NCBI GenBank assembly: GCA_947426945.1
Contig: CANEFX010000011.1
Coordinates: 1 to 64,000 of the forward strand
DNA from: an uncultured Bacillota bacterium
GTDB lineage: Bacteria > Bacillota > Clostridia > Oscillospirales > Oscillospiraceae
Direction of reading: 5' to 3'
Length of the DNA stretch: 64,000 bases
The notes below the pieces were generated by a model that was not told the origin of the DNA, searched no databases, and saw only the letters and a program-made list of their open reading frames with translations. Positions 1 through 64,000 of this stretch are shown here, piece by piece. The position numbers were made by a program, and so were the translations under genes. Each line of letters opens with the position of its first letter. Positions within the stretch are counted from its first letter, which is position 1.

Positions 1-54
1 ATGCTGGCTCAGGCCAACCAGATTCCTCAGGGCGTTCTCCAGCTGCTGGGCTGA
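1..54 (+). CDS. Flagellin, C-terminal end only (partial)
   Basis: The window opens inside a gene whose last 17 codons read MLAQANQIPQGVLQLLG and then TGA. This matches the conserved C-terminal D0 helix of flagellins (MLAQAN..PQ.VL.LL), which packs in the core of the flagellar filament and is needed for export and polymerisation. The true start lies before position 1. A hairpin follows 38 bases after the stop, so this is the end of its transcript. It implies a motile host and sits just upstream of a chemotaxis-like signalling operon. The call rests on only 17 residues but the motif is distinctive. Confidence 0.8.
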   Translation: MLAQANQIPQGVLQLLG

Positions 55-91
55 TTCGCCGCAAAACACAAATATTCGCACAGGTGTGTCA

Positions 92-121
92 AAAGGACCG
101 GGCGCAAGTCCGGTCCTTTCT
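92..121 (+). terminator. Terminator after flagellin
   Basis: A perfect 10-bp stem, AAAGGACCGG (92-101) with CCGGTCCTTT (110-119), encloses an 8-base loop and is followed by a short pyrimidine tract. It is placed to end the flagellin transcript. Confidence 0.75.
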
Positions 122-198
122 TGTGCCCTGCGCAGGCCACATAAAATTTTGTACATTCGCGGCGGCGCAGACAGTCAGATTTGCCCCGCCTAAACAGC

Positions 199-227
199 TT
201 GACATTGCGGTAAAAATATACTATTGT
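199..227 (+). promoter_or_regulatory. Sigma-70-type promoter of the kinase operon
   Basis: TTGACA (199-204), a 17-base spacer and TATTGT (222-227) lie about 80 bases before the hybrid kinase start. The -35 is perfect and the -10 is moderate. No other good promoter is visible between the flagellin terminator and the kinase. Confidence 0.6.
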
Positions 228-308
228 TATTTTACAGCCATTACAGTGCTCTTTTACTCCCACATATAAAATAAGCCGACAAACAATGCGAGTAGGTGAA
301 CGACAGAG

Positions 309-3176
309 ATGGTGAACTTTGTTATCGGGCTGGAGTGCTTTGGTATCTGTTTGACTTTCGTAGCCTTAATCCTGTTGCTCAACGGAGACGGGGCCCGGGA
401 ACAGAAGCTGCTGATTTTCATTATGTGCGGCTCATTGGTGCAGAATGTGGGATATCTGCTGGAACTGACCGCCCCCACCATGGAAGCTGCCGTGGCGGCT
501 GTGACGGTGGAAAACGTGGGTTCCGCCTTTGTCCCGTTGTGCTACTGCTGGTTTACATATACCTACTGTTACGCCCGCCCGCCTAAAAAGCTGCTGCGCA
601 CGCTGGGCATCTTCAACTTTTTTGTGCTGCCCACGGTATTTTTTAATTGGAACGGCCTTTTTTACCGGGAATTTCAGTGGCTGTGCACTGCGGACGGATT
701 TCATTATGTCAGCATTTCCTACGGCCCGTTGTACACCCTTTTTATGATTACCCGTATCGTAATCCCCTACATCCTTTCTATACATACGCTGATCCGGGCG
801 ATCCGTCTCCGCTCAGACCAGCAGGTCAGCCGCCAGTATTGGACCATCCTGGGGATTTCCTTCCTGCCTGTTTTGGTGCTTGCCGCCTATGTGTTCAAGC
901 TCATAGAGGTGTTCGACCTTACCCCGGTAACGCTGGCCATCGCCATGTCTATGGTGGTGATCGTGGTGTGGAGCCGCCGCAACTACGATTTCCGCCATCT
1001 GGCGGCGGAAAAGGTGCTGGAAAGCATGGGGGACGGGGTGATTACCCTGGATGACCACGACAGGCTGATCAGCTACAACCGGGCCGCCGCCCACATCTTC
1101 ACCAGTCTGCCCGCCCATAAGCTGGGAGAAAATATTCGGGTAGTGGAGGACTTTCGGGAAGAGATGCTCAATGAGGACATTCCCTGGAGTTTTTCCATCA
1201 ACGGGCAGCACTATGAGTGCCACAGCAAACAGATTACGGACGAGAACGGACGGAAGCAGGGCTGCGTTATCCTGATTCTGGATATGACCGATATCAAGGC
1301 CTATATCAATGAAATCAAGCGTGTGCGGCAGCAGGCGGAGAAGGCCAATATTGCCAAGAGTGAGTTTTTGGCCAACATGTCCCACGAGATACGCACTCCC
1401 ATGAACGCCATCATCGGCCTGAACGACATCATCATGGAGGAGTGCCCGGACCCTCAGGTCTACACGCATGCCAAAGATGTGCAGTCCGCGGCCAAAAATC
1501 TGCTGGCCATTATCAACGACATCCTGGATCTGTCCAAGGTGGAGGCGGGCAAGATGGAGCTGGTGCACACAGACTATCACCTGAAAACCCTGGTGGACGA
1601 GGTGGTGGGCATGATGGATATGGCCGCCTCCAAGCGCGGGTTAATCATGAAGTACGAATGTGACGAGATGCTCCCCTGCCGCTACAACGGCGACGAGGGC
1701 CGTATCAAGCAGATTCTCATCAATATTCTCAACAACGCCATCAAGTTTACCAAGGAGGGCTACGTGCGGGCCTATGTCACCGGCTGGCCCGGCAAGGCTG
1801 AGGATGAGGAGATGATTTCCTTCCGGATTGAGGACACCGGCTGCGGCATTAAGGAAGAGGACCTGAGCAAGATATTCGAGGATTTCCGTCAGGTGGATTC
1901 CAAGCGCAACCGGAGCGTGGAGGGCACTGGTCTGGGGCTGGCGATTGTCAAGCACCTGGTGGAGTTGATGGGCGGGCATATCAACGTGGAAAGCGTCTAC
2001 GGCGAGGGGACCGTGATCACCGTTACTATCCCGCAGAAAATTGTGGACCGGCGCTCCATTGCGGAACTGCCCGAGATGCCTCAGGCGGAGCAGGATGCTG
2101 TCTCAACCTTTACCGCCCCCGATGTGAAGGTGCTCATCGTAGATGACAACATGATCAACCGCAAGGTGGCCAGAGGCTTTTTGAAGAGCTATGCTTTCGA
2201 CCTGACTGAGGCCGAAAGCGGGCCGGAGGCCATCAAGCTGGTGCGCAAAAACCGGTATGATATCATCTTTATGGATCATATGATGCCCATGATGGACGGC
2301 ATTGAGGCGGCGGAAATTATCCGCCGGGACTGCGGCGAGAACGGGACTGCCCCCGCGATCATTGCCCTTACCGCCAACGCCATGGAGGGTATGAGGGAGC
2401 GGTTTCTGAGTCTGGGCTTTCAGGATTTTATTGCCAAGCCCTTGGACCGGAAGGAGCTGGGCCAGCTGCTGACGCGCTGGGTCCCGGAGGAGCGCCGGCA
2501 GGCGAAAGAGGCGGAGGAGGCCGGCGAGGCTGCTGACCTGAGTGCTTTCCGTATTGAGGGGATTGATATGAAAGCCGCCTCCCGCTATTGCGGCGGCGAC
2601 GAGGCGGGGTTCATGGACCTTCTGGAGCTCTACTGCCGGGATGGCCAGCGCAAGGGAGCGCTTTTGCGTGAGCTTGCTGAGTCTGATATTTCCCGCTACT
2701 GTGTGGAGGTGCATGGGCTCAAGAGCGCCTCGGCCAATATCGGGGCGATGGAGGTATCTGACATGGCCCGTGTCCAGGAGAACGCCGCCAGCCAAGGGGA
2801 CAGGTCGGTTATTGCCGCCCGATTCCCCTCTATGATGGAGGCCTATGAGGCGCTCCTGATGAATATTGGGCTTTTTTTGGAGGAGCAGCGACAGAATGAC
2901 GCCCAGGAGGAAAAGCTTCCGCCGCTGCCCATGCCGGAATTAAGGGAACAGGTGGGGACGGCTCTGAAGGAATTGGAGGAGTTCAGGTCCCAGGAGTGCG
3001 CCGGCGTGGTGGCGGACATTCTGCGCCACAAGCTGTCTCAAGACACGGCGGATAGTCTCAAAGAAATCCAGGGACAATTGAAGCTGTATGAGGATGATAA
3101 CGCGGAAAAGCTTTTGAATCAGCTATTGAGCAAACTTGAAAAGGAGGAAGGCGCAAATGATGAAACCGGAGGGTGA
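309..3176 (+). CDS. Hybrid sensor histidine kinase with 7TM input, receiver and HPt domains
   Basis: This 955-residue membrane sensor phosphorelays from a kinase core through its own receiver to a histidine phosphotransfer domain. The first 220 or so residues form about seven hydrophobic segments, like the 7TM N-terminal module of Gram-positive hybrid kinases. A PAS-like stretch follows. The H-box SHEIRTPMNA is near residue 357, then come N and G boxes (NNAIKF, DTGCGI, GTGLGLAI). A receiver starts at VLIVDDN (near 607) with the phospho-acceptor in FMDHMMPMMDG. An HPt domain has its histidine in VHGLKSASANIGA (near 800). AGGTGA nine bases upstream supports the ATG. It overlaps the next gene by 20 bases and heads a four-gene signalling operon. 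The input signal is unknown. Confidence 0.9.
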   Translation: MVNFVIGLECFGICLTFVALILLLNGDGAREQKLLIFIMCGSLVQNVGYLLELTAPTMEAAVAAVTVENVGSAFVPLCYCWFTYTYCYARPPKKLLRTLGIFNFFVLPTVFFNWNGLFYREFQWLCTADGFHYVSISYGPLYTLFMITRIVIPYILSIHTLIRAIRLRSDQQVSRQYWTILGISFLPVLVLAAYVFKLIEVFDLTPVTLAIAMSMVVIVVWSRRNYDFRHLAAEKVLESMGDGVITLDDHDRLISYNRAAAHIFTSLPAHKLGENIRVVEDFREEMLNEDIPWSFSINGQHYECHSKQITDENGRKQGCVILILDMTDIKAYINEIKRVRQQAEKANIAKSEFLANMSHEIRTPMNAIIGLNDIIMEECPDPQVYTHAKDVQSAAKNLLAIINDILDLSKVEAGKMELVHTDYHLKTLVDEVVGMMDMAASKRGLIMKYECDEMLPCRYNGDEGRIKQILINILNNAIKFTKEGYVRAYVTGWPGKAEDEEMISFRIEDTGCGIKEEDLSKIFEDFRQVDSKRNRSVEGTGLGLAIVKHLVELMGGHINVESVYGEGTVITVTIPQKIVDRRSIAELPEMPQAEQDAVSTFTAPDVKVLIVDDNMINRKVARGFLKSYAFDLTEAESGPEAIKLVRKNRYDIIFMDHMMPMMDGIEAAEIIRRDCGENGTAPAIIALTANAMEGMRERFLSLGFQDFIAKPLDRKELGQLLTRWVPEERRQAKEAEEAGEAADLSAFRIEGIDMKAASRYCGGDEAGFMDLLELYCRDGQRKGALLRELAESDISRYCVEVHGLKSASANIGAMEVSDMARVQENAASQGDRSVIAARFPSMMEAYEALLMNIGLFLEEQRQNDAQEEKLPPLPMPELREQVGTALKELEEFRSQECAGVVADILRHKLSQDTADSLKEIQGQLKLYEDDNAEKLLNQLLSKLEKEEGANDETGG

Positions 3177-3588
3177 AGTCGCTAAAAAATGTATTTTAGC
3201 GGTGGATGACGCGGCAATCATTCTGTTGAGGATTACCAATGCTTTGGAGGAGTATTATGATGTGGTCACGGTGAATTCCGGTGCGCGGGCGCTGAGGTAT
3301 CTGGAAAAAAATAAGCCGGACCTGATCCTGCTGGACATCCGCATGATGCCTAAGGACGGCTTTGAGACCCTGCGGGAGATTCGGGATATGGAGGACCGGG
3401 CCGATATCCCTGTGATTATGCTCACCGGCATGGAGGATAAGAAGTCCGTCATGGAAGGCATTAAGCTGGGAATCTGCGACTACATCCTCAAGCCCTTTTT
3501 CCCCGATGATCTGCTGGAGCGGATCCAGCGGGTGCTGGAATCCGGCGGACAGAACAGCATACAGCCGGATCAGGTGAAGGAGTCTTGA
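3157..3588 (+). CDS. Stand-alone response regulator receiver domain
   Basis: A 143-residue single REC domain without an output domain. Visible features are the acidic pocket (AVDDAA), the phospho-acceptor Asp in LLDIRMMPKDG, the switch Thr in IMLTGMED and the conserved Lys in YILKPF. A longer frame opens at 3136, but AAGGAGG at 3141-3147 is spaced correctly for the ATG at 3157, which I prefer. It probably accepts phosphate from the HPt domain of the preceding kinase, with which it is translationally coupled, and passes the signal by protein contact. The target is not evident. Confidence 0.88.
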   Translation: MMKPEGEVAKKCILAVDDAAIILLRITNALEEYYDVVTVNSGARALRYLEKNKPDLILLDIRMMPKDGFETLREIRDMEDRADIPVIMLTGMEDKKSVMEGIKLGICDYILKPFFPDDLLERIQRVLESGGQNSIQPDQVKES

Positions 3589-3591
3589 TTT

Positions 3592-4080
3592 ATGAATACT
3601 GCCATGACCAGAGAAGACCTTGAGCAGGTGTTGGATCAGGCTATTCAGGATGTGACGGAGCGGACCGCCGGTGTGCGCCTGCACCAGGGCGACCAGCCGC
3701 CAGGGGAGGACCTGTGCACGGTCCATATCACCTTTGATAAAGGGTTCAGCACCAGCCTTACCCTCTGCGCCGATAAGAGCTTGCTGGCCCGGATGGCCCG
3801 TAACTCCTTTCATGAGGAGGCGGTGTCCCCCGAGGACCTGGAGGAGTTCAGCAAGGAGTATCTCAATGTGCTCTGCGGTAAAGTGACAGGGGCGATGTAT
3901 CGGGCGACCCAGATACCGGCCCATTTCGGGCAGCCTGTATTTTACCACGGGCGCTATGAGCCGGAAGGGCAGGAAGTACAGTTTATCCTCACCTACTCCG
4001 ACGAACACAGCGAGGGGGCGCAGCTGATTCACCACGTGCCCTGTTCTCTGGAGGACAGGGCGGTTTCGGATGAGACCTGA
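3592..4080 (+). CDS. CheX-like phospho-aspartate phosphatase
   Basis: A 162-residue protein resembling the CheC/CheX/FliY phosphatase family, which dephosphorylates CheY-type receivers. The key signature ExxNxxxG is present as EYLNVLCG at about residues 90-97. Only one such site is seen, as in CheX. AAGGAG at 3577-3582, nine bases before ATG, fixes the start, and the gene begins 4 bases after the receiver gene. It lies between two receiver genes, so it plausibly resets one or both. Overall similarity is weak outside the motif region, so the family call is good but not certain. Confidence 0.7.
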   Translation: MNTAMTREDLEQVLDQAIQDVTERTAGVRLHQGDQPPGEDLCTVHITFDKGFSTSLTLCADKSLLARMARNSFHEEAVSPEDLEEFSKEYLNVLCGKVTGAMYRATQIPAHFGQPVFYHGRYEPEGQEVQFILTYSDEHSEGAQLIHHVPCSLEDRAVSDET

Positions 4081-4098
4081 CGGAAGGGAGTATATCAA

Positions 4099-4461
4099 AT
4101 GAGCAAGCGAATTATGGTAGTAGACGATTCCCGGCTGGTCAGAGTCCAGTTGGAGGATACCCTGAAAGGGACCGACTATGTGGTCTCGGCGTACTGCCGC
4201 AGCGGGGAGGATGCCATCGAACAATACCCCGTGGTGAAGCCGGACCTGGTGACGATGGACATTATTATGCAGGGTATGGACGGACTGGACGCTGCAGAAA
4301 TTATTTTGAAAAATCATCCTGACGCGAGGATCGTAATGATTTCATCTCTGGCATATGACGATACGTTTGAAAGAGCCAAGGCGATTGGGGCCAAAGGTTT
4401 TATCGATAAGCCTTTTCACCAAGAGCAGCTGTTAAATGTATTTAGACAGGCACTCCAGTAA
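4099..4461 (+). CDS. CheY-like response regulator receiver
   Basis: A 120-residue single receiver domain: acidic pair in MVVDDSR, phospho-acceptor Asp in TMDIIMQGMDG, Ser switch in VMISSLAYDD, Lys in FIDKPFH. AAGGGAG upstream supports the ATG. It is the last gene of the operon after the hybrid kinase, first receiver and CheX-like protein. Together with the flagellin tail upstream, this suggests control of motility or of another protein-contact target. It has no DNA-binding output. Confidence 0.85.
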   Translation: MSKRIMVVDDSRLVRVQLEDTLKGTDYVVSAYCRSGEDAIEQYPVVKPDLVTMDIIMQGMDGLDAAEIILKNHPDARIVMISSLAYDDTFERAKAIGAKGFIDKPFHQEQLLNVFRQALQ

Positions 4462-4682
4462 ACGTTGTTCAGGGTCCGGAGCATTTAGCGGTGAAACGGC
4501 CCTGATCTAACCTGAACAGATTGTTGTCAGTTGTCGGGTTATTCAGGATCGTTTTACATCTGAAAGCTTTGAAACGTCAAGTGATGACTACCATAGAAGC
4601 ACAATGTGAAGCGGGATATTAGACTGGTACGGACTCAGTCATAACCGTTAGCTGAGCCAGTGGTTTCCGAACCAGGAATGAC
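4462..4682. other. Intergenic stretch without recognisable gene
   Basis: About 220 bases between the CheY-like gene and the terminator hairpin. I see no ORF with a ribosome binding site, no tRNA and no clear promoter here. It may hold decayed coding DNA, but I cannot assign it. Confidence 0.4.
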
Positions 4683-4720
4683 GGCGCCAAGGGGAATCAA
4701 TCCCCTTGGCGCCATTGCTT
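4683..4720 (+). terminator. Strong hairpin terminator between convergent operons
   Basis: A perfect 13-bp stem, GGCGCCAAGGGGA (4683-4695) with its complement (4701-4713), has a 5-base loop and is followed by ATTGCTTTT on the plus strand. It ends the signalling operon and may also serve the minus-strand transporter/lyase operon arriving from the right. Confidence 0.75.
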
Positions 4721-4777
4721 TTGCGCTTAATCTGTTGACAGACTGTAAGGTTACCTGTTAAACAAAGCTTTTTCGAG

Positions 4778-5032
4778 TTAGCGGCAGAATTCCGATTTGC
4801 GGAACAGAGACCGCAGAAGCACAATCCAGCCCCAGGAGACGGACAGGGCCGGCAGGCAGGACAGCAGGATCGCCTTGACCGGATGAATATCTGTAAAACA
4901 GATGGGGCCGAAGAACATAACGAACAGTACCACCATCATCACCAGCAGGGTGATTTTCTCCCGCCGGATGTTGGGGGGTGTGAGGAAAATCTTTTTCAGG
5001 TCGATCTCCGCTCTGGTGACTTCTTTTTTCAT
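4778..5032 (-). CDS. Small two-helix membrane protein of the lyase operon
   Basis: An 84-residue protein with a charged N-terminus (MKKEVTRAEIDLKKIF) and two hydrophobic segments (about residues 27-46 and 52-72) separated by a short loop, ending in a basic tail. The ATG lies one base after the stop of the lyase-like gene, and AGGAG sits inside the end of that gene, so it is translationally coupled as the third gene of the operon. I do not recognise the family. It could be an accessory subunit or regulator of the BCCT transporter encoded first in the operon, but that is inference from position only. Confidence 0.65.
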   Translation of the reverse strand: MKKEVTRAEIDLKKIFLTPPNIRREKITLLVMMVVLFVMFFGPICFTDIHPVKAILLSCLPALSVSWGWIVLLRSLFRKSEFCR

Positions 5033-5033
5033 A

Positions 5034-6566
5034 TCAGCTCAGTGCTCCTGTCACTTGCTCGGCCACCCGGATCAGCTTTCCGGAGTGGATAAAGTCCTTC
5101 AGGTACTCAATGCAGGGGTGAAGGAGCATGTCCTTCTCCATTACCGGAACGGTCTTGCCAATCTCAGCCAGCACTGCCGCCGTTGCGGGGGCCCGGTTCA
5201 CCTCAGGGTCCACAAACTGCTGCACCTGACAGACACTGAGCAGCTCAATGGCCAGCATGTACTCCAGCTTCTCCGCCATGGGGCCAGACTTTTTGCAGGC
5301 GTTGTAGCCCATTGCCACATAGTCCTCCTGGTTGCCGCAGGTGGGGGTGTTGTCGATGGTGGAGGGGGTGGCCAGCATCCGCATCTCGTTGAGCAGGCCC
5401 GCCTGGACATACTGGGGGATCATCAGCCCGGAGTTCAGCCCCGGATTTTTGATGCAGAAGTAGGGGTAGCCTGACAGAGAGCCGTCCACAATGCGGTTGT
5501 TACGCCGCTCAGACATCTTCGCCAGTCCCACGGCGGCGATACAGGCGCTGTCCATCTCCATGCCCACATAGGCCGAGTCGGCGTTGCAGGCGGAAATTAC
5601 ATCCTCATTGCCCTTCTCGGGCCAGATGATGGGGTTGTCACAGCAGGAGTTCATCTCTATCTCAATGGTCCGCTTTGCGTCCTCCAGCGTCTTGCGGGCC
5701 GCGCCGTGGAGCTGGGGGATGCACCGCAGGGACAGGGCGTCCTGCACCCGGCTGCCCTTGTACTTCTCCATAATGTCCGAGCCCTTCAGTATCCGCCGCA
5801 CATTCTCCGCCGCGTTGAGCTGGTCGGGGTGGGGGCGCACCGCCATCACCCGGGGGTCAAACGCGTTGATGACCCCTTTCATGGCCTCCAGGGACATGGC
5901 CCCTACGATGTCGGCGGACTTGGCGGCGTTGAGCATATCGTACAGGGCCAGGGCCGCCATAGCAGTGGCGGAGGTGGTGCCGGAGACCAGAGCCAGCCCC
6001 TCTTTGGAGCTGAGCGCCATAGGTTCCAGTCCGGCGCGCCTCAGTGCCTCGCTTCCATCCAGCAGCTCGCCCCTGTAGTAGGCTTTTCCACGGCCCAGCA
6101 GGACCAGGGCCATATGAGCCTCGGGAGAGAGGTAGCCCACACTGCCGTCTCCGGGGGCGTAGGGAGTCAGGCCGGCGTTGAGGAAGTCCCGGTACTTTTC
6201 CAGCACACACATCCGCACGCCGCTGTAGCCCTGGCCGATGTTTTGCAGCACCATGAGCATGACGCCCCGCACCCGTTCAATGCTCAAAGGCTCTCCCACG
6301 GATACTGAGTGAGACAGGATGATGTTCTCCTGGAGCTGGGCGGTCTCCTCCTTGTCAATAGCCTTGGTACACAAGGCGCCGAAGCCGGTGGTGACGCCGT
6401 ACATCACCCGTTCCTCCTCCACCCACTGCTCCACCAGGGCACGGGAGCGGTTCACCCGCTCTATGTACGCGGGGGAAAACTCTACCCTCCGGCCAAACCG
6501 GGCTACGGAAACGAAGTCGTCCAGAGTGATGGGGTTACCCAAAACAAGCGTTTTTATTTTTTCCAT
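5034..6566 (-). CDS. Aromatic amino acid lyase homologue lacking the MIO triad; predicted ergothionase
   Basis: A 510-residue protein plainly homologous to histidine ammonia-lyase: YGVTTGFG near the N-terminus, then RVQDALSLRC, DNPIIW, GLNSG and NQEDYVAMG. The cofactor segment is altered. Ordinary HutH reads GSVGASGDLAPLAHM; here it is GSVGYLSPEAHM (6110-6155), so the Ala-Ser-Gly that forms the MIO electrophile is absent. The SGGNFH stretch is also changed, to SACNADSAY. Ergothionases (ergothioneine trimethylamine-lyases) are known MIO-free members of this superfamily that release trimethylamine and thiourocanate. The gene starts 15 bases after a betaine-type transporter, which supports such a substrate; hercynine or another betaine is possible. 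GAGGTG precedes the ATG. It should not be annotated as an ordinary hutH. Confidence 0.7.
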   Translation of the reverse strand: MEKIKTLVLGNPITLDDFVSVARFGRRVEFSPAYIERVNRSRALVEQWVEEERVMYGVTTGFGALCTKAIDKEETAQLQENIILSHSVSVGEPLSIERVRGVMLMVLQNIGQGYSGVRMCVLEKYRDFLNAGLTPYAPGDGSVGYLSPEAHMALVLLGRGKAYYRGELLDGSEALRRAGLEPMALSSKEGLALVSGTTSATAMAALALYDMLNAAKSADIVGAMSLEAMKGVINAFDPRVMAVRPHPDQLNAAENVRRILKGSDIMEKYKGSRVQDALSLRCIPQLHGAARKTLEDAKRTIEIEMNSCCDNPIIWPEKGNEDVISACNADSAYVGMEMDSACIAAVGLAKMSERRNNRIVDGSLSGYPYFCIKNPGLNSGLMIPQYVQAGLLNEMRMLATPSTIDNTPTCGNQEDYVAMGYNACKKSGPMAEKLEYMLAIELLSVCQVQQFVDPEVNRAPATAAVLAEIGKTVPVMEKDMLLHPCIEYLKDFIHSGKLIRVAEQVTGALS

Positions 6567-6581
6567 GTGAAAACACCTCAG

Positions 6582-8159
6582 TTATGCTTCAATCTGGTCC
6601 ACGCTGTCCACAATATCCTTCTTGGTCTCGGGGTCAAAGAAAAAGACCTTGAAGGCGGCCACCACCTGGAAAATAAATACAATCAGTACTACAAAGCCGC
6701 CGCATGCAGCCAGATATTTCACGCCGTCCACGCCCTGGGCACCGCCGCCAAAGGCTACCATGATACACGCAATAACACCGATGGACACGCCCCAGACAAT
6801 CTTCTGCCAGATGGCGGGCTCCTCGTCGTGTCGGGCTCCCTTGGTGCATAGGGCGGCAATGGTGGTGGACATGGTATCCGCCGTAGTGGAGAAGGCGGCG
6901 ATAAGAGCCAGAATAATGACGGGAATGATCACCATGCCCAGGGGGACATTTTTTAGGAATTCCCACAGTCCGGCAGTAGCCCCTCCGTCCTGAATGGCAG
7001 TGATGATGTCAGCATTGCCGCTCTTCTGCCATTCCAGGGCGGTGGAGCCCCAGACCGAGAACCACACAAAGCCGAAGGAGGCGGGCAGAATCCAGTTGAC
7101 GATGAGGAACTGCCGCACAGTGCGTCCGTAGGCTATAATAGCGAAGAAAATACCCATCAGGGGGGCGTAAGCGATCCAGATGGCCCAGTCATACATGGTC
7201 CACCAGGTGACCAGGGCAGAGCCGCCCACGGTATAGGGGTCGAAGCCCCACATCCAAAACCGGTCCAGCCAGTAGCCCAGGCCCACGTTGGCCATATTTA
7301 GGATATAAATGGTGGGGCCGATGATGAACAGCAGGATCAGCAGGACGTAGAAAATTTTCGAAGTCAGGCCAGCCAGCCACTTGATGCCCTTGTCGATGCC
7401 GGTAACCGAGGCTGCAGTAAAGGTGATGGTAATGATGGCGGTGAGAGCAATCCAGACAATGGGGCCCTGGGCCACACCGTAGGCGGAATAGAGGCCGGAG
7501 CCAATGAGGGCCAGCCCGGCGCCCAGAGAGGCGGCAAGGCCCAATGCGATGGCCAACACGGACAGTACATCCACCAGCACCACCCAGATGCCCTGGGTTA
7601 CTTTTTCCCCAAAGATGGGAGTAAGGGAGGCAGCCACGGACAGGTCCTTTTTGCGGTTAAAGTACATGTAGGCGATGAGCACACCGGAAAGGGCGTACAT
7701 GGCGTAGGGGATAAAGGTCCAGTTGTAGAAGCAGCGGCCCATTGAGAATAACTCGGCCTCCTGAGTCAGGGGCACAATGCCGTAGCCGTCCAGCTCACCA
7801 TAAATGTTGCCGTAGTAAATGAGCACCTCGTTAACGCCGTAGGTAATCAGGCCGGTGGCAATGCCGCCGGTGAGGGTCATGGCAAACCAGGAGCCGAAGG
7901 AGTGCTTGGCCTTGGCCTCCGGGCCGCCGAAGCGGATCTTGCCCACCCTGGTGAACATCAGCAGGCAGGCCAGCAGCAGGGTGACCATAGCTACGATTTG
8001 GTACAGCCAGCCAAAGTTGCTCAGCGACCAGTCAAACACTGTGTAGGTAACGCTGGTCAGCCAAGTGTTATTAACGATGCCCAGCAAGGCTGCGCCGCCG
8101 ATGACCACAAAGCAGGGGATGAATACGTTCCATCGGATTGGCTTGTTTTCATGTTTCAT
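6582..8159 (-). CDS. BCCT-family betaine/carnitine/choline-type transporter
   Basis: A roughly 525-residue, 12-helix secondary transporter of the BCCT family, which carries quaternary ammonium compounds. The family signature region appears as WWTMYDWAIWIAYAPLMG followed by GRTVRQF. The open frame extends to 8255, but GGAG at 8167-8170 lies seven bases before an ATG at 8159 (MKHENKPIRWNVF). The extension would also run through the sigma-54 promoter at 8223-8239, so 8159 is preferred. It is the first gene of an operon with the MIO-less lyase, which suggests that it imports that enzyme's substrate, predicted to be ergothioneine or a related betaine. Ion coupling cannot be told from sequence. Confidence 0.9.
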   Translation of the reverse strand: MKHENKPIRWNVFIPCFVVIGGAALLGIVNNTWLTSVTYTVFDWSLSNFGWLYQIVAMVTLLLACLLMFTRVGKIRFGGPEAKAKHSFGSWFAMTLTGGIATGLITYGVNEVLIYYGNIYGELDGYGIVPLTQEAELFSMGRCFYNWTFIPYAMYALSGVLIAYMYFNRKKDLSVAASLTPIFGEKVTQGIWVVLVDVLSVLAIALGLAASLGAGLALIGSGLYSAYGVAQGPIVWIALTAIITITFTAASVTGIDKGIKWLAGLTSKIFYVLLILLFIIGPTIYILNMANVGLGYWLDRFWMWGFDPYTVGGSALVTWWTMYDWAIWIAYAPLMGIFFAIIAYGRTVRQFLIVNWILPASFGFVWFSVWGSTALEWQKSGNADIITAIQDGGATAGLWEFLKNVPLGMVIIPVIILALIAAFSTTADTMSTTIAALCTKGARHDEEPAIWQKIVWGVSIGVIACIMVAFGGGAQGVDGVKYLAACGGFVVLIVFIFQVVAAFKVFFFDPETKKDIVDSVDQIEA

Positions 8160-8222
8160 GTGTTTTCTCCGTATACGGCTTTCTGCCGCATACTCTCCTT
8201 TCTTTTGGTCTGCCTTTTTAAA

Positions 8223-8239
8223 AGCAAATTTCAAGCCAA
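8223..8239 (-). promoter_or_regulatory. Sigma-54 (-24/-12) promoter of the transporter/lyase operon
   Basis: Read on the minus strand the site is TTGGCTTGAAATTTGCT. It matches the sigma-54 consensus YTGGCACGRNNNTTGCW at all but two positions, with the invariant GG and GC at correct spacing. Transcription would start near 8211, about 50 bases before the BCCT start codon. The divergent gene encodes a sigma-54 activator and the next encodes sigma-54, so context and sequence agree. Confidence 0.8.
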
Positions 8240-8357
8240 TCGGAGAAAAAGACAAAATTTCATTTGAATTGCATAACTATCGCTGAGTGTTCTTGTGTAT
8301 ATTGCCCAAGATTTTTGGCCCGTCTACTGTTTTGACAATAGAAGATCATAAAATGGA

Positions 8358-8394
8358 TGCAAAAAAATTTTGCAAAGAGCATAAAATTTTTGCA
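8358..8394. promoter_or_regulatory. Paired AT-rich palindromes, candidate activator sites
   Basis: TGCAAAAAAATTTTGCA (8358-8374) is a perfect 7-bp inverted repeat around three bases. GCATAAAATTTTTGC (8379-8393) is a near copy with one mismatch. They lie about 120-170 bp upstream of the -24/-12 promoter, the usual distance for upstream activator sequences, and just upstream of the regulator's own promoter. Confidence 0.55.
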
Positions 8395-8401
8395 CATCTA
8401 A

Positions 8402-8430
8402 TTGACAACTTTTTAAATTTCCGGTAAAAT
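8402..8430 (+). promoter_or_regulatory. Sigma-70 promoter of the sigma-54 activator gene
   Basis: TTGACA (8402-8407), exactly 17 bases, then TAAAAT (8425-8430). The start point would be near 8437, 20 bases before the GTG start codon. The nearby palindromes would allow autoregulation. Confidence 0.75.
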
Positions 8431-8455
8431 ATCACCAAACACAGGGGGGATCGCC

Positions 8456-10102
8456 GTGCTCTATGATATTCTGTTTACGCTGGACCGGGAGGGGAGGCTT
8501 GCCTCAGTGGATTGGGGCAGCAAGGAGGCGGAGGACCTGTACCGGGATCTCTTTGAGAGCTGGGCCGCTGACCGTCGTCAGGCGGATACCGTCTTCGCCC
8601 TGCCTCCGGATGGGGACAACGGCCAGCTTATTTGGGAGGAAAGCGCTTTTCATTTTCAATTTCTCCCAGCCCCGGAGGGCGGGCGATGGCTGATGCTGAA
8701 GCGAAAGGATCTCCGTCCCTATCTTTTGGCCCGGGCCCTGGACCAGCTTACCGACGGAGTACAGATCTATGACAAAAATGCCTGCGCCGTCTATTTCAAC
8801 AAAGCCAGCCGGAGAATTTCCCACATCCCCAGCGGAGTAAGCGTGGAAGGAAGACACCTTCTGGACCTGTACAATCTGGACGAGCAGGTGAGCACAACCA
8901 TGACAGCCCTCCAGACCCAGGCTCCGGTGATTGACCGGGTGGACAGCTTCCGGGTCAATGATTTTAGCCAGGTCCCCATTGCCTCGGCCAACACCTCCTA
9001 TCCTATTTTCCGGAAGGGGGAGCTGCTGGGGGCGGTGGTATTTGAGCAGACGGCGGAAATTGTGGACAAGAACATTAAAAAGATGGAGGCTACCCGGCAA
9101 GCCCTCAGCTCGTTTCAGAATAAGCCGCCCAAGGTCAGCTTTTCGGGCTACACCTTTGATAATGTAATCGGCAGCTGCCCCAAGCTGCGGGAGGCGGTGG
9201 AGCTGGCCCGGAGGGTGGCCCCCCAGAACAGCCCCATCCTTCTGGTGGGAGAGACCGGGACGGGCAAGGAAATTTTTGCCCAGAGCATCCACCGCGCCAG
9301 CCGCCGGGGCGGAAAATTTCTGGCCATCAACTGCGCCGCTGTTCCGGAGACCCTCATTGAGAGTCTGCTTTTCGGTACCAAAAAGGGCAGTTTCACCGGC
9401 AGCGAGGATAAAACGGGTTATCTGGAAGAGGCCTCCGGCGGCACCTTGTTTCTGGATGAGCTGAACTCCATGAGCCTGGCCATGCAGTCCAAAATTCTGC
9501 GGGTCCTCCAGGAGAAAACCTTCCGCCGAGTGGGGGGCGGTCGGGACCTGAAGCTGGATGTGCGTATCATATCCTCCTGCAACGAGGATCCCTTTAAGGC
9601 CATTTCAGAGAATACCTTCCGCCGGGACTTGTTTTACCGGCTTTCCACAGTGATGATTGAGCTGCCCCCTCTCCGGGAACACCTGGAGGACCTGGAGGAG
9701 CTGATCCGCTACCACTTGGAGGCAACTGCCTATCAGTTCGTCCGGGCTGTCACCCATATTGACCCGGAGGTCTGCGCCCTGCTGCGGTCCTACCACTGGC
9801 CGGGCAATGTGCGGGAGTTGTTCCACGTGCTGGATTATGCCCAAAATGTCACGGATTCCGGGACGATGGAGGTGCGGCACCTGCCTCCTTATCTGCTGAA
9901 GCGCCGGGCCTCTGCTCCCGCCGCCCAGGCCGTCGACTTCTCCCAGAAGGACCTCCAGGGCCTGATGGATGAGTATGAGCGGGAAGTCATTGCCCAGGCA
10001 CTGGAGCACTGCGGCTATAACATCTCTCAGACCGCCAGGACCTTGGGCATTCTCCGTCAGAGCCTGCAATACCGCATCAGAAAATATGGATTGATCTTTT
10101 AG
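8456..10102 (+). CDS. Sigma-54-dependent transcriptional activator (PAS-AAA+-Fis)
   Basis: A 548-residue enhancer-binding protein. The N-terminal half contains a PAS-like sensor region (about residues 85-190). The central AAA+ domain has Walker A GETGTGKE, the sigma-54 contact loop GSFTGS (usually GAFTGA), Walker B GGTLFLDE and an arginine-finger region RRDLFYRLS. The C-terminus has a Fis-type HTH (NISQTARTLGILRQSLQYRIRKYG). No receiver domain is present, so it probably senses a small molecule directly, in the manner of RocR. The GTG start follows a G-rich ribosome binding site at 8444-8449. It is divergent from the BCCT/lyase operon, whose -24/-12 promoter it most likely activates. Confidence 0.9.
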   Translation: MLYDILFTLDREGRLASVDWGSKEAEDLYRDLFESWAADRRQADTVFALPPDGDNGQLIWEESAFHFQFLPAPEGGRWLMLKRKDLRPYLLARALDQLTDGVQIYDKNACAVYFNKASRRISHIPSGVSVEGRHLLDLYNLDEQVSTTMTALQTQAPVIDRVDSFRVNDFSQVPIASANTSYPIFRKGELLGAVVFEQTAEIVDKNIKKMEATRQALSSFQNKPPKVSFSGYTFDNVIGSCPKLREAVELARRVAPQNSPILLVGETGTGKEIFAQSIHRASRRGGKFLAINCAAVPETLIESLLFGTKKGSFTGSEDKTGYLEEASGGTLFLDELNSMSLAMQSKILRVLQEKTFRRVGGGRDLKLDVRIISSCNEDPFKAISENTFRRDLFYRLSTVMIELPPLREHLEDLEELIRYHLEATAYQFVRAVTHIDPEVCALLRSYHWPGNVRELFHVLDYAQNVTDSGTMEVRHLPPYLLKRRASAPAAQAVDFSQKDLQGLMDEYEREVIAQALEHCGYNISQTARTLGILRQSLQYRIRKYGLIF

Positions 10103-10122
10103 ACAGCCAGGGGGCGTGCGCC

Positions 10123-11478
10123 ATGAAATTATCGCAAGTACAGTCCCAACAACTGAATTACCAGCAGATACAAGGGCTGAAGCTGCTGCAAATGAGCTCC
10201 TGGGAGCTGGAACAGTATTTGCGGGAGCTGGCACAGGAGAACCCTTTGATTGACCTGGAGTCAGAAGCACCCTCCGAGGAAGAACAAGATGAGCTTCTCC
10301 GTTACCTGCAATGGCTGGAAGATAACGATTACCAAAACCTCTACTGCCAGCAGGTGAGCGAGGATGAGATGGACCCTCTGTCCCAGGTAGGGACAGAGGG
10401 TGGGCTGGAGGAGACTTTATTCCGTTTTTTGTCCCGCCAGCTCTACACGATGGACCTGGAGGAGGACTTGGCGGACATGGTACGCTATCTGGCCTCCAGC
10501 CTGGACAGCCGAGGCTATTTGACTGTCCCTCTGTCGGAGCTTGCCCGGAACGGCCCCTTTCCGCTTTCCCGGCTGGAGCAGGCTCTGGAAATCCTGCGCG
10601 GGCTGGAACCCGCCGGGGTTGGCGCGGAGAACCTCTCCCAATGCCTGGAGCTGCAGCTGCGCCGCATTCGGGAGGATGGTCCCGCTCTGGCCATCGTGCG
10701 CGGCTACCTTGTCCCGCTGGCCAGACGGCATTACTCCTCCATTGCTGCCAAGCTGAATATCTCAGTGGTCCAGGTGAAACAGGCAGAGGCCGTCATCCGG
10801 GAGCTGGACCCGAGGCCCGGCGCTGTTTTTGAGTGTCCGGAGCAGATACCCTATATCCTGCCGGACATTTTTGTGGACGAGAACGGCGGGAGGTATACTG
10901 TTCGGGCGCGCAGGTCGGGACAGCCGCCCTTTCAGATCAACGGCTACTACCGTAAGCTGCTGCTTCAGTCCCAGGACCGGCAGGTTAGGGAGTATTTGCA
11001 GGGAAAGCTTCAGCAGGCCGAAAGTGTTCTGCGGGCGGTGGACCAGCGGGAGAGCACCCTGCTCCGGTGCGCTCAGGCCATTGCGGATGTCCAGGCGGAG
11101 TTTTTTCGCTGGGGACCCCAAGCCCTGCGGCCTATGCGGATGGCCGACATAGCTAAGACGCTGGGCCTCCACGAATCTACCATCAGCCGGGCGGTGCGGG
11201 AAAAATACGTCCAGTGCCCCCAGGGTGTGTACCCTATGAATTACTTCTTTTCCCGTGGTGTGACCTCAAAAAAGAACGGCCCGCAAATCGGAGGAGTAGC
11301 GGCCAGGCTGTTGCTGAAGCAGCTTATTGACCAGGAGGATCATCAAAATCCGCTGTCCGACCAAAAGCTCGCCGCGCTTCTGGCTCAGGCCGGCTGCCCC
11401 GTTTCCCGGCGGACAGTGGCAAAATACCGCGAAGAGATGGATGTTCCCGATATGTCTGGCCGAAAAGTGCGATTTTAG
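10123..11478 (+). CDS. rpoN: RNA polymerase sigma-54 factor
   Basis: A 451-residue sigma-54. The glutamine- and leucine-rich region I (QSQQLNYQQIQGLKLLQMSS), acidic region II, core-binding region and HTH (MADIAKTLGLHESTISRAV) are in order. A C-terminal RpoN-box-like SRRTVAKYRE recognises the -24 element. It begins 20 bases after the activator gene and is probably cotranscribed with it. An rpoN placed directly behind one specific activator is noteworthy because sigma-54 normally serves several regulons; whether it is the only copy in the genome cannot be seen here. A terminator follows. Confidence 0.95.
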   Translation: MKLSQVQSQQLNYQQIQGLKLLQMSSWELEQYLRELAQENPLIDLESEAPSEEEQDELLRYLQWLEDNDYQNLYCQQVSEDEMDPLSQVGTEGGLEETLFRFLSRQLYTMDLEEDLADMVRYLASSLDSRGYLTVPLSELARNGPFPLSRLEQALEILRGLEPAGVGAENLSQCLELQLRRIREDGPALAIVRGYLVPLARRHYSSIAAKLNISVVQVKQAEAVIRELDPRPGAVFECPEQIPYILPDIFVDENGGRYTVRARRSGQPPFQINGYYRKLLLQSQDRQVREYLQGKLQQAESVLRAVDQRESTLLRCAQAIADVQAEFFRWGPQALRPMRMADIAKTLGLHESTISRAVREKYVQCPQGVYPMNYFFSRGVTSKKNGPQIGGVAARLLLKQLIDQEDHQNPLSDQKLAALLAQAGCPVSRRTVAKYREEMDVPDMSGRKVRF

Positions 11479-11543
11479 TTGAATTTTCTGGGAATATATT
11501 ATTTATAGCTGCTGTATTTGATATAGCTTTTTCTCTACCCAAT

Positions 11544-11576
11544 AAATCCCGTCATATTTTCTGGCGGGATTTTTTC
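11544..11576 (+). terminator. Rho-independent terminator after rpoN
   Basis: An 11-bp stem with one G-T pair (11544-11554 with 11562-11572) and a 7-base loop is followed by a run of T. It closes the activator-rpoN transcript. Confidence 0.85.
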
Positions 11577-11632
11577 AGCATAATTACCAATTTTGAATTA
11601 TTATTTTTGTGAGTAAAACTGATTAAATGTGA

Positions 11633-11661
11633 TTGACTTCTAGCAAATAATCTGATATCAT
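11633..11661 (+). promoter_or_regulatory. Promoter of the fructose operon with TAATCT repeats
   Basis: TTGACT (11633-11638), a 17-base spacer and TATCAT (11656-11661) lie upstream of the EIIABC gene. TAATCT occurs within the spacer and twice more downstream before position 11705. These repeats are candidate sites for the operon's DeoR-type regulator, by position only. Confidence 0.55.
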
Positions 11662-11721
11662 CAAAACATAAAATAAATAATCTAATTTAATCTAAAATAA
11701 TCGGGAAAGGAAGTATCCATA

Positions 11722-13644
11722 ATGCGTATCACTGATTTGCTCCGTCCGGAGGCCGTCCAGCTCCATGCTGAATCCAGCGACAAATCCGCCGCCATTGACC
11801 TGCTGGTGGACCTCCATGCAAAAGCTGGTAACATTAACGATGAGGAGGCTTACAAAAAGGAAATCTGGGCCCGGGAAGAGTTGGACTCCACCGCCGTGGG
11901 CGACGGCGTGGCCGTCCCTCACGCCCGCTGCGCCGCCGTGAATCGGGCCAGCCTGGCCGCCATCACGGTCCCCGACGGACTGGACTACGACTCCCCCGAT
12001 GGGGAGCCCTCCAAGCTGTTTTTCATGATCGCGGCTCCGGAGGGGGGAGGCGATGTCCACATGGATATACTGGCCCACCTGATGGTCATGCTCATGGACG
12101 GGGAGTTCTGTCAGAAACTGCTGGACACCCGGGACGTGAACACCTTTCTTGGACTGATTGACGCTCAGGAGCGGGTGAAATTTCCGGAGGAGGCCCCGGC
12201 AGAGACGGAACAGCCCAAGGACGGCCTGCGGGTGCTGGCCATTACCGCCTGCCCCACCGGTATTGCCCACACCTACATGGCCGCCGAGGCCCTGGAGAAG
12301 AAGGGGCGGGAGCTGAATATCGGCGTCAAGGCCGAGACACAGGGTTCAGGCGGAGCCAAGAACATCCTTACCCGGGAGGAGATCGCCGCCTGTGACGGCG
12401 TTATCATCGCCGCCGACAAAAATGTGGACCTGGCCCGGTTCGACGGCAAGCCCCTGTTGCGGGTCCCGGTCTCCGACGGCATCAACAAGCCCCAGGAGCT
12501 CATTGAGAAGATCATCAACGGTCAGGCTCCCGTCTACCACCACGAGGGCGGCGCCGTGGAGGACGACACAGGCAATGAGAGCCTGGGCCGCCAGCTGTAC
12601 AAGCACCTGATGAACGGCGTGTCCCATATGCTCCCCTTCGTCATCGGCGGCGGCATCATCATGGCCCTGTCCTTCCTGCTGGACGGCGGCGCGGCGGGCA
12701 CGGCGGCCTTCGGCTCCTCCACCCCCCTGGCCGCGTTCTTCAACAAGGCGGGTAATCTGGCTTTTAGCTTCATGGTTCCCATTCTGTCGGCCTTTATCGC
12801 CCAGTCCATCGCCGACCGGCCCGGTCTGATGGTGGGCTTTGTAGGCGGCTCTCTGGCCGCCAGCGGCGCAACCTTCGCCTACTTCGCCGACCCCACCGTG
12901 CCCATCATCCCCGCCGGCTTCCTGGGCGGACTGCTGGCCGGCTTCGTGGGCGGCTGGTTCATGAAGTGGCTGCGCAGGGCCTGTGACAAGCTGCCCCAGT
13001 CTCTGGAGGGCCTGAAGCCCATCCTGATCTACCCCGTGGTGGGCCTGCTGTTCATCGGCGCCTTTATGTGTCTGGTCAATCCCTTCGTGGGCATGCTCAA
13101 CAGCGCCCTGACCAACGGCCTGAACTCCATGGCTGGTTCCTCTGCAATTATTCTGGGCGCTCTGGTGGCCGGAATGCAGGCCACCGATATGGGCGGGCCC
13201 ATTAACAAGGCGGCTTACGTCTTCGGCACCGCCTCCATTGCCATGGCGGAGGGCGGCTTCTCCCCGGTGATGGCGGCGGTCATGGCGGGCGGCATGGTGC
13301 CTCCTATCGCCATCGCCCTGGCCACCATCTTCTTTAAAAACCGCTTTACCTCGGAAGAACGCAAATCCGGTCCGGTAAACTTCATCATGGGCCTGTCCTT
13401 CATCACTGAGGGGGCCATTCCCTATGCCGCCTCCGACCCCCTGCATGTCATTCCCTCCTGCATCGTAGGTTCCGCCGTAGCCGGAGCTCTGTCCATGGCC
13501 TTCGGCTGCGCCTCCCCCGCGCCCCACGGCGGACTGTTCGTTTTCCCTGTCATGCAGAATCCCCTGGGTTACGCCGCCGCCATCGCCATCGGCTCTGTGG
13601 CCGGTATGTTTATGCTGGCGCTGCTGAAAAAGAAGAAAGTGTGA
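11722..13644 (+). CDS. fruA: Fructose-type PTS enzyme IIABC
   Basis: A 640-residue phosphotransferase that imports fructose and phosphorylates it to fructose-1-phosphate. The EIIA domain comes first, with its active histidine in VAVPHARC (near residue 67). The EIIB domain follows, with its phospho-cysteine in ITACPTGIAHT (near 176). The membrane EIIC domain comes last (about 290-635), rich in glycine and hydrophobic helices. The A-B-C order in one chain is typical of Gram-positive FruA. AAAGGAAG precedes the ATG. The DeoR regulator and 1-phosphofructokinase downstream support fructose as substrate. Confidence 0.92.
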   Translation: MRITDLLRPEAVQLHAESSDKSAAIDLLVDLHAKAGNINDEEAYKKEIWAREELDSTAVGDGVAVPHARCAAVNRASLAAITVPDGLDYDSPDGEPSKLFFMIAAPEGGGDVHMDILAHLMVMLMDGEFCQKLLDTRDVNTFLGLIDAQERVKFPEEAPAETEQPKDGLRVLAITACPTGIAHTYMAAEALEKKGRELNIGVKAETQGSGGAKNILTREEIAACDGVIIAADKNVDLARFDGKPLLRVPVSDGINKPQELIEKIINGQAPVYHHEGGAVEDDTGNESLGRQLYKHLMNGVSHMLPFVIGGGIIMALSFLLDGGAAGTAAFGSSTPLAAFFNKAGNLAFSFMVPILSAFIAQSIADRPGLMVGFVGGSLAASGATFAYFADPTVPIIPAGFLGGLLAGFVGGWFMKWLRRACDKLPQSLEGLKPILIYPVVGLLFIGAFMCLVNPFVGMLNSALTNGLNSMAGSSAIILGALVAGMQATDMGGPINKAAYVFGTASIAMAEGGFSPVMAAVMAGGMVPPIAIALATIFFKNRFTSEERKSGPVNFIMGLSFITEGAIPYAASDPLHVIPSCIVGSAVAGALSMAFGCASPAPHGGLFVFPVMQNPLGYAAAIAIGSVAGMFMLALLKKKKV

Positions 13645-13657
13645 TATCATAGGTGCA

Positions 13658-13684
13658 GTTTCCCCGCCCTCCAGGCGGGGAAAC
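13658..13684 (+). terminator. Intercistronic hairpin after EIIABC
   Basis: An 11-bp perfect stem, GTTTCCCCGCC with its complement, has a 5-base loop but no T run after it. It may attenuate or protect the upstream message rather than end transcription fully. Confidence 0.55.
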
Positions 13685-13716
13685 AAGGAAAAGTTTTGGA
13701 AAGGCAGGATCATAAT

Positions 13717-14697
13717 ATGAGTGACAATAAACAGCTGCATTGGGCCGTGCTGGGCACAGGAGTTATCGCAAACCAGATGGCCCAGGCCCTCCAGTCCATG
13801 GGCCGTACCCTGGACGCTGTGGGCAACCGCACCTATGACAAGGCCGTCGCCTTCGGGTCGAAATACGGCGTGTCCAAGGTCTATGCCGACTATAACGAGA
13901 TGTTCACCGACCCGGATATCGATGTCATCTACATCACCACCCCCCACAACACCCATATGGCTTTTCTGGAACAGGCCCTGTCCCACGGCAAGCATGTCCT
14001 GTGTGAGAAGTCCATCACCCTGAACAGCCAGGAACTGGACCGGGCTGTGTCTCTGGCGAGGGAGAACGGCGTGGTGCTGGCCGAGGCCATGACCATCTAC
14101 CACATGCCCCTCTACCGGGAACTGCGGGAGCGGGTGGCCTCCGGCGCGCTGGGAAAGGTCAACCTGATCCAACTCAACTTCGGCAGCTTTAAGGCCTACG
14201 ATATGAACAACCGCTTTTTCAATCCCAATCTGGCGGGAGGCGCTATGCTGGACATCGGAGTGTACGCCCTGTCCCTGGCCCGGCTGTTCCTGGACTCCAA
14301 TCCGGATCAGGTGAGCTCCTTCGTCCGCAAGGCTCCCACTGGAGTGGACGAGAGCGCCGCCATCGCCATGGCCAACCGGGAGGGCCAATTGGTCACCGCA
14401 ACACTGTCCCTCCACTCCAAGCAGCCCAAGCGGGCGGTGATCTCCTGCGAGAAGGGGTACATTGAGATCATGGAGTATCCCAGAGCCGACGAGGCGGTCA
14501 TTGTGGATGCCGAGACAGGGGAGAGGGAGACCGTTCGGGCGGGACGAACCGCCGACGCCCTGCGCTACGAGCTGGAGGATATGGAGGAGGCCGTCCTTGC
14601 CGGCGGCGATATGCTCCTGCCCTGTACCACTGATGTGATGGCCCTTATGACTGCCCTGCGGCGGGAGTGGGGCGTGATTTATCCGGAGGAAAAATAA
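13717..14697 (+). CDS. Gfo/Idh/MocA-family oxidoreductase in the fructose operon
   Basis: A 326-residue NAD(P)-dependent oxidoreductase. The N-terminal Rossmann motif is AVLGTGVIANQMAQAL. The family's Glu-Lys pair is in VLCEKSITL, where Pro is more usual than Ser. The catalytic region GGAMLDIGVYALSLA follows. The frame opens at 13696, but AGGA seven bases before the ATG at 13717 favours the later start. It lies between the EIIABC and regulator genes, flanked by two GC-rich hairpins, so it may be expressed at its own level. Its substrate, likely a sugar, polyol or sugar phosphate linked to fructose metabolism, cannot be told from sequence. Confidence 0.85.
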   Translation: MSDNKQLHWAVLGTGVIANQMAQALQSMGRTLDAVGNRTYDKAVAFGSKYGVSKVYADYNEMFTDPDIDVIYITTPHNTHMAFLEQALSHGKHVLCEKSITLNSQELDRAVSLARENGVVLAEAMTIYHMPLYRELRERVASGALGKVNLIQLNFGSFKAYDMNNRFFNPNLAGGAMLDIGVYALSLARLFLDSNPDQVSSFVRKAPTGVDESAAIAMANREGQLVTATLSLHSKQPKRAVISCEKGYIEIMEYPRADEAVIVDAETGERETVRAGRTADALRYELEDMEEAVLAGGDMLLPCTTDVMALMTALRREWGVIYPEEK

Positions 14698-14749
14698 TCA
14701 AAACCGCTTGCTTCTGATTGTTTATGATGATATGATGGAGAAAAATGGC

Positions 14750-14770
14750 TCCCGCCCCGGAGGGGCGGGA
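14750..14770 (+). terminator. Intercistronic hairpin before the DeoR regulator
   Basis: A 9-bp stem, TCCCGCCCC with GGGGCGGGA, around 3 bases, without a T run. It resembles the hairpin after EIIABC in sequence and position. Confidence 0.5.
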
Positions 14771-14805
14771 ACCAAAACGAAAAGCTTGGAAGGAGCGGAA
14801 GATAT

Positions 14806-15555
14806 ATGGCACTGTTGGCGGAGCAGCGGATGGACCGGATTCTGGAGGAGCTGTCTCATCAGGAATCGGTAAGTGTGGCCTATCTAAGCAAAGTGATCGG
14901 TGTGTCAGAGGCCACCGTCCGGCGGGACTTGACCGAGCTGGCTCAGCGGGGCAAGCTGAACAAGGTCCACGGTGGAGCGCTGCCAGTGAAGGAGACTTTT
15001 TTCAGCGACGAGCCAACCATGGAGGTGAAGCGCCAGCTCCACACCCCGGAGAAAAAGCGCATCGCCCAGTACGCCGCCGGGCTGATTCGGGACGACGACG
15101 TGGTGTTTCTGGACGCCGGGTCCACCGTTATGCACATGGCCGACTATATTCGCGCCCCTCGGGCCACTTTTGTCACCAACAGCATCGAGTGTCTCCAGCG
15201 TCTGCCCCGGTTGGGCCTGCGTACCTATGTGCTGGGCGGCGTACTCAAGCCGGGCACTCTGGCCATCATTGGCGGGGAGGCCATGGAGGGGCTGAAACGG
15301 TACAACTTTACCAAAGTCTTTTTGGGAACCAACGGTATTTCCCTGGGGCAGGGATTCACTACTCCCGACCCGGAGGAGGCCATGGTCAAGGCATTGGCCG
15401 CCGCTCGGTCTCAACAGACCTGGGTGCTGGCCGATTCCAGCAAATTTGACATTGTGACGGCGGCAGTGATGCTCTCCCTGGAGCGAGCGGAAATCATCAC
15501 CGACCGCCTGAGGGATACGCGATATTTAGACCATACATCGGTCAAGGAGGTTTAA
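14806..15555 (+). CDS. fruR: DeoR-family regulator of the fructose operon
   Basis: A 249-residue DeoR-type repressor. The N-terminal winged HTH (SVSVAYLSKVIGVSEATVRR DLTEL, about residues 20-45) is followed by the family HGGA box. The sugar-phosphate sensing domain contains VFLDAGSTV and a conserved GTNGIS stretch. AAGGAG upstream fits the ATG. It is encoded 2 bases before fruK and in the same operon as EIIABC, so it most likely responds to fructose-1-phosphate. Candidate operator repeats lie in the operon promoter region. Confidence 0.9.
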   Translation: MALLAEQRMDRILEELSHQESVSVAYLSKVIGVSEATVRRDLTELAQRGKLNKVHGGALPVKETFFSDEPTMEVKRQLHTPEKKRIAQYAAGLIRDDDVVFLDAGSTVMHMADYIRAPRATFVTNSIECLQRLPRLGLRTYVLGGVLKPGTLAIIGGEAMEGLKRYNFTKVFLGTNGISLGQGFTTPDPEEAMVKALAAARSQQTWVLADSSKFDIVTAAVMLSLERAEIITDRLRDTRYLDHTSVKEV

Positions 15556-15557
15556 CG

Positions 15558-16460
15558 ATGGTTTATACTGTTACCTTTAACCCGGCGCTGGATTATGTGG
15601 TCCGGGTAGAGGATTTTCAGCCCGGCGAGACCAACCGGACTGCCAGTGACGAGGTCCAGTTCGGTGGCAAGGGCATCAATGTGTCCACCGTCCTGCGAAA
15701 TCTTGGTGTGGACAACGTGGCCCTGGGTTTTCTGGCCGGCTTTACCGGCAAGGGGCTGGAGCAGGGGCTGCAAAAGATCGGCATTAACACAGATTTTATC
15801 TGGCTGGAGCAGGGGCTGACGCGGATTAATGTAAAGATCAAGGCGGGTCAGGAGACCGAAATCAACGGCCAGGGGCCCGATATCTCCTCCGCCGCGCTGG
15901 AGCAGCTCTTCGCCAGGCTGGACCTGCTGACGGAAGGGGACGTGCTGGTGCTGGCCGGCTCCATCCCCAAGTCCCTCCCAGACGATATCTATCAGCGCAT
16001 TTTACAGCGGCTGGACGGGCGGGGCGTTCTCACCGCGGTGGACGCCACCCGGGATCTGCTGTGTGCGGTGCTGCCTTACCGGCCCTTCCTCATCAAGCCC
16101 AACGACCGGGAGCTGGGGGAAATCTTTGAAAAAACGCTTACCGCCGACCGGGAGATAGAGGACTGCGCCCGGCAGCTCCAGGCCCGTGGAGCCAGAAATG
16201 TGCTGGTATCCATGGCGGGGGCCGGTTCTCTGCTGGTGGATGAGACGGGCAGGACCCACCGGCTGGGCGTTCCGAAGGGGACGGTGCGCAACTCGGTGGG
16301 GGCCGGCGATTCCATGGTGGCCGGATTTCTGGCCGGCTGGCTGAAGGAGCACGATTACACCGCCGCTCATCGGATGGGGGCTGCCGCCGGCTCCGCAACT
16401 GCGTTCTCAGACGGCTTGGCCACCTGGGACGAGGTCCAGGCTTTGCTTGGAACCTTCTGA
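15558..16460 (+). CDS. fruK: 1-phosphofructokinase
   Basis: A 300-residue PfkB-family kinase converting fructose-1-phosphate to fructose-1,6-bisphosphate. The N-terminus TVTFNPALDYVV and the GGKGINVSTVLRNLG box are typical of FruK/LacC. The catalytic motif NSVGAGDSMVAGFLAGW includes the active Asp. AAGGAGG sits at the end of the regulator gene, and the ATG follows its stop by 2 bases. It completes the pathway begun by EIIABC. Confidence 0.93.
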   Translation: MVYTVTFNPALDYVVRVEDFQPGETNRTASDEVQFGGKGINVSTVLRNLGVDNVALGFLAGFTGKGLEQGLQKIGINTDFIWLEQGLTRINVKIKAGQETEINGQGPDISSAALEQLFARLDLLTEGDVLVLAGSIPKSLPDDIYQRILQRLDGRGVLTAVDATRDLLCAVLPYRPFLIKPNDRELGEIFEKTLTADREIEDCARQLQARGARNVLVSMAGAGSLLVDETGRTHRLGVPKGTVRNSVGAGDSMVAGFLAGWLKEHDYTAAHRMGAAAGSATAFSDGLATWDEVQALLGTF

Positions 16461-16700
16461 AGCAATGCTCAAAAGCTGTCCCTTGATCAACAACTGCCGG
16501 TCAGCGGTCTGCGGAGAGTTGTATATATCCTAGAAGGTAACGGCGGAGCCGGTGAAGGGATACCGGGTGCTGTTTGAGAGCCGGCAGTTGGATGACGATA
16601 TGTTTTTCATTAGCTGCGGCAAGGCGGCTTCGCTGATCTATGTTCATGGGATATTGCGTGATGCGTTGAAAAAACAAAGACGGAGAAAAGGTTGTAAAAG
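16461..16700 (+). pseudogene. Probable gene remnant of unknown origin
   Basis: Between fruK and a terminator, a short open stretch (about 16549-16700) would encode KGYRVLFESRQLDDDMFF and onward for some 50 residues. It reads like protein sequence but has no convincing start, ribosome binding site or upstream continuation. I do not recognise it. It may be the tail of a gene lost when accessory DNA entered at the scar just downstream. Confidence 0.35.
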
Positions 16701-16733
16701 CCCGCAGAAACAGTGCCGTTTCTGCGGGTTTTT
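16701..16733. terminator. Hairpin terminator attached to tRNA-like scar A
   Basis: An 11-bp perfect stem, CCCGCAGAAAC (16701-16711) with GTTTCTGCGGG (16718-16728), is followed by TTTTT. It shares the CCGCAG core with the hairpins beside scar C and tRNA-Thr. Confidence 0.8.
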
Positions 16734-16784
16734 GAGTTGACGGTGGAGATTGAACCAACAACCAGCGGTTATCCATAAGGGAAG
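16734..16784 (-). repeat. tRNA 3'-end-like scar A
   Basis: On the minus strand this reads like a decayed T-arm and acceptor 3' strand (GGTTCAATC core), directly followed by a terminator. It shares ATTGAACCAACA (plus strand) and ATAAGGGAA with scar B at 31428-31478. No complete tRNA can be folded. It may be an attachment-site relic at the left edge of the accessory block. Confidence 0.5.
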
Positions 16785-16794
16785 TAAGCACATA

Positions 16795-19700
16795 TTACGG
16801 GTGCCTTTCACGAAGTTCATGCTCTATTTCAATTGTTTCAATGCGTGGGGGTAGCTTGTTTAAACAAGAAAGACACCAGCGGCAGTGTTCTTCCTCAGAG
16901 GCGGGCCAAAATGCCTCCAATTCGTTGCAGCTTTGCCGGCGCTTCTTCATCATCTGGCGAATCTTCCACGACAGGTACAAAGTAATGCCTTTCCACCAAG
17001 GGGAGCCTATCGTCTCACAAAGCTCCAAGGCCTCCGCCAACTTTTCAGCCGCTTTGGAGTAGTTCTCTTCTTGCGCGTCGTAGAACGCCAAATAGGATAA
17101 TGCAATAGGGTATTCGCTGTATTCATGGGAGTCTGTATAAATCTCCACCGCATAACGAAACAACTGGCGTGCCTCTAAGAACTGCCCATTCTGGTAGGCA
17201 GCAACTCCGTAATTGGTGTAGATTACTGCGGCGCCCGGGTAATAACCCCGGCTCCGGTTATATGAAATCGCCTGATCATAGTAGTGAAAAGCGGAGAAAT
17301 AGTCGCGCTCTAAGCGGTAGCTTTCGGCCATGTAGTTGTAAACTCCGGCAATATTGATGGCGTATTTTCCGTTTCGGTTCGAATCCAATGCCAGGAAGGT
17401 CTGGATAGAGCGATCCAAAAGCGTCCTGGCCTCCTCATAACGTCCCTCCATAATGCGCAGCAGTCCGGACAAACGCAGGTAGATGCCGTATTCTCCGGTA
17501 GACTCCTTTCCCCACAGCAGATTCCTGACAATATCAAGGTGCTCCTCCATCACCTGGGTGCAGAATGTCTGTATTCCGTAATAGATAAATTGAAGATGTG
17601 CGTGGACCGATAAATACCAGTCTCCGGCTTCCTGGCAATGTTCCAGAAGGCGCTGAAGAATCTCCAGGCCCCTGGAATAAAGCCCGTCGTGAATACAATA
17701 ACGTCCCTCTGTGTGGAGGAGAATCATTTCCAGACGATTCAATTTTTGCTGAAGCTCTCCGTAGCTGGTATGCCGCAGAGAATTCAATTCAATCTCCAAT
17801 GTCTGGAAATATGCTGTCAGACCTTCGTGCCCTTGGGTCTCGGAATCCGGATCGGCAGTCAGGGTCGGGAGCAGTTCATAACACAGTCCGGCGTAGGCGT
17901 TCAAAGATAAAACCTGATATTGGAAGGTTTTGAACCGGTCGCCCCCTGATGCGTAATGATGCCGCAGCAGGCTATAAACGGGCGTCTTATTGTCCTTCAT
18001 GCTCTCCTCCAGATATTGTGCCACGCGCAAATGGAGGATGCGCCGCCCGGACTCGGATTGGCGTTGAGATACAATATCCTTGATCCACTCGTGGGCAAAG
18101 GCGTATTCAAGCGTTCCGTTTTGGGAGGATTCTGCCAGCAGCTTTTTCTGTGTCAGTTGATGGCAGAGATAGGTTAGGGAAAGAGTTTCCTTGCGGAGGA
18201 TGGATGCTAATGCGTCAAATGAAGCATGCCCCACAAAGACGGCAATTAAATCGAGCAGCTGCCGCTCGTCAGTGGACAGGACAGAAAGTCGGTAACCGAT
18301 GATATCTTCCGGTGTTCGGGGGAGCTCAGACGGAGCCTGTCCGTCTTTTAGAGAGTCCAATATCTGAACCAACAGGAGGGCGTTTCCTCCGGTATTTTGA
18401 AAAATCTGCTCTGCCAGTCCTTCCTCGGGTTGCTGTTGAACATAATGGGCCAAAAAACGTATGGTTTCTTCCCGGGTAAAGCTTTGAAGAATACATTTTT
18501 CCAACACATTGTCCCGTTGTCCCGCGTCTGCAAACTGCCTGATGTGGGAGGGGAGGATGTCCCTGCTGGTGCAGATTACTGCGGTATCCAGCTCTTGAAG
18601 GCGCCGCAGAAAGAGAGACAGCAATTCCGCGCTGGCGCCGTCCATCCAATGAATATCTTCAAAAATCAGAAGAATTGGCGTCTGCTTTGCGATGATGGAA
18701 AAAATCGCAAGCAGGCTGCGCTGTATCACATGATAGCCGGCCTGGAGCGGATAGTCCTGATCCGAGACGGTTAATTCAGTTTCCAGATCGGGAGCCAAAC
18801 AGGGAAAAAGAGACGCCGCTGTTTTTACATAGACTTCCGGAATCGAAATATGACGCAGCTCCAGCTCCGCAGTCAAAGTCAGCATAATGGAGTTCCATGG
18901 AGACAGGAAACCGTTTGTCTCCGTCTGGTAGCAGAAGCTGCGGCAGATCAGCCAATCGGAAAAATCGTAGTGCTCCAGAACGTAGTCCAGCAGATAGGTC
19001 TTCCCCACGCCCGCTTCGCCTTGCAGCAAAATACAGGGCCGCCGTCTTTCCCTGGAAGCTCCCAGTGCCAGAAGCTTGCGCAGCGCCTGTCCCTTTCCAA
19101 GCAGCAGGCTGTCTGAATCCTCCTCCGGACGGTAAGTAGAGGCGTTCCACTGATCCACAATTCGATAGTAAAAGGTTGTCGTCTCTTTCAATGGTGAAAT
19201 GCCGAACTCCGCGGAGAGATTTTTGCACAGCTCGTGGTACAGGCCGATGGCCTTGCGGAACCGCTGCTGGGCGCAGTAAATGCGCATCAGTAAAACCACC
19301 ACCCCCTCCTCCAGCGGGTCCTGTTCCACATAGGCTTGGCAGTATCGGGCCGCCTGCTCTAAATTACCCTGCTGAAAAGCGTTCCGCCCTATGTCCAGCA
19401 GGCTTTTGAGATACCGGTTCAGGAGTGAGACGCGTTCCTGGGTCAGCCAATCCTCGAAGGGCTGTGCTTTAGGGACGGTAAAATCCTTTAAAAATTCTCC
19501 TCCATATTTATCCGGATTCCCGCTTTTTAAAAATTCCAACACATCACAGTCCATTTCCAGGGCCGGATCCAGCGTCAGCATGCTGCGATGTCCGCCCAGA
19601 AATGGATCGCAGCCCAGTTCTTTTCGGATGGAATAGATGGCGTGGCGCAGATTTTTTGATGCGGTCTGGAAGTTTACATCCGGCCACAACAGCTCCACAG

Positions 19701-19833
19701 CCTGGGCACGGGATATCTTTCCGTTGTAAATCAGATAATACAGCAGGGCTTCTGCCTTTTTATAGGGCAGAACCAGTTTTTTCCCATTTGTCAGAATCAG
19801 GGGAGCATCGAATAATTTACATTGAATCAGCAC
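16795..19833 (-). CDS. SARP/AfsR-type transcriptional regulator with ATPase and TPR domains
   Basis: A 1012-residue regulator. An OmpR-like winged HTH occupies about residues 1-90 (KKAEALLYYLIYNGKISR, LRHAIYSIRKELG). A bacterial transcriptional activation domain follows (95-240), then a STAND-type ATPase with Walker A LQGEAGVGKT (near 272) and Walker B ILLIFEDIHWMDG, then TPR-like repeats to the C-terminus. The GTG start is preceded by AGGAGG ten bases away. Proteins of this build act as ATP-dependent pathway activators that bind direct repeats overlapping the -35 region. It is divergent from the flavin reductase, permease and hydroxylase genes, whose promoter carries such repeats, so it is their probable activator. 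Confidence 0.85.
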   Translation of the reverse strand: MLIQCKLFDAPLILTNGKKLVLPYKKAEALLYYLIYNGKISRAQAVELLWPDVNFQTASKNLRHAIYSIRKELGCDPFLGGHRSMLTLDPALEMDCDVLEFLKSGNPDKYGGEFLKDFTVPKAQPFEDWLTQERVSLLNRYLKSLLDIGRNAFQQGNLEQAARYCQAYVEQDPLEEGVVVLLMRIYCAQQRFRKAIGLYHELCKNLSAEFGISPLKETTTFYYRIVDQWNASTYRPEEDSDSLLLGKGQALRKLLALGASRERRRPCILLQGEAGVGKTYLLDYVLEHYDFSDWLICRSFCYQTETNGFLSPWNSIMLTLTAELELRHISIPEVYVKTAASLFPCLAPDLETELTVSDQDYPLQAGYHVIQRSLLAIFSIIAKQTPILLIFEDIHWMDGASAELLSLFLRRLQELDTAVICTSRDILPSHIRQFADAGQRDNVLEKCILQSFTREETIRFLAHYVQQQPEEGLAEQIFQNTGGNALLLVQILDSLKDGQAPSELPRTPEDIIGYRLSVLSTDERQLLDLIAVFVGHASFDALASILRKETLSLTYLCHQLTQKKLLAESSQNGTLEYAFAHEWIKDIVSQRQSESGRRILHLRVAQYLEESMKDNKTPVYSLLRHHYASGGDRFKTFQYQVLSLNAYAGLCYELLPTLTADPDSETQGHEGLTAYFQTLEIELNSLRHTSYGELQQKLNRLEMILLHTEGRYCIHDGLYSRGLEILQRLLEHCQEAGDWYLSVHAHLQFIYYGIQTFCTQVMEEHLDIVRNLLWGKESTGEYGIYLRLSGLLRIMEGRYEEARTLLDRSIQTFLALDSNRNGKYAINIAGVYNYMAESYRLERDYFSAFHYYDQAISYNRSRGYYPGAAVIYTNYGVAAYQNGQFLEARQLFRYAVEIYTDSHEYSEYPIALSYLAFYDAQEENYSKAAEKLAEALELCETIGSPWWKGITLYLSWKIRQMMKKRRQSCNELEAFWPASEEEHCRWCLSCLNKLPPRIETIEIEHELRERHP

Positions 19834-19938
19834 TTACAGTTTTCCTCCTAGCCGCATCCTTGGCACGTAACGCGTAAACTGTACAAATAATATTTTATGT
19901 TTAGTCCGTTTTTTTACAAGCCTTTTTTTCAAAATTCC

Positions 19939-19955
19939 GTCGAAAAAACGTTGAA
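19939..19955 (-). promoter_or_regulatory. Candidate SARP site near the regulator gene
   Basis: On the minus strand TTCAAC, five bases, TTCGAC: two similar hexamers with an 11-base period, like the repeats at 20014-20030. They lie about 105 bases upstream of the regulator's GTG and could mediate autoregulation. No well-placed -10 follows, so confidence is low. Confidence 0.35.
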
Positions 19956-20013
19956 TTCCGGCTGTATTTTTCTTTTTGTTTTTAAAACAGCCAATTTTTT
20001 GTGAAGCCGCAGC

Positions 20014-20046
20014 TTCAACAGATTTTCAACGTGGCTGTGATATACT
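20014..20046 (+). promoter_or_regulatory. SARP-type promoter of the hydroxylase operon
   Basis: Two perfect direct repeats TTCAAC (20014-20019 and 20025-20030) with an 11-base period lie 10 bases upstream of a -10 box TATACT (20041-20046). No normal -35 exists. SARP activators are known to bind direct repeats of 11-bp period next to the -10 element, which fits the divergent regulator gene. Confidence 0.6.
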
Positions 20047-20161
20047 ACGAAAAACCGTTGGGCACGACAAAAGAATAGGGAGGGTATGATCGCAACGGCA
20101 TAGTCCAATGGGGAAAAGTAATTCTGATATTTTGATGATGATGCGAAAAGGAGTGTGTGTT

Positions 20162-20833
20162 ATGATTTTTGATCCTGTGAGTAATGCGTTTCCAGCTGAA
20201 CTGAATCCGTTCAAATCAATTTCCATTCCCCGCCCAATCGGTTGGATTTCGACTGTTAATAGAGAAGGGGTTCACAATGTGGCTCCATTCAGCCAAGTAA
20301 TGAACCTGACTTTTGATCCGCCTTATATTGCGGTTGGAATCAATGAACCAATCAAACGCAAGGATACTTGTGTAAACATTGAGGAAACTGGTGAATTTGT
20401 ATATAATGTCGCGACGTACGATTTGCGTAAGCAAGTCGATATCACGTCTCTTGACTATGCGCCTGATGAAGACGAATTTGAGATTGCCGGATTGACAAAA
20501 GTACCAGCTGTGAAAATAAAGCCATGTCTGATTGGCGAATCTCCGATTTCTATGGAATGCGTCTATCATTCTACCGTTCGGATTCCCGGAAACACATATG
20601 GAACTTTTGATTTGATTATTGCGCGTGTTGTTATGATTCACATAAAAGATGAATTTCTGATGGACAATGGGAAAATAGATGTTTTAAAAATTAGGCCGCT
20701 GTGCCGCCTGGGATACCACGATTATTCCTCTATTGAGAGTATCTTTGAAATGAAACAGACCCCTAAGACAAAAGGCTTTGATGGATTGTCTGGCACTGTA
20801 TTAAATGGACAGGAAAGAGAAGGGGGCTTTTAA
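20162..20833 (+). CDS. Flavin-reductase-like (split-barrel flavin-binding) protein
   Basis: A 223-residue protein with the N-terminal pattern of the flavin reductase-like family: FKSISIPRPIGWISTVNREG, then NVAPFSQVMNLTFDPPY and KDTCVNIEETGEFVYNV. Such proteins bind FMN and either reduce flavin with NAD(P)H or act as small flavoenzymes. The frame opens at 20108, but AAAAGGAG eight bases before the ATG at 20162 marks the start. Base composition is visibly lower in GC than the flanking genes, as in the next gene. It is first in the operon with an anion permease and a molybdenum hydroxylase. Its partner is unknown. Confidence 0.8.
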   Translation: MIFDPVSNAFPAELNPFKSISIPRPIGWISTVNREGVHNVAPFSQVMNLTFDPPYIAVGINEPIKRKDTCVNIEETGEFVYNVATYDLRKQVDITSLDYAPDEDEFEIAGLTKVPAVKIKPCLIGESPISMECVYHSTVRIPGNTYGTFDLIIARVVMIHIKDEFLMDNGKIDVLKIRPLCRLGYHDYSSIESIFEMKQTPKTKGFDGLSGTVLNGQEREGGF

Positions 20834-20834
20834 T

Positions 20835-22283
20835 ATGGCGCAAAGAAAGCGTTTGACCTACGTGCTCCATTGTGTGATAGGTATATGCTGCATGTTCGGA
20901 TTCGGCTTGCTGCCTGCGGTCAGCCCCATTACTCCCGCCGGCATGAAAATTTTAGGGGTTTTTATTGGCAGTATTTATATGTGGTCGTTTATAGATATCC
21001 TATGGCCCAGCCTTTTGGGATTGGTTGCTCTATGCTTGACCGAATATGCGCCGATGGGAACCATTATGCAAACATCATTTGGAGATAGCGTATCCATTTT
21101 GATTATATTGAGTATGGTCTTATTTGGCGCAATTCAAGAAGCTGGTGTTACAAACTATATCAGCAGATGGTTTCTTACCCGTAAGATTATTAACGGACGG
21201 CCCATTGTATTTAGTTTTATTTTTATTTTTTGCACCTATGTACTCGCAGCCTTGTCTGCCAGCATACTGCCTGCAATTCTCTTTATGTGGGCTATCTTAT
21301 ATGGGGTTTTGAGCGATGTAGGCTATCAGAAAGGAGACAAATATGCTACTTTAATGGTAATAGGAACTTATTTTGGCGCAATGGTTGGTCATGGAGCCAA
21401 GCCCTTTGTTGCGACTGGGCTGATACTGACCGGCGCATTCACAAAGGTGACAAATATTGAAATTAATTATCTCACATATATGCTATATGGCATTATTATG
21501 GCTGTCCTCAGCATTATTGTATACTGCCTGATAATGAAATATATTTTTCGGCCTGATACAAGCAAAATTGCAAATATTTCAGCGAATCATTTTGAAAAAG
21601 ATGTGCTTCCGCCAATGAAAGCAAAACAAAAAGTTCTGTTTGTCTCTTTATTTGCATTTTTGCTGCTGATGCTGATTCCCAGCATTTTCCCCAAAGACAT
21701 CTGGTTCATTGCGTTTTTGAATAAAATTGGAAATAACGGCATCGCTTTGATGTTTTTGGGAGTGCTTTGTATGATACATGTGGATAAAGAACCCGTTATT
21801 GACTTTATTAAAATCGCATCTAAATATGTATCATGGGATATTTTCTGTTTGGTTGCATTAGTTATGGTAATTTCCGGTGCACTTACAGATGAGTCCACCG
21901 GTATCATTAATTTTTTAACGGTAATGTTGGATCCTATCCTAGGTGGAAAGTCTCCGTTTGTTTTTGCGGTTCTTGTACTGGGGTTCGCTCTTGTTTTTAC
22001 AAATTTTACCAATAATACAGTTTTAGGTGTTATGATTTTACCAGTCCTTTATAGCTATGCAAAAATAAATGGAGCCAATCTTGCTGGAATCGGGGTAGCG
22101 ATGATTTTTATGGTTCACTATGCAATTATTACCCCAGCGGCCTCAATCTATTCCGCTGTGCTGCATGGCAACTATGAATGGGTTGACTCCAAACAGGTGG
22201 TAGCCTATACCTCGATTGTTTTGGTGTTTATTTATCTGCTGTACATTGTTGTGGGTATTCCGCTTGCGAACGCTATGTTCTAA
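20835..22283 (+). CDS. SLC13-type (DASS/ion transporter superfamily) permease
   Basis: A 482-residue integral membrane protein with about 11-12 hydrophobic helices, resembling SLC13/ArsB-type anion permeases. The gene begins 1 base after the flavin-reductase-like stop, with AGAAGGGGG before the ATG at 20835 rather than the earlier in-frame ATG at 20805. A second-half motif NFTNNTVLGVMILPV resembles the conserved transport-domain hairpin of the family. It presumably imports the carboxylated or anionic substrate handled by the downstream hydroxylase. Codons are AT-rich, suggesting a separate origin from the xdh genes. Confidence 0.75.
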   Translation: MAQRKRLTYVLHCVIGICCMFGFGLLPAVSPITPAGMKILGVFIGSIYMWSFIDILWPSLLGLVALCLTEYAPMGTIMQTSFGDSVSILIILSMVLFGAIQEAGVTNYISRWFLTRKIINGRPIVFSFIFIFCTYVLAALSASILPAILFMWAILYGVLSDVGYQKGDKYATLMVIGTYFGAMVGHGAKPFVATGLILTGAFTKVTNIEINYLTYMLYGIIMAVLSIIVYCLIMKYIFRPDTSKIANISANHFEKDVLPPMKAKQKVLFVSLFAFLLLMLIPSIFPKDIWFIAFLNKIGNNGIALMFLGVLCMIHVDKEPVIDFIKIASKYVSWDIFCLVALVMVISGALTDESTGIINFLTVMLDPILGGKSPFVFAVLVLGFALVFTNFTNNTVLGVMILPVLYSYAKINGANLAGIGVAMIFMVHYAIITPAASIYSAVLHGNYEWVDSKQVVAYTSIVLVFIYLLYIVVGIPLANAMF

Positions 22284-22335
22284 TTGATCGGCAAGAATTT
22301 ATAAACCCTTGGTATGATATGTCAGGAGAGATTTC

Positions 22336-24594
22336 GTGAAAACTGTCGGCTCCAGCCGCCCAATCCACGATGCCTGGGCTAAGGCGGCTGGCTACACAAA
22401 ATATACCGGAGATATCAGGCTGCCCGGCATGGTCTATCTGTGCCTGGTCCGCAGTACAATTCCCCACGGACGGGTCAAGGCGGTTCATCCGGAGAAGGCA
22501 CTGGCTCTGCCGGGAGTCTGCGGGGTGCTGCACTGTTTTAACACCACCCAAAGGACTTTCAACCGCTACCGTTCCCGTTTTTCCCAGGATGAGTTGCCCA
22601 ACGAGGAGCGGGCTTTCACCGACTATGTGCGCTTTGTGGGCGACCGGGTGGCCGTTGTAGCCGCTGAGAGCCAAGCTTTGGCGGAGAAAGCCGCACGCCT
22701 GGTAGAGGTGGAGTATGAGGAACTGCCTTACTCAATCGGCTTTGACGACACGCTGGAGGGACAAAACTGTTTGCCGGGGGAGGAGCCCGTCCGGGATGAG
22801 GTAATACTGGAAAATGGCACATTTCCGCAGGATAACGGCATGATCGAGGTGGATAGCTTCACCGAGCTGCCACGCCTCCACCACGCCGCCATGGAGCCCA
22901 ACGCCTGTGTGGCCGATTACGACCCTTACCAGCAGCAGCTGACCCTGTACAGTCCCAATCAGGCGGTTCACGGGATCCGTGTTGTGGTAGCAAATTATTT
23001 GGAGATGCCGTTTCACAAAGTACGGGTGGTCAAAGCGGCAATGGGCGGTTCTTTTGGGGCCAAGCAGGAGTGGTTTGTGGAACCGGTGGCGGCGCTGGCG
23101 GCTAAAATGCTGGGTCGCCCAGTTAAGCTGGTATACAGCAGAGCGGAAGCTATGACCGGCGCTATTGTCCGGGGAGCTGTAAAAGCTTGTGTCCGGGGGT
23201 TGTTTACCCCAGAGGGCAAAATCAAATCCCTGGATATGGATCTGATTCTGGATGCTGGGGCCTATGTGGGCAATTCCAGTGACTACATTCGTACATTGTA
23301 CAGCAAGCTGTTCCGCTGTTACTATGTGCCTCACGCCCGGTATCACGCCCGGGTCATCTCCTCCAATACCCCTGTGGCCGGCGCGTACAGAGGGTGGTCC
23401 GCGCCGGAAGAGGCGTTGATTCTGGAGCGCCATTTGGACGCTGCCGCTCACAAACTGGGGATGGATCGAGTAGAGCTGCGTCGACGCAATGTGCTGCTCC
23501 CGGGAGATATTGATTTGAGAACCGGGGTACCGCTGGAGGAAATTCGTATCCGGGAGGCGCTGGATCGGGGAAGGGAGCTGTTCCGCTGGAATCAGCTGAA
23601 ACAGGAGGACGCTGATTTTAACGCCTCCAATGAGCGATACCGCCGGGGCACAGGCGTGGGCTGCGGCGGCCACGGAAGTACATATTTTCCGCGCCATGAC
23701 GACTTCGGCGAGGGCTGGATCACCATGAATGAGGACGGAACCATTCAGCTGAAGATCACCACCCACGACCACGGCTGCGGAACGGTGACCATGCTGAAGA
23801 TGGTGGTGGCCGAGGTGCTGGATATTCCGGACAGCGATGTTTACCTTGCGGAAGGCGACACCGCCAACACCCCCATCGACTTTGGTTGCTTTGCCAGCCG
23901 GACTACATTTGTTCTGGGACGCACCGCTGTGGAGACCGCCGGGGCCCTGAAAACGGTCCTGCTGGAGCGGGCCGCGGCAATTTTTCATCAGCCCATGGAG
24001 CAGCTTTATGTGGAGGGCGGAGCCGTGCGAAACCGGGAAAACCCCAATCTGGTTTGGCCCTATGCTGAAGTGGCCAGACAGAGTATGCTCCAGCTCAAGC
24101 GCAATGTGTCGGCTCAGGCCCAGTTCAACAATGTGACGAACCCAGGTGTTACAGGGGCCCACTTCGCCCATGTCGAAGTGGATACCTGGACAGGCTACAC
24201 CAGAATCCTGGATTATTTGGCCGTTCAGGACATCGGACAGGCCATCAACCCGGCTATGTGCGAGGCGCAGATCCAGGGCGCCGCCCAGATGGGCTGCGGG
24301 GCCGCGCTGCGGGAAGAGATGGTGGTTCAGAAGAACGGTCAATGTACGTCCAGCCTGTCCCAATATCATCTGTTCCTGGCTCCTGATCTGCCTGACATCC
24401 AGGTAGAGCTGATTACGGACGGCCGCTCCACCGAAGGACCTTTTGGCGCCAAATCAATCGGTGAGGTGTGTTATGTCCCCGCTGCTCCCGCCGTTTGCGG
24501 TGCGGTGAACGACGCTCTGGGAAGCCAGTTAGGTGCTCTTCCCTTTACACCTGATTGTGTACTAAAATATTTGGCAAGGGAGCGAGAGACATGA
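22336..24594 (+). CDS. Molybdenum hydroxylase large subunit (xanthine dehydrogenase family)
   Basis: A 752-residue catalytic subunit binding the molybdopterin cofactor. Typical segments are RSTIPHGRVKAVHPEKAL near the N-terminus, MGGSFGAKQE, GAYRGWSAPEEALILE, HDHGCGTVT, and FGAKSIGEVCYVP, which carries the expected catalytic Glu. The GTG start follows AGGAGAG. Its stop overlaps the next ATG (ATGA). The family hydroxylates xanthine, hypoxanthine, nicotinate, other N-heterocycles or aldehydes. Neighbouring genes do not decide among these, although an anion permease argues for a carboxylated substrate. Confidence 0.85.
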   Translation: MKTVGSSRPIHDAWAKAAGYTKYTGDIRLPGMVYLCLVRSTIPHGRVKAVHPEKALALPGVCGVLHCFNTTQRTFNRYRSRFSQDELPNEERAFTDYVRFVGDRVAVVAAESQALAEKAARLVEVEYEELPYSIGFDDTLEGQNCLPGEEPVRDEVILENGTFPQDNGMIEVDSFTELPRLHHAAMEPNACVADYDPYQQQLTLYSPNQAVHGIRVVVANYLEMPFHKVRVVKAAMGGSFGAKQEWFVEPVAALAAKMLGRPVKLVYSRAEAMTGAIVRGAVKACVRGLFTPEGKIKSLDMDLILDAGAYVGNSSDYIRTLYSKLFRCYYVPHARYHARVISSNTPVAGAYRGWSAPEEALILERHLDAAAHKLGMDRVELRRRNVLLPGDIDLRTGVPLEEIRIREALDRGRELFRWNQLKQEDADFNASNERYRRGTGVGCGGHGSTYFPRHDDFGEGWITMNEDGTIQLKITTHDHGCGTVTMLKMVVAEVLDIPDSDVYLAEGDTANTPIDFGCFASRTTFVLGRTAVETAGALKTVLLERAAAIFHQPMEQLYVEGGAVRNRENPNLVWPYAEVARQSMLQLKRNVSAQAQFNNVTNPGVTGAHFAHVEVDTWTGYTRILDYLAVQDIGQAINPAMCEAQIQGAAQMGCGAALREEMVVQKNGQCTSSLSQYHLFLAPDLPDIQVELITDGRSTEGPFGAKSIGEVCYVPAAPAVCGAVNDALGSQLGALPFTPDCVLKYLARERET

Positions 24595-25091
24595 AACTGT
24601 CCTTCTGTGTAAACAATCGTCCGGTTCAGCTTGAAACCGACCCGGATCGCCGTTTGCTGGATATCCTGCGGGAGGACTTGAGCCTCACGGGCACCAAGGA
24701 GGGATGTGCGGAGGGCGAGTGTGGGGCCTGTACTGTCCTGCTGGACGGGGAGGCGGTTCACTCCTGCCTGACTTTGGCCATCCAGCTGGGAGGCCGGCAC
24801 GTGGTGACCATCGAGGGGTTGTCCGAGACCGGCGAGCTGGACGTTCTGCAAAAAGCCTTCGTAGAGGAGATCGCGGTACAATGCGGTTTCTGCACTACCG
24901 GCATGATTATGTCCGCCAAAGCCCTGCTGCTGAAAAATCCGGCTCCCACGAAGGAAGAAATCCGAGTCGCCTTATCGGGCAATATCTGCCGCTGCTCCGG
25001 TTATGTGCAGATTGTGCGTGCGGTTGACAGGGCCGCTCATGAACTTCGGGAGGTGGCATATGGAAAGCCTGACGCCAAAAACACTGGATGA
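24591..25091 (+). CDS. Molybdenum hydroxylase 2Fe-2S subunit
   Basis: A 166-residue iron-sulfur subunit passing electrons from the molybdenum centre to FAD. The plant-ferredoxin-like cluster has CAEGECGACTVLLDG with a fourth Cys in HSC. The helical cluster domain has CGFCTTGM and NICRCSGY. The frame is open from 24555, but the ATG at 24591 overlaps the stop of the large subunit as ATGA, so I start there. All eight cluster cysteines are present, indicating a functional enzyme. Confidence 0.92.
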   Translation: MKLSFCVNNRPVQLETDPDRRLLDILREDLSLTGTKEGCAEGECGACTVLLDGEAVHSCLTLAIQLGGRHVVTIEGLSETGELDVLQKAFVEEIAVQCGFCTTGMIMSAKALLLKNPAPTKEEIRVALSGNICRCSGYVQIVRAVDRAAHELREVAYGKPDAKNTG

Positions 25092-25914
25092 GTTGACTGA
25101 GGCTTTGGCCCAAGCGACCTCCGGAAGCCGTATCATAGCCGGGGGAACAGACTTGGTTATTCAGATGCAAAGGGGCCAAACTGAACCGGATCTGCTCATT
25201 TACCCCGGGCAGATTCCGGAGCTGCGAACCATCCTGCTCCAGAAAGACAAGCTTCATGTCGGCGCTATGGTTACGATGCAGGAATTGACCGCCGCTTTAC
25301 AATCCATCCCGGAGTTTTGTGCGATTTCAGACGCAGCTTCAGGGGTAGGAACGCCCCAAATCAGAAGCAAGGCCACTATAGTTGGTAATCTGTGCAACGC
25401 TTCTCCAGCCGGCGATATGCTTCCGATAGGCAAGCTGTATGATTTGAAGCTGAAAATTGTTTCAAAAGACGGAACCATGAGCTTGATCCCCATAGATCAG
25501 TTTATCCTGGGCCCGAGGAAAAATGCCCTCCAGATCGGGCAGGCGGTGGTGGGCCTGACGATAAACCGGAAACGCTGGGTGGGCTACGTCAGCGCATTCC
25601 GGAAGATTGGATTCCGTGAATATGTCTCTATCGCCCGCGAGGGGATGGGGGCGCTGGTAAAACGTTTGCCCGATGGGATGATTCAAGATGCCCGTCTGAC
25701 TTTGGGAGCTGTGGCAACGACGCCGATTCGCATTCCGGAAGCGGAAGTGCTGATGGCTGGCAGAGTATTAGATGAAAATCTGTTGAGGGAGGTCGCTGCC
25801 ATCACAGCCAGAACGATCCACAACAATTGCCGTCCGGCTAACCGCCTATATAAAACAGAGGCTGCGCAGGGGCTTGTGGCGGATCTTTTCGATCTGCTCC
25901 GAAAACGCACATAA
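25060..25914 (+). CDS. Molybdenum hydroxylase FAD-binding subunit
   Basis: A 284-residue FAD subunit of the CoxM/XdhB type. FAD-binding motifs are IIAGGTDLVIQMQRG near the N-terminus and IVGNLCNASPAGDMLP, with the CO-dehydrogenase flavoprotein C-terminal domain after them. The frame opens at 25003, but GGGAGGTGG before the ATG at 25060 (MESLTPKTLDEL) decides the start. It overlaps the Fe-S subunit gene by 32 bases, so the three subunits are translationally coupled. A strong terminator follows. Confidence 0.88.
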   Translation: MESLTPKTLDELTEALAQATSGSRIIAGGTDLVIQMQRGQTEPDLLIYPGQIPELRTILLQKDKLHVGAMVTMQELTAALQSIPEFCAISDAASGVGTPQIRSKATIVGNLCNASPAGDMLPIGKLYDLKLKIVSKDGTMSLIPIDQFILGPRKNALQIGQAVVGLTINRKRWVGYVSAFRKIGFREYVSIAREGMGALVKRLPDGMIQDARLTLGAVATTPIRIPEAEVLMAGRVLDENLLREVAAITARTIHNNCRPANRLYKTEAAQGLVADLFDLLRKRT

Positions 25915-25950
25915 AAAACTGCCCAACTGGTCACAGTTGGGCAGTTTTTT
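25913..25950. terminator. Bidirectional terminator between xdh operon and helicase
   Basis: A 17-bp perfect stem (25913-25929 with 25934-25950) has a GTCA loop, an A run on the left and a T run on the right. It therefore works for the plus-strand hydroxylase operon and for the minus-strand helicase gene. About 185 bases beyond it, up to 26134, hold no supported gene. Confidence 0.92.
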
Positions 25951-26134
25951 GTCATCCGCTAAGTCTTGCTCCATCGTATCGCAGCTGCCGCAAGGGCAAA
26001 ACGCTGCGTCGCTTTGTAGGCGGCTGCCAGAGAAAAAAGAGAGGGCAGCGAGGCAGTATGTAAATTTTGCTATGCAGAAAACAACGATGGGGAACTCCGC
26101 CTTTTTCAGCAAGCAGGCAATCCCGCCTTAAAAT

Positions 26135-29100
26135 CTAAAAATCTTTTCTGGCTGCAACAGAAAGGTGTATGTCTGCCAGCAGAACAGCGGTTTCACTATC
26201 GTCTTCTTTTCCCTTCCAGGCGACGACAAACCGAACATTGACGGAAACCGGACTGTACCCCTTTTCACACAATTCGCTGAGCTTTACGACACAAGCCCTG
26301 GAAAGCTTCGCTGCCCGAAACGTCTTTCCGTCCAGCTGCGCTGTAAGATACCCCTGGTCAAGTTCCAGTGGACTGCCGCTGTGCAGACGCAAAACCTGTG
26401 CCTTTTTGCCTTTGAAGAAATCGAGAACAACATCTCTATGCGTTAATTGAAGCGTAATTTCCTCTGGCTCTGGATAGATAACCGCGTCGGTCAGCTTCTC
26501 TAAGGCCGGCGTTTGATATGCATCAAAGATATCAGTATTGCAATGAATGTAGAGGTTATTTTTTGCCCGGGTCAGGCCCACATAAAGCTTGCGCCGGTCG
26601 GCGTCGCTCTGAAGGAAAACACGGTCCAGCAGCAGATAGACGCTGTCAAACTCCCGTCCCTTGGCCTTGTGGATGGTGGAGACAAAGATCGTCTCCCTAT
26701 CATCGGAGTAAAAATCCTCATACCGGGAGTCTCTGATAAATTCCTCCAGATCGCTGCGATATTTTCCATAGCTGTTGACCCGTTCAAAATCAGCAATAAG
26801 ATTCAGGCAGTTTTCCAGACAGGTGCTGTCATAATAGGCAGTTTGGAGTTGTTTTTTCGCATCATTCCACACGATATCGCTGATAACTGGGGCGGAACCT
26901 TGCCGTCTGTCAATGATCTTGAGAAAAAAGCGTATTTCAGCTAAATCATAGAGCCGGAAGCCATCCATTGATTGTATCAGCTTCGCACAGATGCTGTGTC
27001 TGGTCAACAGACCTAATACCCGCAGGGCCTCCTCGTTGGTATTAGTCAGAACGCACGCACTCCCGCTGCGGTAGGTTTTAATTATCTGCTCTGCAACCGG
27101 CTGCTCCAGGTGTCTGCCGGTGTGGCGGGTAATCTGGACGATGCCGTTTCCCTGCTGTACCGCTTGGATATCCTCCGCCTTCATTCGTACCTCAATCGAA
27201 TGGACGAATGCGTTAGCCAGCGCCACAACATTCCTGCGGCTGCGGAAATTTTCGGTCATCTCATACTGTGCTGCGCCAAACTCCTGAATCAAGGTACGCA
27301 TATATTTGGAATCGGAACCGCGAAACTCATAGATGTTCTGGTCATCGTCTCCCACGGCAATTACCCGCATTTCGTCGTTTCGTTTCATCAATGCAAGAAT
27401 CAGCCGGAATTCGTTCTCATCCATATCCTGCGCTTCGTCAATCACCAGCACCGTCTTGGCGATTCGATTGGGCTCCACACCGCCGCGTTCAATCAGTTCA
27501 GCTGCGTTCTTTACCACGTCCTCCACTCCATCCAGGCTGCCGATTTTGCCCAAAAGGTCAAAGCAATAGGAGTGGAAGGTCTTGATCTCCACAAAATTGG
27601 CCGCGTTGCCGATCAAGCCGATCAGCCGATTTTTGAACTCGGTGGCCGCAGCCCGGGAAAATGTCACCATCAGCAGCTGCTCATGTTTCACGTCCTCCAG
27701 GGTCAGCAGGGAGGCCAGCTTGTGGACCAGAACCCGGGTTTTTCCGCTGCCGGGTCCCGCTGCCACTACAATGTATTTGGACTCGGAATCGTGAATGATT
27801 TTGGACTGAGTTTCAGACAGGCCCCCGAACAACTGCCGGTATTTTTCCGGCGTGATATTCCGGTTGATCTCAGCGGCCCGCTCTCCTTTAAAGTATTTTG
27901 TGATGAATTTTTTAAAATCTAATTGAAAATAATCCTGAACAAATTGCAGTGCAGCGCTGTAATCCTGTACCATCAAATTGGCATATTCGCCCACAATATG
28001 AATCTGTTGAATCTTCTGCTTGTAGTATTCGTTAAGGGTCTTATAGTCCTCCTGCTTGTACCGGATTTTGTTATCCAAAATAAGACGCTTAACCTCCATG
28101 CCGTTGTAGAGAACCAGAAATCCACCCTCCAGCCGCATAGCGCCAGTTTTGGACAGATACAAAAGCGCGTCCTCCATGTCAGCCAGGGTCGTCTCAGCCC
28201 CGGAAAGCTGGATCTTAGGCTGGCTGCAATACTCCTGGTACAGTCCGAGCAGCGAAAATTGAACCAGGGACTGATCGGACTGTACATCGCTTTCCGCCGA
28301 TGTGGACGCTAAAGTATACAGGTGCTCCAGTATGAAACGGCACAGCTCAATTCGCTTTCCGAATTTTTCCAGCAGCCGTTCCCGTTCCATCAGCGGCGTT
28401 ATTACCACATACCGGCTGATACCGCTCTCCTGCTTGGCAATATACCCTTTAATGGTCAAATAATATAGGATGGTGCGGATATTCCTGATCGAAGTATGGG
28501 AAATACCGCTGTCTAAGGCCGCCTCGTTCAACTCCTTCAGAGCAAAGCTGCATTCCTGATCGCCAATTCGGCTGAAAAGAAATTGCTCCAGCTTCGCAAA
28601 GCGGTCTAAGGTCTGCATAGAGCGGTTCTGGGTATCCTGCTTATAGATGTAGGCGGACATGTCCATGGAGTCGGCCAAAAGGCCCTCCTGCCGCATCATA
28701 TTGACACAGTCAATGACGTCCCGCTTTTCCAGACCCAGGATATCCGCAAGGTAGTCCACCCGGGATTCCGCGTCGTCATTTCCGGCGTCGGCAATGCTGC
28801 GGCTGGAAATCAGAGATTTGATGATTCGTTTGGCCTGTACTTTCTGGCTGCTGGAAAAATATCTGGACCGATCAATCCGGCAGCTGGCCTCCTCCATATT
28901 TGCGGCCCGGATGCTGGTGGCGTAGATACGGGGCATATTCCGGCCTCGTTTTACATAACCTGCGTTTTCCAGCGCGGCAATGGCTGTTTTTACCCGCGTT
29001 TCCATGTCGCTGCCCGAATCGTCCCACCCCGCCTGTCGGGCTATCTCCAGCGGGGAGCAGCAGACGGTGGCGCGGTTCCGGGTTAAATCCTTCATAGCTT

Positions 29101-30961
29101 TCCAGACCTGCTGAATCTCGCTGATGCTCAGCTTCGTCTGGTTGAGAAGAATGAAGTGTTTATCCAAATCGTTGTCATGGAACAGGACATAGCACTCTGC
29201 CGTAATAGACGGATCCCGGCCGGCACGGCCTGCCTCCTGGATATAGTTTTCCAGAGAGTCAGAAATATCGTAGTGAACGACCAGTCGGACATCCTTTTTA
29301 TCCACCCCCATGCCAAAAGCGGAGGTTGCAACGATGATTTTAATGTCGCCGCAGATGAAAGCATCCTGATTGGCGATTTTATCCGAGGGATCCATCTTCC
29401 CATGGTAGGGTCTGGCGGGAAAGCCGTCGCTGGTCAGCTTTTCCGCCAGCTGCCAAGTCCGTCTGGTCCGGGAAACGTAGATAATAGTGGGGCAATCCCT
29501 CTGTTCAATAAGGGAACGGAGCACGTTGTATTTATCTGACTCCGTCTCCTGGTGGATCACGACATAACGCAGATTTTCCCGGGAAGCCGCAGAGGTAAAC
29601 AGCTCCAGCTCCATACCAAGTTTTTCCTGAAAGTAATCGCGGATATCGCTGATGACCTTCTGTTTGGCGGTGGCTGTGAAGCAGGAGACAGGAATCGGAG
29701 AAGTTAAGCCCTTTCTGGTCTGTAACGCTCGAATAAAATCGCCAATATAAAGATAATCAACCCGAAAATCCTGCCCCCAGGCGGAGAAGCAGTGAGCCTC
29801 GTCAATGACAAAACGCACCACATTGCGAGACAGCAGCAGTTTTTCAATGGTGCGAGAGCGCAACTGTTCCGGTGAGATATAAAAGATTGTAGCCAGGCCG
29901 TTTGCCACCCGCTCCAGCGCCTCGGCCCGCTCCACAGGGCTGAGCAGGCCGTTGACTGTGACGGCGTCCACCAGGCCGTGCTCGTTCAGATTATCCACCT
30001 GATCCTTCATGAGGGACTGGAGCGGTGAGATCACGACTGTCAGTCCGTGCTCTGTCTGCCCCGCCATCAGAGCGGGCAGCTGGAAGGTGATGGATTTTCC
30101 GCCTCCGGTGGGAAATACTGCAAGCAGAGATTTTCCATTTGCCGCCGCCTGTACTGCCCGCTCTTGGAGCGGCTCGCCGCCATAGGAACGAAATTGGTCA
30201 AAGCCGAAAAACTCCTTCAGCTTCCGATGAATTCCAAAAGCTTCCCGACAGTATGGACATCCGTTTTTACAAGGTCGGCCTCGGAGCATTTTCACCACAT
30301 ATTCAATTCGGGGGTAGTTTCGTGTGAGCCAAGGCGGTGTGACTGAATGATAGTCGTTGCATCCAATCAGCGCCAAGGCATAGGCCAACTCAACAGGATG
30401 GCTGGAAATCAAGATGTGCAGATCCGCATTCGCACAAATTTTTCCTGAAAACTCCTGCCTAATTGCTCGCTCCACAGCAGGAGAGAGCGGGTAGTACTTC
30501 ATAAAGGCGAAAAAGTCTTGAAATTCCTCGAACTGGTTCAGAAGCCCATAATAGATTGCTTTACGGTAGGCAGACAGTTCTGAAAATGCGTTTACTTCGT
30601 CATAGAACAATTTTTGGGCCTTTTTTGCGTCATTGAGGGGATTGTTCAATTCATTGGTCTGGAGCTTGTCATCCTTCAGCAGCGCGTGATAGGGTCGCTC
30701 CGGAAACAGCAGCGGCGAGAGGTAGAGGGTATCAATGATCTTTGCAGAAAGCGGCGCATCCAACGACGGCCGCAAATAGCGCAGGTCGTGGTGCAAAATA
30801 TTGTGACCACATAAAAATGCAGAACCAGCTATAAATGCGGAAAAATCTTGTATGGACGGGGAGTGAAATTGGGAGCTGTCCTCTTTTACGGCCCCTAAAT
30901 CTATGATTTTTTTGTCCGATACACCGATTTCACTGTCGATGAATACAATAGACTCTGTCAT
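26135..30961 (-). CDS. Giant exonuclease-RecQ-UvrD fusion helicase
   Basis: A protein of about 1608 residues joining three DNA enzymes. The N-terminus looks like a DEDD 3'-5' exonuclease (FIDSEIG, CGHNILHHDLRYL, NDAKKAQKLF). A RecQ-type SF2 helicase follows, with Walker A FPTGGGKS near residue 285 and VIDEAHCFSAWGQDFR near 385. A helical linker leads to a UvrD-type SF1 helicase: AAGPGSGKTRVL near 1065, VIDEAQDMDENE, GDDDQNIYEFRG, STIHKAKGREFDSVYL and YVGLTRAKNNLYIH. The frame opens at 31030, but AGGGGTGG before the ATG at 30961 and the start of homology (MTESIVFIDSE) favour the later start. It sits alone, next to a transposase remnant and scar B. DNA repair or a role against foreign DNA is possible. 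Confidence 0.88.
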   Translation of the reverse strand: MTESIVFIDSEIGVSDKKIIDLGAVKEDSSQFHSPSIQDFSAFIAGSAFLCGHNILHHDLRYLRPSLDAPLSAKIIDTLYLSPLLFPERPYHALLKDDKLQTNELNNPLNDAKKAQKLFYDEVNAFSELSAYRKAIYYGLLNQFEEFQDFFAFMKYYPLSPAVERAIRQEFSGKICANADLHILISSHPVELAYALALIGCNDYHSVTPPWLTRNYPRIEYVVKMLRGRPCKNGCPYCREAFGIHRKLKEFFGFDQFRSYGGEPLQERAVQAAANGKSLLAVFPTGGGKSITFQLPALMAGQTEHGLTVVISPLQSLMKDQVDNLNEHGLVDAVTVNGLLSPVERAEALERVANGLATIFYISPEQLRSRTIEKLLLSRNVVRFVIDEAHCFSAWGQDFRVDYLYIGDFIRALQTRKGLTSPIPVSCFTATAKQKVISDIRDYFQEKLGMELELFTSAASRENLRYVVIHQETESDKYNVLRSLIEQRDCPTIIYVSRTRRTWQLAEKLTSDGFPARPYHGKMDPSDKIANQDAFICGDIKIIVATSAFGMGVDKKDVRLVVHYDISDSLENYIQEAGRAGRDPSITAECYVLFHDNDLDKHFILLNQTKLSISEIQQVWKAMKDLTRNRATVCCSPLEIARQAGWDDSGSDMETRVKTAIAALENAGYVKRGRNMPRIYATSIRAANMEEASCRIDRSRYFSSSQKVQAKRIIKSLISSRSIADAGNDDAESRVDYLADILGLEKRDVIDCVNMMRQEGLLADSMDMSAYIYKQDTQNRSMQTLDRFAKLEQFLFSRIGDQECSFALKELNEAALDSGISHTSIRNIRTILYYLTIKGYIAKQESGISRYVVITPLMERERLLEKFGKRIELCRFILEHLYTLASTSAESDVQSDQSLVQFSLLGLYQEYCSQPKIQLSGAETTLADMEDALLYLSKTGAMRLEGGFLVLYNGMEVKRLILDNKIRYKQEDYKTLNEYYKQKIQQIHIVGEYANLMVQDYSAALQFVQDYFQLDFKKFITKYFKGERAAEINRNITPEKYRQLFGGLSETQSKIIHDSESKYIVVAAGPGSGKTRVLVHKLASLLTLEDVKHEQLLMVTFSRAAATEFKNRLIGLIGNAANFVEIKTFHSYCFDLLGKIGSLDGVEDVVKNAAELIERGGVEPNRIAKTVLVIDEAQDMDENEFRLILALMKRNDEMRVIAVGDDDQNIYEFRGSDSKYMRTLIQEFGAAQYEMTENFRSRRNVVALANAFVHSIEVRMKAEDIQAVQQGNGIVQITRHTGRHLEQPVAEQIIKTYRSGSACVLTNTNEEALRVLGLLTRHSICAKLIQSMDGFRLYDLAEIRFFLKIIDRRQGSAPVISDIVWNDAKKQLQTAYYDSTCLENCLNLIADFERVNSYGKYRSDLEEFIRDSRYEDFYSDDRETIFVSTIHKAKGREFDSVYLLLDRVFLQSDADRRKLYVGLTRAKNNLYIHCNTDIFDAYQTPALEKLTDAVIYPEPEEITLQLTHRDVVLDFFKGKKAQVLRLHSGSPLELDQGYLTAQLDGKTFRAAKLSRACVVKLSELCEKGYSPVSVNVRFVVAWKGKEDDSETAVLLADIHLSVAARKDF

Positions 30962-31198
30962 ACCCGCCACCCCTGTCATACCGGATCTTGAAGCTGCCTC
31001 AGAAATACATTTTTCCCCATAATACCACATCTTTTCTGGTTTGGAAAGAATACGGCTTGATGTTCAGCTCTTCGATAGAATTTTCTGGTGTAACAGACTC
31101 ACCTGGATCAATATCTAAATTCATGTGCCAGGATATCTGTATCTGGGTGGCACTGAGTACAGCCACTCAAAATGAATTGGGGCGGAGAGTACGAAAAT

Positions 31199-31370
31199 GT
31201 GGCAATTATGGTTGCGATCGCGGTAAATGAGGATGGATACCACTCATCCTGCGACTTCCCCGGTGAACGCTGAACAAGAATCCGTACCAACGATGTCGTT
31301 GAACGGCTCAACCGGGAGATCCGCCGCCGCACCCGGGTGGGCACTTTCCCCGGCGGTAACTCTGCCCTTT
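31199..31370 (+). pseudogene. IS256-family transposase remnant
   Basis: In one frame the region reads VAIMVAIAVNEDGYH, hits a TGA at 31271-31273, and continues as RTNDVVERLNREIRRRTRVG and then TFPGGNSAL. Both pieces are hallmarks of Mutator/IS256 transposases (the VNEDGY segment and the C-terminal ERLNREI.RRTRV box). The middle of the gene is deleted and one codon is missing in the second box. No terminal inverted repeats were found. It marks past mobile-element activity beside scar B. Confidence 0.8.
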
Positions 31371-31383
31371 CACCAAGAAAAGC

Positions 31384-31419
31384 AAAACCTGCGTATAACT
31401 ATCGTTAAACGCAGGTTTT
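31384..31419. terminator. Hairpin terminator attached to scar B
   Basis: An 11-bp stem, AAAACCTGCGT (31384-31394) with ACGCAGGTTTT (31409-31419), and a 14-base loop, with A and T runs at either end. It is placed beside a tRNA-3'-like sequence as at scars A and C. Confidence 0.7.
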
Positions 31420-31427
31420 GTCTACTT

Positions 31428-31478
31428 TGGAGCTAGCAGTGGGAATTGAACCAACAGCCGCTGGTTGTTGATAAGGGA
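31428..31478 (-). repeat. tRNA 3'-end-like scar B
   Basis: Minus-strand sequence ends TTCAATTCCCACTGCTAGCTCCA-like (31428-31450). The acceptor 3' strand GCTAGC-T-CCA is identical to that of the intact tRNA-Thr at 52118-52192, and the T-arm is nearly so. The D and anticodon arms are missing; instead the sequence runs into AACAACCAGCGGC. It is probably an attachment-site copy or decayed tRNA-Thr. Confidence 0.6.
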
Positions 31479-31484
31479 ATATCT

Positions 31485-32678
31485 TCACTTTACAAAAGAA
31501 ACAAAAATGCTGATGATAAAAATGGAGACGGCGTTGGACACCAGCGTGGTGCCCAGGCTCAGCAGGGGGCTCAGGCGGCTGGTGAGGGTGCCACGTAGAT
31601 GCTCCGGAGCGCCGGCGACGGCCTGATTAACCAGCATCTGATTGACCGGAAAACCCATGACGCAGTTCATGGTGAGGGTGATTCCAGCGTAGGGGCTCAT
31701 ATCCAGCAGCCGGGCAAAGCCCACGCCGCAGGCGGTCAGCACCGCGGACCCCAGGGCCAGGGCAATCAGTACGGGGAGGACCAGGGACAGCAGGGTGTCC
31801 AGGGGGGTGTCGGCCAGGTTGTTGGCCATCAGGCCCATGAGGCTGAGGATGAGCAGACCGTAGCTGTCGCACTTGAACAGGGGGGCCCGGTCTATCAGGC
31901 CCAGATTGCCCAGTAGCACCCCCAGCAGCAGGGCGGTGATGTTCAGGTTGACGCCCAGACCGGCCAGCACCGTGCCTTGGAGGGCGTAGTTCACCACCGC
32001 CACCGCCATAATCAGCCCCAGGTAATAGGCGGGGGTCTTGTAGGGCTGGGGAATCCTTGCCACAGGGCCGAAGGCCGGGGCCATGGGGCCCGGTACCGGC
32101 CTCCCGGTGGGAGGGGCAGCCGGGGGAGAGGCGGACAGCTCCTCCGCCAGGCGGGCGGTCTCCCTGTGCAGAGCCCAGGTCACCACCGGGACGGAGAACA
32201 ACCCCTGAAACATGAAGATCATCCAGGGGTAGAAGGAGATGTCCGGCCGGACATTGGACACCCACCGGGAGCCGATGGCGCAGGAGGCCCCGCCTCCCAC
32301 CACCGACCCGGGGGCCAGCAGGGCCAGGTCCCGGCCGATCAGGGGGGGCAGCACGATTAACAGCACTGCCGTCATCACCAGAGAGGAAGCCACAACCAGG
32401 AGGGCCTCCTTTTTCTTTGCCCGGAGCATGGGCAGGTCCACCATGGTGCCCGAGTGGATCACCAGCACATTGAAGGCGATGGTGCCCACCGCCACCATGT
32501 TGGAGGACAGCAGCAGATCCCTGGGCAATCCCAGGGCGAAGCCGGCGGCAAAGAGCCCGCCGAAAAACAGGGGCATGGGTACCAGGGAGCGCAGCCGGGT
32601 GGCCAGGCTCTGGGCGGCAAATACGATCACCAGAAAGACCAGAAAGCTCTGGGCAAAGCTCCAGGTGTAGGTGGGCAT
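31485..32678 (-). CDS. Putative permease, about 10-11 helices, substrate unknown
   Basis: A 397-residue membrane protein with about ten hydrophobic helices and a proline-rich cytoplasmic loop near residues 185-205 that splits it into two halves. The overall layout and glycine-rich segments (GSVVGGGASCAIGSRW) recall GltS-like or 2-keto-3-deoxygluconate-type carriers, but I do not recognise the family firmly. AAAGG precedes the ATG. It lies downstream of a CocE/NonD hydrolase gene on the same strand, with a hairpin in between, and so may move that enzyme's substrate or product. Confidence 0.65.
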   Translation of the reverse strand: MPTYTWSFAQSFLVFLVIVFAAQSLATRLRSLVPMPLFFGGLFAAGFALGLPRDLLLSSNMVAVGTIAFNVLVIHSGTMVDLPMLRAKKKEALLVVASSLVMTAVLLIVLPPLIGRDLALLAPGSVVGGGASCAIGSRWVSNVRPDISFYPWMIFMFQGLFSVPVVTWALHRETARLAEELSASPPAAPPTGRPVPGPMAPAFGPVARIPQPYKTPAYYLGLIMAVAVVNYALQGTVLAGLGVNLNITALLLGVLLGNLGLIDRAPLFKCDSYGLLILSLMGLMANNLADTPLDTLLSLVLPVLIALALGSAVLTACGVGFARLLDMSPYAGITLTMNCVMGFPVNQMLVNQAVAGAPEHLRGTLTSRLSPLLSLGTTLVSNAVSIFIISIFVSFVK

Positions 32679-32704
32679 AACAAATCAGCCTTTCTTGGGG
32701 TATA

Positions 32705-32737
32705 GGTTCGGCTCCCGCCGGAAGGGGGAGCCGAACC
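32705..32737 (-). terminator. Intercistronic hairpin between hydrolase and permease
   Basis: A 12-bp perfect stem, GGTTCGGCTCCC (32705-32716) with its complement (32726-32737), and a 9-base loop, without a T run on the minus strand. It may reduce read-through from the hydrolase into the permease. Confidence 0.55.
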
Positions 32738-32746
32738 GCGTTGTTT

Positions 32747-34591
32747 TTAGTGGGTCGCGCCCTTGCCGCTGCCGCCGATGACGATGTTGTCATCGCACAC
32801 CGGCTGGAGCCAGTTTTCGGCGGGGGTATAGGGGATGTAGGGCATCAGGATGTAGGAGGGGTAATCCGCGTCCCGGTAGATCTTGTAGTTGACGGTGTCG
32901 CAGCTGGGGATGGGACCCAGGTGGCTCATCTTGCCCTCCCAGGCGCCGTCCTGGTGCTCGAAGTTGTCCATGGCCTTGATCTCCAGCTCGATGGAGGAGC
33001 CGGCGGGGAAGACCATGCCGATGGGGTTGACCTCGATGACGTATTCCCTGATCTCCCCCGGGGTGATGGGCACCCGCTTGGAGTAGTCATGGACGGGGCG
33101 GCCGATCTGGCTCTTCTCTTTGTCCAGGGGGTAGCTGCACTTGAGCTGGCCGGTGCGGCAGACGGGCATCCGGGTGCCCCCGGCGGTGATCTGCCACAGC
33201 TTGACGATAATATTGGCGTCCGGCGCGTCGATGACGGCGAAGAGGTGCAGCTCGATGGGGCCGGTGAACTCGGTGGGCTGACTGAGCCGGTCGGTGCGGT
33301 AGCACAGGGTTTCCACCTCTGTGGTGATGTGTGGGGGGCGGTGGGTGAAGCTGTCGGGGGGCAGCTTGCCCTCCACGGGGGGCTCCCACCGCAGCTGATG
33401 GAAGGTGTGGAGATACAGCTTCTTCCAGTCGGTGCGGGCCAGGGGGTACTCGTGCTCATAACGGTAGCCCCGGCCGATGATGTTCAGCTTCATGGGGGGC
33501 TCCTCGGTGATGCCGGTGTCTACCCCTTTCATCCAGTGGTCGTACCACCGCAGGCACTCCTCGTCCATAAAGCGGTAGGGCAGCTCCATGCCGTTGTAGC
33601 CCTCCATCACGCCGCAGCGCTTGTAGCACTTGGTCTCGGTGGAATTCATGGCGTTGAACACCGGGGCGCTCCACCGGCCGGTGGGGGCCCAGCCGCACTT
33701 GAAATAGGTGGGGACGGTGAGTTTGTCATACTTGTACTTCATGGATCGGGCCTTCCAGAACTCGTCCTCGTTGGGGTGAATCAGGTAGTCCAGATAGAAG
33801 GTGTGATACTTGGGAGGCCAGGTGGTGAAGATCTTGTTGAAGAAGGAGTTGATGGCGATATCCGGGTCCTCCTGGGCCTGGGCGATGCGCTCCTTGGTCC
33901 TGTCCTCCCCCTCGTCATGGAGAGTCCAGGGGACGGGGTTGTTGGAGGGGCACAGCTCCCAGTACATGTTCATGTAGGTATTGGCCACGCCACCGTAGCG
34001 TCCGTGCTGATAGTAGTCGTCGGTGTAGCTCAGGGGCATGATGCAGGTGAGATGGGGGGGCTGGAGGGCGGCCACCAGGGGCTGGATGATGCCGAAATAG
34101 CTGTAGCCGTGGAGGGCCACTTTGCCGTCGCCCCACTTACACTGAGTGCCAGCCCACTCCACCACGTCGTAGACGTCTTCCTGCTCCTGGGGGTTGTAAA
34201 TGCCGTAGAACTCCCCCTCGCTCTTACCGATGCCCCGGGGATTGGGAACGATGAAGGTGTAGCCCCGCTGGACATAGAAGTCCATGTCCCCCGCCTCCAG
34301 GGAGTGGTCGAAGTAGTTGGATTTGCCGGGTAGGGGACCGTGGCGCATGGCCTGCATCTCCTTGCCGTAGGCCGACCAGGCGATGAGGGCGGGGGCCTTC
34401 TCGATCTCGGCGGGGTGGTAGACGTCGCAGTAGATCTTGCAGCCGTCCCGCAGGACGATCTCCACGTCGCTCTCCAGGGCCACCGTGTACTCGGGCTTGG
34501 ACAGCTGGTCCAGATTTTTGGTGTACCGCCGGTCCCAGTAGACGGGGACCTTATACAGTCCGGTCAGTTCCTTGAATTCTTGTTGGTTCAT
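32747..34591 (-). CDS. CocE/NonD-family hydrolase 1 with atypical active site
   Basis: A 614-residue alpha/beta-hydrolase with a C-terminal jelly-roll domain, as in cocaine esterase and X-Pro dipeptidyl-peptidases. The nucleophile elbow GYSYFG is intact and NPRGIGKSEG is present. At the usual Asp site (GWYD) the sequence is CGWAPTGRW, and where GPW.HG normally supplies His it reads GVMEGYNG before RWYDHWMKGVDTGI. By eye, two of three triad residues are therefore not in their usual places. The frame opens at 34717, but AAGGAG before the ATG at 34591 sets the start. A paralogue lies at 38030-39850. It probably cleaves an ester or amide and may have a moved triad. Confidence 0.85.
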   Translation of the reverse strand: MNQQEFKELTGLYKVPVYWDRRYTKNLDQLSKPEYTVALESDVEIVLRDGCKIYCDVYHPAEIEKAPALIAWSAYGKEMQAMRHGPLPGKSNYFDHSLEAGDMDFYVQRGYTFIVPNPRGIGKSEGEFYGIYNPQEQEDVYDVVEWAGTQCKWGDGKVALHGYSYFGIIQPLVAALQPPHLTCIMPLSYTDDYYQHGRYGGVANTYMNMYWELCPSNNPVPWTLHDEGEDRTKERIAQAQEDPDIAINSFFNKIFTTWPPKYHTFYLDYLIHPNEDEFWKARSMKYKYDKLTVPTYFKCGWAPTGRWSAPVFNAMNSTETKCYKRCGVMEGYNGMELPYRFMDEECLRWYDHWMKGVDTGITEEPPMKLNIIGRGYRYEHEYPLARTDWKKLYLHTFHQLRWEPPVEGKLPPDSFTHRPPHITTEVETLCYRTDRLSQPTEFTGPIELHLFAVIDAPDANIIVKLWQITAGGTRMPVCRTGQLKCSYPLDKEKSQIGRPVHDYSKRVPITPGEIREYVIEVNPIGMVFPAGSSIELEIKAMDNFEHQDGAWEGKMSHLGPIPSCDTVNYKIYRDADYPSYILMPYIPYTPAENWLQPVCDDNIVIGGSGKGATH

Positions 34592-34749
34592 AGTCGTCTC
34601 CTTTTCCTTTCGTCGTTTCAGGGGCGCCGGGAGATGCATCCGGTCCGCAGGAGCAGAGTTTTTCATGGCCATGTCAAAAAGGGCTCCCCGGTCCGGCACC
34701 TCCCGGCTGCGCTTCATGCTGTTAATCTACACAAAAAGAAAGCGGCTGT

Positions 34750-34767
34750 CTGTCAGAAATCTGACAG
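34750..34767. promoter_or_regulatory. Crp/Fnr-type operator upstream of hydrolase 1
   Basis: CTGTCA-GAAATC-TGACAG, a perfect inverted repeat; flanking T and A extend the arms to 7 bp. It lies about 160 bases upstream of the hydrolase start, between that gene and the Crp/Fnr regulator gene. The same half-sites with the same 6-base spacing occur at 35865-35882. Confidence 0.65.
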
Positions 34768-34817
34768 AACGCCAGCTTTTGAAAAAATATCCGGATTTTT
34801 CCCCTGGAGGGCATGAG

Positions 34818-34845
34818 AGGGCCGGTCCCCATGGGGACCGGCCCT
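34818..34845 (-). terminator. Palindromic hairpin after the Crp/Fnr gene
   Basis: A 13-bp perfect stem, AGGGCCGGTCCCC with its complement, around AT, located 25 bases beyond the Crp/Fnr stop on the minus strand. There is no T run. It is likely a terminator or message-stabilising hairpin. Confidence 0.6.
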
Positions 34846-34869
34846 GTTGCAGGCGGCGGTATGGCGGTT

Positions 34870-35574
34870 TCAGCAGCGCAGTTCGCTGTTCATGATGATG
34901 TCCAGCAGGCAGTCCAGGTCCAGCACCGACAGCCTGCCCCGGTCGGTGGTAATCCACCCGGCCTTCCGCCAGTCCCCCAGGATGGCGGCGGCGGTCTGAC
35001 GGGCCATCCCCGCCGAGGCGGCCAAGGAGCTCTGGGTTACCCGCAGCTCGGCGCTCCGGCTCTGTCCCGCCCCTGGCATCAGGTTCAGCAGGGTGAAGGC
35101 CAGCCGCCCGGGGGCGTCCAGATACATGGAGTTGACCATGTTCTGGGCGCTGTTGGTCAGCCGCTCCACCAGCTCCCGGATGACCACCTGGCAGATGGTG
35201 TGGTTGGACCAGGCCAGTTGGAGAAACACGGGCTTGGGCATCACCACCAAGGTGGAGTCCTCGGTCACCAGGGCGGTGTTGAGATACTCCATGTCGGTCA
35301 TCACCGCCGTCTCTCCGAAGTAGTCCCCCGGGCACTTCACCTTGACGATCACGTCCACGCTCTCCCGGTAGTAGACCTGCTCCATGATATAGCCCCGCTG
35401 GAGGAAGTACATCAGGCTGGCCGGGTCCCCCTTCCGATAGAGGATGGCGCCTCGCTTGTGGTGGGTAAGGCGGCAGTGGCCGGCCGCCTCCTCCAGCACC
35501 GGGAGGGGCACCTCGCGGAAGATGTTGGTGGATTTCAGAAAGCTGCTGATGGCGGCAATTTTTGTCTGCTCCAT
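34870..35574 (-). CDS. Crp/Fnr-family transcriptional regulator
   Basis: A 234-residue regulator with an N-terminal cyclic-nucleotide-like beta-barrel (HKRGAILYRKGDPASLMYFLQRGYI, CPGDYFGETAVMTD), a long dimer helix and a C-terminal winged HTH (VTQSSLAASAGMARQTAAAILGDWRKAG). It lacks the cysteine cluster of oxygen-sensing Fnr, so it senses something else, perhaps a small organic ligand. The frame opens at 35607, but GAGAGG fits the ATG at 35574 (MEQTKIAAIS). It lies between hydrolase 1 and the APC transporter, and matching CTGTCA-N6-TGACAG palindromes flank it on both sides. Confidence 0.88.
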   Translation of the reverse strand: MEQTKIAAISSFLKSTNIFREVPLPVLEEAAGHCRLTHHKRGAILYRKGDPASLMYFLQRGYIMEQVYYRESVDVIVKVKCPGDYFGETAVMTDMEYLNTALVTEDSTLVVMPKPVFLQLAWSNHTICQVVIRELVERLTNSAQNMVNSMYLDAPGRLAFTLLNLMPGAGQSRSAELRVTQSSLAASAGMARQTAAAILGDWRKAGWITTDRGRLSVLDLDCLLDIIMNSELRC

Positions 35575-35864
35575 AAAACGGCCCTCTCTTTTTCCCCTGC
35601 TATGCATTGTGTCAAATCTGAGTTCAGTCTACCACAGATTGAATAAAAAAAGCAACTGCAATTTTGCATTTATACTTCTATATGACGAAAAAATTGAGGA
35701 ACACAAAATGAATGATAGATTTTGATATTTTTTCGGCAGGTTTCCCCAAAAAAATCCGGAAATGGTTTGATAATTTCCCTCATTTTATATAATTATACAA
35801 AATAGCCAAAACAGAGAAGCCTTGCCTGGGAATAGGGTACAAAACCAACAAATAATTTGCCTTT

Positions 35865-35882
35865 CTGTCATCCAAGTGACAG
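35865..35882. promoter_or_regulatory. Crp/Fnr-type operator upstream of the APC transporter
   Basis: CTGTCA-TCCAAG-TGACAG, a perfect inverted repeat with arms and spacing identical to the site at 34750-34767, about 100 bases before the transporter start. Two such sites around one Crp/Fnr gene are unlikely by chance. Confidence 0.7.
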
Positions 35883-35984
35883 CGCGAACAGCGGCCGGAT
35901 GCTATATTGCCCCTAAGAACCCTGTGTTTCAGGGGTGACACTGGCCATGTCAAATCAATAAACAGAAAGGCGGCGAGCACTTCA

Positions 35985-37382
35985 ATGAGCAACAATACAA
36001 AGCAAAAATTGGGACTCTTCTCCTGCATCCTTATGGCAATCGGCAGCATCATCGGTGCCAGCATCTTTGCTACCACCCCGGTGGCCATCAAAATCGTCGG
36101 AGGCAACGGCGTTGTCCTGGGCTTTATCCTGGCGGCTGTAGTGGTGGTCCTGCGCACCATCCCAGAGCTGATTATGATGGCGGCCCTGCCCGCCAACGGC
36201 GCCTCTTACATGTATCTGACCCGTCTGGTCCACCCCCTCCTGGGGGCGTTGGACGCTTTTAACGAGCTGATGGTGGGCGTGATGAAAATTGCCACCATGG
36301 CCCTGACCTTTTCCACCTACTTCGCCATGCTGGTGCCCCAGATCCCGCCCCAGCTGGTGGCAGCGGCAGTCTGTATCGTATTCACCATTATTTCCTGCTA
36401 TGGAATTAAGGCCTCCGCCCTGGTTCAGAACATCTCGGTGGCCGTTCTGCTGGTGGCGCTGGGAATCTTCATTTTCGGAGGACTGGGCGCGGCTACCGTC
36501 AGCTTTGGCGAGGTCATCACCACTACGGTGGAGCTGTCCGCCCTGTGGGCGGCCATGGGCATCATGCACGGCAGCCTCATCGGCGCCAACGCCCTGATCT
36601 ACGCCGCGGAGGAAGTGGAGGACCCGGGCAGGAACATCCCCATCGCCTTCGCCGTATCCACCGGCCTGACCGCCGTGTTGTACGCCATTATGGCCTACAT
36701 CTGCGTGGCCGTTATGCCCATGTGGTGGGAAATTGACAACCTTGCCACCGTAGCCGGCAAGTTCCTGCCCCAGGCCCTGCTGTTCTTTTTCATCACCGGC
36801 GGCGCTCTGCTGGCCGTGGTAACCAGCGTCAACTCCGCCATGCTGATGTTCTCCCGGATCAACTTCTCCGCCGCCCGGGACGGCCTGTTCCCCTATTCCG
36901 TGTGCAAGACCAACAAGTACAACGCCCCCTATGTCTCCCTGTGGCTCATCGCGGTCATCGCCGTGTTCTTCATCCTGGGCGGCTTCGACCTGGACGACGT
37001 GGTGAAAATTACCACCATCCCCGGCCTGCTGCTCAGCCCCATCCTTTTCATCGGCGTGTTCACCATCAACAAGCACTACCCCAACTGCTATAAGAACTCC
37101 TTCATCAAGACCCCCCACTGGCTCAACTGTGTGCTGTCCGCCGTGGCCATGGTGGTCTGCTTTACCCTGGGCTACTACGTCATCTTCCAGATGCGGCCCC
37201 ACAACTGGATCGCCATGATCGTCTACTACGCCGCCGCGGTGGTGTTCACCGCCTGGCGGGTCAGCTACATCAAAAAGACCGAGGGGGTCAACCTCTTCGA
37301 AAAGATGAAGTCCACCTATCAGCCCTGGGAGGAGCGGGAGGAGGCCGCCAAGGCCGCCCTGGGCGAGAAGGCCGTCAAGTAA
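35985..37382 (+). CDS. APC-family amino acid/polyamine transporter
   Basis: A 465-residue, 12-helix transporter of the amino acid-polyamine-organocation superfamily. The helix-1 signature is FSCILMAIGSIIGASIFATTP, with the glycine-rich unwound segment, and a helix-6 region GSLIGANALIYAAEEVEDPGRNIP matches the conserved E..P.R.IP motif. The frame opens at 35907; the ATG at 35985 (MSNNTKQKLGLF) starts where homology begins, with a weak AAAGGCGG upstream. It is probably regulated by the Crp/Fnr protein through the operator at 35865. It may import an amino acid, amine or small amide linked to the adjacent hydrolases. Confidence 0.85.
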   Translation: MSNNTKQKLGLFSCILMAIGSIIGASIFATTPVAIKIVGGNGVVLGFILAAVVVVLRTIPELIMMAALPANGASYMYLTRLVHPLLGALDAFNELMVGVMKIATMALTFSTYFAMLVPQIPPQLVAAAVCIVFTIISCYGIKASALVQNISVAVLLVALGIFIFGGLGAATVSFGEVITTTVELSALWAAMGIMHGSLIGANALIYAAEEVEDPGRNIPIAFAVSTGLTAVLYAIMAYICVAVMPMWWEIDNLATVAGKFLPQALLFFFITGGALLAVVTSVNSAMLMFSRINFSAARDGLFPYSVCKTNKYNAPYVSLWLIAVIAVFFILGGFDLDDVVKITTIPGLLLSPILFIGVFTINKHYPNCYKNSFIKTPHWLNCVLSAVAMVVCFTLGYYVIFQMRPHNWIAMIVYYAAAVVFTAWRVSYIKKTEGVNLFEKMKSTYQPWEEREEAAKAALGEKAVK

Positions 37383-37386
37383 TAGT

Positions 37387-37803
37387 ATGGGCCGGGCCGG
37401 AAAGAAAGCCGGGATCGCGCCGTTCCTTACCCTGTTGCTGGTCCTCTCTGTCTGTCTGAACGCGATCCTGCTGCTGACGGAGCAAGAGCACTCCCAATGG
37501 GCGGACAGTCCTGTCGGGACCTACTCCACGGTGGACGCCTCCTCACCCGCCGCGGCGGATGGACTGTACCTTGCCCTGGATCGGGATGGAATCTACTGCC
37601 TGTACCGGCAGGGCGAGAGGCTGGCGGAGGGGTGTTATGAGGAGGCGGGCCAGCGGGACTGCTATGTGCTGCACCCGGCCGATATGGACAGTGCCGATAC
37701 ACAGTTGATCTGGACCGGCGAAGCTGTCTACTGGCTGGGCCTAGAGAGCATCGAGCTGTTTTACAAGTTCAGCGATACTCCGACTTACATCAACATATCT
37801 TGA
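37387..37803 (+). CDS. Small membrane-anchored protein, unknown function
   Basis: A 138-residue protein with a basic N-terminus and one hydrophobic helix (about residues 11-31) acting as signal or anchor. A soluble domain of about 105 residues follows, rich in aromatic residues and Cys (GIYCLYRQGERLAEGCYEE). It begins 4 bases after the transporter stop, without a strong ribosome binding site, so expression may depend on coupling. I do not recognise the family. The exported domain could bind or sense the transporter's substrate, but that is a guess. A GC-rich hairpin follows. Confidence 0.6.
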   Translation: MGRAGKKAGIAPFLTLLLVLSVCLNAILLLTEQEHSQWADSPVGTYSTVDASSPAAADGLYLALDRDGIYCLYRQGERLAEGCYEEAGQRDCYVLHPADMDSADTQLIWTGEAVYWLGLESIELFYKFSDTPTYINIS

Positions 37804-37807
37804 CCAC

Positions 37808-37857
37808 TCGCCGCTGCGGGGCCGAGCCTTCGGGCGGAGCTCCGCGGCGGCAGTTTT
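37808..37857 (+). terminator. Terminator after the APC/small-protein operon
   Basis: An imperfect GC-rich stem (37811-37819 with 37842-37850, one G-T pair) around an internally pairing loop is followed by CAGTTTT. Confidence 0.6.
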
Positions 37858-37906
37858 CCGGTTGTGTCGTCCCGGGAGACAGAAAAAAGAAGAAAATTTC
37901 TTGTGA

Positions 37907-37927
37907 ATGTTGTACAGATGACAACAT
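37907..37927. promoter_or_regulatory. Imperfect Crp/Fnr-like inverted repeat before hydrolase 2
   Basis: ATGTTGT-ACAGATG-ACAACAT is a perfect 7-bp inverted repeat. Its right arm contains TGACA, as in the two operators near the Crp/Fnr gene, but the spacing and left arm differ. It could be a weaker site bringing the second hydrolase into the same regulon. Confidence 0.4.
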
Positions 37928-38029
37928 GGCTTTGAAAACCGTGTTAGGATAGTTTACAGAAAGAGGGGGAACACCCCCGCCATATGGTCTTTCGCGTGTG
38001 CTGAAATTTTTTGAAAACAGGAGGCTGCT

Positions 38030-39850
38030 ATGAAAAAACGGATTACCGACGTGCTGGGCATCGACACCCTGCCCAACTACTGGGACAAGCGCTATGTGAA
38101 GAATCTCGACAAGCTCTCCCGCCCCATCTATGAGGTGGAGCGCCACGAGGACGTGTGGATGACCCTGCGGGACGGCGTACGGCTGTGCGTGGACGTCTAC
38201 CTGCCCAAGGGGGCCGGCAGGGTGCCCGCTCTGGTGAGCTGGTCGGCCTACAGTAAGGAGATGCAGAACATCAAGCGGGGCGCCATCCCCCCCGAGTCCC
38301 TTCTCTTTGACCACTCCCTGGAGGCGGGCGACATCGACTACTTTGTCAAGCGCGGCTACGCCTACATCATCCCCGATCCCCGGGGCATCGGCAAGAGCGA
38401 GGGCGAATGGTACGGCGTGTACAACCCTGTGGAAATGCGGGACATCCACGACGTGATCGAGTGGGCCGCCGGCGAGGACTGGTGCGACGAGAACGTGGGC
38501 ATGGTGGGCTACTCCTACTTCGGCATCTGCCAAATCCTGGGCGCCGCCTCTCAGCCCCCCCACCTGAAGTGCATCATGCCCTGCTCCTTCGTGGACGACT
38601 ACTATCAGCACGGCTACTACGGCGGCGTGCCCTCTACCTACATGAGCATCTACTGGGAGCTGAGCCCCGCCAACAACCCGGTGCCCTGGTCCATTAAGAT
38701 GTACGGCGAGGAGAAGGTCAAGGAGATGATGGCCCAGCGCCTCAAGGACCCGGATATGGCGGTGAACAGCTACTTCACCAAGATCCTCACCACCTGGCCC
38801 CCCAAGTATCACACCTTCTACCTGGATTACCTGCTCCACCCCCTGGACGGGGAGTACTGGAAGCAGCGCTCCGCCAACCAGATCTACGACCAGGTGAAAG
38901 TGCCTGTCTACCTCCACTGCGCCTGGTCCCCCCTGGGCCGCTGGAGCGCCCCCATCTTCACGGCCATGAACGACGACCGGCTCAACGTGCCCAAGCGGCT
39001 GGGGGTGCTGGAGGGCTACGACGGACTGGAGCTGCCCTACCGGGCGCTGAACGAGGAGTGCCTGCGGTGGTACGACCACTGGCTGAAAGGCGTGGACACC
39101 GGCATTATGGATGAGCCGCTGTACAAGTTCACCGTCCTCAACAGCGGGGTGCGCTATGAGAACGAGTGGCCCCTGGCCCGGACCGAGTGGAAGAAGCTGT
39201 ATCTGCGCTCCTTCGGCCGGCTGCGCTGGGACCGGGAGCCCGACAGCGACCTGCCCCCCGACGGCTTCACCCACCTGCCCCCCTCGGTGTCCACCGAGGT
39301 CAACAAGCTGGTGTACAAGACCTCCCGCTTCCCCCAGGCCAAGGAGATCAGCGGCCCCATCGAGCTGCACCTCTGGGCCTCCATCGACGCAGAGGACGCC
39401 AACTTCCTGGTGAAGCTGTGCGACGTACTGCCCGACGGCACCCGGATGCCCCTTATCCGCTACGGCGCCCTCCGGGCCTCCCACCCCCTGGACGAGGAGA
39501 AGAGCCAGATTGGCCGTCCCGTCCACGACAACACCGTCTCCGTCCCTGTCACTCCCGGTGAGGTTCGGGAGTATGTCATCGAGATAAACCCCACCAGCAT
39601 CGTCATCCCCGCCGGCCACTGGCTGGAGCTGGAGATCACCAGCCAGTGCCCCAACGAGTGCCACAGCGAGACCTGGACGGGCAAGGTGGGCAACATGAAC
39701 GTCATCCCCGCCGCCGCTACCACCAGCTACAAGATCTATCGGGACAACAACCACCCCTCCTACGTGCTGCTGCCCCTGATCCCCTACACCCCGGCGGAGA
39801 ACTGGGTCCAGCCCTTCTCCGACTTCGACGAGATCGAAGTGGAGGACTGA
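38030..39850 (+). CDS. CocE/NonD-family hydrolase 2 with atypical active site
   Basis: A 606-residue paralogue of the hydrolase at 32747-34591, alike along its length (LPNYWDKRYVKNLDKLSRP, DPRGIGKSEGEWYG, PPKYHTFYLDYLLHP). The nucleophile elbow GYSYFG is kept. The usual Asp site reads CAWSPLGRW and the usual His site GVLEGYDG, so the same two triad positions are changed as in paralogue 1. The C-terminal PepX-like jelly roll is complete. AGGAGG before the ATG fixes the start. The pair flank a transporter and a Crp/Fnr regulator, suggesting one pathway handled by two related enzymes. Confidence 0.87.
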   Translation: MKKRITDVLGIDTLPNYWDKRYVKNLDKLSRPIYEVERHEDVWMTLRDGVRLCVDVYLPKGAGRVPALVSWSAYSKEMQNIKRGAIPPESLLFDHSLEAGDIDYFVKRGYAYIIPDPRGIGKSEGEWYGVYNPVEMRDIHDVIEWAAGEDWCDENVGMVGYSYFGICQILGAASQPPHLKCIMPCSFVDDYYQHGYYGGVPSTYMSIYWELSPANNPVPWSIKMYGEEKVKEMMAQRLKDPDMAVNSYFTKILTTWPPKYHTFYLDYLLHPLDGEYWKQRSANQIYDQVKVPVYLHCAWSPLGRWSAPIFTAMNDDRLNVPKRLGVLEGYDGLELPYRALNEECLRWYDHWLKGVDTGIMDEPLYKFTVLNSGVRYENEWPLARTEWKKLYLRSFGRLRWDREPDSDLPPDGFTHLPPSVSTEVNKLVYKTSRFPQAKEISGPIELHLWASIDAEDANFLVKLCDVLPDGTRMPLIRYGALRASHPLDEEKSQIGRPVHDNTVSVPVTPGEVREYVIEINPTSIVIPAGHWLELEITSQCPNECHSETWTGKVGNMNVIPAAATTSYKIYRDNNHPSYVLLPLIPYTPAENWVQPFSDFDEIEVED

Positions 39851-39864
39851 GAAAGTCCCCCCTG

Positions 39865-39890
39865 TGTCCCCGCCCTCCGGGGCGGGGACA
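39865..39890 (+). terminator. Hairpin after hydrolase 2
   Basis: An 11-bp perfect stem, TGTCCCCGCCC (39865-39875) with its complement (39880-39890), and a 4-base loop, without a clear T run. It resembles the fructose-operon hairpins. Confidence 0.55.
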
Positions 39891-39934
39891 TCCTATATTG
39901 CCGCGCCATATCAATGAGAGGAGCTGTTAGAGCG

Positions 39935-41188
39935 ATGAAAGAATTTGAGTACAACGCAGTCAAGGCGGAGTTTGAGGCCTGGAAGGGGCAGGGGCTGAAG
40001 CTGAACATGGCCCGGGGCAAGCCCAGCCTGGAGCAGCTGGAGCTGTCCCGGGGGCTGCTGACCGCCCTGGACTTTGACGATTGTGTGGCCGACGGGGTGG
40101 ATGCCCGGAACTACGGCGAGCTGGCCGGTATGCCCTGCGCCCGGCGGTACTGGGCGGAGATGCTGGACACCACCCCGGAGCAGTGCTTCGTGGGAGGCGG
40201 CTCCAGTCTGACCATGATGTACGACCTGGTGGCCAAGGCCTGGTCCAACGGCCTGCTCCATAGTAAGCGGCCCTGGTCCCAGGAGAAAACGGTGAAATTT
40301 CTGTGCCCTGTCCCCGGGTACGACCGGCATTTCCGCATCACCGAGTCCTTCGGCATGGAGCTGATTCCCGTCAAATGCGGCGGAGACGGCCCCGACATGG
40401 ACGAGGTGGAGCGGCTGGTGAAGGACCCCCAGGTAAAGGGGATCTGGTGTGTCCCCAAATATTCCAACCCCGACGGCTTCATCTATTCTGATGAGGTCAT
40501 CGGCCGGATTGCTGCCCTGAGACCCGCCGCCCCCGACTTCCTGGTCATCTGGGACAACGCCTACTGCGTCCACGAGATCCGGGGGGACTATGCCCTTTTC
40601 CCAGACATTCTGAAGCTGTGTGCCGAAAAGGGGAACCCCGACCTGGTGTTTGAGTTCGCCTCCACCTCTAAGATCACCCTGCCCGGGGCGGGGATGGCGG
40701 TAATGGCGGCCAGCGAGGCCAACATTAAACATATGAGCAGGCTGATGGACGCCCAGATGATCAGCTGCGACAAGCTAAACCAGCTGCGCCAGGTCCGGTT
40801 CCTCAAGGACAAGGCTCACACCCTGGAGCTGATGAAGCGGCATGCGGATGTGCTCCGGCCCCGCTTTGACGCCTTCCTCAGGGAGCTGGACGAGGAGATC
40901 AGGCCGCTGGACATTGCCCGGTGGACCGAGCCCAGGGGCGGGTACTTCATCAGCCTGTACACCGCCCCCGGCTGTGCCAGGCGGACGGTGGAGCTCTGTA
41001 AGGAGGCCGGGCTGGTGATGACGGGCGCCGGGGCCGCCTATCCCTATGGGAAGGACCCGGAGGACAGCCACATCCGCATCGCCCCCTCCTTCCCCGCCCT
41101 GGCGGACGTGGAGAAGGCCGCCCAGGTCTTCTGCACCTGCCTGAAACTGGCCACCCTGGAGTGGCAGGGCAGCGAGTGTGAGCCCTGA
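39935..41188 (+). CDS. PLP-dependent aminotransferase, MocR-like/aspartate aminotransferase class
   Basis: A 417-residue fold-type I aminotransferase. The N-terminus (LKLNMARGKPSLEQLELS) is characteristic of a class annotated as aspartate or alanine-glyoxylate aminotransferases. The PLP lysine is in FASTSKITLPGAGMAVMA, the cofactor-contact Asn-Ala in VIWDNAYCVHE, and the substrate-carboxylate Arg in HIRIAPSFP. An earlier ATG at 39914 lacks a ribosome binding site; GAGAGGAG lies upstream of the ATG at 39935, which I prefer. It follows hydrolase 2 and precedes a PatB-like lyase, so it may process an amino acid released by the hydrolases. Substrate is not determined. Confidence 0.82.
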   Translation: MKEFEYNAVKAEFEAWKGQGLKLNMARGKPSLEQLELSRGLLTALDFDDCVADGVDARNYGELAGMPCARRYWAEMLDTTPEQCFVGGGSSLTMMYDLVAKAWSNGLLHSKRPWSQEKTVKFLCPVPGYDRHFRITESFGMELIPVKCGGDGPDMDEVERLVKDPQVKGIWCVPKYSNPDGFIYSDEVIGRIAALRPAAPDFLVIWDNAYCVHEIRGDYALFPDILKLCAEKGNPDLVFEFASTSKITLPGAGMAVMAASEANIKHMSRLMDAQMISCDKLNQLRQVRFLKDKAHTLELMKRHADVLRPRFDAFLRELDEEIRPLDIARWTEPRGGYFISLYTAPGCARRTVELCKEAGLVMTGAGAAYPYGKDPEDSHIRIAPSFPALADVEKAAQVFCTCLKLATLEWQGSECEP

Positions 41189-41198
41189 TGTTCCAAAA

Positions 41199-41229
41199 GG
41201 GAGCGGAAGCCCTTGAGGTTGCCGCTCCC
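41199..41229 (+). terminator. Hairpin between the two PLP enzyme genes
   Basis: An 8-bp stem, GGGAGCGG (41199-41206) with CCGCTCCC (41222-41229), a 15-base loop, then TCTGTCTTAT. Confidence 0.5.
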
Positions 41230-41255
41230 TCTGTCTTATAAAAGGAGAAGCGAGT

Positions 41256-42428
41256 ATGTATAATTTTGGTCAGATGATCGACCGCAGTGGTTTCAGCAAA
41301 AAATGGGACAACCGGCTCTATCCGGTGGACGAGGGCAGGCCCCTCAGCCCCATGTGGATTGCCGACATGGACTTCGCTGTTCCAGACTGTGTGCTGGACG
41401 CTGTCCGGGAGCGGCTGGAGCACCCCACGCTGGGTTACTGCGACCTGGACCCCCGGTTTGCCCGGTCCGCGGCCGATTGGGCCCGGAAGCGCTGGGACGC
41501 ACCGGATGTCAGGCCGGAGTATATCGGGTATCAGAACTCCGCCATGGGGGGCGTGGTGTCCGCCCTGAATACCCTCACGCAACCGGGAGACCCGGTGCTG
41601 GTCCACCTGCCCAACTACACCGGCTTTACCTACGGCATCGCCCATGCGGGCTGCCGCATGGTGGGCAGTCCTCTGGTTCAGAATCAGGACGGTATTTTCC
41701 GAATGGATTGGGAGGATATGGAGAGGAGGATCACAGAGGAGCATATAAAATGTATGATTTTCTGTTCTCCCCACAATCCTACCGGCCGGGTGTGGACCCG
41801 GGAGGAGCTGGAGCGGCTAGGGGCGCTGTGCGAACGCCATGGGGTGTCTGTGATCTCTGATGAGGTGTGGGCGGACTTTGTGTTCCGGCCGGCCCGCTGC
41901 CTGCCTCTCGCCACCACCTCCGACTATCTTCGCCGCAGCACCGTCACAGTCTGCGGAGCCTCAAAGACCTTCAATCTGTCCGGCCTGCATGTCGCTTACA
42001 GTATCGTGTATGACAACGACCTGCGCCGCCGCTATCAGAAAAAGGCTGCGGAGAGCCACTACAATTCGCCCAATACCCTGTCGGCGGCAGCGCTGATTGG
42101 CGCCTACACCGGCGGTGAGCGGTATGTGGATGAGTTGGCGGCGTATATCCGCAAAAATATGGAGGCCGCCCATGAGTTCATCAGTCAGAAGATCCCTGCC
42201 GTGAAAAGCTATCTGCCGGAGGGGACCTACAACATGTGGCTTGACTTTACAGGGACCGGGCATTCCCAGGAGGAGAATATCCGGCTGTTGGGACAGCAGG
42301 GTTTGATCATCAGCCCAGGGAGCGATTTTAACGCCGCTGGCTGGTTCCGTGTTAACTTGGCTACTCCCAGAGTTCAACTGGAGCAGGGCCTTCAGGCCCT
42401 GAAATCGGCGCTTAAAGCGAAAAGCTGA
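41256..42428 (+). CDS. MalY/PatB-type C-S lyase or aminotransferase
   Basis: A 390-residue PLP enzyme of the PatB/MalY class, which splits the C-S bond of cystathionine or cysteine conjugates and can also transaminate. The N-terminus (RLYPVDEGRPLSPMWIADMDFAVP) with the WIADMDF motif is diagnostic. The PLP lysine is in GASKTFNLSGLH, with SPHNPTGRVW and ISDEVWADF as expected. AAAAGGAG precedes the ATG. The neighbouring sulfur genes on the other side of scar C could give it a role in cysteine or methionine turnover, but the scar intervenes, so it may belong with the hydrolase block. Confidence 0.85.
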   Translation: MYNFGQMIDRSGFSKKWDNRLYPVDEGRPLSPMWIADMDFAVPDCVLDAVRERLEHPTLGYCDLDPRFARSAADWARKRWDAPDVRPEYIGYQNSAMGGVVSALNTLTQPGDPVLVHLPNYTGFTYGIAHAGCRMVGSPLVQNQDGIFRMDWEDMERRITEEHIKCMIFCSPHNPTGRVWTREELERLGALCERHGVSVISDEVWADFVFRPARCLPLATTSDYLRRSTVTVCGASKTFNLSGLHVAYSIVYDNDLRRRYQKKAAESHYNSPNTLSAAALIGAYTGGERYVDELAAYIRKNMEAAHEFISQKIPAVKSYLPEGTYNMWLDFTGTGHSQEENIRLLGQQGLIISPGSDFNAAGWFRVNLATPRVQLEQGLQALKSALKAKS

Positions 42429-42456
42429 CTGCGACTATATAAGAATAAAAATGATA

Positions 42457-42492
42457 AAAATCCGCAGGAATAGTAATATTTCTGCGGATTTT
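42457..42492. terminator. Hairpin terminator attached to scar C
   Basis: An 11-bp perfect stem, AAAATCCGCAG (42457-42467) with CTGCGGATTTT (42482-42492), has A and T runs at the ends. It can serve the PatB-like gene on the plus strand. The CCGCAG core is shared with the hairpins at scar A and tRNA-Thr. Confidence 0.85.
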
Positions 42493-42541
42493 GGAGCTGG
42501 TGGAGTGACTTGAACACTTGGCCGCTGGTTGCGAATAAGAT
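42492..42541 (-). repeat. tRNA 3'-end-like scar C
   Basis: On the minus strand a T-arm-like AGTGTTCAAGTCACT is followed by an acceptor-like CCACCAGCTCCA (42492-42520). As in scar B, the part that should hold the anticodon arm is instead CGCAACCAGCGGCC. Scars B and C share GCCGCTGGTTG and then AATAAG-type sequence on the plus strand. No complete tRNA folds. Confidence 0.55.
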
Positions 42542-42590
42542 TGAAAATAGCCACAGGAGTACTGCATTATTCATGGGTATTTTACAGGGC

Positions 42591-42734
42591 TTAGTCCTTC
42601 TTGGCAATGGCTAGTTGGCCATCTAGGGGGGAGTGAGTGCGGAAGATAGCTTTCAACTGCTCCATGTCCTCTGAAAAGGTATTCCCTATCCACAGGCCTT
42701 TGACAGCGGAGGTCACCCTCTCTTCTCCAAAGAG
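42591..42734 (-). pseudogene. Possible gene remnant of unknown family
   Basis: A minus-strand open stretch reads FGEERVTSAVKGLWIGNTF, continues as SEDMEQLKAIFRTHSPLDG, and ends QLAIAKKD then a stop. It looks like protein sequence but has no start codon or ribosome binding site, being closed upstream by a stop. I do not recognise it. It fills most of the gap between scar C and nifU and may be a truncated gene left at the scar. Confidence 0.35.
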
Positions 42735-42764
42735 CCGTCAGGTAGCAGAGAGACTATATGATTT

Positions 42765-43196
42765 TTACCCATGACAGCCCTCGCAGGAACCGCAGTCCGG
42801 GAAATCCTTCGGGTCGTAGGCAATGCCCTGCCGGTCGTAGTAGTCCTTTACCGCCGCCCGGATAGCCTCCTCTGCCAGGACAGAGCAGTGCAGCTTGTGG
42901 GCGGGCAGGCCGTCCAGCGCTTCGGTGACCGCCCGGTTGGTGAGCTTCAGCGCCTCCGAGAGGGGTTTGCCTTTGATCAGTTCGGTTGCCATAGAGCTGG
43001 ACGCGATGGCAGAACCGCAGCCGAAGGTTTCAAACTTCACATCTGAGACAATGCCGTCCTCGATTTTGAGGTATATCTTCATGATATCCCCACAGACAGC
43101 GTTTCCCACCTCACCCACACCGTCCGCGTCCTCAATCACGCCCACATTCCTGGGATTGCGGAAGTGGTCCATTACCTTTTCACTGTAAAGCGCCAT
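42765..43196 (-). CDS. nifU: NifU/IscU-type Fe-S cluster scaffold protein
   Basis: A 143-residue scaffold on which Fe-S clusters are assembled from sulfur delivered by the cysteine desulfurase. The three ligand cysteines are in GNAVCGDIMK, ETFGCGSAIASSS and LHCSVLAEEAI, and the conserved Asp follows the first Cys. A short extra tail (DCGSCEGCHG) adds three cysteines, seen in some clostridial homologues. GAGGG before the ATG at 43196 sets the start, later than the open frame at 43283. It begins 13 bases after nifS. Confidence 0.92.
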   Translation of the reverse strand: MALYSEKVMDHFRNPRNVGVIEDADGVGEVGNAVCGDIMKIYLKIEDGIVSDVKFETFGCGSAIASSSMATELIKGKPLSEALKLTNRAVTEALDGLPAHKLHCSVLAEEAIRAAVKDYYDRQGIAYDPKDFPDCGSCEGCHG

Positions 43197-43209
43197 AACA
43201 AATCCCTCT

Positions 43210-44394
43210 TCATAAAATAAATTTTTTCTTCCCGCTGACCTTATCCTTCCACAGCGGGGACATATTGCGCAGATAGCCCACAATTTCCGGGACCGCTTTT
43301 AAGATCGTGTCAACCTCAACCTCGGTGTTTTCCTCACAGAGAGACAGCCGCAGGGAACCGTGGGCCACCTCGTGGGGCCGGCCGATGGACAGAAGAACGT
43401 GGCTGGGGTCCAGAGAGCCGGAGGTGCAGGCGGACCCGGAGGAGGCGCAGATGCCCTGGTCGTCCAGAAGCAGGAGCAGGCTCTCCCCCTCGATGCCCTC
43501 AAAGCAGAAGTTCACATTGCCGGGGAGCCGGTTCACCGGGTCTCCGTTGAGGGCGGCATGGGGAATCTGGGAGAGTCCTGCAATGAGCCTGTCCCGCAGG
43601 GCGGAGACCTTGGCGGTATTCTCCTCCAGGCGGGCGCAGGCTTCCTCCAGAGCTGCTGCCATGCCCACAATAGCCGGGACGTTCTCTGTCCCTGCCCGTT
43701 TGCCTCGCTCCTGGGCGCCGCCCTCAATGAGGCTGGACAGCGGTATCCCCTGCCGGGCGCAGAGGACCCCGATCCCCTTGGGGCCGTGGAACTTGTGGGC
43801 GGAGAGGGACAGCAGGTCAATGTTCTGTGCTTTTACATCAATAGGCAGATGCCCCGCTGCCTGTACCGCGTCGGTGTGGAAGGGGACGCCCTGCTTCCGG
43901 CAAACCGCACCGATCTCCGCAATGGGCAGAATGGAGCCGATCTCATTGTTGGCGTACATGATGGTCACCAGAGCGGTGTCCTCCCGGACAGCCTCCGCCA
44001 CCTGCCGGGCGGTAACAGTTCCCAACTCTCCCACGGGAAGCAGCTCCACCTCAAAGCCCTCACCCTCCAACTTTTTCAGGGTGTGCAGGACGGCGTGGTG
44101 TTCAAAGGTGGTGGAAATGATGTGCCGTTTCCGATTCCGCGCCCCCAGCGCCGCGGCGGAGCAGATGGCCTGATTATCCGCCTCGCTGCCCCCGGAGGTG
44201 AAGGTAATCTCCTTGGGGGAGGCCCCGATGCAGGCGGCAATCCGCTCCCGGGCATCCTCCAGGGCCTCCTTCGCCCGCTGGCCCAACCCGTACAGGCTGG
44301 AGGGATTGCCCCAGGTCTCTTCCATGCAGTTCAGCATGGCGTTCATGGCGGCCCCGCTCATTTTTGTGGTAGCCGCGTTGTCCGCATAGATCAT
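43210..44394 (-). CDS. nifS: Cysteine desulfurase (NifS/IscS type)
   Basis: A 394-residue PLP enzyme taking sulfur from cysteine for Fe-S cluster assembly. The start region YADNAATTKMS, the PLP lysine in SLSAHKFHGPKGIG and the persulfide-forming cysteine in SSGSACTSGSLDPSH are all present; the long active loop indicates the NifS/IscS class rather than SufS. The frame opens at 44421, but AAAGGA before the ATG at 44394 fits best. It is directly upstream of the scaffold gene and downstream of cysK, so cysteine synthesis and desulfuration are encoded in tandem. Confidence 0.93.
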   Translation of the reverse strand: MIYADNAATTKMSGAAMNAMLNCMEETWGNPSSLYGLGQRAKEALEDARERIAACIGASPKEITFTSGGSEADNQAICSAAALGARNRKRHIISTTFEHHAVLHTLKKLEGEGFEVELLPVGELGTVTARQVAEAVREDTALVTIMYANNEIGSILPIAEIGAVCRKQGVPFHTDAVQAAGHLPIDVKAQNIDLLSLSAHKFHGPKGIGVLCARQGIPLSSLIEGGAQERGKRAGTENVPAIVGMAAALEEACARLEENTAKVSALRDRLIAGLSQIPHAALNGDPVNRLPGNVNFCFEGIEGESLLLLLDDQGICASSGSACTSGSLDPSHVLLSIGRPHEVAHGSLRLSLCEENTEVEVDTILKAVPEIVGYLRNMSPLWKDKVSGKKKFIL

Positions 44395-44418
44395 AATCAA
44401 ATCCTTTCCGAACAGAAA

Positions 44419-44442
44419 CACGCCGGTGTGTTCACCGGCGTG
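44419..44442 (-). terminator. Hairpin between cysK and nifS
   Basis: A 10-bp perfect stem, CACGCCGGTG (44419-44428) with CACCGGCGTG (44433-44442), and a 4-base loop. On the minus strand it is followed by TTTCTGTT, so partial termination after cysK is likely. Confidence 0.65.
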
Positions 44443-44454
44443 TTCGCTCTATGC

Positions 44455-45387
44455 TCAGTCCGCGAAGAGCGGTGTGGACAGGTAACGGTCGCCGGTGTCC
44501 GGGAGCAGGGCCACGATGGTCTTGCCCGCGTTTTCGGGCCGCTTTGCCAGTTGGATTGCCGCGTGAATCGCCGCGCCGGAGGAGATGCCCACCAGCACGC
44601 CCTCCTTGCGGCCCACCAGCCGTCCGGCGGCAAAGGCGTCCTCGTTGGACACGGGGATGATCTCATCGTAGACGGCGGTGTCCAGCACCTCCGGTACAAA
44701 GCCCGCACCAATGCCCTGAATCTTATGGGGCCCGGAGCGGCTCTCGCTGAGGACGGGGGAGTCCTTGGGTTCCACCGCTACCACCTTCACTGTCGGGTTC
44801 TGCGCCTTCAGATACTGGCCTACGCCTGTAATGGTGCCGCCGGTACCCACGCCGGCCACGAAGATGTCCACCTGCCCGTCGGTGTCCGTCCAGATTTCCG
44901 GGCCGGTGGTAGCCCGGTGGGCGGCAGGGTTGGCGGAGTTGACAAACTGGCCGGGGATGAAGCTGTCGGGAATCTCCCGGGCCAGCGCCTCCGCCTTGGC
45001 AATGGCTCCCTTCATCCCCTTGGGCCCCTCGGTGAGCACCAGCTCCGCGCCGTAGGCCTTCATCAGCTGACGGCGCTCCACGCTCATGGTCTCCGGCATG
45101 GTGATGATGATGCGGTAGCCCCGGGCGGCGGCCACCGAGGCCAGACCAATCCCGGTGTTGCCCGAGGTGGGCTCGATAATGGTGGAGCCGGGCTTCAGCT
45201 TCCCGCTGGCCTCGGCCTCGTCGATCATTGCCTTGGCGATGCGGTCCTTCACCGAGCCGGCGGGGTTGAAATACTCCAGCTTGGCCAGGATACGGGCGTT
45301 CAGCCCCGCCTCTTTCTCAATGTGGGTCAGTTCCAGCAGAGGAGTCTTACCAATCAACTGGTCGGCGGATGTGTAAATACTGGACAT
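44455..45387 (-). CDS. cysK: Cysteine synthase (O-acetylserine sulfhydrylase)
   Basis: A 310-residue fold-type II PLP enzyme making cysteine from O-acetylserine and sulfide. The PLP lysine is in [13 protein letters not shown], the substrate loop in [12 protein letters not shown], and the phosphate loop in [17 protein letters not shown] eight bases before the ATG at 45387 is preferred to the open frame start at 45411. It sits between metY and nifS in an operon facing an Rrf2 regulator gene. Confidence 0.94.
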
Positions 45388-45407
45388 ATTACGACCTTCT
45401 TTCCTTA

Positions 45408-46694
45408 TCATCCCCGCGCCACAGCGGCGAAGCCCTTCTCCAGGTCGGCAATGATGTCGTCGATGTGCTCGGTGCCGATGGACAGGCGGATGGTGTTGGG
45501 CTTAATGCCCTGATCCAGCAGCTCCTCGGGGGAGAGCTGGGAGTGGGTGGTGGTAGCCGGGTGGATGACCAGGGATTTCACGTCCGCCACGTTAGCCAGC
45601 AGGGAGAAAATCTCCAGATTGTCGATAAACTTGTGAGCCTCGGTTTGACCGCCCTTGATCTCAAAGGTGAAGATGGACGCTCCGCCATTGGGGAAGTACT
45701 TCTCATACAGGGCGTGGTCGGGATGATCGGGCAGAGAGGGGTGGTTGACCTTCTCCACCTGGGGGTGAGAGGAGAGGAACTCCACAACTTTCCTGGTATT
45801 CTCAGCGTGGCGCTCCAGCCGCAGGGACAGGGTCTCCACGCCCTGGAGGAGCAGGAATGCGTTGAAGGGGGAGAGGGTGGCCCCGGTGTCCCGCAGGAGG
45901 ATGGCCCGGATGTAGGTGACAAAGGCGGCTGGGCCGGCGGCATCCACAAAGCTGACCCCGTGGTAGCTGGGGTTGGGCTCGGAGATGGGCCTATACTTGC
46001 CGGAGGCCTTCCAATCAAACTTTCCGCTGTCCACGATGATGCCGCCCAGAGTAGTGCCGTGGCCGCCGATAAACTTGGTGGCCGAGTGGACCACGATGTC
46101 CGCTCCATGCTCAATGGGCCGGATGAGGTAGGGCGTGCCGAAGGTGTTGTCGATGACCAGGGGCAGGCCGTGGGTGTGGGCGATCTGGGCGATAGCGTCA
46201 ATGTCGGGGATATCGCTGTTGGGGTTGCCCAGGGTCTCCAGATAGATTGCCTTGGTGTTGGGCCGGATGGCGGCGGTAATGGCGTTCAGGTCATGGGCGT
46301 CTACAAAGGTGGTCTGGATGCCATACTGAGGCAGGGTGTGGGCCAGCAGGTTGTAGCTGCCGCCGTAGATGGTCTTTTGGGCCACAATGTGGTCTCCCGC
46401 CTGGGCCAACGCCTGGATGGTATAGGTGATGGCTGCCGCGCCGGAGGCCAGGGCCAGTGCCGCCACGCCCCCTTCCAGGGCGGCGAGGCGCTTCTCCAGC
46501 ACGTCCTGAGTGGAGTTGGTCAGCCGGCCGTAGATGTTGCCGGCGTCCGCCAGCCCAAACCGGGCGGCGGCGTGGGCGGAGTCCCGGAACACATAGCTGG
46601 TGGTCTGATAGATGGGAACCGCCCGGGCGTCGGTGGCGGGGTCGGGCTGCTCCTGGCCCACGTGGAGCTGCAAGGTCTCAAATTTATAGCTCAT
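45408..46694 (-). CDS. metY: O-acetylhomoserine/O-acetylserine sulfhydrylase
   Basis: A 428-residue PLP enzyme of the Cys/Met metabolism class that fixes sulfide onto O-acetylhomoserine (or O-acetylserine). Features are [17 protein letters not shown] near the N-terminus, [29 protein letters not shown], and the PLP lysine in [20 protein letters not shown] precedes the ATG at 46694. It is the first gene of the minus-strand sulfur operon, with a good sigma-70 promoter at 46727-46755. Confidence 0.92.
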
Positions 46695-46726
46695 GGGAAA
46701 TATCCCCTTTCTCTGTTGTTGTCCCG

Positions 46727-46755
46727 AGTATATTCCCATAAACCTACTTTGTCAA
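46727..46755 (-). promoter_or_regulatory. Promoter of the metY-cysK-nifS-nifU operon
   Basis: On the minus strand TTGACA, 17 bases, TATACT. It is back-to-back with the Rrf2 promoter. The dyad CCTA-TTGACAAAG-TAGG overlaps the -35, so the divergent Rrf2 protein could block it. Confidence 0.82.
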
Positions 46756-46786
46756 TAGGAATATGGATATTTCTTGAAATCCTATT
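46754..46786. promoter_or_regulatory. Candidate operator between the divergent sulfur promoters
   Basis: AATAGGA (46754-46760) and TCCTATT (46780-46786) form a perfect 7-bp inverted repeat spaced by 19 bases, touching the -35 boxes of both promoters. GGAATA and TATTCC elements also occur here. The layout suggests control of both directions by the Rrf2 protein. Confidence 0.5.
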
Positions 46787-46802
46787 TACCCTGTAGTATA
46801 AT
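46774..46802 (+). promoter_or_regulatory. Promoter of the Rrf2 regulator gene
   Basis: TTGAAA (46774-46779), 17 bases, TATAAT (46797-46802). Transcription would start near 46809, just before the AGGAGG ribosome binding site. Confidence 0.8.
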
Positions 46803-46825
46803 GGGATGAAATAGGAGGGATTTTT

Positions 46826-47233
46826 ATGATGATTTCCACAAAGGGCCGGTACGCCCTGCGGTTTCTGATAGACGTTGCGGAGCATCAGAAGGACGGCTTT
46901 GTGCCGCTGAAGGATGTGGCGGCCCGCCAGGAGATTTCGGAGAAATACCTGGAGATCGTGGTGAAAGAGCTGGTAAAGGGCAGGCTGCTGGACACCCTGC
47001 GCGGGAAAGGCGGCGGCTACCGGCTGAACAGGCCGCCGGAGGAGTACAACGTAAAGGCTGTCATTGAGCAGATGGAGGGACCGCTTGCCCCGGTTGCCTG
47101 TCTGGAACCGGGGCAGGAGGCCTGCCCCAGAAGCAAGGACTGCCGGACGCTCTCCCTCTGGCAGGGATTGGATCGGGTTATCTCCGACTATCTGGCACAG
47201 TTCACCCTGGCGGACTTGATGGAAGAATATTGA
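46826..47233 (+). CDS. Rrf2-family regulator (CymR/IscR-like)
   Basis: A 135-residue winged-helix regulator: MISTKGRYALRFLIDVA, HTH around LKDVAARQEISEKYLEIVVKEL, and the wing GKGGGYRLNRPP. CLEPGQEACPRSKDC carries three cysteines spaced 7 and 5 residues apart, close to the Fe-S-ligating set of IscR, whereas typical CymR lacks it. It could therefore sense Fe-S status as well as cysteine supply. AGGAGG precedes the start. It is divergent from the metY-cysK-nifS-nifU operon, its probable target. Its end nearly touches the end of purF on the other strand. Confidence 0.9.
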   Translation: MMISTKGRYALRFLIDVAEHQKDGFVPLKDVAARQEISEKYLEIVVKELVKGRLLDTLRGKGGGYRLNRPPEEYNVKAVIEQMEGPLAPVACLEPGQEACPRSKDCRTLSLWQGLDRVISDYLAQFTLADLMEEY

Positions 47234-47240
47234 AATATCC

Positions 47241-48665
47241 CTATTGGTTTTGTTTCTCTGACAGCTTCCGCTCAAAGCGGTCCTTCCGGGTGTCGGTGGG
47301 AACCGGCGTAGGATAGCGGCCGGTAAAACAGGCGTTACAGCAGTGATCACTCCCGATGAGCGCCCCCAGCTGCTCCACCGGCAGGTAGCCCAGGGAATCC
47401 GCCCCGATAATTTTGGCGATCTCTTCCACGCTGTGGCGGCAGGCGATAAGGTTTTCTTTGGAGTCGATGTCTGTACCATAAAAGCAGGGATTCAGGAAAG
47501 GGGGTGCGGACACCCGGAGGTGTATCTCCCTGGCCCCCGCTTCCCGGAGCAGCCTGACGATCCGTCCGCTGGTGGTCCCCCGGACGATGGAGTCGTCCAC
47601 CAGAACCACCCGCTTTCCCGCCACGCTGTCCCGGACGGCGCTGAGCTTGATCTTCACCTGGTCCAGCCGGTGGTCCTGGCCGGGGGCGATGAAGGTACGG
47701 CCGATGTATTTGTTTTTGATGAGGCCGATTCCGTAGGGGATGCCGGAGGCCCGGCTGTAGCCCAGGGCCGCGTCCAGGCCGGAATCAGGCACCCCCACTA
47801 CCACGTCCGCCTGGACCGGGTGGGTTTGGGACAGAATTTCCCCGGCCCGCAGGCGGGAGGCGTGGACGGACACCCCGTCGATGACCGAGTCCGGGCGGGC
47901 GAAGTAGATGTACTCGAAGATGCAGGGGGTGGGCTCCACCTTACCGCAGTGCTCCCGGCGGGACACGACTCTGTCTTTGGAGAACACCAGAATCTCTCCC
48001 GGCTCCAGGTCCCGGACGAACTCCGCCCCCACCGCCGCCAGGGCACAGCTCTCGGAGGCCGCTACGTAAGTCCCGTCCTCCATTTTTCCGTAGCAAAGGG
48101 GGCGGAAGCCGTGAGGATCCCGGGCACAGATCAGCTTCTGGGGGGACATGAGCACCAGGGAGTAGGCCCCCTCCAGTTTGGACATGGCGGCGCTGAGGGC
48201 GTCCTCAATGGAGGGGGCGGCGAGCCGCTCCTTAGTGACCATATAGGCGATAATCTCGGTATCGCTGGTGGAGTGGAAGATGGCCCCGGACAGCTCCAGC
48301 TCGTCCCGGAGCCGGGCGGCGTTGCTCAGGTTTCCGTTATGGGCCAGGGCCATGCGGCCCTTCTGGTGGTTGACCTCAATGGGCTGACAGTTGCTCCGGA
48401 CGGAGGCCCCGGTAGTGCCGTAGCGGGTGTGGCCCACCGCCATAGTCCCCCGGGGCAGGCGGGCCAGCGCTTCGCTGGAGAACACCTCCCCCACCAGCCC
48501 CAGGTCCTTGTGGGAGGCGAATACCCCGTCGTCGTTGACCACAATGCCGCAGCTCTCCTGTCCCCGGTGCTGGAGGGAGTACAGGCCGTAGTAGGCCAGC
48601 CGACCCACGTCCCCGGGCCGGGGGCTGATTGTGCCAAAGACGCCGCATTCCTCATGAATACTCAT
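47241..48665 (-). CDS. purF: Amidophosphoribosyltransferase
   Basis: A 474-residue enzyme for the first step of purine synthesis, transferring glutamine amide nitrogen to PRPP. The glutaminase domain begins after a short propeptide with catalytic Cys in HEECGVFG, then LQHRGQESCGI. The PRPP loop is VVLVDDSIVRGTTSG. C-terminal cysteines (NPCFYG, DHCCNACFTGRYP) indicate the Bacillus-type enzyme with a 4Fe-4S cluster, fitting the Fe-S assembly genes nearby. GGAGG sets the ATG at 48665; the open frame to 48755 lacks a start signal. Other purine genes are not in the window. Confidence 0.95.
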   Translation of the reverse strand: MSIHEECGVFGTISPRPGDVGRLAYYGLYSLQHRGQESCGIVVNDDGVFASHKDLGLVGEVFSSEALARLPRGTMAVGHTRYGTTGASVRSNCQPIEVNHQKGRMALAHNGNLSNAARLRDELELSGAIFHSTSDTEIIAYMVTKERLAAPSIEDALSAAMSKLEGAYSLVLMSPQKLICARDPHGFRPLCYGKMEDGTYVAASESCALAAVGAEFVRDLEPGEILVFSKDRVVSRREHCGKVEPTPCIFEYIYFARPDSVIDGVSVHASRLRAGEILSQTHPVQADVVVGVPDSGLDAALGYSRASGIPYGIGLIKNKYIGRTFIAPGQDHRLDQVKIKLSAVRDSVAGKRVVLVDDSIVRGTTSGRIVRLLREAGAREIHLRVSAPPFLNPCFYGTDIDSKENLIACRHSVEEIAKIIGADSLGYLPVEQLGALIGSDHCCNACFTGRYPTPVPTDTRKDRFERKLSEKQNQ

Positions 48666-48773
48666 CGCAATACCTCCGTGTTGTGATAAATAAATGTGCC
48701 CGGCCAGCGTTTCCGCTGTCCGGGCGTTGGCTTCGGTGATGGATGGATCACGCAAAGATTGGAGAGGGCAATC

Positions 48774-48827
48774 TCAGCGGGAAAAGGTCCCGTAGTACTC
48801 CGACAGAAAGTCAGCCAGCTTTTTCAT
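48774..48827 (-). CDS. Tiny peptide 2 (17 residues), upstream of purF
   Basis: The minus-strand frame MKKLADFLSEYYGTFSR then TGA is preceded by AAGGAGG seven bases from the ATG, a near-perfect ribosome binding site. It resembles the neighbouring 24-residue peptide in pattern (MKK, amphipathic helix, YY, FS), so the two look like a duplicated gene. It is too short for usual gene finders. It may be a small membrane-active, signalling or leader peptide. The purF start lies 108 bases downstream. Confidence 0.6.
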   Translation of the reverse strand: MKKLADFLSEYYGTFSR

Positions 48828-48863
48828 TCTCAATTCCTCCTTCTGTTTGTCTGGGTATCCCGG

Positions 48864-48938
48864 TTAAAAGTCCATGGAGAACGACTTATAGTAGCCGGTC
48901 AGCAGGTTGGACAGCTTCTCAAAGAATGTCTTTTTCAT
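48864..48938 (-). CDS. Tiny peptide 1 (24 residues), upstream of purF
   Basis: On the minus strand MKKTFFEKLSNLLTGYY begins a 24-residue frame ending SMDF and TAA. GGAGG lies eight bases before the ATG. It shares MKK, F..L(S), YY and SFS-like positions with the 17-residue peptide that follows after a 36-base gap, each with its own strong ribosome binding site. The amphipathic, basic character suggests membrane association. Function unknown. Confidence 0.6.
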   Translation of the reverse strand: MKKTFFEKLSNLLTGYYKSFSMDF

Positions 48939-49076
48939 GGTCAGTTCCTCCACTTTCTTGTAATTTGATTTGGTTTTCTTTGTATCTCCCTTGGATGCTC
49001 TCATCCTAGCACAGCTTTGAGGAAAAAGGAAATACATATATCATTGCGATTGCCATATCTTTTAGATATGATAAGT
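48939..49076. other. Upstream region of the tiny peptides
   Basis: About 140 bases without an ORF. It presumably holds the promoter for the peptide/purF transcript, but no clear -35/-10 pair stands out. A short partial dyad (CATATATC with GCCATATC) lies at about 49034-49060. Confidence 0.35.
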
Positions 49077-49096
49077 CCCCGCGCAACGGCGCGGGG
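49077..49096 (-). terminator. Hairpin after the LysR gene
   Basis: An 8-bp GC stem, CCCCGCGC (49077-49084) with GCGCGGGG (49089-49096), and a 4-base loop. It is followed on the minus strand by ACTTATC, only weakly T-rich. Confidence 0.5.
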
Positions 49097-49107
49097 GCTG
49101 TCTGCTG

Positions 49108-50004
49108 TTATGCCTTCGCCTGACGCTCCTCCAGGTAATCCTGGACATAGCGGATAAACTCCCGGGTCAGCCCGGAAGGGGCCTGCCCCTTGTTCCAGAC
49201 CAGGATGTACTCCGCCTGACGGGCGGGCTGGGTCACCACCTTGGACACCACCAGTTCGTTGGATACCCCAAGAGTCTGGGGGAAGATGCTGACCCCCACC
49301 CCCTGGCTGGCCAAAGCTGCCGCGTCCATATAGTTGGACATCTCGCAGAGGATTTGGGGTTCCGCCCCGATCTCCCCGAACCAGCGGCGAATGGACTCGA
49401 TCCGGGATTTGCGGCTGGGGACGATGAGCGGCTCGCCCACCAGGCTGGACAGGGGGATGGTATCTCCCGGCTCTTTGGCCAGGGGGTGGTCCGGGTGGAG
49501 CATGGCGGCCCAGGGCTCCCGGCCCACTGGAAAGCCCTCCAGGTGTTCGGTATCATAGGGGGCGGCAATGACGGCCAGGTCGGCCAGCCCCTTGCGCAGC
49601 CGGTCCAGCACGTCGTCGCTGCTGCCGTTCCACAGGTTGTATCGCACTAAGGGGAACTCCTCCCGGAAGCCGGCAATCCATTGGGCGGCCAGGAAGGGGG
49701 CGCGGCCCTCCACCATGCTCAGGTAGATGGTGCCCGTCATCCCCTCCCGCAGGCTGGCAAGCTCCTGCCGGGTCTTGTCCGCAAGCTCCTGCAGCTGGAC
49801 GGCCCTGCGCAGCAGCAGGGCCCCCTCCTCGGTGAGCTCCAGATGCCGCTTGCCCCGGATAAAGAGCTGGACCCCCAGTTCCTCCTCTAAGGCCTTGATC
49901 TGGTTGCTCAGGGGCGGCTGGCTCATGTTCAGCTTTTCCGCCGCCCGGGTGATGTTCAGCTCCCGGGCCACGACGGTAAAGTAGCGTAAGGTGCGCAGCT
50001 CCAT
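49108..50004 (-). CDS. LysR-family transcriptional regulator
   Basis: A 298-residue LysR regulator: N-terminal winged HTH (MELRTLRYFTVVARELNITRAAEKL NMSQPPLSNQIKALEEELGVQLF) and a C-terminal periplasmic-binding-like effector domain (VGEPLIVPSRKSRIESIRRWF). GGAGGGG precedes the ATG. The antiporter gene lies upstream on the same strand, 126 bases away. There is no divergent target, so its regulon is not evident; the antiporter or distant genes are candidates. Confidence 0.9.
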   Translation of the reverse strand: MELRTLRYFTVVARELNITRAAEKLNMSQPPLSNQIKALEEELGVQLFIRGKRHLELTEEGALLLRRAVQLQELADKTRQELASLREGMTGTIYLSMVEGRAPFLAAQWIAGFREEFPLVRYNLWNGSSDDVLDRLRKGLADLAVIAAPYDTEHLEGFPVGREPWAAMLHPDHPLAKEPGDTIPLSSLVGEPLIVPSRKSRIESIRRWFGEIGAEPQILCEMSNYMDAAALASQGVGVSIFPQTLGVSNELVVSKVVTQPARQAEYILVWNKGQAPSGLTREFIRYVQDYLEERQAKA

Positions 50005-50130
50005 GACAGCCCCTCCCTGTGCAATTTCACCTGTATTATTCTATGCGGCGTGTGGCTCATCAAGACAATGCTGCCGGTCTGGGCATTGACAAATACCCTT
50101 TCTGTTACAGTGCAGCGGATATTGTTCAAA

Positions 50131-51399
50131 TTATTGGGGCTTCTTTCCCAACATTTCATCAGACACCAGCTCCAGCTGTTCGGCCTTATGGTAGCGGTCG
50201 GCAAGGGTGTTGCCGGCCGCGGCTCCCTTGGCCCGTCCGCTGAAGCACAGCTTAAGCAGGACCGGCGTCAGAACCGCACAGCCTACCACGGTAATGACGA
50301 TAGGGGTCATCATAGCCTGACTGAGCATTCCCATAGACAGTCCACGGTTGGCTACAATCAAAGCCACCTCACCCCGGCAGGCCATACCGGCGCCTACCTG
50401 GAGGCACTCCATTCCGTCAAAGCCGCACAGCCTGGCCCCCAGACCGCAGCCGATCACTTTCGACAGAATCGCCACAGCCAGAAGCAGCAGGGAGAACGCG
50501 ACCAGGCTTCCGTTCAGCTGGGGCAGCTCCACCTTGATGCCAATACCGGCGAAAAACACCGGCGTCAGCAGCAGATAGCTCAGGGGCTCAAATTTTGAGC
50601 GAATGTAATCGGCCTTAGGAGTGCAGGCCACCACCAGCCCGGCGGCAAAGGCGCCGATAATATCGGCTACGCCAAAAAACTCCTCCGCGCAGTAGGCCAG
50701 CAGCAGGCAGAGCACAAAGGCGAAGACCGGGTAGCGCCGGAGATTCTTCTGGTGGGCAAGGGCGATCATCCGGCGAAACAGCCAGATACCCCCACACGCG
50801 GCGGCAATGGCAAAGACAAAAAACAGGGTGATCTTCAGCAGTACAATCAGCAGGCCGCTTCCGTCTCCTGCCATGCTGGCCACCACCGTCAGAGCCACCA
50901 GGCCCAGCACATCATCAATGAGGGCGGCGGCCAGAATCGTGCTGCCAACGTGGGTATCCAGGTGCCCCAGCTCCTTGAGGGTCTCTACCGTGATGCTCAC
51001 AGAGGTGGCGGTAAGTACGGTACCCAGGAAAATGTTTTCCAGTAGGGTGTTATCCGGCAGCCAGCCCAGCTTCCCCGCCATCCAGCCAAAACCCGTACCC
51101 ATAAGCATGGGCACCAGCACACCGCACAGCGCCACCAGAAAACCCGCCTTTCCGGCGCCCCGCAGTTCCCGCAGATCGGTGCCCATTCCGGCAGTGAAAA
51201 GAATTACGATCACACCCAACTCACTCAGTTGAGAAAGAAATGCAGTCTCTGAGAGTATGTTTAGCGCCGCGGGTCCCAGAATCAGTCCGGCCAGCAGTGC
51301 TCCCACTACCCTGGGCATTTGGAATTTTCCTGTGGCAATTCCCAACAGTTTGGTACTCAATAAAATCAATGCCAGATCCAGCAAATAGTGATAGGACAT
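50131..51399 (-). CDS. Cation/proton antiporter, CPA2 family
   Basis: A 422-residue, 12-13-helix antiporter of the NapA/KefB class exchanging Na+ or K+ for protons. The conserved Asp-Asp pair of the transport core is in AALIDDVLGLVALTV, and the crossed-helix segment TATSVSITVETL is recognisable. There is no C-terminal NAD-binding (TrkA-N) domain, so it is closer to NapA than to KefB/C. GGGGAGG precedes the ATG. It may work with the ATP synthase encoded further on in ion homeostasis. Confidence 0.88.
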   Translation of the reverse strand: MSYHYLLDLALILLSTKLLGIATGKFQMPRVVGALLAGLILGPAALNILSETAFLSQLSELGVIVILFTAGMGTDLRELRGAGKAGFLVALCGVLVPMLMGTGFGWMAGKLGWLPDNTLLENIFLGTVLTATSVSITVETLKELGHLDTHVGSTILAAALIDDVLGLVALTVVASMAGDGSGLLIVLLKITLFFVFAIAAACGGIWLFRRMIALAHQKNLRRYPVFAFVLCLLLAYCAEEFFGVADIIGAFAAGLVVACTPKADYIRSKFEPLSYLLLTPVFFAGIGIKVELPQLNGSLVAFSLLLLAVAILSKVIGCGLGARLCGFDGMECLQVGAGMACRGEVALIVANRGLSMGMLSQAMMTPIVITVVGCAVLTPVLLKLCFSGRAKGAAAGNTLADRYHKAEQLELVSDEMLGKKPQ

Positions 51400-51516
51400 G
51401 AGCGGTTCCTCCCCACATATGGAATAAACACAGAATTATCATAGCTCCTTTCACCGGATTTACAAGAGAAGTTTTATATAAAAATAAGAGACTGATGAAT
51501 GAAATTTTTGATTATC

Positions 51517-51810
51517 AGAAGCCCAACGAGTTCATAATGGTGTGGTTGTGGATGTAGTCGGTGTTCACGTGAGTGGCCACCACACACTGGTAGCCCTGAA
51601 AGTACTCCGCAAATTAGGCAGTTTCAAAATCCAGCGGGTTGTCCGGGGAGAAGTACCGGACGATGTGGTAGTAGCCACGGCCGTCCGTTTTGTGAAACTG
51701 CTTTTTGACCGCTTCGAACTCGTTACGCGCAGTCTGCGCCACACAGTTCACGACAGTGATGAGGGAGTCGGTGGTCTTCTCCGGTTGGTCACATAATCCA
51801 GGATGCTGCC
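51517..51810 (-). pseudogene. Decayed MobA/VirD2-type relaxase fragment
   Basis: Reading on the minus strand, GSILDYVTN is followed after a +1 frame shift by PEKTTDSLITVVNCVAQ, then KKQFHKTDGRGYYHIVRYFS, an in-frame stop, and FAEYFQGYQCVVATHVNTDY running into IHNHTIMNSLGF. The last part matches relaxase motif III (H..D..H.H), with Asn in place of Asp. The gene has lost its start, carries the shift and stop, and ends abruptly. It is a mobilisation gene left by an integrative element at the adjacent tRNA-Thr. Confidence 0.75.
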
Positions 51811-52037
51811 TAAGCCACGAGAGACAGCCACGACTTTCCCACCTTCGGCGCTCCCGCCAGGACGTGGAGCCCATGCGGGAGCAGTTGGGAGATCACAAAG
51901 CGGATGGGCGGCAGCACCGTTTCAAACTCACTTCTACTCAGATGCCTTTTGTCCTGCCTGGCCTGGGCCTGCGCACGCTTTCGATTCTCCTCCAGGAATT
52001 CCGCGACCTCCTTTGGCACTGATACTTGCTCATAGCG
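51811..52037 (-). pseudogene. Truncated RepA/AAA_25-like ATPase gene
   Basis: About 75 codons begin MRYEQVSVPKEVAEFLEENR and end in HVLAGAPKVGKSWLSLVA then a stop. The end holds a Walker A (GAPKVGKS) of the RepA-like ATPases found on clostridial mobile elements. The rest of the ATPase is deleted, and the sequence runs straight into the relaxase relic. It is a remnant, not a working gene. Confidence 0.7.
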
Positions 52038-52081
52038 CATATATTCCTGAGCTTTAAGTATATTTAATTCAAAAAAGTTGT

Positions 52082-52118
52082 AAAAACCCGCAGGAATTTT
52101 ACAATTCCTGCGGGTTTT
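52082..52118 (-). terminator. Terminator of tRNA-Thr
   Basis: A stem of up to 16 bp (about 52083-52098 with 52103-52118) contains CCCGCAGGAATT, with a 4-base loop and a T run on the minus strand. It directly follows the tRNA CCA end. Confidence 0.9.
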
Positions 52119-52192
52119 GGAGCTAGCGGTGGGAATCGAACCCACAACCCCATCATTACGAGTGATGTGCTCTGCCATTGAGCCACGCTAGC
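52118..52192 (-). tRNA. tRNA-Thr (anticodon CGT)
   Basis: The minus strand folds into a complete cloverleaf. The acceptor GCTAGCG pairs with CGCTAGC, with discriminator T and encoded CCA. The D-arm is GGCTCAATGGCAGAGC. The anticodon arm CATCA-CTCGTAA-TGATG has anticodon CGT, and the T-arm contains GGTTCGATTCC. It reads the Thr codon ACG. Mobile-element relics lie just past its 3' end, consistent with use as an integration site. Confidence 0.97.
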
Positions 52193-52312
52193 ATGAGTAG
52201 TATTATACTCAAATCGGGTCCCTCCGTCAAGAGGCGGGCGGGCGATTTTTAGCTATACTTTTTTCATCTTTCATGATAAAATATACACACCTAAGAGAAA
52301 AGAGGACGCTTT

Positions 52313-53212
52313 ATGGTCATCAGCGGCTTTTCCGAACTGAAATCCCATCTGCGCAATCTGCCGCCCAAGACGGCGGTGGTAGCGGCGGCTCACGATAAGC
52401 ACACCCTCCAGGCGGTGTTTGAGGCCCGGCGAGATGGCCTGATCCGGCCCGTTTTAGTGGGGCAAAAAGAGAAAATTTTATCCATTGCTCACGGCTTTGG
52501 AGAGGAACTGGACCCTGCACATGTGGTGGACGCGGCGGAAGACGCCGCCTGCGCTGCCAGGTCGGTGGAGTTGATCCGCTCCGGGAAGGGGACCATGCTC
52601 ATTAAGGGGATGCTCCCCACCGGGACTTTGCTTAAGGCGGTGGTGCATAAGCAGGCGGGCATCCGCGCCAGTCAGGTCATGTCTCATGTGGCCATTCTGG
52701 ACGTGCCCGGCTACCACAAGCTGCTCTATGTCACCGACGGCGGTATGGTGGTGGCCCCGGACTTAGAGCAGAAGCGGCACATTCTGCAAAACGCGGTGGA
52801 TTTCTGCCGCTTCCTGGGCTATGACCGGCCCAAGGCGGCGGTGCTGTGCGCCGTGGAGACAGTGAGTCCTGCTATGCCCGAGACGGCGGACGCTGCTGTG
52901 CTGAAAGCAGAAGGGGAGCGGGGAGACTTTGGTCCCTGCATCGTGGAGGGGCCAATTTCCCTGGACCTGGCCACCGATGCCCGGGCCGCTCAAGTGAAGG
53001 GATACCGCAGTCCGGCGGCGGGGGATGCCGATATTCTCCTGGCCCCCTCCATCGCGGCGGGCAACCTGTTGGGCAAGTCCCTTTACGGGCTGGCAGGAGG
53101 GGAGATGGCCGGGGTGGTGCTGGGGGCGGCGGTGCCTATTACCGTCAATTCCAGGGGCGCAACGGCGGCGGAAAAATATTGGTCGATCATGATCTGCGCG
53201 GCGATGAAGTAG
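52313..53212 (+). CDS. ptb: Phosphate butyryltransferase
   Basis: A 299-residue member of the phosphate acetyl/butyryltransferase family, converting butyryl-CoA to butyryl-phosphate. Features are AAHDKHTLQAVFEARRDGLIRP at the N-terminus, LIKGMLPTGTLLKAV, the C-terminal DILLAPSIAAGNLLGKSLYG, and VPITVNSRGATAAEKYWSI. Length and the PTG.LLK block favour butyryl over acetyl transferases. AGAGG precedes the ATG. It is followed by the kinase gene 81 bases later, the standard Ptb-Buk arrangement giving ATP and butyrate (or branched-chain acids). Confidence 0.9.
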   Translation: MVISGFSELKSHLRNLPPKTAVVAAAHDKHTLQAVFEARRDGLIRPVLVGQKEKILSIAHGFGEELDPAHVVDAAEDAACAARSVELIRSGKGTMLIKGMLPTGTLLKAVVHKQAGIRASQVMSHVAILDVPGYHKLLYVTDGGMVVAPDLEQKRHILQNAVDFCRFLGYDRPKAAVLCAVETVSPAMPETADAAVLKAEGERGDFGPCIVEGPISLDLATDARAAQVKGYRSPAAGDADILLAPSIAAGNLLGKSLYGLAGGEMAGVVLGAAVPITVNSRGATAAEKYWSIMICAAMK

Positions 53213-53293
53213 GGGCGGTATCTGCCAGCCGCTTTCCAGGGGACGGTACAGAGGTCTCTCCCCTGCAAGAGATAAATAAAATCGGAGGTCGCT

Positions 53294-54385
53294 ATGTCAT
53301 ACGATATTTTAGTGCTGAATCCCGGCTCCACCAGCACCAAGGCGGCGGTATACCGGGACGAGTATTCCCTGATGGCCCGGAACGTGACCCACACCAACCA
53401 GGACCTGGCCCCCTATCCGGCGCTCAGCGGTCAGCTGGACTATCGAGTGGGTATGGTGCGCAGCTGGCTGGCTCTGGAGGGCTACGAGCTGTCCAATCTG
53501 TCCGCAGTGGTGGGCCGGGGGGGAATCATTCCCAACATCGTTTCCGGGGGCTATGCGGTGGACGAGGCCCTGGCAGACTGTCTGCTCCACCACACCGTTT
53601 TTGACCACGCCTCCAATCTGGGAGGACTGATGGCACGGGAGTTTGCCCTGCCTCTGGACATCCCCGCCTACATCTACGACGCGGTTACCAGCGACGAACT
53701 GCTCCCTGAGGCCCGGGTTACCGGCTTTAAAGAGGTCACCCGTACCAGTTTCTGTCATGTCCTCAACGCCAGAGCCACCGGCCACAAATACGCCCAGGCC
53801 ATGGGCCGGAGATATGAGGACATGAACCTGGTGGTGGCTCACTTGGGAGGCGGCATCTCAGTGTCCGCCCACAGCCGGGGACGAATCATCGACTCGGTGT
53901 CCGACGACGCGGGACCTTTTTCTCCTGACCGGGGAGGTAGCCTGAACATGCTGTATGTGCTGGATATGTGCTACTCCGGCAGGTACACCAAGGCAGAGAT
54001 GACCAAAAAGCTCCGAGGAGAGGGGGGAATGTCCGCTCTGTTGGGCACCCACGACTGCCAGGAGGTGGAGCGGCGCATCGCCCAGGGGGACGAGTGGGCC
54101 GCTCTGGTCTATCAGGCCCAGGCTCTTCAGATCGCCAAGGGAATCGGGACCATGCTGGCCTGTTTTACCGGGCTGATTGACGCGGTGATTCTCACCGGCG
54201 GACTGGCCAACTCGAAGATGCTCACCGGCAAGGTGATCGACTACCTGCACAATCTCTGCCGGGTGGTGGTGCTCCCCGGGGAGAACGAGATGGAGGCCCT
54301 TGCCCTTGGCGGACTGCGCATCCTTCGAGGGGAGGAATCCGTCCACCAGTACCACCCCGTCTGCCCCGTGGGGAGTCAGGGGTAG
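53294..54385 (+). CDS. buk: Butyrate kinase
   Basis: A 363-residue ASKHA-fold kinase making ATP and butyrate from butyryl-phosphate. The N-terminal phosphate loop ILVLNPGSTSTKAAVY, VVGRGGIIPNIVSGGYAV, LVVAHLGGGISVSAHSRG and IDAVILTGGLANSK are typical. GGAGG precedes the ATG. With ptb upstream this completes substrate-level phosphorylation. Isobutyrate or isovalerate could also be handled by such enzymes. Confidence 0.93.
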   Translation: MSYDILVLNPGSTSTKAAVYRDEYSLMARNVTHTNQDLAPYPALSGQLDYRVGMVRSWLALEGYELSNLSAVVGRGGIIPNIVSGGYAVDEALADCLLHHTVFDHASNLGGLMAREFALPLDIPAYIYDAVTSDELLPEARVTGFKEVTRTSFCHVLNARATGHKYAQAMGRRYEDMNLVVAHLGGGISVSAHSRGRIIDSVSDDAGPFSPDRGGSLNMLYVLDMCYSGRYTKAEMTKKLRGEGGMSALLGTHDCQEVERRIAQGDEWAALVYQAQALQIAKGIGTMLACFTGLIDAVILTGGLANSKMLTGKVIDYLHNLCRVVVLPGENEMEALALGGLRILRGEESVHQYHPVCPVGSQG

Positions 54386-54431
54386 GATGTTCAAATATCG
54401 TACAGATATTGCCCCACAGGGGGCCCCAGCC

Positions 54432-54459
54432 TTGACAACGGCGCTGTAATTGCTATAAT
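54432..54459 (+). promoter_or_regulatory. Promoter of the ATP synthase operon
   Basis: TTGACA (54432-54437), 16 bases, TATAAT (54454-54459): both hexamers perfect, about 70 bases before atpB. Confidence 0.85.
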
Positions 54460-54530
54460 GTGGGAGACATTGGTATGCCCCGTGAAGACGTATGAGATAA
54501 GGGGATAAAGCATTAAAGAAGGGATAACGG

Positions 54531-55355
54531 ATGAAACACAGAAAAAGAGGACTGGTCCTGTGGGCTGCGGCGGTGCTGGTGCTTCTGGCGGGCGCGCTTC
54601 TGGCCGGATCACCGGGCCGGTCGGAGAATGTGCAGGAGGCGATGCGGGACGCGGTGCTCCACAGTGTGAACCGGATCAGCCTCTTTGGCCTGAAGGAGGT
54701 CAACCCCGGGATGATTTCCGCTTTCCTGGTGACCGGGGCGCTGCTTCTGGCAGCCGCTGTGGTACGCCTGTTTGTCATCCCCAGGTTTCAATACATGCCG
54801 GGGAGGTTCCAGATGGTGCTGGAGCAGGCGGTGGGGATGTTCGACGGCATGGCCAGGAACAGCAGTCCCCATCGTTTCCGGTTTGTAGGCGCTTACATTT
54901 TTGCCGCTGGGGCTTTTATCTTTGTAGGGACCCTCTTTGAACTGCTGGGGCTCCAGGCTGTTACAGTTCACGGACACCCCATCACCCTGCCTGCCCCGCT
55001 GTCCGACGTCAATGCGGCCATCGCCATGGGCACCCTGTCCTATCTGGTGATCCTCTCCGGCGGGGTCGCCGCCAACGGGATGAAGGGGGTGGGCAGGACG
55101 CTGAAGGAGTTCTCCCTGCCTATATCTATGAGCTTCCGCCTTTTCGGCGCATTGCTCAGCGGTCTGCTGGTGACAGAGCTGGTATACTATTATGTAAACC
55201 TGAGCTTTGTCCTGCCAGTGGTTGTCGGTGTGCTGTTCACGCTGCTCCACGCGTTGATTCAGACCTATGTGCTCACCATGCTGGTGTCCATGTACTATGG
55301 TGAGGTGTCTGAGCCTGCTCCGAAAAATAAAAAGATTCATACTGTACAGAAATAA
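54531..55355 (+). CDS. atpB: ATP synthase F0 subunit a
   Basis: A 274-residue membrane stator subunit that, with the c ring, forms the ion path. The essential arginine of helix 5 is in FSLPISMSFRLFGALLSG, and a last helix runs LLHALIQTYVLTMLVSMYYGE as expected. It heads the operon a-c-b-(delta-alpha)-gamma-beta-epsilon. No i or Z gene precedes it. AAGGG upstream supports the ATG at 54531. Confidence 0.93.
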   Translation: MKHRKRGLVLWAAAVLVLLAGALLAGSPGRSENVQEAMRDAVLHSVNRISLFGLKEVNPGMISAFLVTGALLLAAAVVRLFVIPRFQYMPGRFQMVLEQAVGMFDGMARNSSPHRFRFVGAYIFAAGAFIFVGTLFELLGLQAVTVHGHPITLPAPLSDVNAAIAMGTLSYLVILSGGVAANGMKGVGRTLKEFSLPISMSFRLFGALLSGLLVTELVYYYVNLSFVLPVVVGVLFTLLHALIQTYVLTMLVSMYYGEVSEPAPKNKKIHTVQK

Positions 55356-55373
55356 AATTAGGGGGTTTTTATC

Positions 55374-55730
55374 ATGAAACAGCTGATGAAAAGAATTTTA
55401 GTTCTGGCCGGCGCCCTGGTGCTGACCATGTCCCTGGCCGCGCCCGCCTTTGCCGCCGGCGAGCCCGGCGCTGACGGAGAGACCGCCGCGGTGCAGGAGG
55501 ACAGTACCCTGGGCATGAAGGCCATCGCGGCGGGCATCGCCGTAGGCGTTGCCGCCGCCGGCGGCGCCGTGGGTATGGGCCTGGCCACTGCCAAGTCCGC
55601 CGAGAGCATTGCCCGCCAGCCTGAGGCCGACGGCAAGGTCCGTACTACGCTGATGCTGGGCCTGGTCTTTATTGAAACGGCCATCATCTACGCCCTGCTG
55701 GTGGTCATCCTGATTATCTTTGTACTGTAA
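55374..55730 (+). CDS. atpE: ATP synthase F0 subunit c with N-terminal signal peptide
   Basis: 118 residues, against about 80 for a usual c subunit. The extra N-terminus is a classic signal peptide (MKQLMKRILVLAGALVLTMS, cleavage-like AAPAFA-A) followed by a short acidic linker. The two-helix hairpin then has the polar loop SIARQPEADGKV and the ion-binding Glu in GLVFIETAIIYALL. The Gln that helps bind Na+ in sodium-type c rings is Met here (AVGMGLA), while the E-T and Tyr positions look sodium-like, so the coupling ion is unclear. The linker should lie outside the cell if cleaved. Confidence 0.92.
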   Translation: MKQLMKRILVLAGALVLTMSLAAPAFAAGEPGADGETAAVQEDSTLGMKAIAAGIAVGVAAAGGAVGMGLATAKSAESIARQPEADGKVRTTLMLGLVFIETAIIYALLVVILIIFVL

Positions 55731-55744
55731 GGCAGGTGGGAAAT

Positions 55745-56227
55745 ATGCCGCTGAATATTGATTGGCAGCAGATCCTGCTGCACTGGATGAATCTGGCTAT
55801 CCTCACCGGCGGGCTGTATTTTCTGCTGTATAAGCCGGTCAAGGACTTTATGGCCAAGCGGGAAGCGCACTACCGCAGCCTGGACGAGGAAGCCGCGGCG
55901 AAGCTGGCGGAGGCAGAGCGGATCAAGGCGGAGTGTCAGGCCAAGCTGGACGGCGCCGATGAGGAGATTCGGCAGATGAAAGCCAGAGTACAGCAGGCCG
56001 CCCAGAAGTCGGCCGAGGAGCAGCTGGCCCAGGCGCACGGACAGGCCAGACAGATCGTAGCCCACGCCCAGGCCGAGGCGGAACACAGCCGGGAGCGGGT
56101 GTTGAAGGAGTCCCAGCGGGAGCTGCGGAAGCTGGCCGCTCAGGCTACCAGGAAACTGGCCTTCCATGCCGACCCCTTCGACCAGTTCCTGGACCTGGCT
56201 GAGGAGGGGGAAGAGTATGAGGAGTGA
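55745..56227 (+). CDS. atpF: ATP synthase F0 subunit b
   Basis: A 160-residue stator stalk subunit: one N-terminal helix in the membrane (IDWQQILLHWMNLAILTGGL) and a long charged coiled coil (residues 35-140). I start at the ATG at 55745, five bases after AGGTGG, rather than the GTG at 55736. The gene overlaps the start of the delta-alpha fusion by 11 bases. No delta N-terminal domain is attached to this b, unlike the b-delta fusions of mycobacteria. Confidence 0.9.
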   Translation: MPLNIDWQQILLHWMNLAILTGGLYFLLYKPVKDFMAKREAHYRSLDEEAAAKLAEAERIKAECQAKLDGADEEIRQMKARVQQAAQKSAEEQLAQAHGQARQIVAHAQAEAEHSRERVLKESQRELRKLAAQATRKLAFHADPFDQFLDLAEEGEEYEE

Positions 56228-57977
56228 CAGAAGCGGTTTGACGGCGGAGCTGCGCAGCGCAAAGGAGCCCACCCAGGACCAGCAGCGCCGCTTCGCTGAA
56301 TTTCTCTCCAAAAAATACAGGCGTAAGGTCCCTCTGCGTTGGGAGCGGGACGACTCTCTGCGCTCGGGATTTCAGCTCCGGGTGGGTTCCGATGTGTACG
56401 ACTGGAGCCTGAACGGCCGGGTTCGACAGTTTCAGGACTATCTGCGCCAGCTCCAGCCTGGTCAGGAGGAGCTGCTTCCCCTGATGCATCAGGCTGTAGA
56501 GGACTGGTCCCTGGCTGTGGTGCCGGAGGAGATCGGCACCGTGCTGACGGTTGACAGCGAGATCGCCGTTGTCACCGGCCTGGAGCACGCCCAATACGGG
56601 GAAATCCTGGTGTTTACCTCGGGTGTAAAGGGGATGGTTCAGGACCTGCGCCGGAACAAGGCCAGCTGCATCATCTTCGGAGACGCGGAAGAGATCAGCG
56701 CAGGCAGCATTGTCCGCCGGACCAAAAAGACCGCCGGCATGCCGGTGGGTGACCAGTTTCTGGGCCGGGTGGTGGATGCCCTGGGCGTCCCCATGGACGG
56801 CAGAGGCCGCATTGAAGCTGAGAGTTACCGCCCCGTGGAGGCGCCCGCCCCCGGTATTTTGGACCGCCAGCCGGTTAACACCCCCATGGAGACGGGGCTG
56901 CTGACTATCGACTCCATGTTTCCCATCGGTCGGGGCCAGCGCGAGTTGATTATCGGTGACCGGCAGACCGGAAAGACTGCTATCGCCCTGGACACCATTC
57001 TGAACCAGAAGGGCAAAGATGTGGTGTGTATCTATGTGTCCATCGGACAAAAAACCAGTTCGGTGGCCCAGATGGTGGAGAACCTGAGCCGCCGGGGGGC
57101 CATGAGCTATACCTGTGTGGTCAGCGCGCCCGCGGGAGCGTCGGCGGCGCTGCAATATATCGCACCCTACGCCGGCTGCGCCCTGGGGGAATATTTTATG
57201 CACCGGGGGCGGGATGTGCTGATCGTTTATGACGATCTGAGCAAGCACGCCATCGCCTATCGGGCCCTGTCTCTGCTGCTGGAGCGCTCCCCCGGCCGGG
57301 AGGCCTATCCGGGGGATGTGTTTTATCTCCATTCCCGTCTGCTGGAGCGGGCTGCCCACCTCAGTGACGAGCTGGGGGGCGGCAGCATGACTGCCCTGCC
57401 CATTGTGGAGACCCAGGCGGGAGATGTGTCCGCTTATATCCCCACCAATATCATTTCCATCACTGACGGACAGATTTTTCTGGAGGGCGACCTGTTCTTC
57501 TCAGGCCAGCGTCCCGCTGTCAATGTAGGTCTGTCCGTGTCCCGGGTGGGCGGCGACGCTCAGACCAAGGCCATGAAAAAGGCCGCGGGCACTCTGCGCC
57601 TGGAGCTGGCCCAGTACCGGGAGATGGAGGTGTTTACCCAGTTTTCCAGCGATCTGGACGAGGCCACTAAGCGTCAGCTGGCCTATGGACAGGGGCTGAT
57701 GCGCCTGCTGCGCCAGCCCCAGTATGCTCCCTTCTCCCAGCATCAGCAGGTGGTGGTGCTGACGGCTGCCCTGAACCATGTGATGCAGGATATCCCGCCG
57801 GAGGAGATGGGAGAGTTCCGCGGTCGTCTGCTGGCCTATGTGGAGGAGGCCTCCCCGGATCTGTGCCGGCGGGTGGATATGACCGGACTGCTCACCCCGG
57901 AGGATCGGGAGGAGATATTGGCCCTGTCCCGGAAATTTTTGACGGTTTTCCGGAATGGCGGGAAGAGAGGCGCCTGA
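56217..57977 (+). CDS. atpA: ATP synthase delta(C-terminal domain)-alpha fusion subunit
   Basis: 586 residues, against about 505 for an ordinary alpha. Residues 8-80 match the C-terminal domain of delta/OSCP: EFLSKKYRRKVPLRWERDDS, then SGFQLRVGSDVYDWSLNGR, in the same order as the E. coli delta motif RKV.L...D.S...G...R.G..V.D.S..GR. From about residue 84 it is a normal alpha subunit: GTVLTVDSEIAVVTGLEH, Walker A GDRQTGKTAI and VSRVGGDAQTKAMKK. No separate atpH exists in the operon and the delta N-terminal domain is missing. The ATG at 56217 overlaps atpF; an earlier ATG at 56166 lies deep inside atpF. The fusion would give three delta-like domains per F1. Confidence 0.9.
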   Translation: MRSDRSGLTAELRSAKEPTQDQQRRFAEFLSKKYRRKVPLRWERDDSLRSGFQLRVGSDVYDWSLNGRVRQFQDYLRQLQPGQEELLPLMHQAVEDWSLAVVPEEIGTVLTVDSEIAVVTGLEHAQYGEILVFTSGVKGMVQDLRRNKASCIIFGDAEEISAGSIVRRTKKTAGMPVGDQFLGRVVDALGVPMDGRGRIEAESYRPVEAPAPGILDRQPVNTPMETGLLTIDSMFPIGRGQRELIIGDRQTGKTAIALDTILNQKGKDVVCIYVSIGQKTSSVAQMVENLSRRGAMSYTCVVSAPAGASAALQYIAPYAGCALGEYFMHRGRDVLIVYDDLSKHAIAYRALSLLLERSPGREAYPGDVFYLHSRLLERAAHLSDELGGGSMTALPIVETQAGDVSAYIPTNIISITDGQIFLEGDLFFSGQRPAVNVGLSVSRVGGDAQTKAMKKAAGTLRLELAQYREMEVFTQFSSDLDEATKRQLAYGQGLMRLLRQPQYAPFSQHQQVVVLTAALNHVMQDIPPEEMGEFRGRLLAYVEEASPDLCRRVDMTGLLTPEDREEILALSRKFLTVFRNGGKRGA

Positions 57978-57978
57978 T

Positions 57979-60694
<2,716 letters not shown>

Positions 60695-60712
60695 AAAGGA
60701 AAGGCGGAAGGT

Positions 60713-61549
60713 ATGTATCAGTACGGCGGGAGCGTGCTCTATCACTATACCGATTTTCAGGCGGTGGACGGCATCCTCCGTCAGGCCCAGCTCCGGGTCA
60801 ACAATGTGCTGCGGATGAACGATTCGGCGGAGATGCGCCACTTTATGACCCGGCTGTGCAGCGCCATTGTAGATCGGCTGAATCAGGACGGAGAGAGCCG
60901 CCGCACGGAGGAGGTGCGCAGCCTGTTCCGGGCGGAGATGAAGAAGGAGTACTCCGCCTACGCCGCCTGCTTCTCCTTCCACCGGGACGACGCGGCCCAG
61001 TGGGAGCGTTACGGCAACCGGGGCCGGGGGATATGTATCGCCTTTCAGCGAGAGTACCTGGAGAAGATTGCCCAAGGGCCGCTCTCCCTCCAGGCAGTGT
61101 TTTACCAGAACAGCATGGCAGGCCATCCCATGGTAGAGGTGTTCTGCCGGCTGGTTCGGGACGAAGAGGAGCTCTCCGGGGAGAATCCCGCCGTGAGAAA
61201 GGCCATGTGCGACGCCTGGGCCTGCTCGGTATCCTTCAAGCACCCCTCCTTCCGCTCAGAGTATGAGATGCGCCTGGTGGTCTCCCCCTTTGAGAAGGAG
61301 GCCTTCCACATTCGGCCCTGCTACCACATTACAAAGGAACGGATCAAGAAATATTATCCCCTGGATTTGAGGGCCATGTGTGAAAAGATCGGTATCGGGA
61401 TAGAGGACCTTGTAACTGAGATGATCATCGGACCAGACTCCACCCAGTCCCCGGCCATGTTCCGGGACTACCTGCGGGACAACGGTCTGCACAGACTGGC
61501 GGAGCGGGTCGCCCTGTCCGACTGCCCCTTGCGGACACTGCCCATATAG
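60713..61549 (+). CDS. DUF2971-like protein at the end of the ATP synthase operon
   Basis: A 278-residue protein of the DUF2971 type. It starts VLYHYTDFQAVDGILRQAQLRVNN, with the LYHYT and N(D/S) pattern, and has SAYAACFSFHRDDAAQWERYG followed by GRGICIAFQREYL, the family's C-F-S-...-D...W..YG..G.GICI.F block. The function of the family is unknown. It begins 18 bases after atpC with AAAGG-type ribosome binding bases and no terminator between, so it is probably cotranscribed, an unusual partner for ATP synthase genes. Confidence 0.8.
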   Translation: MYQYGGSVLYHYTDFQAVDGILRQAQLRVNNVLRMNDSAEMRHFMTRLCSAIVDRLNQDGESRRTEEVRSLFRAEMKKEYSAYAACFSFHRDDAAQWERYGNRGRGICIAFQREYLEKIAQGPLSLQAVFYQNSMAGHPMVEVFCRLVRDEEELSGENPAVRKAMCDAWACSVSFKHPSFRSEYEMRLVVSPFEKEAFHIRPCYHITKERIKKYYPLDLRAMCEKIGIGIEDLVTEMIIGPDSTQSPAMFRDYLRDNGLHRLAERVALSDCPLRTLPI

Positions 61550-61570
61550 TGTTTTACGTCTGTGAAAGAG

Positions 61571-61597
61571 CGCCCGGCAAGTGTTTTGCCGGGCGTT
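61571..61597. terminator. Terminator between the ATP synthase operon and the MATE gene
   Basis: A 10-bp perfect stem, CGCCCGGCAA (61571-61580) with TTGCCGGGCG (61586-61595), and a 5-base loop, placed between the convergent ends of the DUF2971 gene and the MATE gene. Confidence 0.75.
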
Positions 61598-61602
61598 CTG
61601 CG

Positions 61603-62934
61603 TTACTCAGCGGCGGACAGCCGCATCTGATCCCTCCGAACCAGGATGCCCCAGAAGGTCACCACCCCCACCCATCCCAGGCCGGAAGCCAGGGCCACGG
61701 CGGGCAGACCCATGGCGGGAGCCAGCAAGAAGGACAGGATTACCCGCAGAGAGATGTGGCCCGTGGCCCCGATGACCGGGATATTGACCAGGCCCCGGCC
61801 CCGGAAGTAGCCGGCCTGGCCGCTGCCCAGAAAGTTGAACAGGTAGAAGCAGGCTACCAGGCGGAGATAGCCCATGGCGGAGGCCAGGCTGGAGGCCCCC
61901 CCGGCGGGCAGTACAAGCTTCAGGCAGGGCTCCGCGCCCAGGATCATTGTCAGCGATATGAAGAGGCCAAAGGCGGCCAGCAGCCTCTCTCCTCTGACAA
62001 ATCCTTCCCGAACCCGTCTGGTCTTACCAGCCCCGGTGTTCTGGCCGGTAAAGACGGCGACCGCCGCCGCGCCGCTGTCCCCAAAGGAATTGGCAAAGCC
62101 CTCTACCCGGGTGGCGGCGGTAAAAGCCACGATGGCCTCCTCACCCAGAGAATTTACCACGCCCTGGACCAGCAGCTTGCCGATGTAGAGATTGCACATG
62201 TGCAGGGCGGTGACAAAGCTGAACCGGGCGGTGCGTCCGAGCAGAGGGAGGTCCATCACCATATCCTCCCGGTGGAACATCAGGTGGGGAAAGCGCAGGC
62301 GGAGATAGGCGGCGCACAGCCCGGCGGCCAGGGCCTGGGACAGTACGGTGGCCAGCGCAGCCCCCTCTGTCCCCATAGACAGCCCGGCCACAAGGGCCAG
62401 GTCCAGAGCCAGATTGACCCCCATGGACAGAGCCAGAAATCCCAGGGCCGCCCGGGTGTTGCCCACCGCCCGGAGTACGCCGGAGACCAGATGATAGGCG
62501 AAGGCGGCGGGAAATCCCAGAAAAATGATGCGCAGATAGTCCGCGGCAGGGGCAGCCACGCTGTCTGGAGTTTGAAGCAGGGCCAGCAGGGGGGACAGAA
62601 CCAGCAGGCCCAGGGCCGTCAGCAGTATGCAGACCCCGGTCCCGAAGAGACCGGACAGATAGAAGTCCCGGCGGAAGGAGGGGCCGTCCTCTGCGCCGTA
62701 GAACTGGGAGAGGAGGGTCCCCACCCCGTCGCAGCCGCCGCTGATAAGAAACAGGAAGAGATTCATCACCGAACCGGCCACCCCCACCGCGGCAAAGGCG
62801 GCGTCCCCCACAAAACGGCCCACGATCACCGCGTCTATGGTGTTATACAGCTGCTGGAGGATATTTCCCGCCAGCAGGGGGACGGACAGGGCGATCAACT
62901 GGCGGCTGATGTTTCCCTGGGTAAGCTGATTCAT
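61603..62934 (-). CDS. MATE-family multidrug/metabolite exporter
   Basis: A 443-residue, 12-helix antiporter of the MATE family, which expels cationic drugs or metabolites using Na+ or H+. Features are QLIALSVPLLAGNILQQLYNTIDAVIVG at the N-terminus, then FVGDAAFAAVGVAGS, and the matching second-half segment LVQGVVNSLGEEAIVAFTAATRVE. AAAAGGAG precedes the ATG. It is divergent from the LysR gene at the right edge, its likely regulator. It could export a fermentation product or toxic amine, but its substrate is not known. Confidence 0.9.
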   Translation of the reverse strand: MNQLTQGNISRQLIALSVPLLAGNILQQLYNTIDAVIVGRFVGDAAFAAVGVAGSVMNLFLFLISGGCDGVGTLLSQFYGAEDGPSFRRDFYLSGLFGTGVCILLTALGLLVLSPLLALLQTPDSVAAPAADYLRIIFLGFPAAFAYHLVSGVLRAVGNTRAALGFLALSMGVNLALDLALVAGLSMGTEGAALATVLSQALAAGLCAAYLRLRFPHLMFHREDMVMDLPLLGRTARFSFVTALHMCNLYIGKLLVQGVVNSLGEEAIVAFTAATRVEGFANSFGDSGAAAVAVFTGQNTGAGKTRRVREGFVRGERLLAAFGLFISLTMILGAEPCLKLVLPAGGASSLASAMGYLRLVACFYLFNFLGSGQAGYFRGRGLVNIPVIGATGHISLRVILSFLLAPAMGLPAVALASGLGWVGVVTFWGILVRRDQMRLSAAE

Positions 62935-63014
62935 GATACCGCTCCTTTTGTGGAAGATTTTCGAGGCCGGCGGAGCCGGCCCGCTGTGGAACAGTATAGT
63001 GCAAAAGATATCCC

Positions 63015-63043
63015 TTGTAAAATGCTGATTATTTCACTATAAT
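63015..63043 (+). promoter_or_regulatory. Promoter of the right-edge LysR gene
   Basis: TTGTAA (63015-63020), 17 bases, TATAAT (63038-63043), about 37 bases before the LysR start codon. Confidence 0.75.
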
Positions 63044-63062
63044 ATAATCTATATATTATATT
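63041..63062. promoter_or_regulatory. AT-rich palindrome, candidate LysR operator
   Basis: AATATAAT-CTATAT-ATTATATT is a perfect 8-bp inverted repeat overlapping the -10 box of the LysR promoter, suited to negative autoregulation and control of the divergent MATE gene. Confidence 0.5.
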
Positions 63063-63079
63063 TGGAAGGAGGAGAGCTT

Positions 63080-64000
63080 ATGACCCAGCAGGAGATTGAG
63101 GTTTTTCTGGCGGTGGCTCGGCTGGGGAGTGTTTCGGCCGCAGCCCAGGCGCTCTACATTACCCAGCCGGCGGTGAGCCGGCACCTGCGCGCCCTGGAGG
63201 AGGCCCTGGGCTGTACTCTGGTCAGCCGGGGCCGAGGAAAGCGGCAGGTGGAACTCACCGGCCAGGGGAGGGATTTTGTCCAGGTAGCGGAGAAGTGGCG
63301 TTTACTGTGGCAGGAGGCCCGGGAAGTGGCTGGAACGGACCGAGCCCAGACTCTGCGGGTGGCCTCGGTAGGCAGTCTGTCCACCTACCTGCTGCCTCCG
63401 GTATTCCGGGCGTTTTTAAGCGCCCCCGGCCGGACCCTCACCTTTCATCACTACCACTCCCGGGAGGCATATGACTACATTGCCCAGGGGCTGGCGGATA
63501 TCGCGCTAATCTCCGACCACATGTATCACCCCCAGGTGGAGACTGTACCCGCTTTCCGTTCCCCCATGGTGCTGCTGACCGCCCCCGGCCTGCCCTGGCC
63601 GGAGACCGTTCACCCCTCCCGGCTGGACCCTTCCAGGGAGCTGCGCCTGCCCTGGAATCCGGAATATGACCTGTGGCACTCCTTCTGGTTCAGCGCGGCG
63701 GCTGTCCCCCGGGCAGTACTGGACCAGATGTCTCTGCTGGAGGAGTTTTTCTCCTGGCGGGGCAGCTGGCAGGACAGCTGGGCCATCGCTCCTTCCATTG
63801 TGGCAGTTCCCCTGGCCGGAAAGCTGGGGCTGACTGTCCGCTGGCTGGAGGAGGGCCCCGCCGACGAGATTATCTATTACCTTTTGGGACCCAGGCGGAA
63901 GGAGGAACTGACCCGGGACTTTCTGGCCTGTCTGGACAGAGAGCTGGGGCGGCGGCCGGAAGTGCAGTCGCTGATAAAGGCTGAGTTAGGAGGGAAGCAG
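63080..64000 (+). CDS. LysR-family transcriptional regulator (runs off window end)
   Basis: The frame from the ATG at 63080 stays open to the last base, giving at least 307 residues. The N-terminal HTH is clear (EIEVFLAVARLGSVSAAAQA LYITQPAVSRHLRALEEALG). The effector domain has RVASVGSLSTYLLPPVFRAF and a later EEFFSWRGSWQDSWAIAPSIV. AAGGAGGAG lies before the start. It is divergent from the MATE exporter gene, a typical regulator-target pair. The stop codon is beyond 64000. Confidence 0.92.
   Translation, partial: MTQQEIEVFLAVARLGSVSAAAQALYITQPAVSRHLRALEEALGCTLVSRGRGKRQVELTGQGRDFVQVAEKWRLLWQEAREVAGTDRAQTLRVASVGSLSTYLLPPVFRAFLSAPGRTLTFHHYHSREAYDYIAQGLADIALISDHMYHPQVETVPAFRSPMVLLTAPGLPWPETVHPSRLDPSRELRLPWNPEYDLWHSFWFSAAAVPRAVLDQMSLLEEFFSWRGSWQDSWAIAPSIVAVPLAGKLGLTVRWLEEGPADEIIYYLLGPRRKEELTRDFLACLDRELGRRPEVQSLIKAELGGKQ

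Follow-up and report, generated by a model that had tools for sequence, protein, structure and literature searches.

A histidine ammonia-lyase homologue without the MIO segment, encoded with a betaine-type transporter, as a candidate hercynine trimethylamine-lyase

What does a histidine ammonia-lyase (HAL) homologue do when the segment that forms the MIO electrophile is missing and its gene lies beside that of a betaine-type transporter? Ergothionase, a trimethylamine-releasing member of the same superfamily, is independent of MIO, and ergothioneine is a betaine. A first-pass annotation had accordingly read the locus as a predicted ergothionase operon. We analysed the whole 64,000-nucleotide stretch of gut-bacterial DNA that carries it (the window), together with related lyase loci and genomes. 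The features of the locus are as follows.

4778 to 5032, minus strand: third gene of the operon, 84 amino acids (KIFLTPP ... SWGWIVLLRS), from its open reading frame and relatives.
5034 to 6566, minus strand: MIO-less aromatic-amino-acid-lyase family protein, 510 amino acids, from its open reading frame, Pfam, alignment, tree and model.
6111 to 6146, minus strand: GSVGYLSPEAHM, lyase residues 141–152, where HAL has the Ala-Ser-Gly-Asp MIO segment, from the translation and alignment.
6582 to 8159, minus strand: BCCT-family betaine/carnitine/choline-type transporter, 525 amino acids from the ATG at 8159, from its open reading frame, Pfam and NCBIfam.
8223 to 8238, minus strand: sigma-54 (−24/−12)-like promoter TGGCTTGAAATTTGCT, 63 nt ahead of the BCCT start codon, with 9 of 11 consensus positions.
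8402 to 8430, plus strand: sigma-70-like promoter TTGACA-17-TAAAAT preceding the gene of the divergent activator, with 11 of 12 matches and a regional count at shuffle level.
8456 to 10102, plus strand: sigma-54-dependent activator, divergent from the lyase operon, with AAA+ and Fis-type HTH domains and a sub-threshold PAS match (NCBIfam, Pfam).
10123 to 11478, plus strand: RNA polymerase sigma-54 factor RpoN, adjoining the activator (TIGR02395, 388 bits, cut-off 277).

The lyase matches the Pfam family Lyase_aromatic at 552.5 bits (cut-off 27.3). The first-pass view that it is a MIO-less HAL homologue with HAL landmarks was borne out: GSVGYLSPEAHM lies exactly at 6146–6111, and Y56, H86, R281 and E414 correspond to Y53, H83, R283 and E414 of HAL, which we take to make up the imidazole- and carboxylate-binding site. 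An AlphaFold model (mean pLDDT 92.5) shows the complete HAL fold and aligns with HutH (PDB 1B8F) with a TM-score of 0.93, an rmsd of 1.7 and 35% identity. HutH shares these four residues; the window lyase differs from it in having S195, L280 and D330, in coexisting with a canonical HAL and in lacking Ala-Ser-Gly-Asp, so that MIO cannot form in the usual way. In our alignment, all 58 motif-bearing, window-type rows lack positions 143–145 (P. putida numbering) and have Tyr at 142, and Ser-Gly-Asp is retained in all 119 HAL-class rows, counts that describe the classes, which were set by the MIO-segment motif itself with near-copies kept. Independent support for the MIO-less clade comes from a tree built without the motif columns. 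Judged from the sequences, the loss of MIO in the window lyase is neither chance nor a sequencing slip. Window-type lyases occur in Clostridia, Negativicutes, Bacillales, Acinetobacter, Synergistota and Thermodesulfobacteriota, and R283 is kept in all 57 rows readable at that position. Broken lyase copies are present at loci L074 and L075.

The annotation of lyase and transporter as one operon also stood: both open reading frames were as described, on the same strand, with the lyase ATG 15 nt behind the BCCT stop codon. To this we add a third gene, the −24/−12-like site, the divergent sigma-54 activator and rpoN. The third gene begins 1 nt past the lyase stop and runs in the same direction. 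Its 84-residue product has no Pfam match, is 49–90% identical in eight relatives and, judged by eye, looks like a small membrane protein, possibly an accessory of the transporter. The transporter contains a BCCT domain (360.1 bits, Pfam cut-off 27), which it shares with carriers of glycine betaine, carnitine and choline, as well as a WxxYDWAxWIAYAP segment. It matched five NCBIfam BCCT models and reached the cut-off of none (best 300.7 versus 650; general bcct model 270.1 versus 407.55), and we therefore place it in a divergent subgroup, apart from the subfamilies with a known substrate. The ATG at 8159 is favoured over a longer TTG-start open reading frame because the promoter-like site at 8223–8238 falls inside the latter. 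No second BCCT gene was found in the window's genome, which is 91.7% complete. Across 45 lyase loci, a BCCT gene lay near the lyase in 16, and a gene for any of BCCT, MFS or SSS in 34.

By the logic known from ergothionase, a MIO-less HAL homologue with a betaine-type transporter points to elimination of a quaternary amine, and we consider it very probable that an imported histidine betaine undergoes elimination without MIO. Our preferred reading, to which we give a probability of about 0.54, is that the window lyase would be a hercynine trimethylamine-lyase giving urocanate. The BCCT carrier would bring in the histidine-derived betaine. H86 and E414 would hold its imidazole and R281 its carboxylate, and Y56 (equivalent to Y53 of P. 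putida HAL) would take the beta proton. With trimethylammonium as the leaving group, the enzyme would have no need for the electrophile by which HAL expels ammonia; D330 (His in all HAL rows), L278 and S195 could give the trimethylammonium room and stabilisation. Hercynine (N-alpha-trimethyl-L-histidine) would be split into urocanate and trimethylamine, urocanate would pass to the cell's own hut route, and trimethylamine would exit the cell.

The best-surviving alternative, which we nevertheless consider unlikely, is that the enzyme is an independently built ergothionase, converting imported ergothioneine to thiourocanate and trimethylamine, with thiourocanate excreted or passed to other gut bacteria. 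The BCCT partner and the MIO loss fit this proposal, as do shared active-site changes. In common with the Treponema denticola ergothionase (PDB 6S7J, 6S7Q), the window lyase combines a HAL fold that lacks MIO with Leu at 280 and Ser at 195; the Treponema enzyme has E327 in place of H330 of HAL, and window-type lyases are also acidic there. Imidazole- and carboxylate-binding residues are kept in both, and trimethylamine elimination would be expected. Y280 is replaced by Leu in 50/58 window-type and 16/16 ergothionase-type rows, H330 by Asp or Glu in 58/58 and 16/16, and N195 by Ser in 39/58 and 12/16, each with 0/119 in HAL; the window type has exceptions, with N195 retained in 18/58 rows and Y280 in four. 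Other columns argue against an ergothionase. K63, N76, D189 and N197 (HAL numbering), each present in 15–16 of the 16 ergothionase-type rows, are replaced in the window type, and Td383, which is Lys in 11/16 ergothionase-type rows, is Tyr in 58/58 window-type rows.

The trees and scores place the lyase apart from ergothionase as well. Window type and ergothionase type each form one side of a branch with SH-aLRT values of 97–100 (the tree holds one characterised ergothionase), and by this phylogeny the window lyase is not in the clade of the characterised T. denticola enzyme. It scores 304.5 bits against HAL versus 188.8 bits against T. denticola ergothionase. Closer grouping with MIO-dependent lyases was what the first-pass annotation had named as speaking against its proposal; the similarity scores show this, whereas the rooted tree (rooted on one tyrosine aminomutase) joins the two MIO-less clades, with a support of only 25, too low to tell a single loss of MIO from two losses. 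We rejected 'known ergothionase' as the family name because of the separate clade, the HAL-nearer score and the absent ergothionase-specific columns, and relatives of the lyase lie beside urocanase-type genes. What stands of the predicted ergothionase operon is the MIO-less HAL homologue, its betaine-type transporter and, as a predicted activity, the elimination of a quaternary amine.

These relatives bear on the choice between hercynine and ergothioneine. A hutU-type gene is present in 13/45 lyase loci and a hutI-type gene in 12/45, in Bacillales, Acinetobacter, Lachnospiraceae and Acidaminococcus; no hutU was found in the window, nor in the covered stretch of 32/45 loci overall. In 12 of the 13 hutU-bearing loci, the stretch covered contains no canonical HAL. 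The exception is L083, which has a canonical HAL in the locus; the genome of L086 has one on the same contig about 14 kb beyond hutU. Nine of the 13 HutU proteins were scanned. Each fitted the hutU model best and stayed under the cut-offs for thiourocanate and S-methyl-thiourocanate hydratase, the hutU model itself not being strict, as thiourocanate hydratases also pass it (708 bits, cut-off 375). The long anaerobic HutU proteins (L083, L086, L099, L136 and the window's own genome) are far from all three models, with 426–455 bits for hutU and 302–316 for thiourocanate hydratase. A hutU-family match over the cut-off was found in 25/27 carrier genomes versus 51/391 in a class sample, an enrichment confounded by the tendency of hutU to accompany HAL and given little weight here. 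In G669, G893, G895, G897 and G904, hutU-like genes scoring 600–650 bits share their clusters with a hutI-like gene and a lyase of the canonical A-S-G kind rather than one of the window type.

Paenibacillus sp. Root444D2 (G900) carries both types of MIO-less lyase. Its ergothionase-type lyase opens an aerobic ergothioneine utilisation cluster (L191; NCBIfam names), where its neighbours encode thiourocanate hydratase (1022.9 bits against a cut-off of 930), thiohydantoin desulfurase, ErtD and ErtE, whereas its window-type lyase lies beside hutG, hutU, hutI and a gene of the glutamate dehydrogenase family, a contrast drawn from this one genome. This utilisation cluster stands separately in Paenibacillus (L191) and Acinetobacter (L192), and none of its downstream genes is in the window operon. 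No annotated thiourocanate-processing neighbours accompany the ergothionase-type lyase of Polaromonas or the molybdoenzyme-linked ergothionase-type lyases. Both MIO-less types co-occur in at least nine genomes or loci (G738, G900, G669, G895, G896, G897, G911, L082 and L089), which suggests different jobs and argues against a second ergothionase.

The window's own genome points the same way. The first-pass annotation saw no urocanase-like gene, which is correct within the window, but the genome has hutU-type, hutI-type and cyclodeaminase-like genes on another contig (C1), which would supply the hut route proposed above. Its sole hutU-family gene scores 302 bits against the 930 of the thiourocanate hydratase cut-off, and the operon holds no thiourocanate-processing gene; thiourocanate thus lacks a visible onward route by that enzyme, and urocanate has one. 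Of the annotated substrates, 'ergothioneine (or a related histidine betaine)', we prefer the second. Neither a T. denticola-type ergothionase nor a trimethylamine methyltransferase was found in this 91.7% complete genome. MttB adjoins the lyase in L070 and L096 only.

Other observations favour ergothioneine. Its conversion to thiourocanate in the gut has been reported (PMC13405746). An XDH-like molybdoenzyme, elsewhere a companion of ergothionase, has its subunits encoded beside the window-type lyase in L086, L089 and L136, and no ergothionase was seen in L136. A 181-residue neighbour in L086 has no Pfam match. Acinetobacter ANC 4558 (G898) encodes thiourocanate hydratase, thiohydantoin desulfurase, ErtE and ErtD (L192), yet of its three PF00221 genes one is a canonical HAL and the others are both window-type lyases. 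Either thiourocanate would be imported, or one window-type lyase, perhaps the stand-alone L101, would be an ergothionase. With no other MIO-less lyase to serve this cluster, some members of the clade may be ergothionases, and the gene set weakens the hercynine reading.

The Acinetobacter case also fits a second alternative, somewhat less likely still, in which the betaine lyases of the clade would differ in substrate, taking hercynine, ergothioneine, S-methyl-ergothioneine or further onium compounds of the histidine type, and the window enzyme's own substrate would be neither hercynine nor ergothioneine, or it would accept several equally. Positions 195, 280 and 329 vary within the window-type clade, two or three members stand together in seven loci (L080, L081, L082, L091, L095, L115 and L136), and three dispersed copies occur in G329. 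The window's genome, by contrast, has only two PF00221 genes, with the window-type lyase in single copy, and in the motif-column-free tree the window lyase falls with the hut-linked Acinetobacter L097 in a 13-row group with a support of 95, a grouping not starred in the rooted tree.

We regard a MIO-independent histidine ammonia-lyase, or a replacement for ordinary HAL, as highly improbable. HALs are the nearest solved relatives and hut genes lie beside some relatives, but the MIO-forming residues are changed along with N195, Y280 and H330, which all HAL rows share, and the protein falls below both HutH cut-offs (TIGR01225, 505.8 versus 539.15; NF006871, 523.8 versus 524, short by 0.2 bits). 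Each of 27 picked carrier genomes also encodes a separate lyase in which the A/S-S-G motif is intact, so the MIO-less lyase is not the cell's HAL. Ordinary HAL was rejected on the MIO loss, these scores and this co-occurrence. Least probable of all is a catalytically dead regulatory or structural remnant, which the lost electrophile and the broken copies would fit but which sits poorly with Tyr53, His83 and Glu414 being invariant in 58 rows, whose record titles point to at least four phyla, and with recurrent linkage to a transporter and an activator.

The hercynine reading extends to the clade as a whole. We lean slightly towards a second class of trimethylamine-lyases that have the HAL fold but no cofactor, taxonomically wide, constructed otherwise than ergothionase and close to HAL by score. 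They would take hercynine in, pass urocanate to HutU and HutI and release trimethylamine, and their frequent tandem paralogues would extend the range to more betaines, perhaps including ergothioneine itself in Acinetobacter. One report names hercynine as the principal ergothioneine metabolite in dosed people (PMC7653990). Open-licence literature yielded nothing joining hercynine with trimethylamine and urocanate, or histidine betaine with urocanate-type terms, and no title among the matches listed names a hercynine lyase; reports elsewhere are possible. If correct, the proposal would add a histidine-betaine branch to the hut pathway, give hercynine a degradation route and reveal a relative of ergothionase that had been overlooked and may add to the trimethylamine of the gut, unseen by ergothionase-based surveys. 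Because three active-site positions are changed alike in the two MIO-less clades, it would also provide a natural test of the purpose of MIO.

Finally, the sequence ahead of the operon suggests how it may be controlled. The site at 8223–8238 has a P value of 0.025 when the upstream region is shuffled, the bare −24/−12 pattern being at chance level in 64 kb. Similar sites were found upstream in 15 of 19 scanned regions, or 14 of 18 once a duplicate locus is set aside; the four scans without a good site include that of L079, which nearly duplicates the window. We propose that the divergent activator is a betaine-responsive regulator, which, with betaine present, would turn the operon on together with sigma-54. 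A homologue of rpoN also lies close to the lyase in L065, L077 and L080.

Both genes reported in the first-pass annotation were recovered: the MIO-less homologue of histidine ammonia-lyase (HAL) matches Pfam Lyase_aromatic, and the transporter matches BCCT. Both are on the minus strand with a 15-nt gap between them, in the following arrangement:

4778–5032, minus strand: small third gene (84 aa), starting 1 nt after the lyase stop
5034–6566, minus strand: MIO-less lyase
6582–8159, minus strand: BCCT transporter
8223–8238, minus strand: −24/−12-like site TGGCTTGAAATTTGCT, 63 nt before the BCCT ATG
8456–10102, divergent from the lyase–BCCT operon: sigma-54 activator gene, with rpoN next

Alignment of the 84-aa protein with eight relatives revealed an invariant K-I-F..PP start and an invariant S-W.W near the end. 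The −24/−12 pattern by itself occurs at chance level across the 64 kb window. Nineteen regions preceding lyase or BCCT units in activator-bearing loci were scored for such a site: 15 reached at least 9 of 11 (14 of 18 if the duplicate L067/L122 is counted once); the remaining four, in L065, L093, L079 and L096, scored only 6 or 7, those of L065 and L093 being upstream of a lyase whose BCCT gene already carries a −24/−12-like site. This comparison suggests that the operon may be under sigma-54 control.

The MIO-less lyases proved to be of two kinds. The window protein scored 304 bits against HAL and 189 bits against Treponema denticola ergothionase; a lyase beside molybdoenzyme subunits (locus L072) scored 544 bits against the ergothionase, and the lyases of L071 and L073 clustered with it. 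In a tree of 76 rows (185 before thinning; MIO loop and five more columns left out), a single branch separated each class from the rest, with support of 100 for the window clade (45 rows), 97 for the ergothionase type (7 rows) and 79 for HAL (24 rows). When the tree was rooted on one aminomutase and the very long L113 row was omitted, the two MIO-less clades joined with a support of only 25, so the rooted tree would fit either one or two losses of MIO. Compared with HAL, the loop lacks one residue in the ergothionase type and three in the window clade. The AlphaFold model of the window lyase (mean pLDDT 92.5) is closest to HAL (TM 0.93), with ergothionase a little more distant (TM 0.89). The earlier description of a predicted ergothionase operon is confirmed in what it observed, a MIO-less lyase with a BCCT transporter, and partly supported in its interpretation: ergothionase does not hold as a family name, given the separate clade and the 189 versus 304 bits. 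The window lyase is probably a variant MIO-free trimethylamine-lyase, with its substrate deduced from comparison. A very divergent lyase with an ergothionase-like motif, GSVGEAD, and the longest branch of the tree (L113, 2541–4133) was found in a Bacillus that also bears window-type copies.

To compare active sites, we aligned rows with a minimum length of 420 aa (119 HAL, 58 window-type, 7 ergothionase-type), setting aside one odd HAL-like row (L172), and used a second alignment with 16 ergothionase-type rows for the columns of that type. Three positions (Pseudomonas putida HAL numbering) invariant in all 119 HAL rows were changed: Tyr280 is Leu in 50 of 58 window-type and 16 of 16 ergothionase-type rows, His330 is Asp or Glu in all 58 and all 16, and Asn195 is Ser in 39 of 58 and 12 of 16. 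Window-type rows retain Tyr53, His83 and Glu414 (58/58) and Arg283 (57/57). The site would therefore still fit an imidazole amino-acid skeleton, the MIO/amino-group region having apparently been rebuilt similarly in both MIO-less clades, and the acid at 330 may face the trimethylammonium. Residues characteristic of ergothionase-type rows (K63, N76, D189, N197 and others; 16 rows compared) are absent from window-type rows.

Searches covered genomes from the order (295), the family (250) and the class (391), and the motif was read for fetched loci only. Among these, GSVGY[LI] was found in the window genome, G329 (three copies; same genus), G790, G598, G669 and G738, and in broken or fragmentary copies in G480 and G867; the remaining fetched matches whose motif could be read proved to be A/S-S-G lyases of 37–44% identity. 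Broken or internally shortened window-type copies were seen in L074 (562–2083) and L075 (458–1726). In a scan of named genomes, the best 80 of at least 589 relatives comprised 45 window-type loci (L077–L118, L120, L122 and L136) and otherwise A/S-S-G lyases. Three of the 45 read GSVAYL, and the incomplete L098 and L118 were assigned by 94–96% identity. Record titles in this set include Oscillospiraceae, Lachnospiraceae, Clostridium, Acidaminococcus, Peribacillus, Paenibacillus, Lysinibacillus, Brevibacillus, Acinetobacter, Synergistaceae and Candidatus Adiutrix. Excluded from the counts is a window-type lyase annotated as histidine ammonia-lyase (GSVGYLAVEGH, Tyr retained at 280; L188, 7965–9539), whose gene follows that of a sodium:solute symporter on a plasmid from a deltaproteobacterium of the cockroach gut.

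Neighbours were counted at these 45 loci from the best 80 of at least 589 relatives, many of them ended by contig ends: activator (17), BCCT (16), MFS carrier (12), SSS carrier (6), small protein (12), hutU (13), hutI (12) and hutG (5). HutU was scanned in nine of the 13 hutU loci. The hutU model ranked top in all nine; eight exceeded its cut-off, the ninth being incomplete at a contig end, and none of the nine reached the cut-offs for thiourocanate or S-methyl-thiourocanate hydratase. The Bacillales and Acinetobacter proteins were clear (987–1020 bits for hutU versus 688–712 for thiourocanate hydratase). The long anaerobic ones (432–455 versus 302–316 bits) are named by rank rather than cut-off, because they are remote from all models and thiourocanate hydratases too exceed the hutU cut-off. 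Canonical HAL was not seen in 12 of the 13 hutU loci within the stretch examined; in Peribacillus G901–G903, the only hutU found is close to the MIO-less lyase, and canonical HAL lies elsewhere in the genome. The strongest pointer comes from Paenibacillus sp. Root444D2, in which the ergothionase-type lyase lies beside thiourocanate hydratase, thiohydantoin desulfurase, ErtD and ErtE, whereas the window-type lyase lies beside hutG, hutU, hutI and a glutamate dehydrogenase family gene. This contrast points to urocanate as the probable window-type product, and hence to hercynine as the substrate.

Other genes were observed near window-type lyases. MttB-superfamily methyltransferase genes in L070 (7037–8440; PF06253, 398 bits) and, by similarity, L096 (3491–4912) are consistent with use of a quaternary amine or trimethylamine. 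Six Bacillales loci (L106, L107, L108, L111, L114 and L116) have an N-methyl amino acid oxidase type gene (L107 copy scanned) near the lyase and MFS carrier, possibly a demethylating side branch. In L084, L086, L088, L096 and L115, a 181-aa protein with no Pfam match (L086 copy tested) occurs with a second small-protein type and an SSS carrier.

The window genome (91.7% complete) has two PF00221 genes, the window lyase and a canonical HAL, and one BCCT gene. Its single hutU-family gene (hutU score 425.5 bits; thiourocanate hydratase score 302.1 bits, where 930 is required) clusters with hutI (466 bits against a cut-off of 298) and with a cyclodeaminase-like gene that scores under its own cut-off. 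Urocanate made in this cell could thus be used, whereas no onward route for thiourocanate was traced in the genome as assembled. MttB had no match there.

The strongest counter-pointer to hercynine, favouring ergothioneine, is Acinetobacter sp. ANC 4558 (G898). At one locus, L192 (5852–11375), it encodes thiourocanate hydratase (1021 bits), thiohydantoin desulfurase, ErtE and ErtD, forming a cluster of the complete thiourocanate-to-glutamate type, yet of the three PF00221 genes in the genome one encodes a canonical HAL and the other two encode window-type lyases, its only MIO-less ones. One (L097) adjoins hutU, hutI and hutG; the other (L101) stands alone and is a candidate thiourocanate source if the strain makes thiourocanate itself. 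One of the two may represent a new kind of ergothionase. Because L097, and not L101, falls in the 13-row tree group with the window lyase, we still favour hercynine as the likely substrate of the window gene, at lower odds; the assignment draws on comparison throughout. Several observations speak against a uniform window clade: the molybdoenzyme link (L086, L089 and L136), N195 and Y280 kept in some members, the tandem paralogues and this Acinetobacter genome. For transport, PMC12689799 reports slightly increased ergothioneine production upon betP deletion in C. glutamicum, which its authors read as possible ergothioneine import by that BCCT.

The window also contains a molybdenum hydroxylase operon (16795–25914) with a DASS-type carrier and XDH-like large, FeS and FAD subunits, and a divergent 1012-aa BTAD/TPR regulator. 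One further gene, with no NCBIfam match, resembles a flavin reductase. The operon resembles ergothionase-linked molybdoenzyme clusters (large subunit 29–39%, regulator 26–31% identity) but has no lyase. In G738, a window-type lyase and BCCT share one cluster (L071, 7250–16925) with an ergothionase-type lyase and molybdoenzyme subunits; that of G598 (L069, 1–7741) is similar, the lyase in the ergothionase-type place being a fragment at a contig end, its type unread. Both look as if two histidine betaines might be handled jointly. L136 (2–13321) carries three window-type lyases, BCCT, a hutU-type gene and a molybdoenzyme, with no ergothionase in the stretch. A second hut-like cluster, in Clostridium-type genomes and G904 (L204–L207 and L209), combines a canonical A-S-G lyase with a hutI-like gene and with either one or two hutU-like proteins, each about 570 aa long; the protein scanned, from L209, scored best, far below cut-off, to S-methyl-thiourocanate hydratase.
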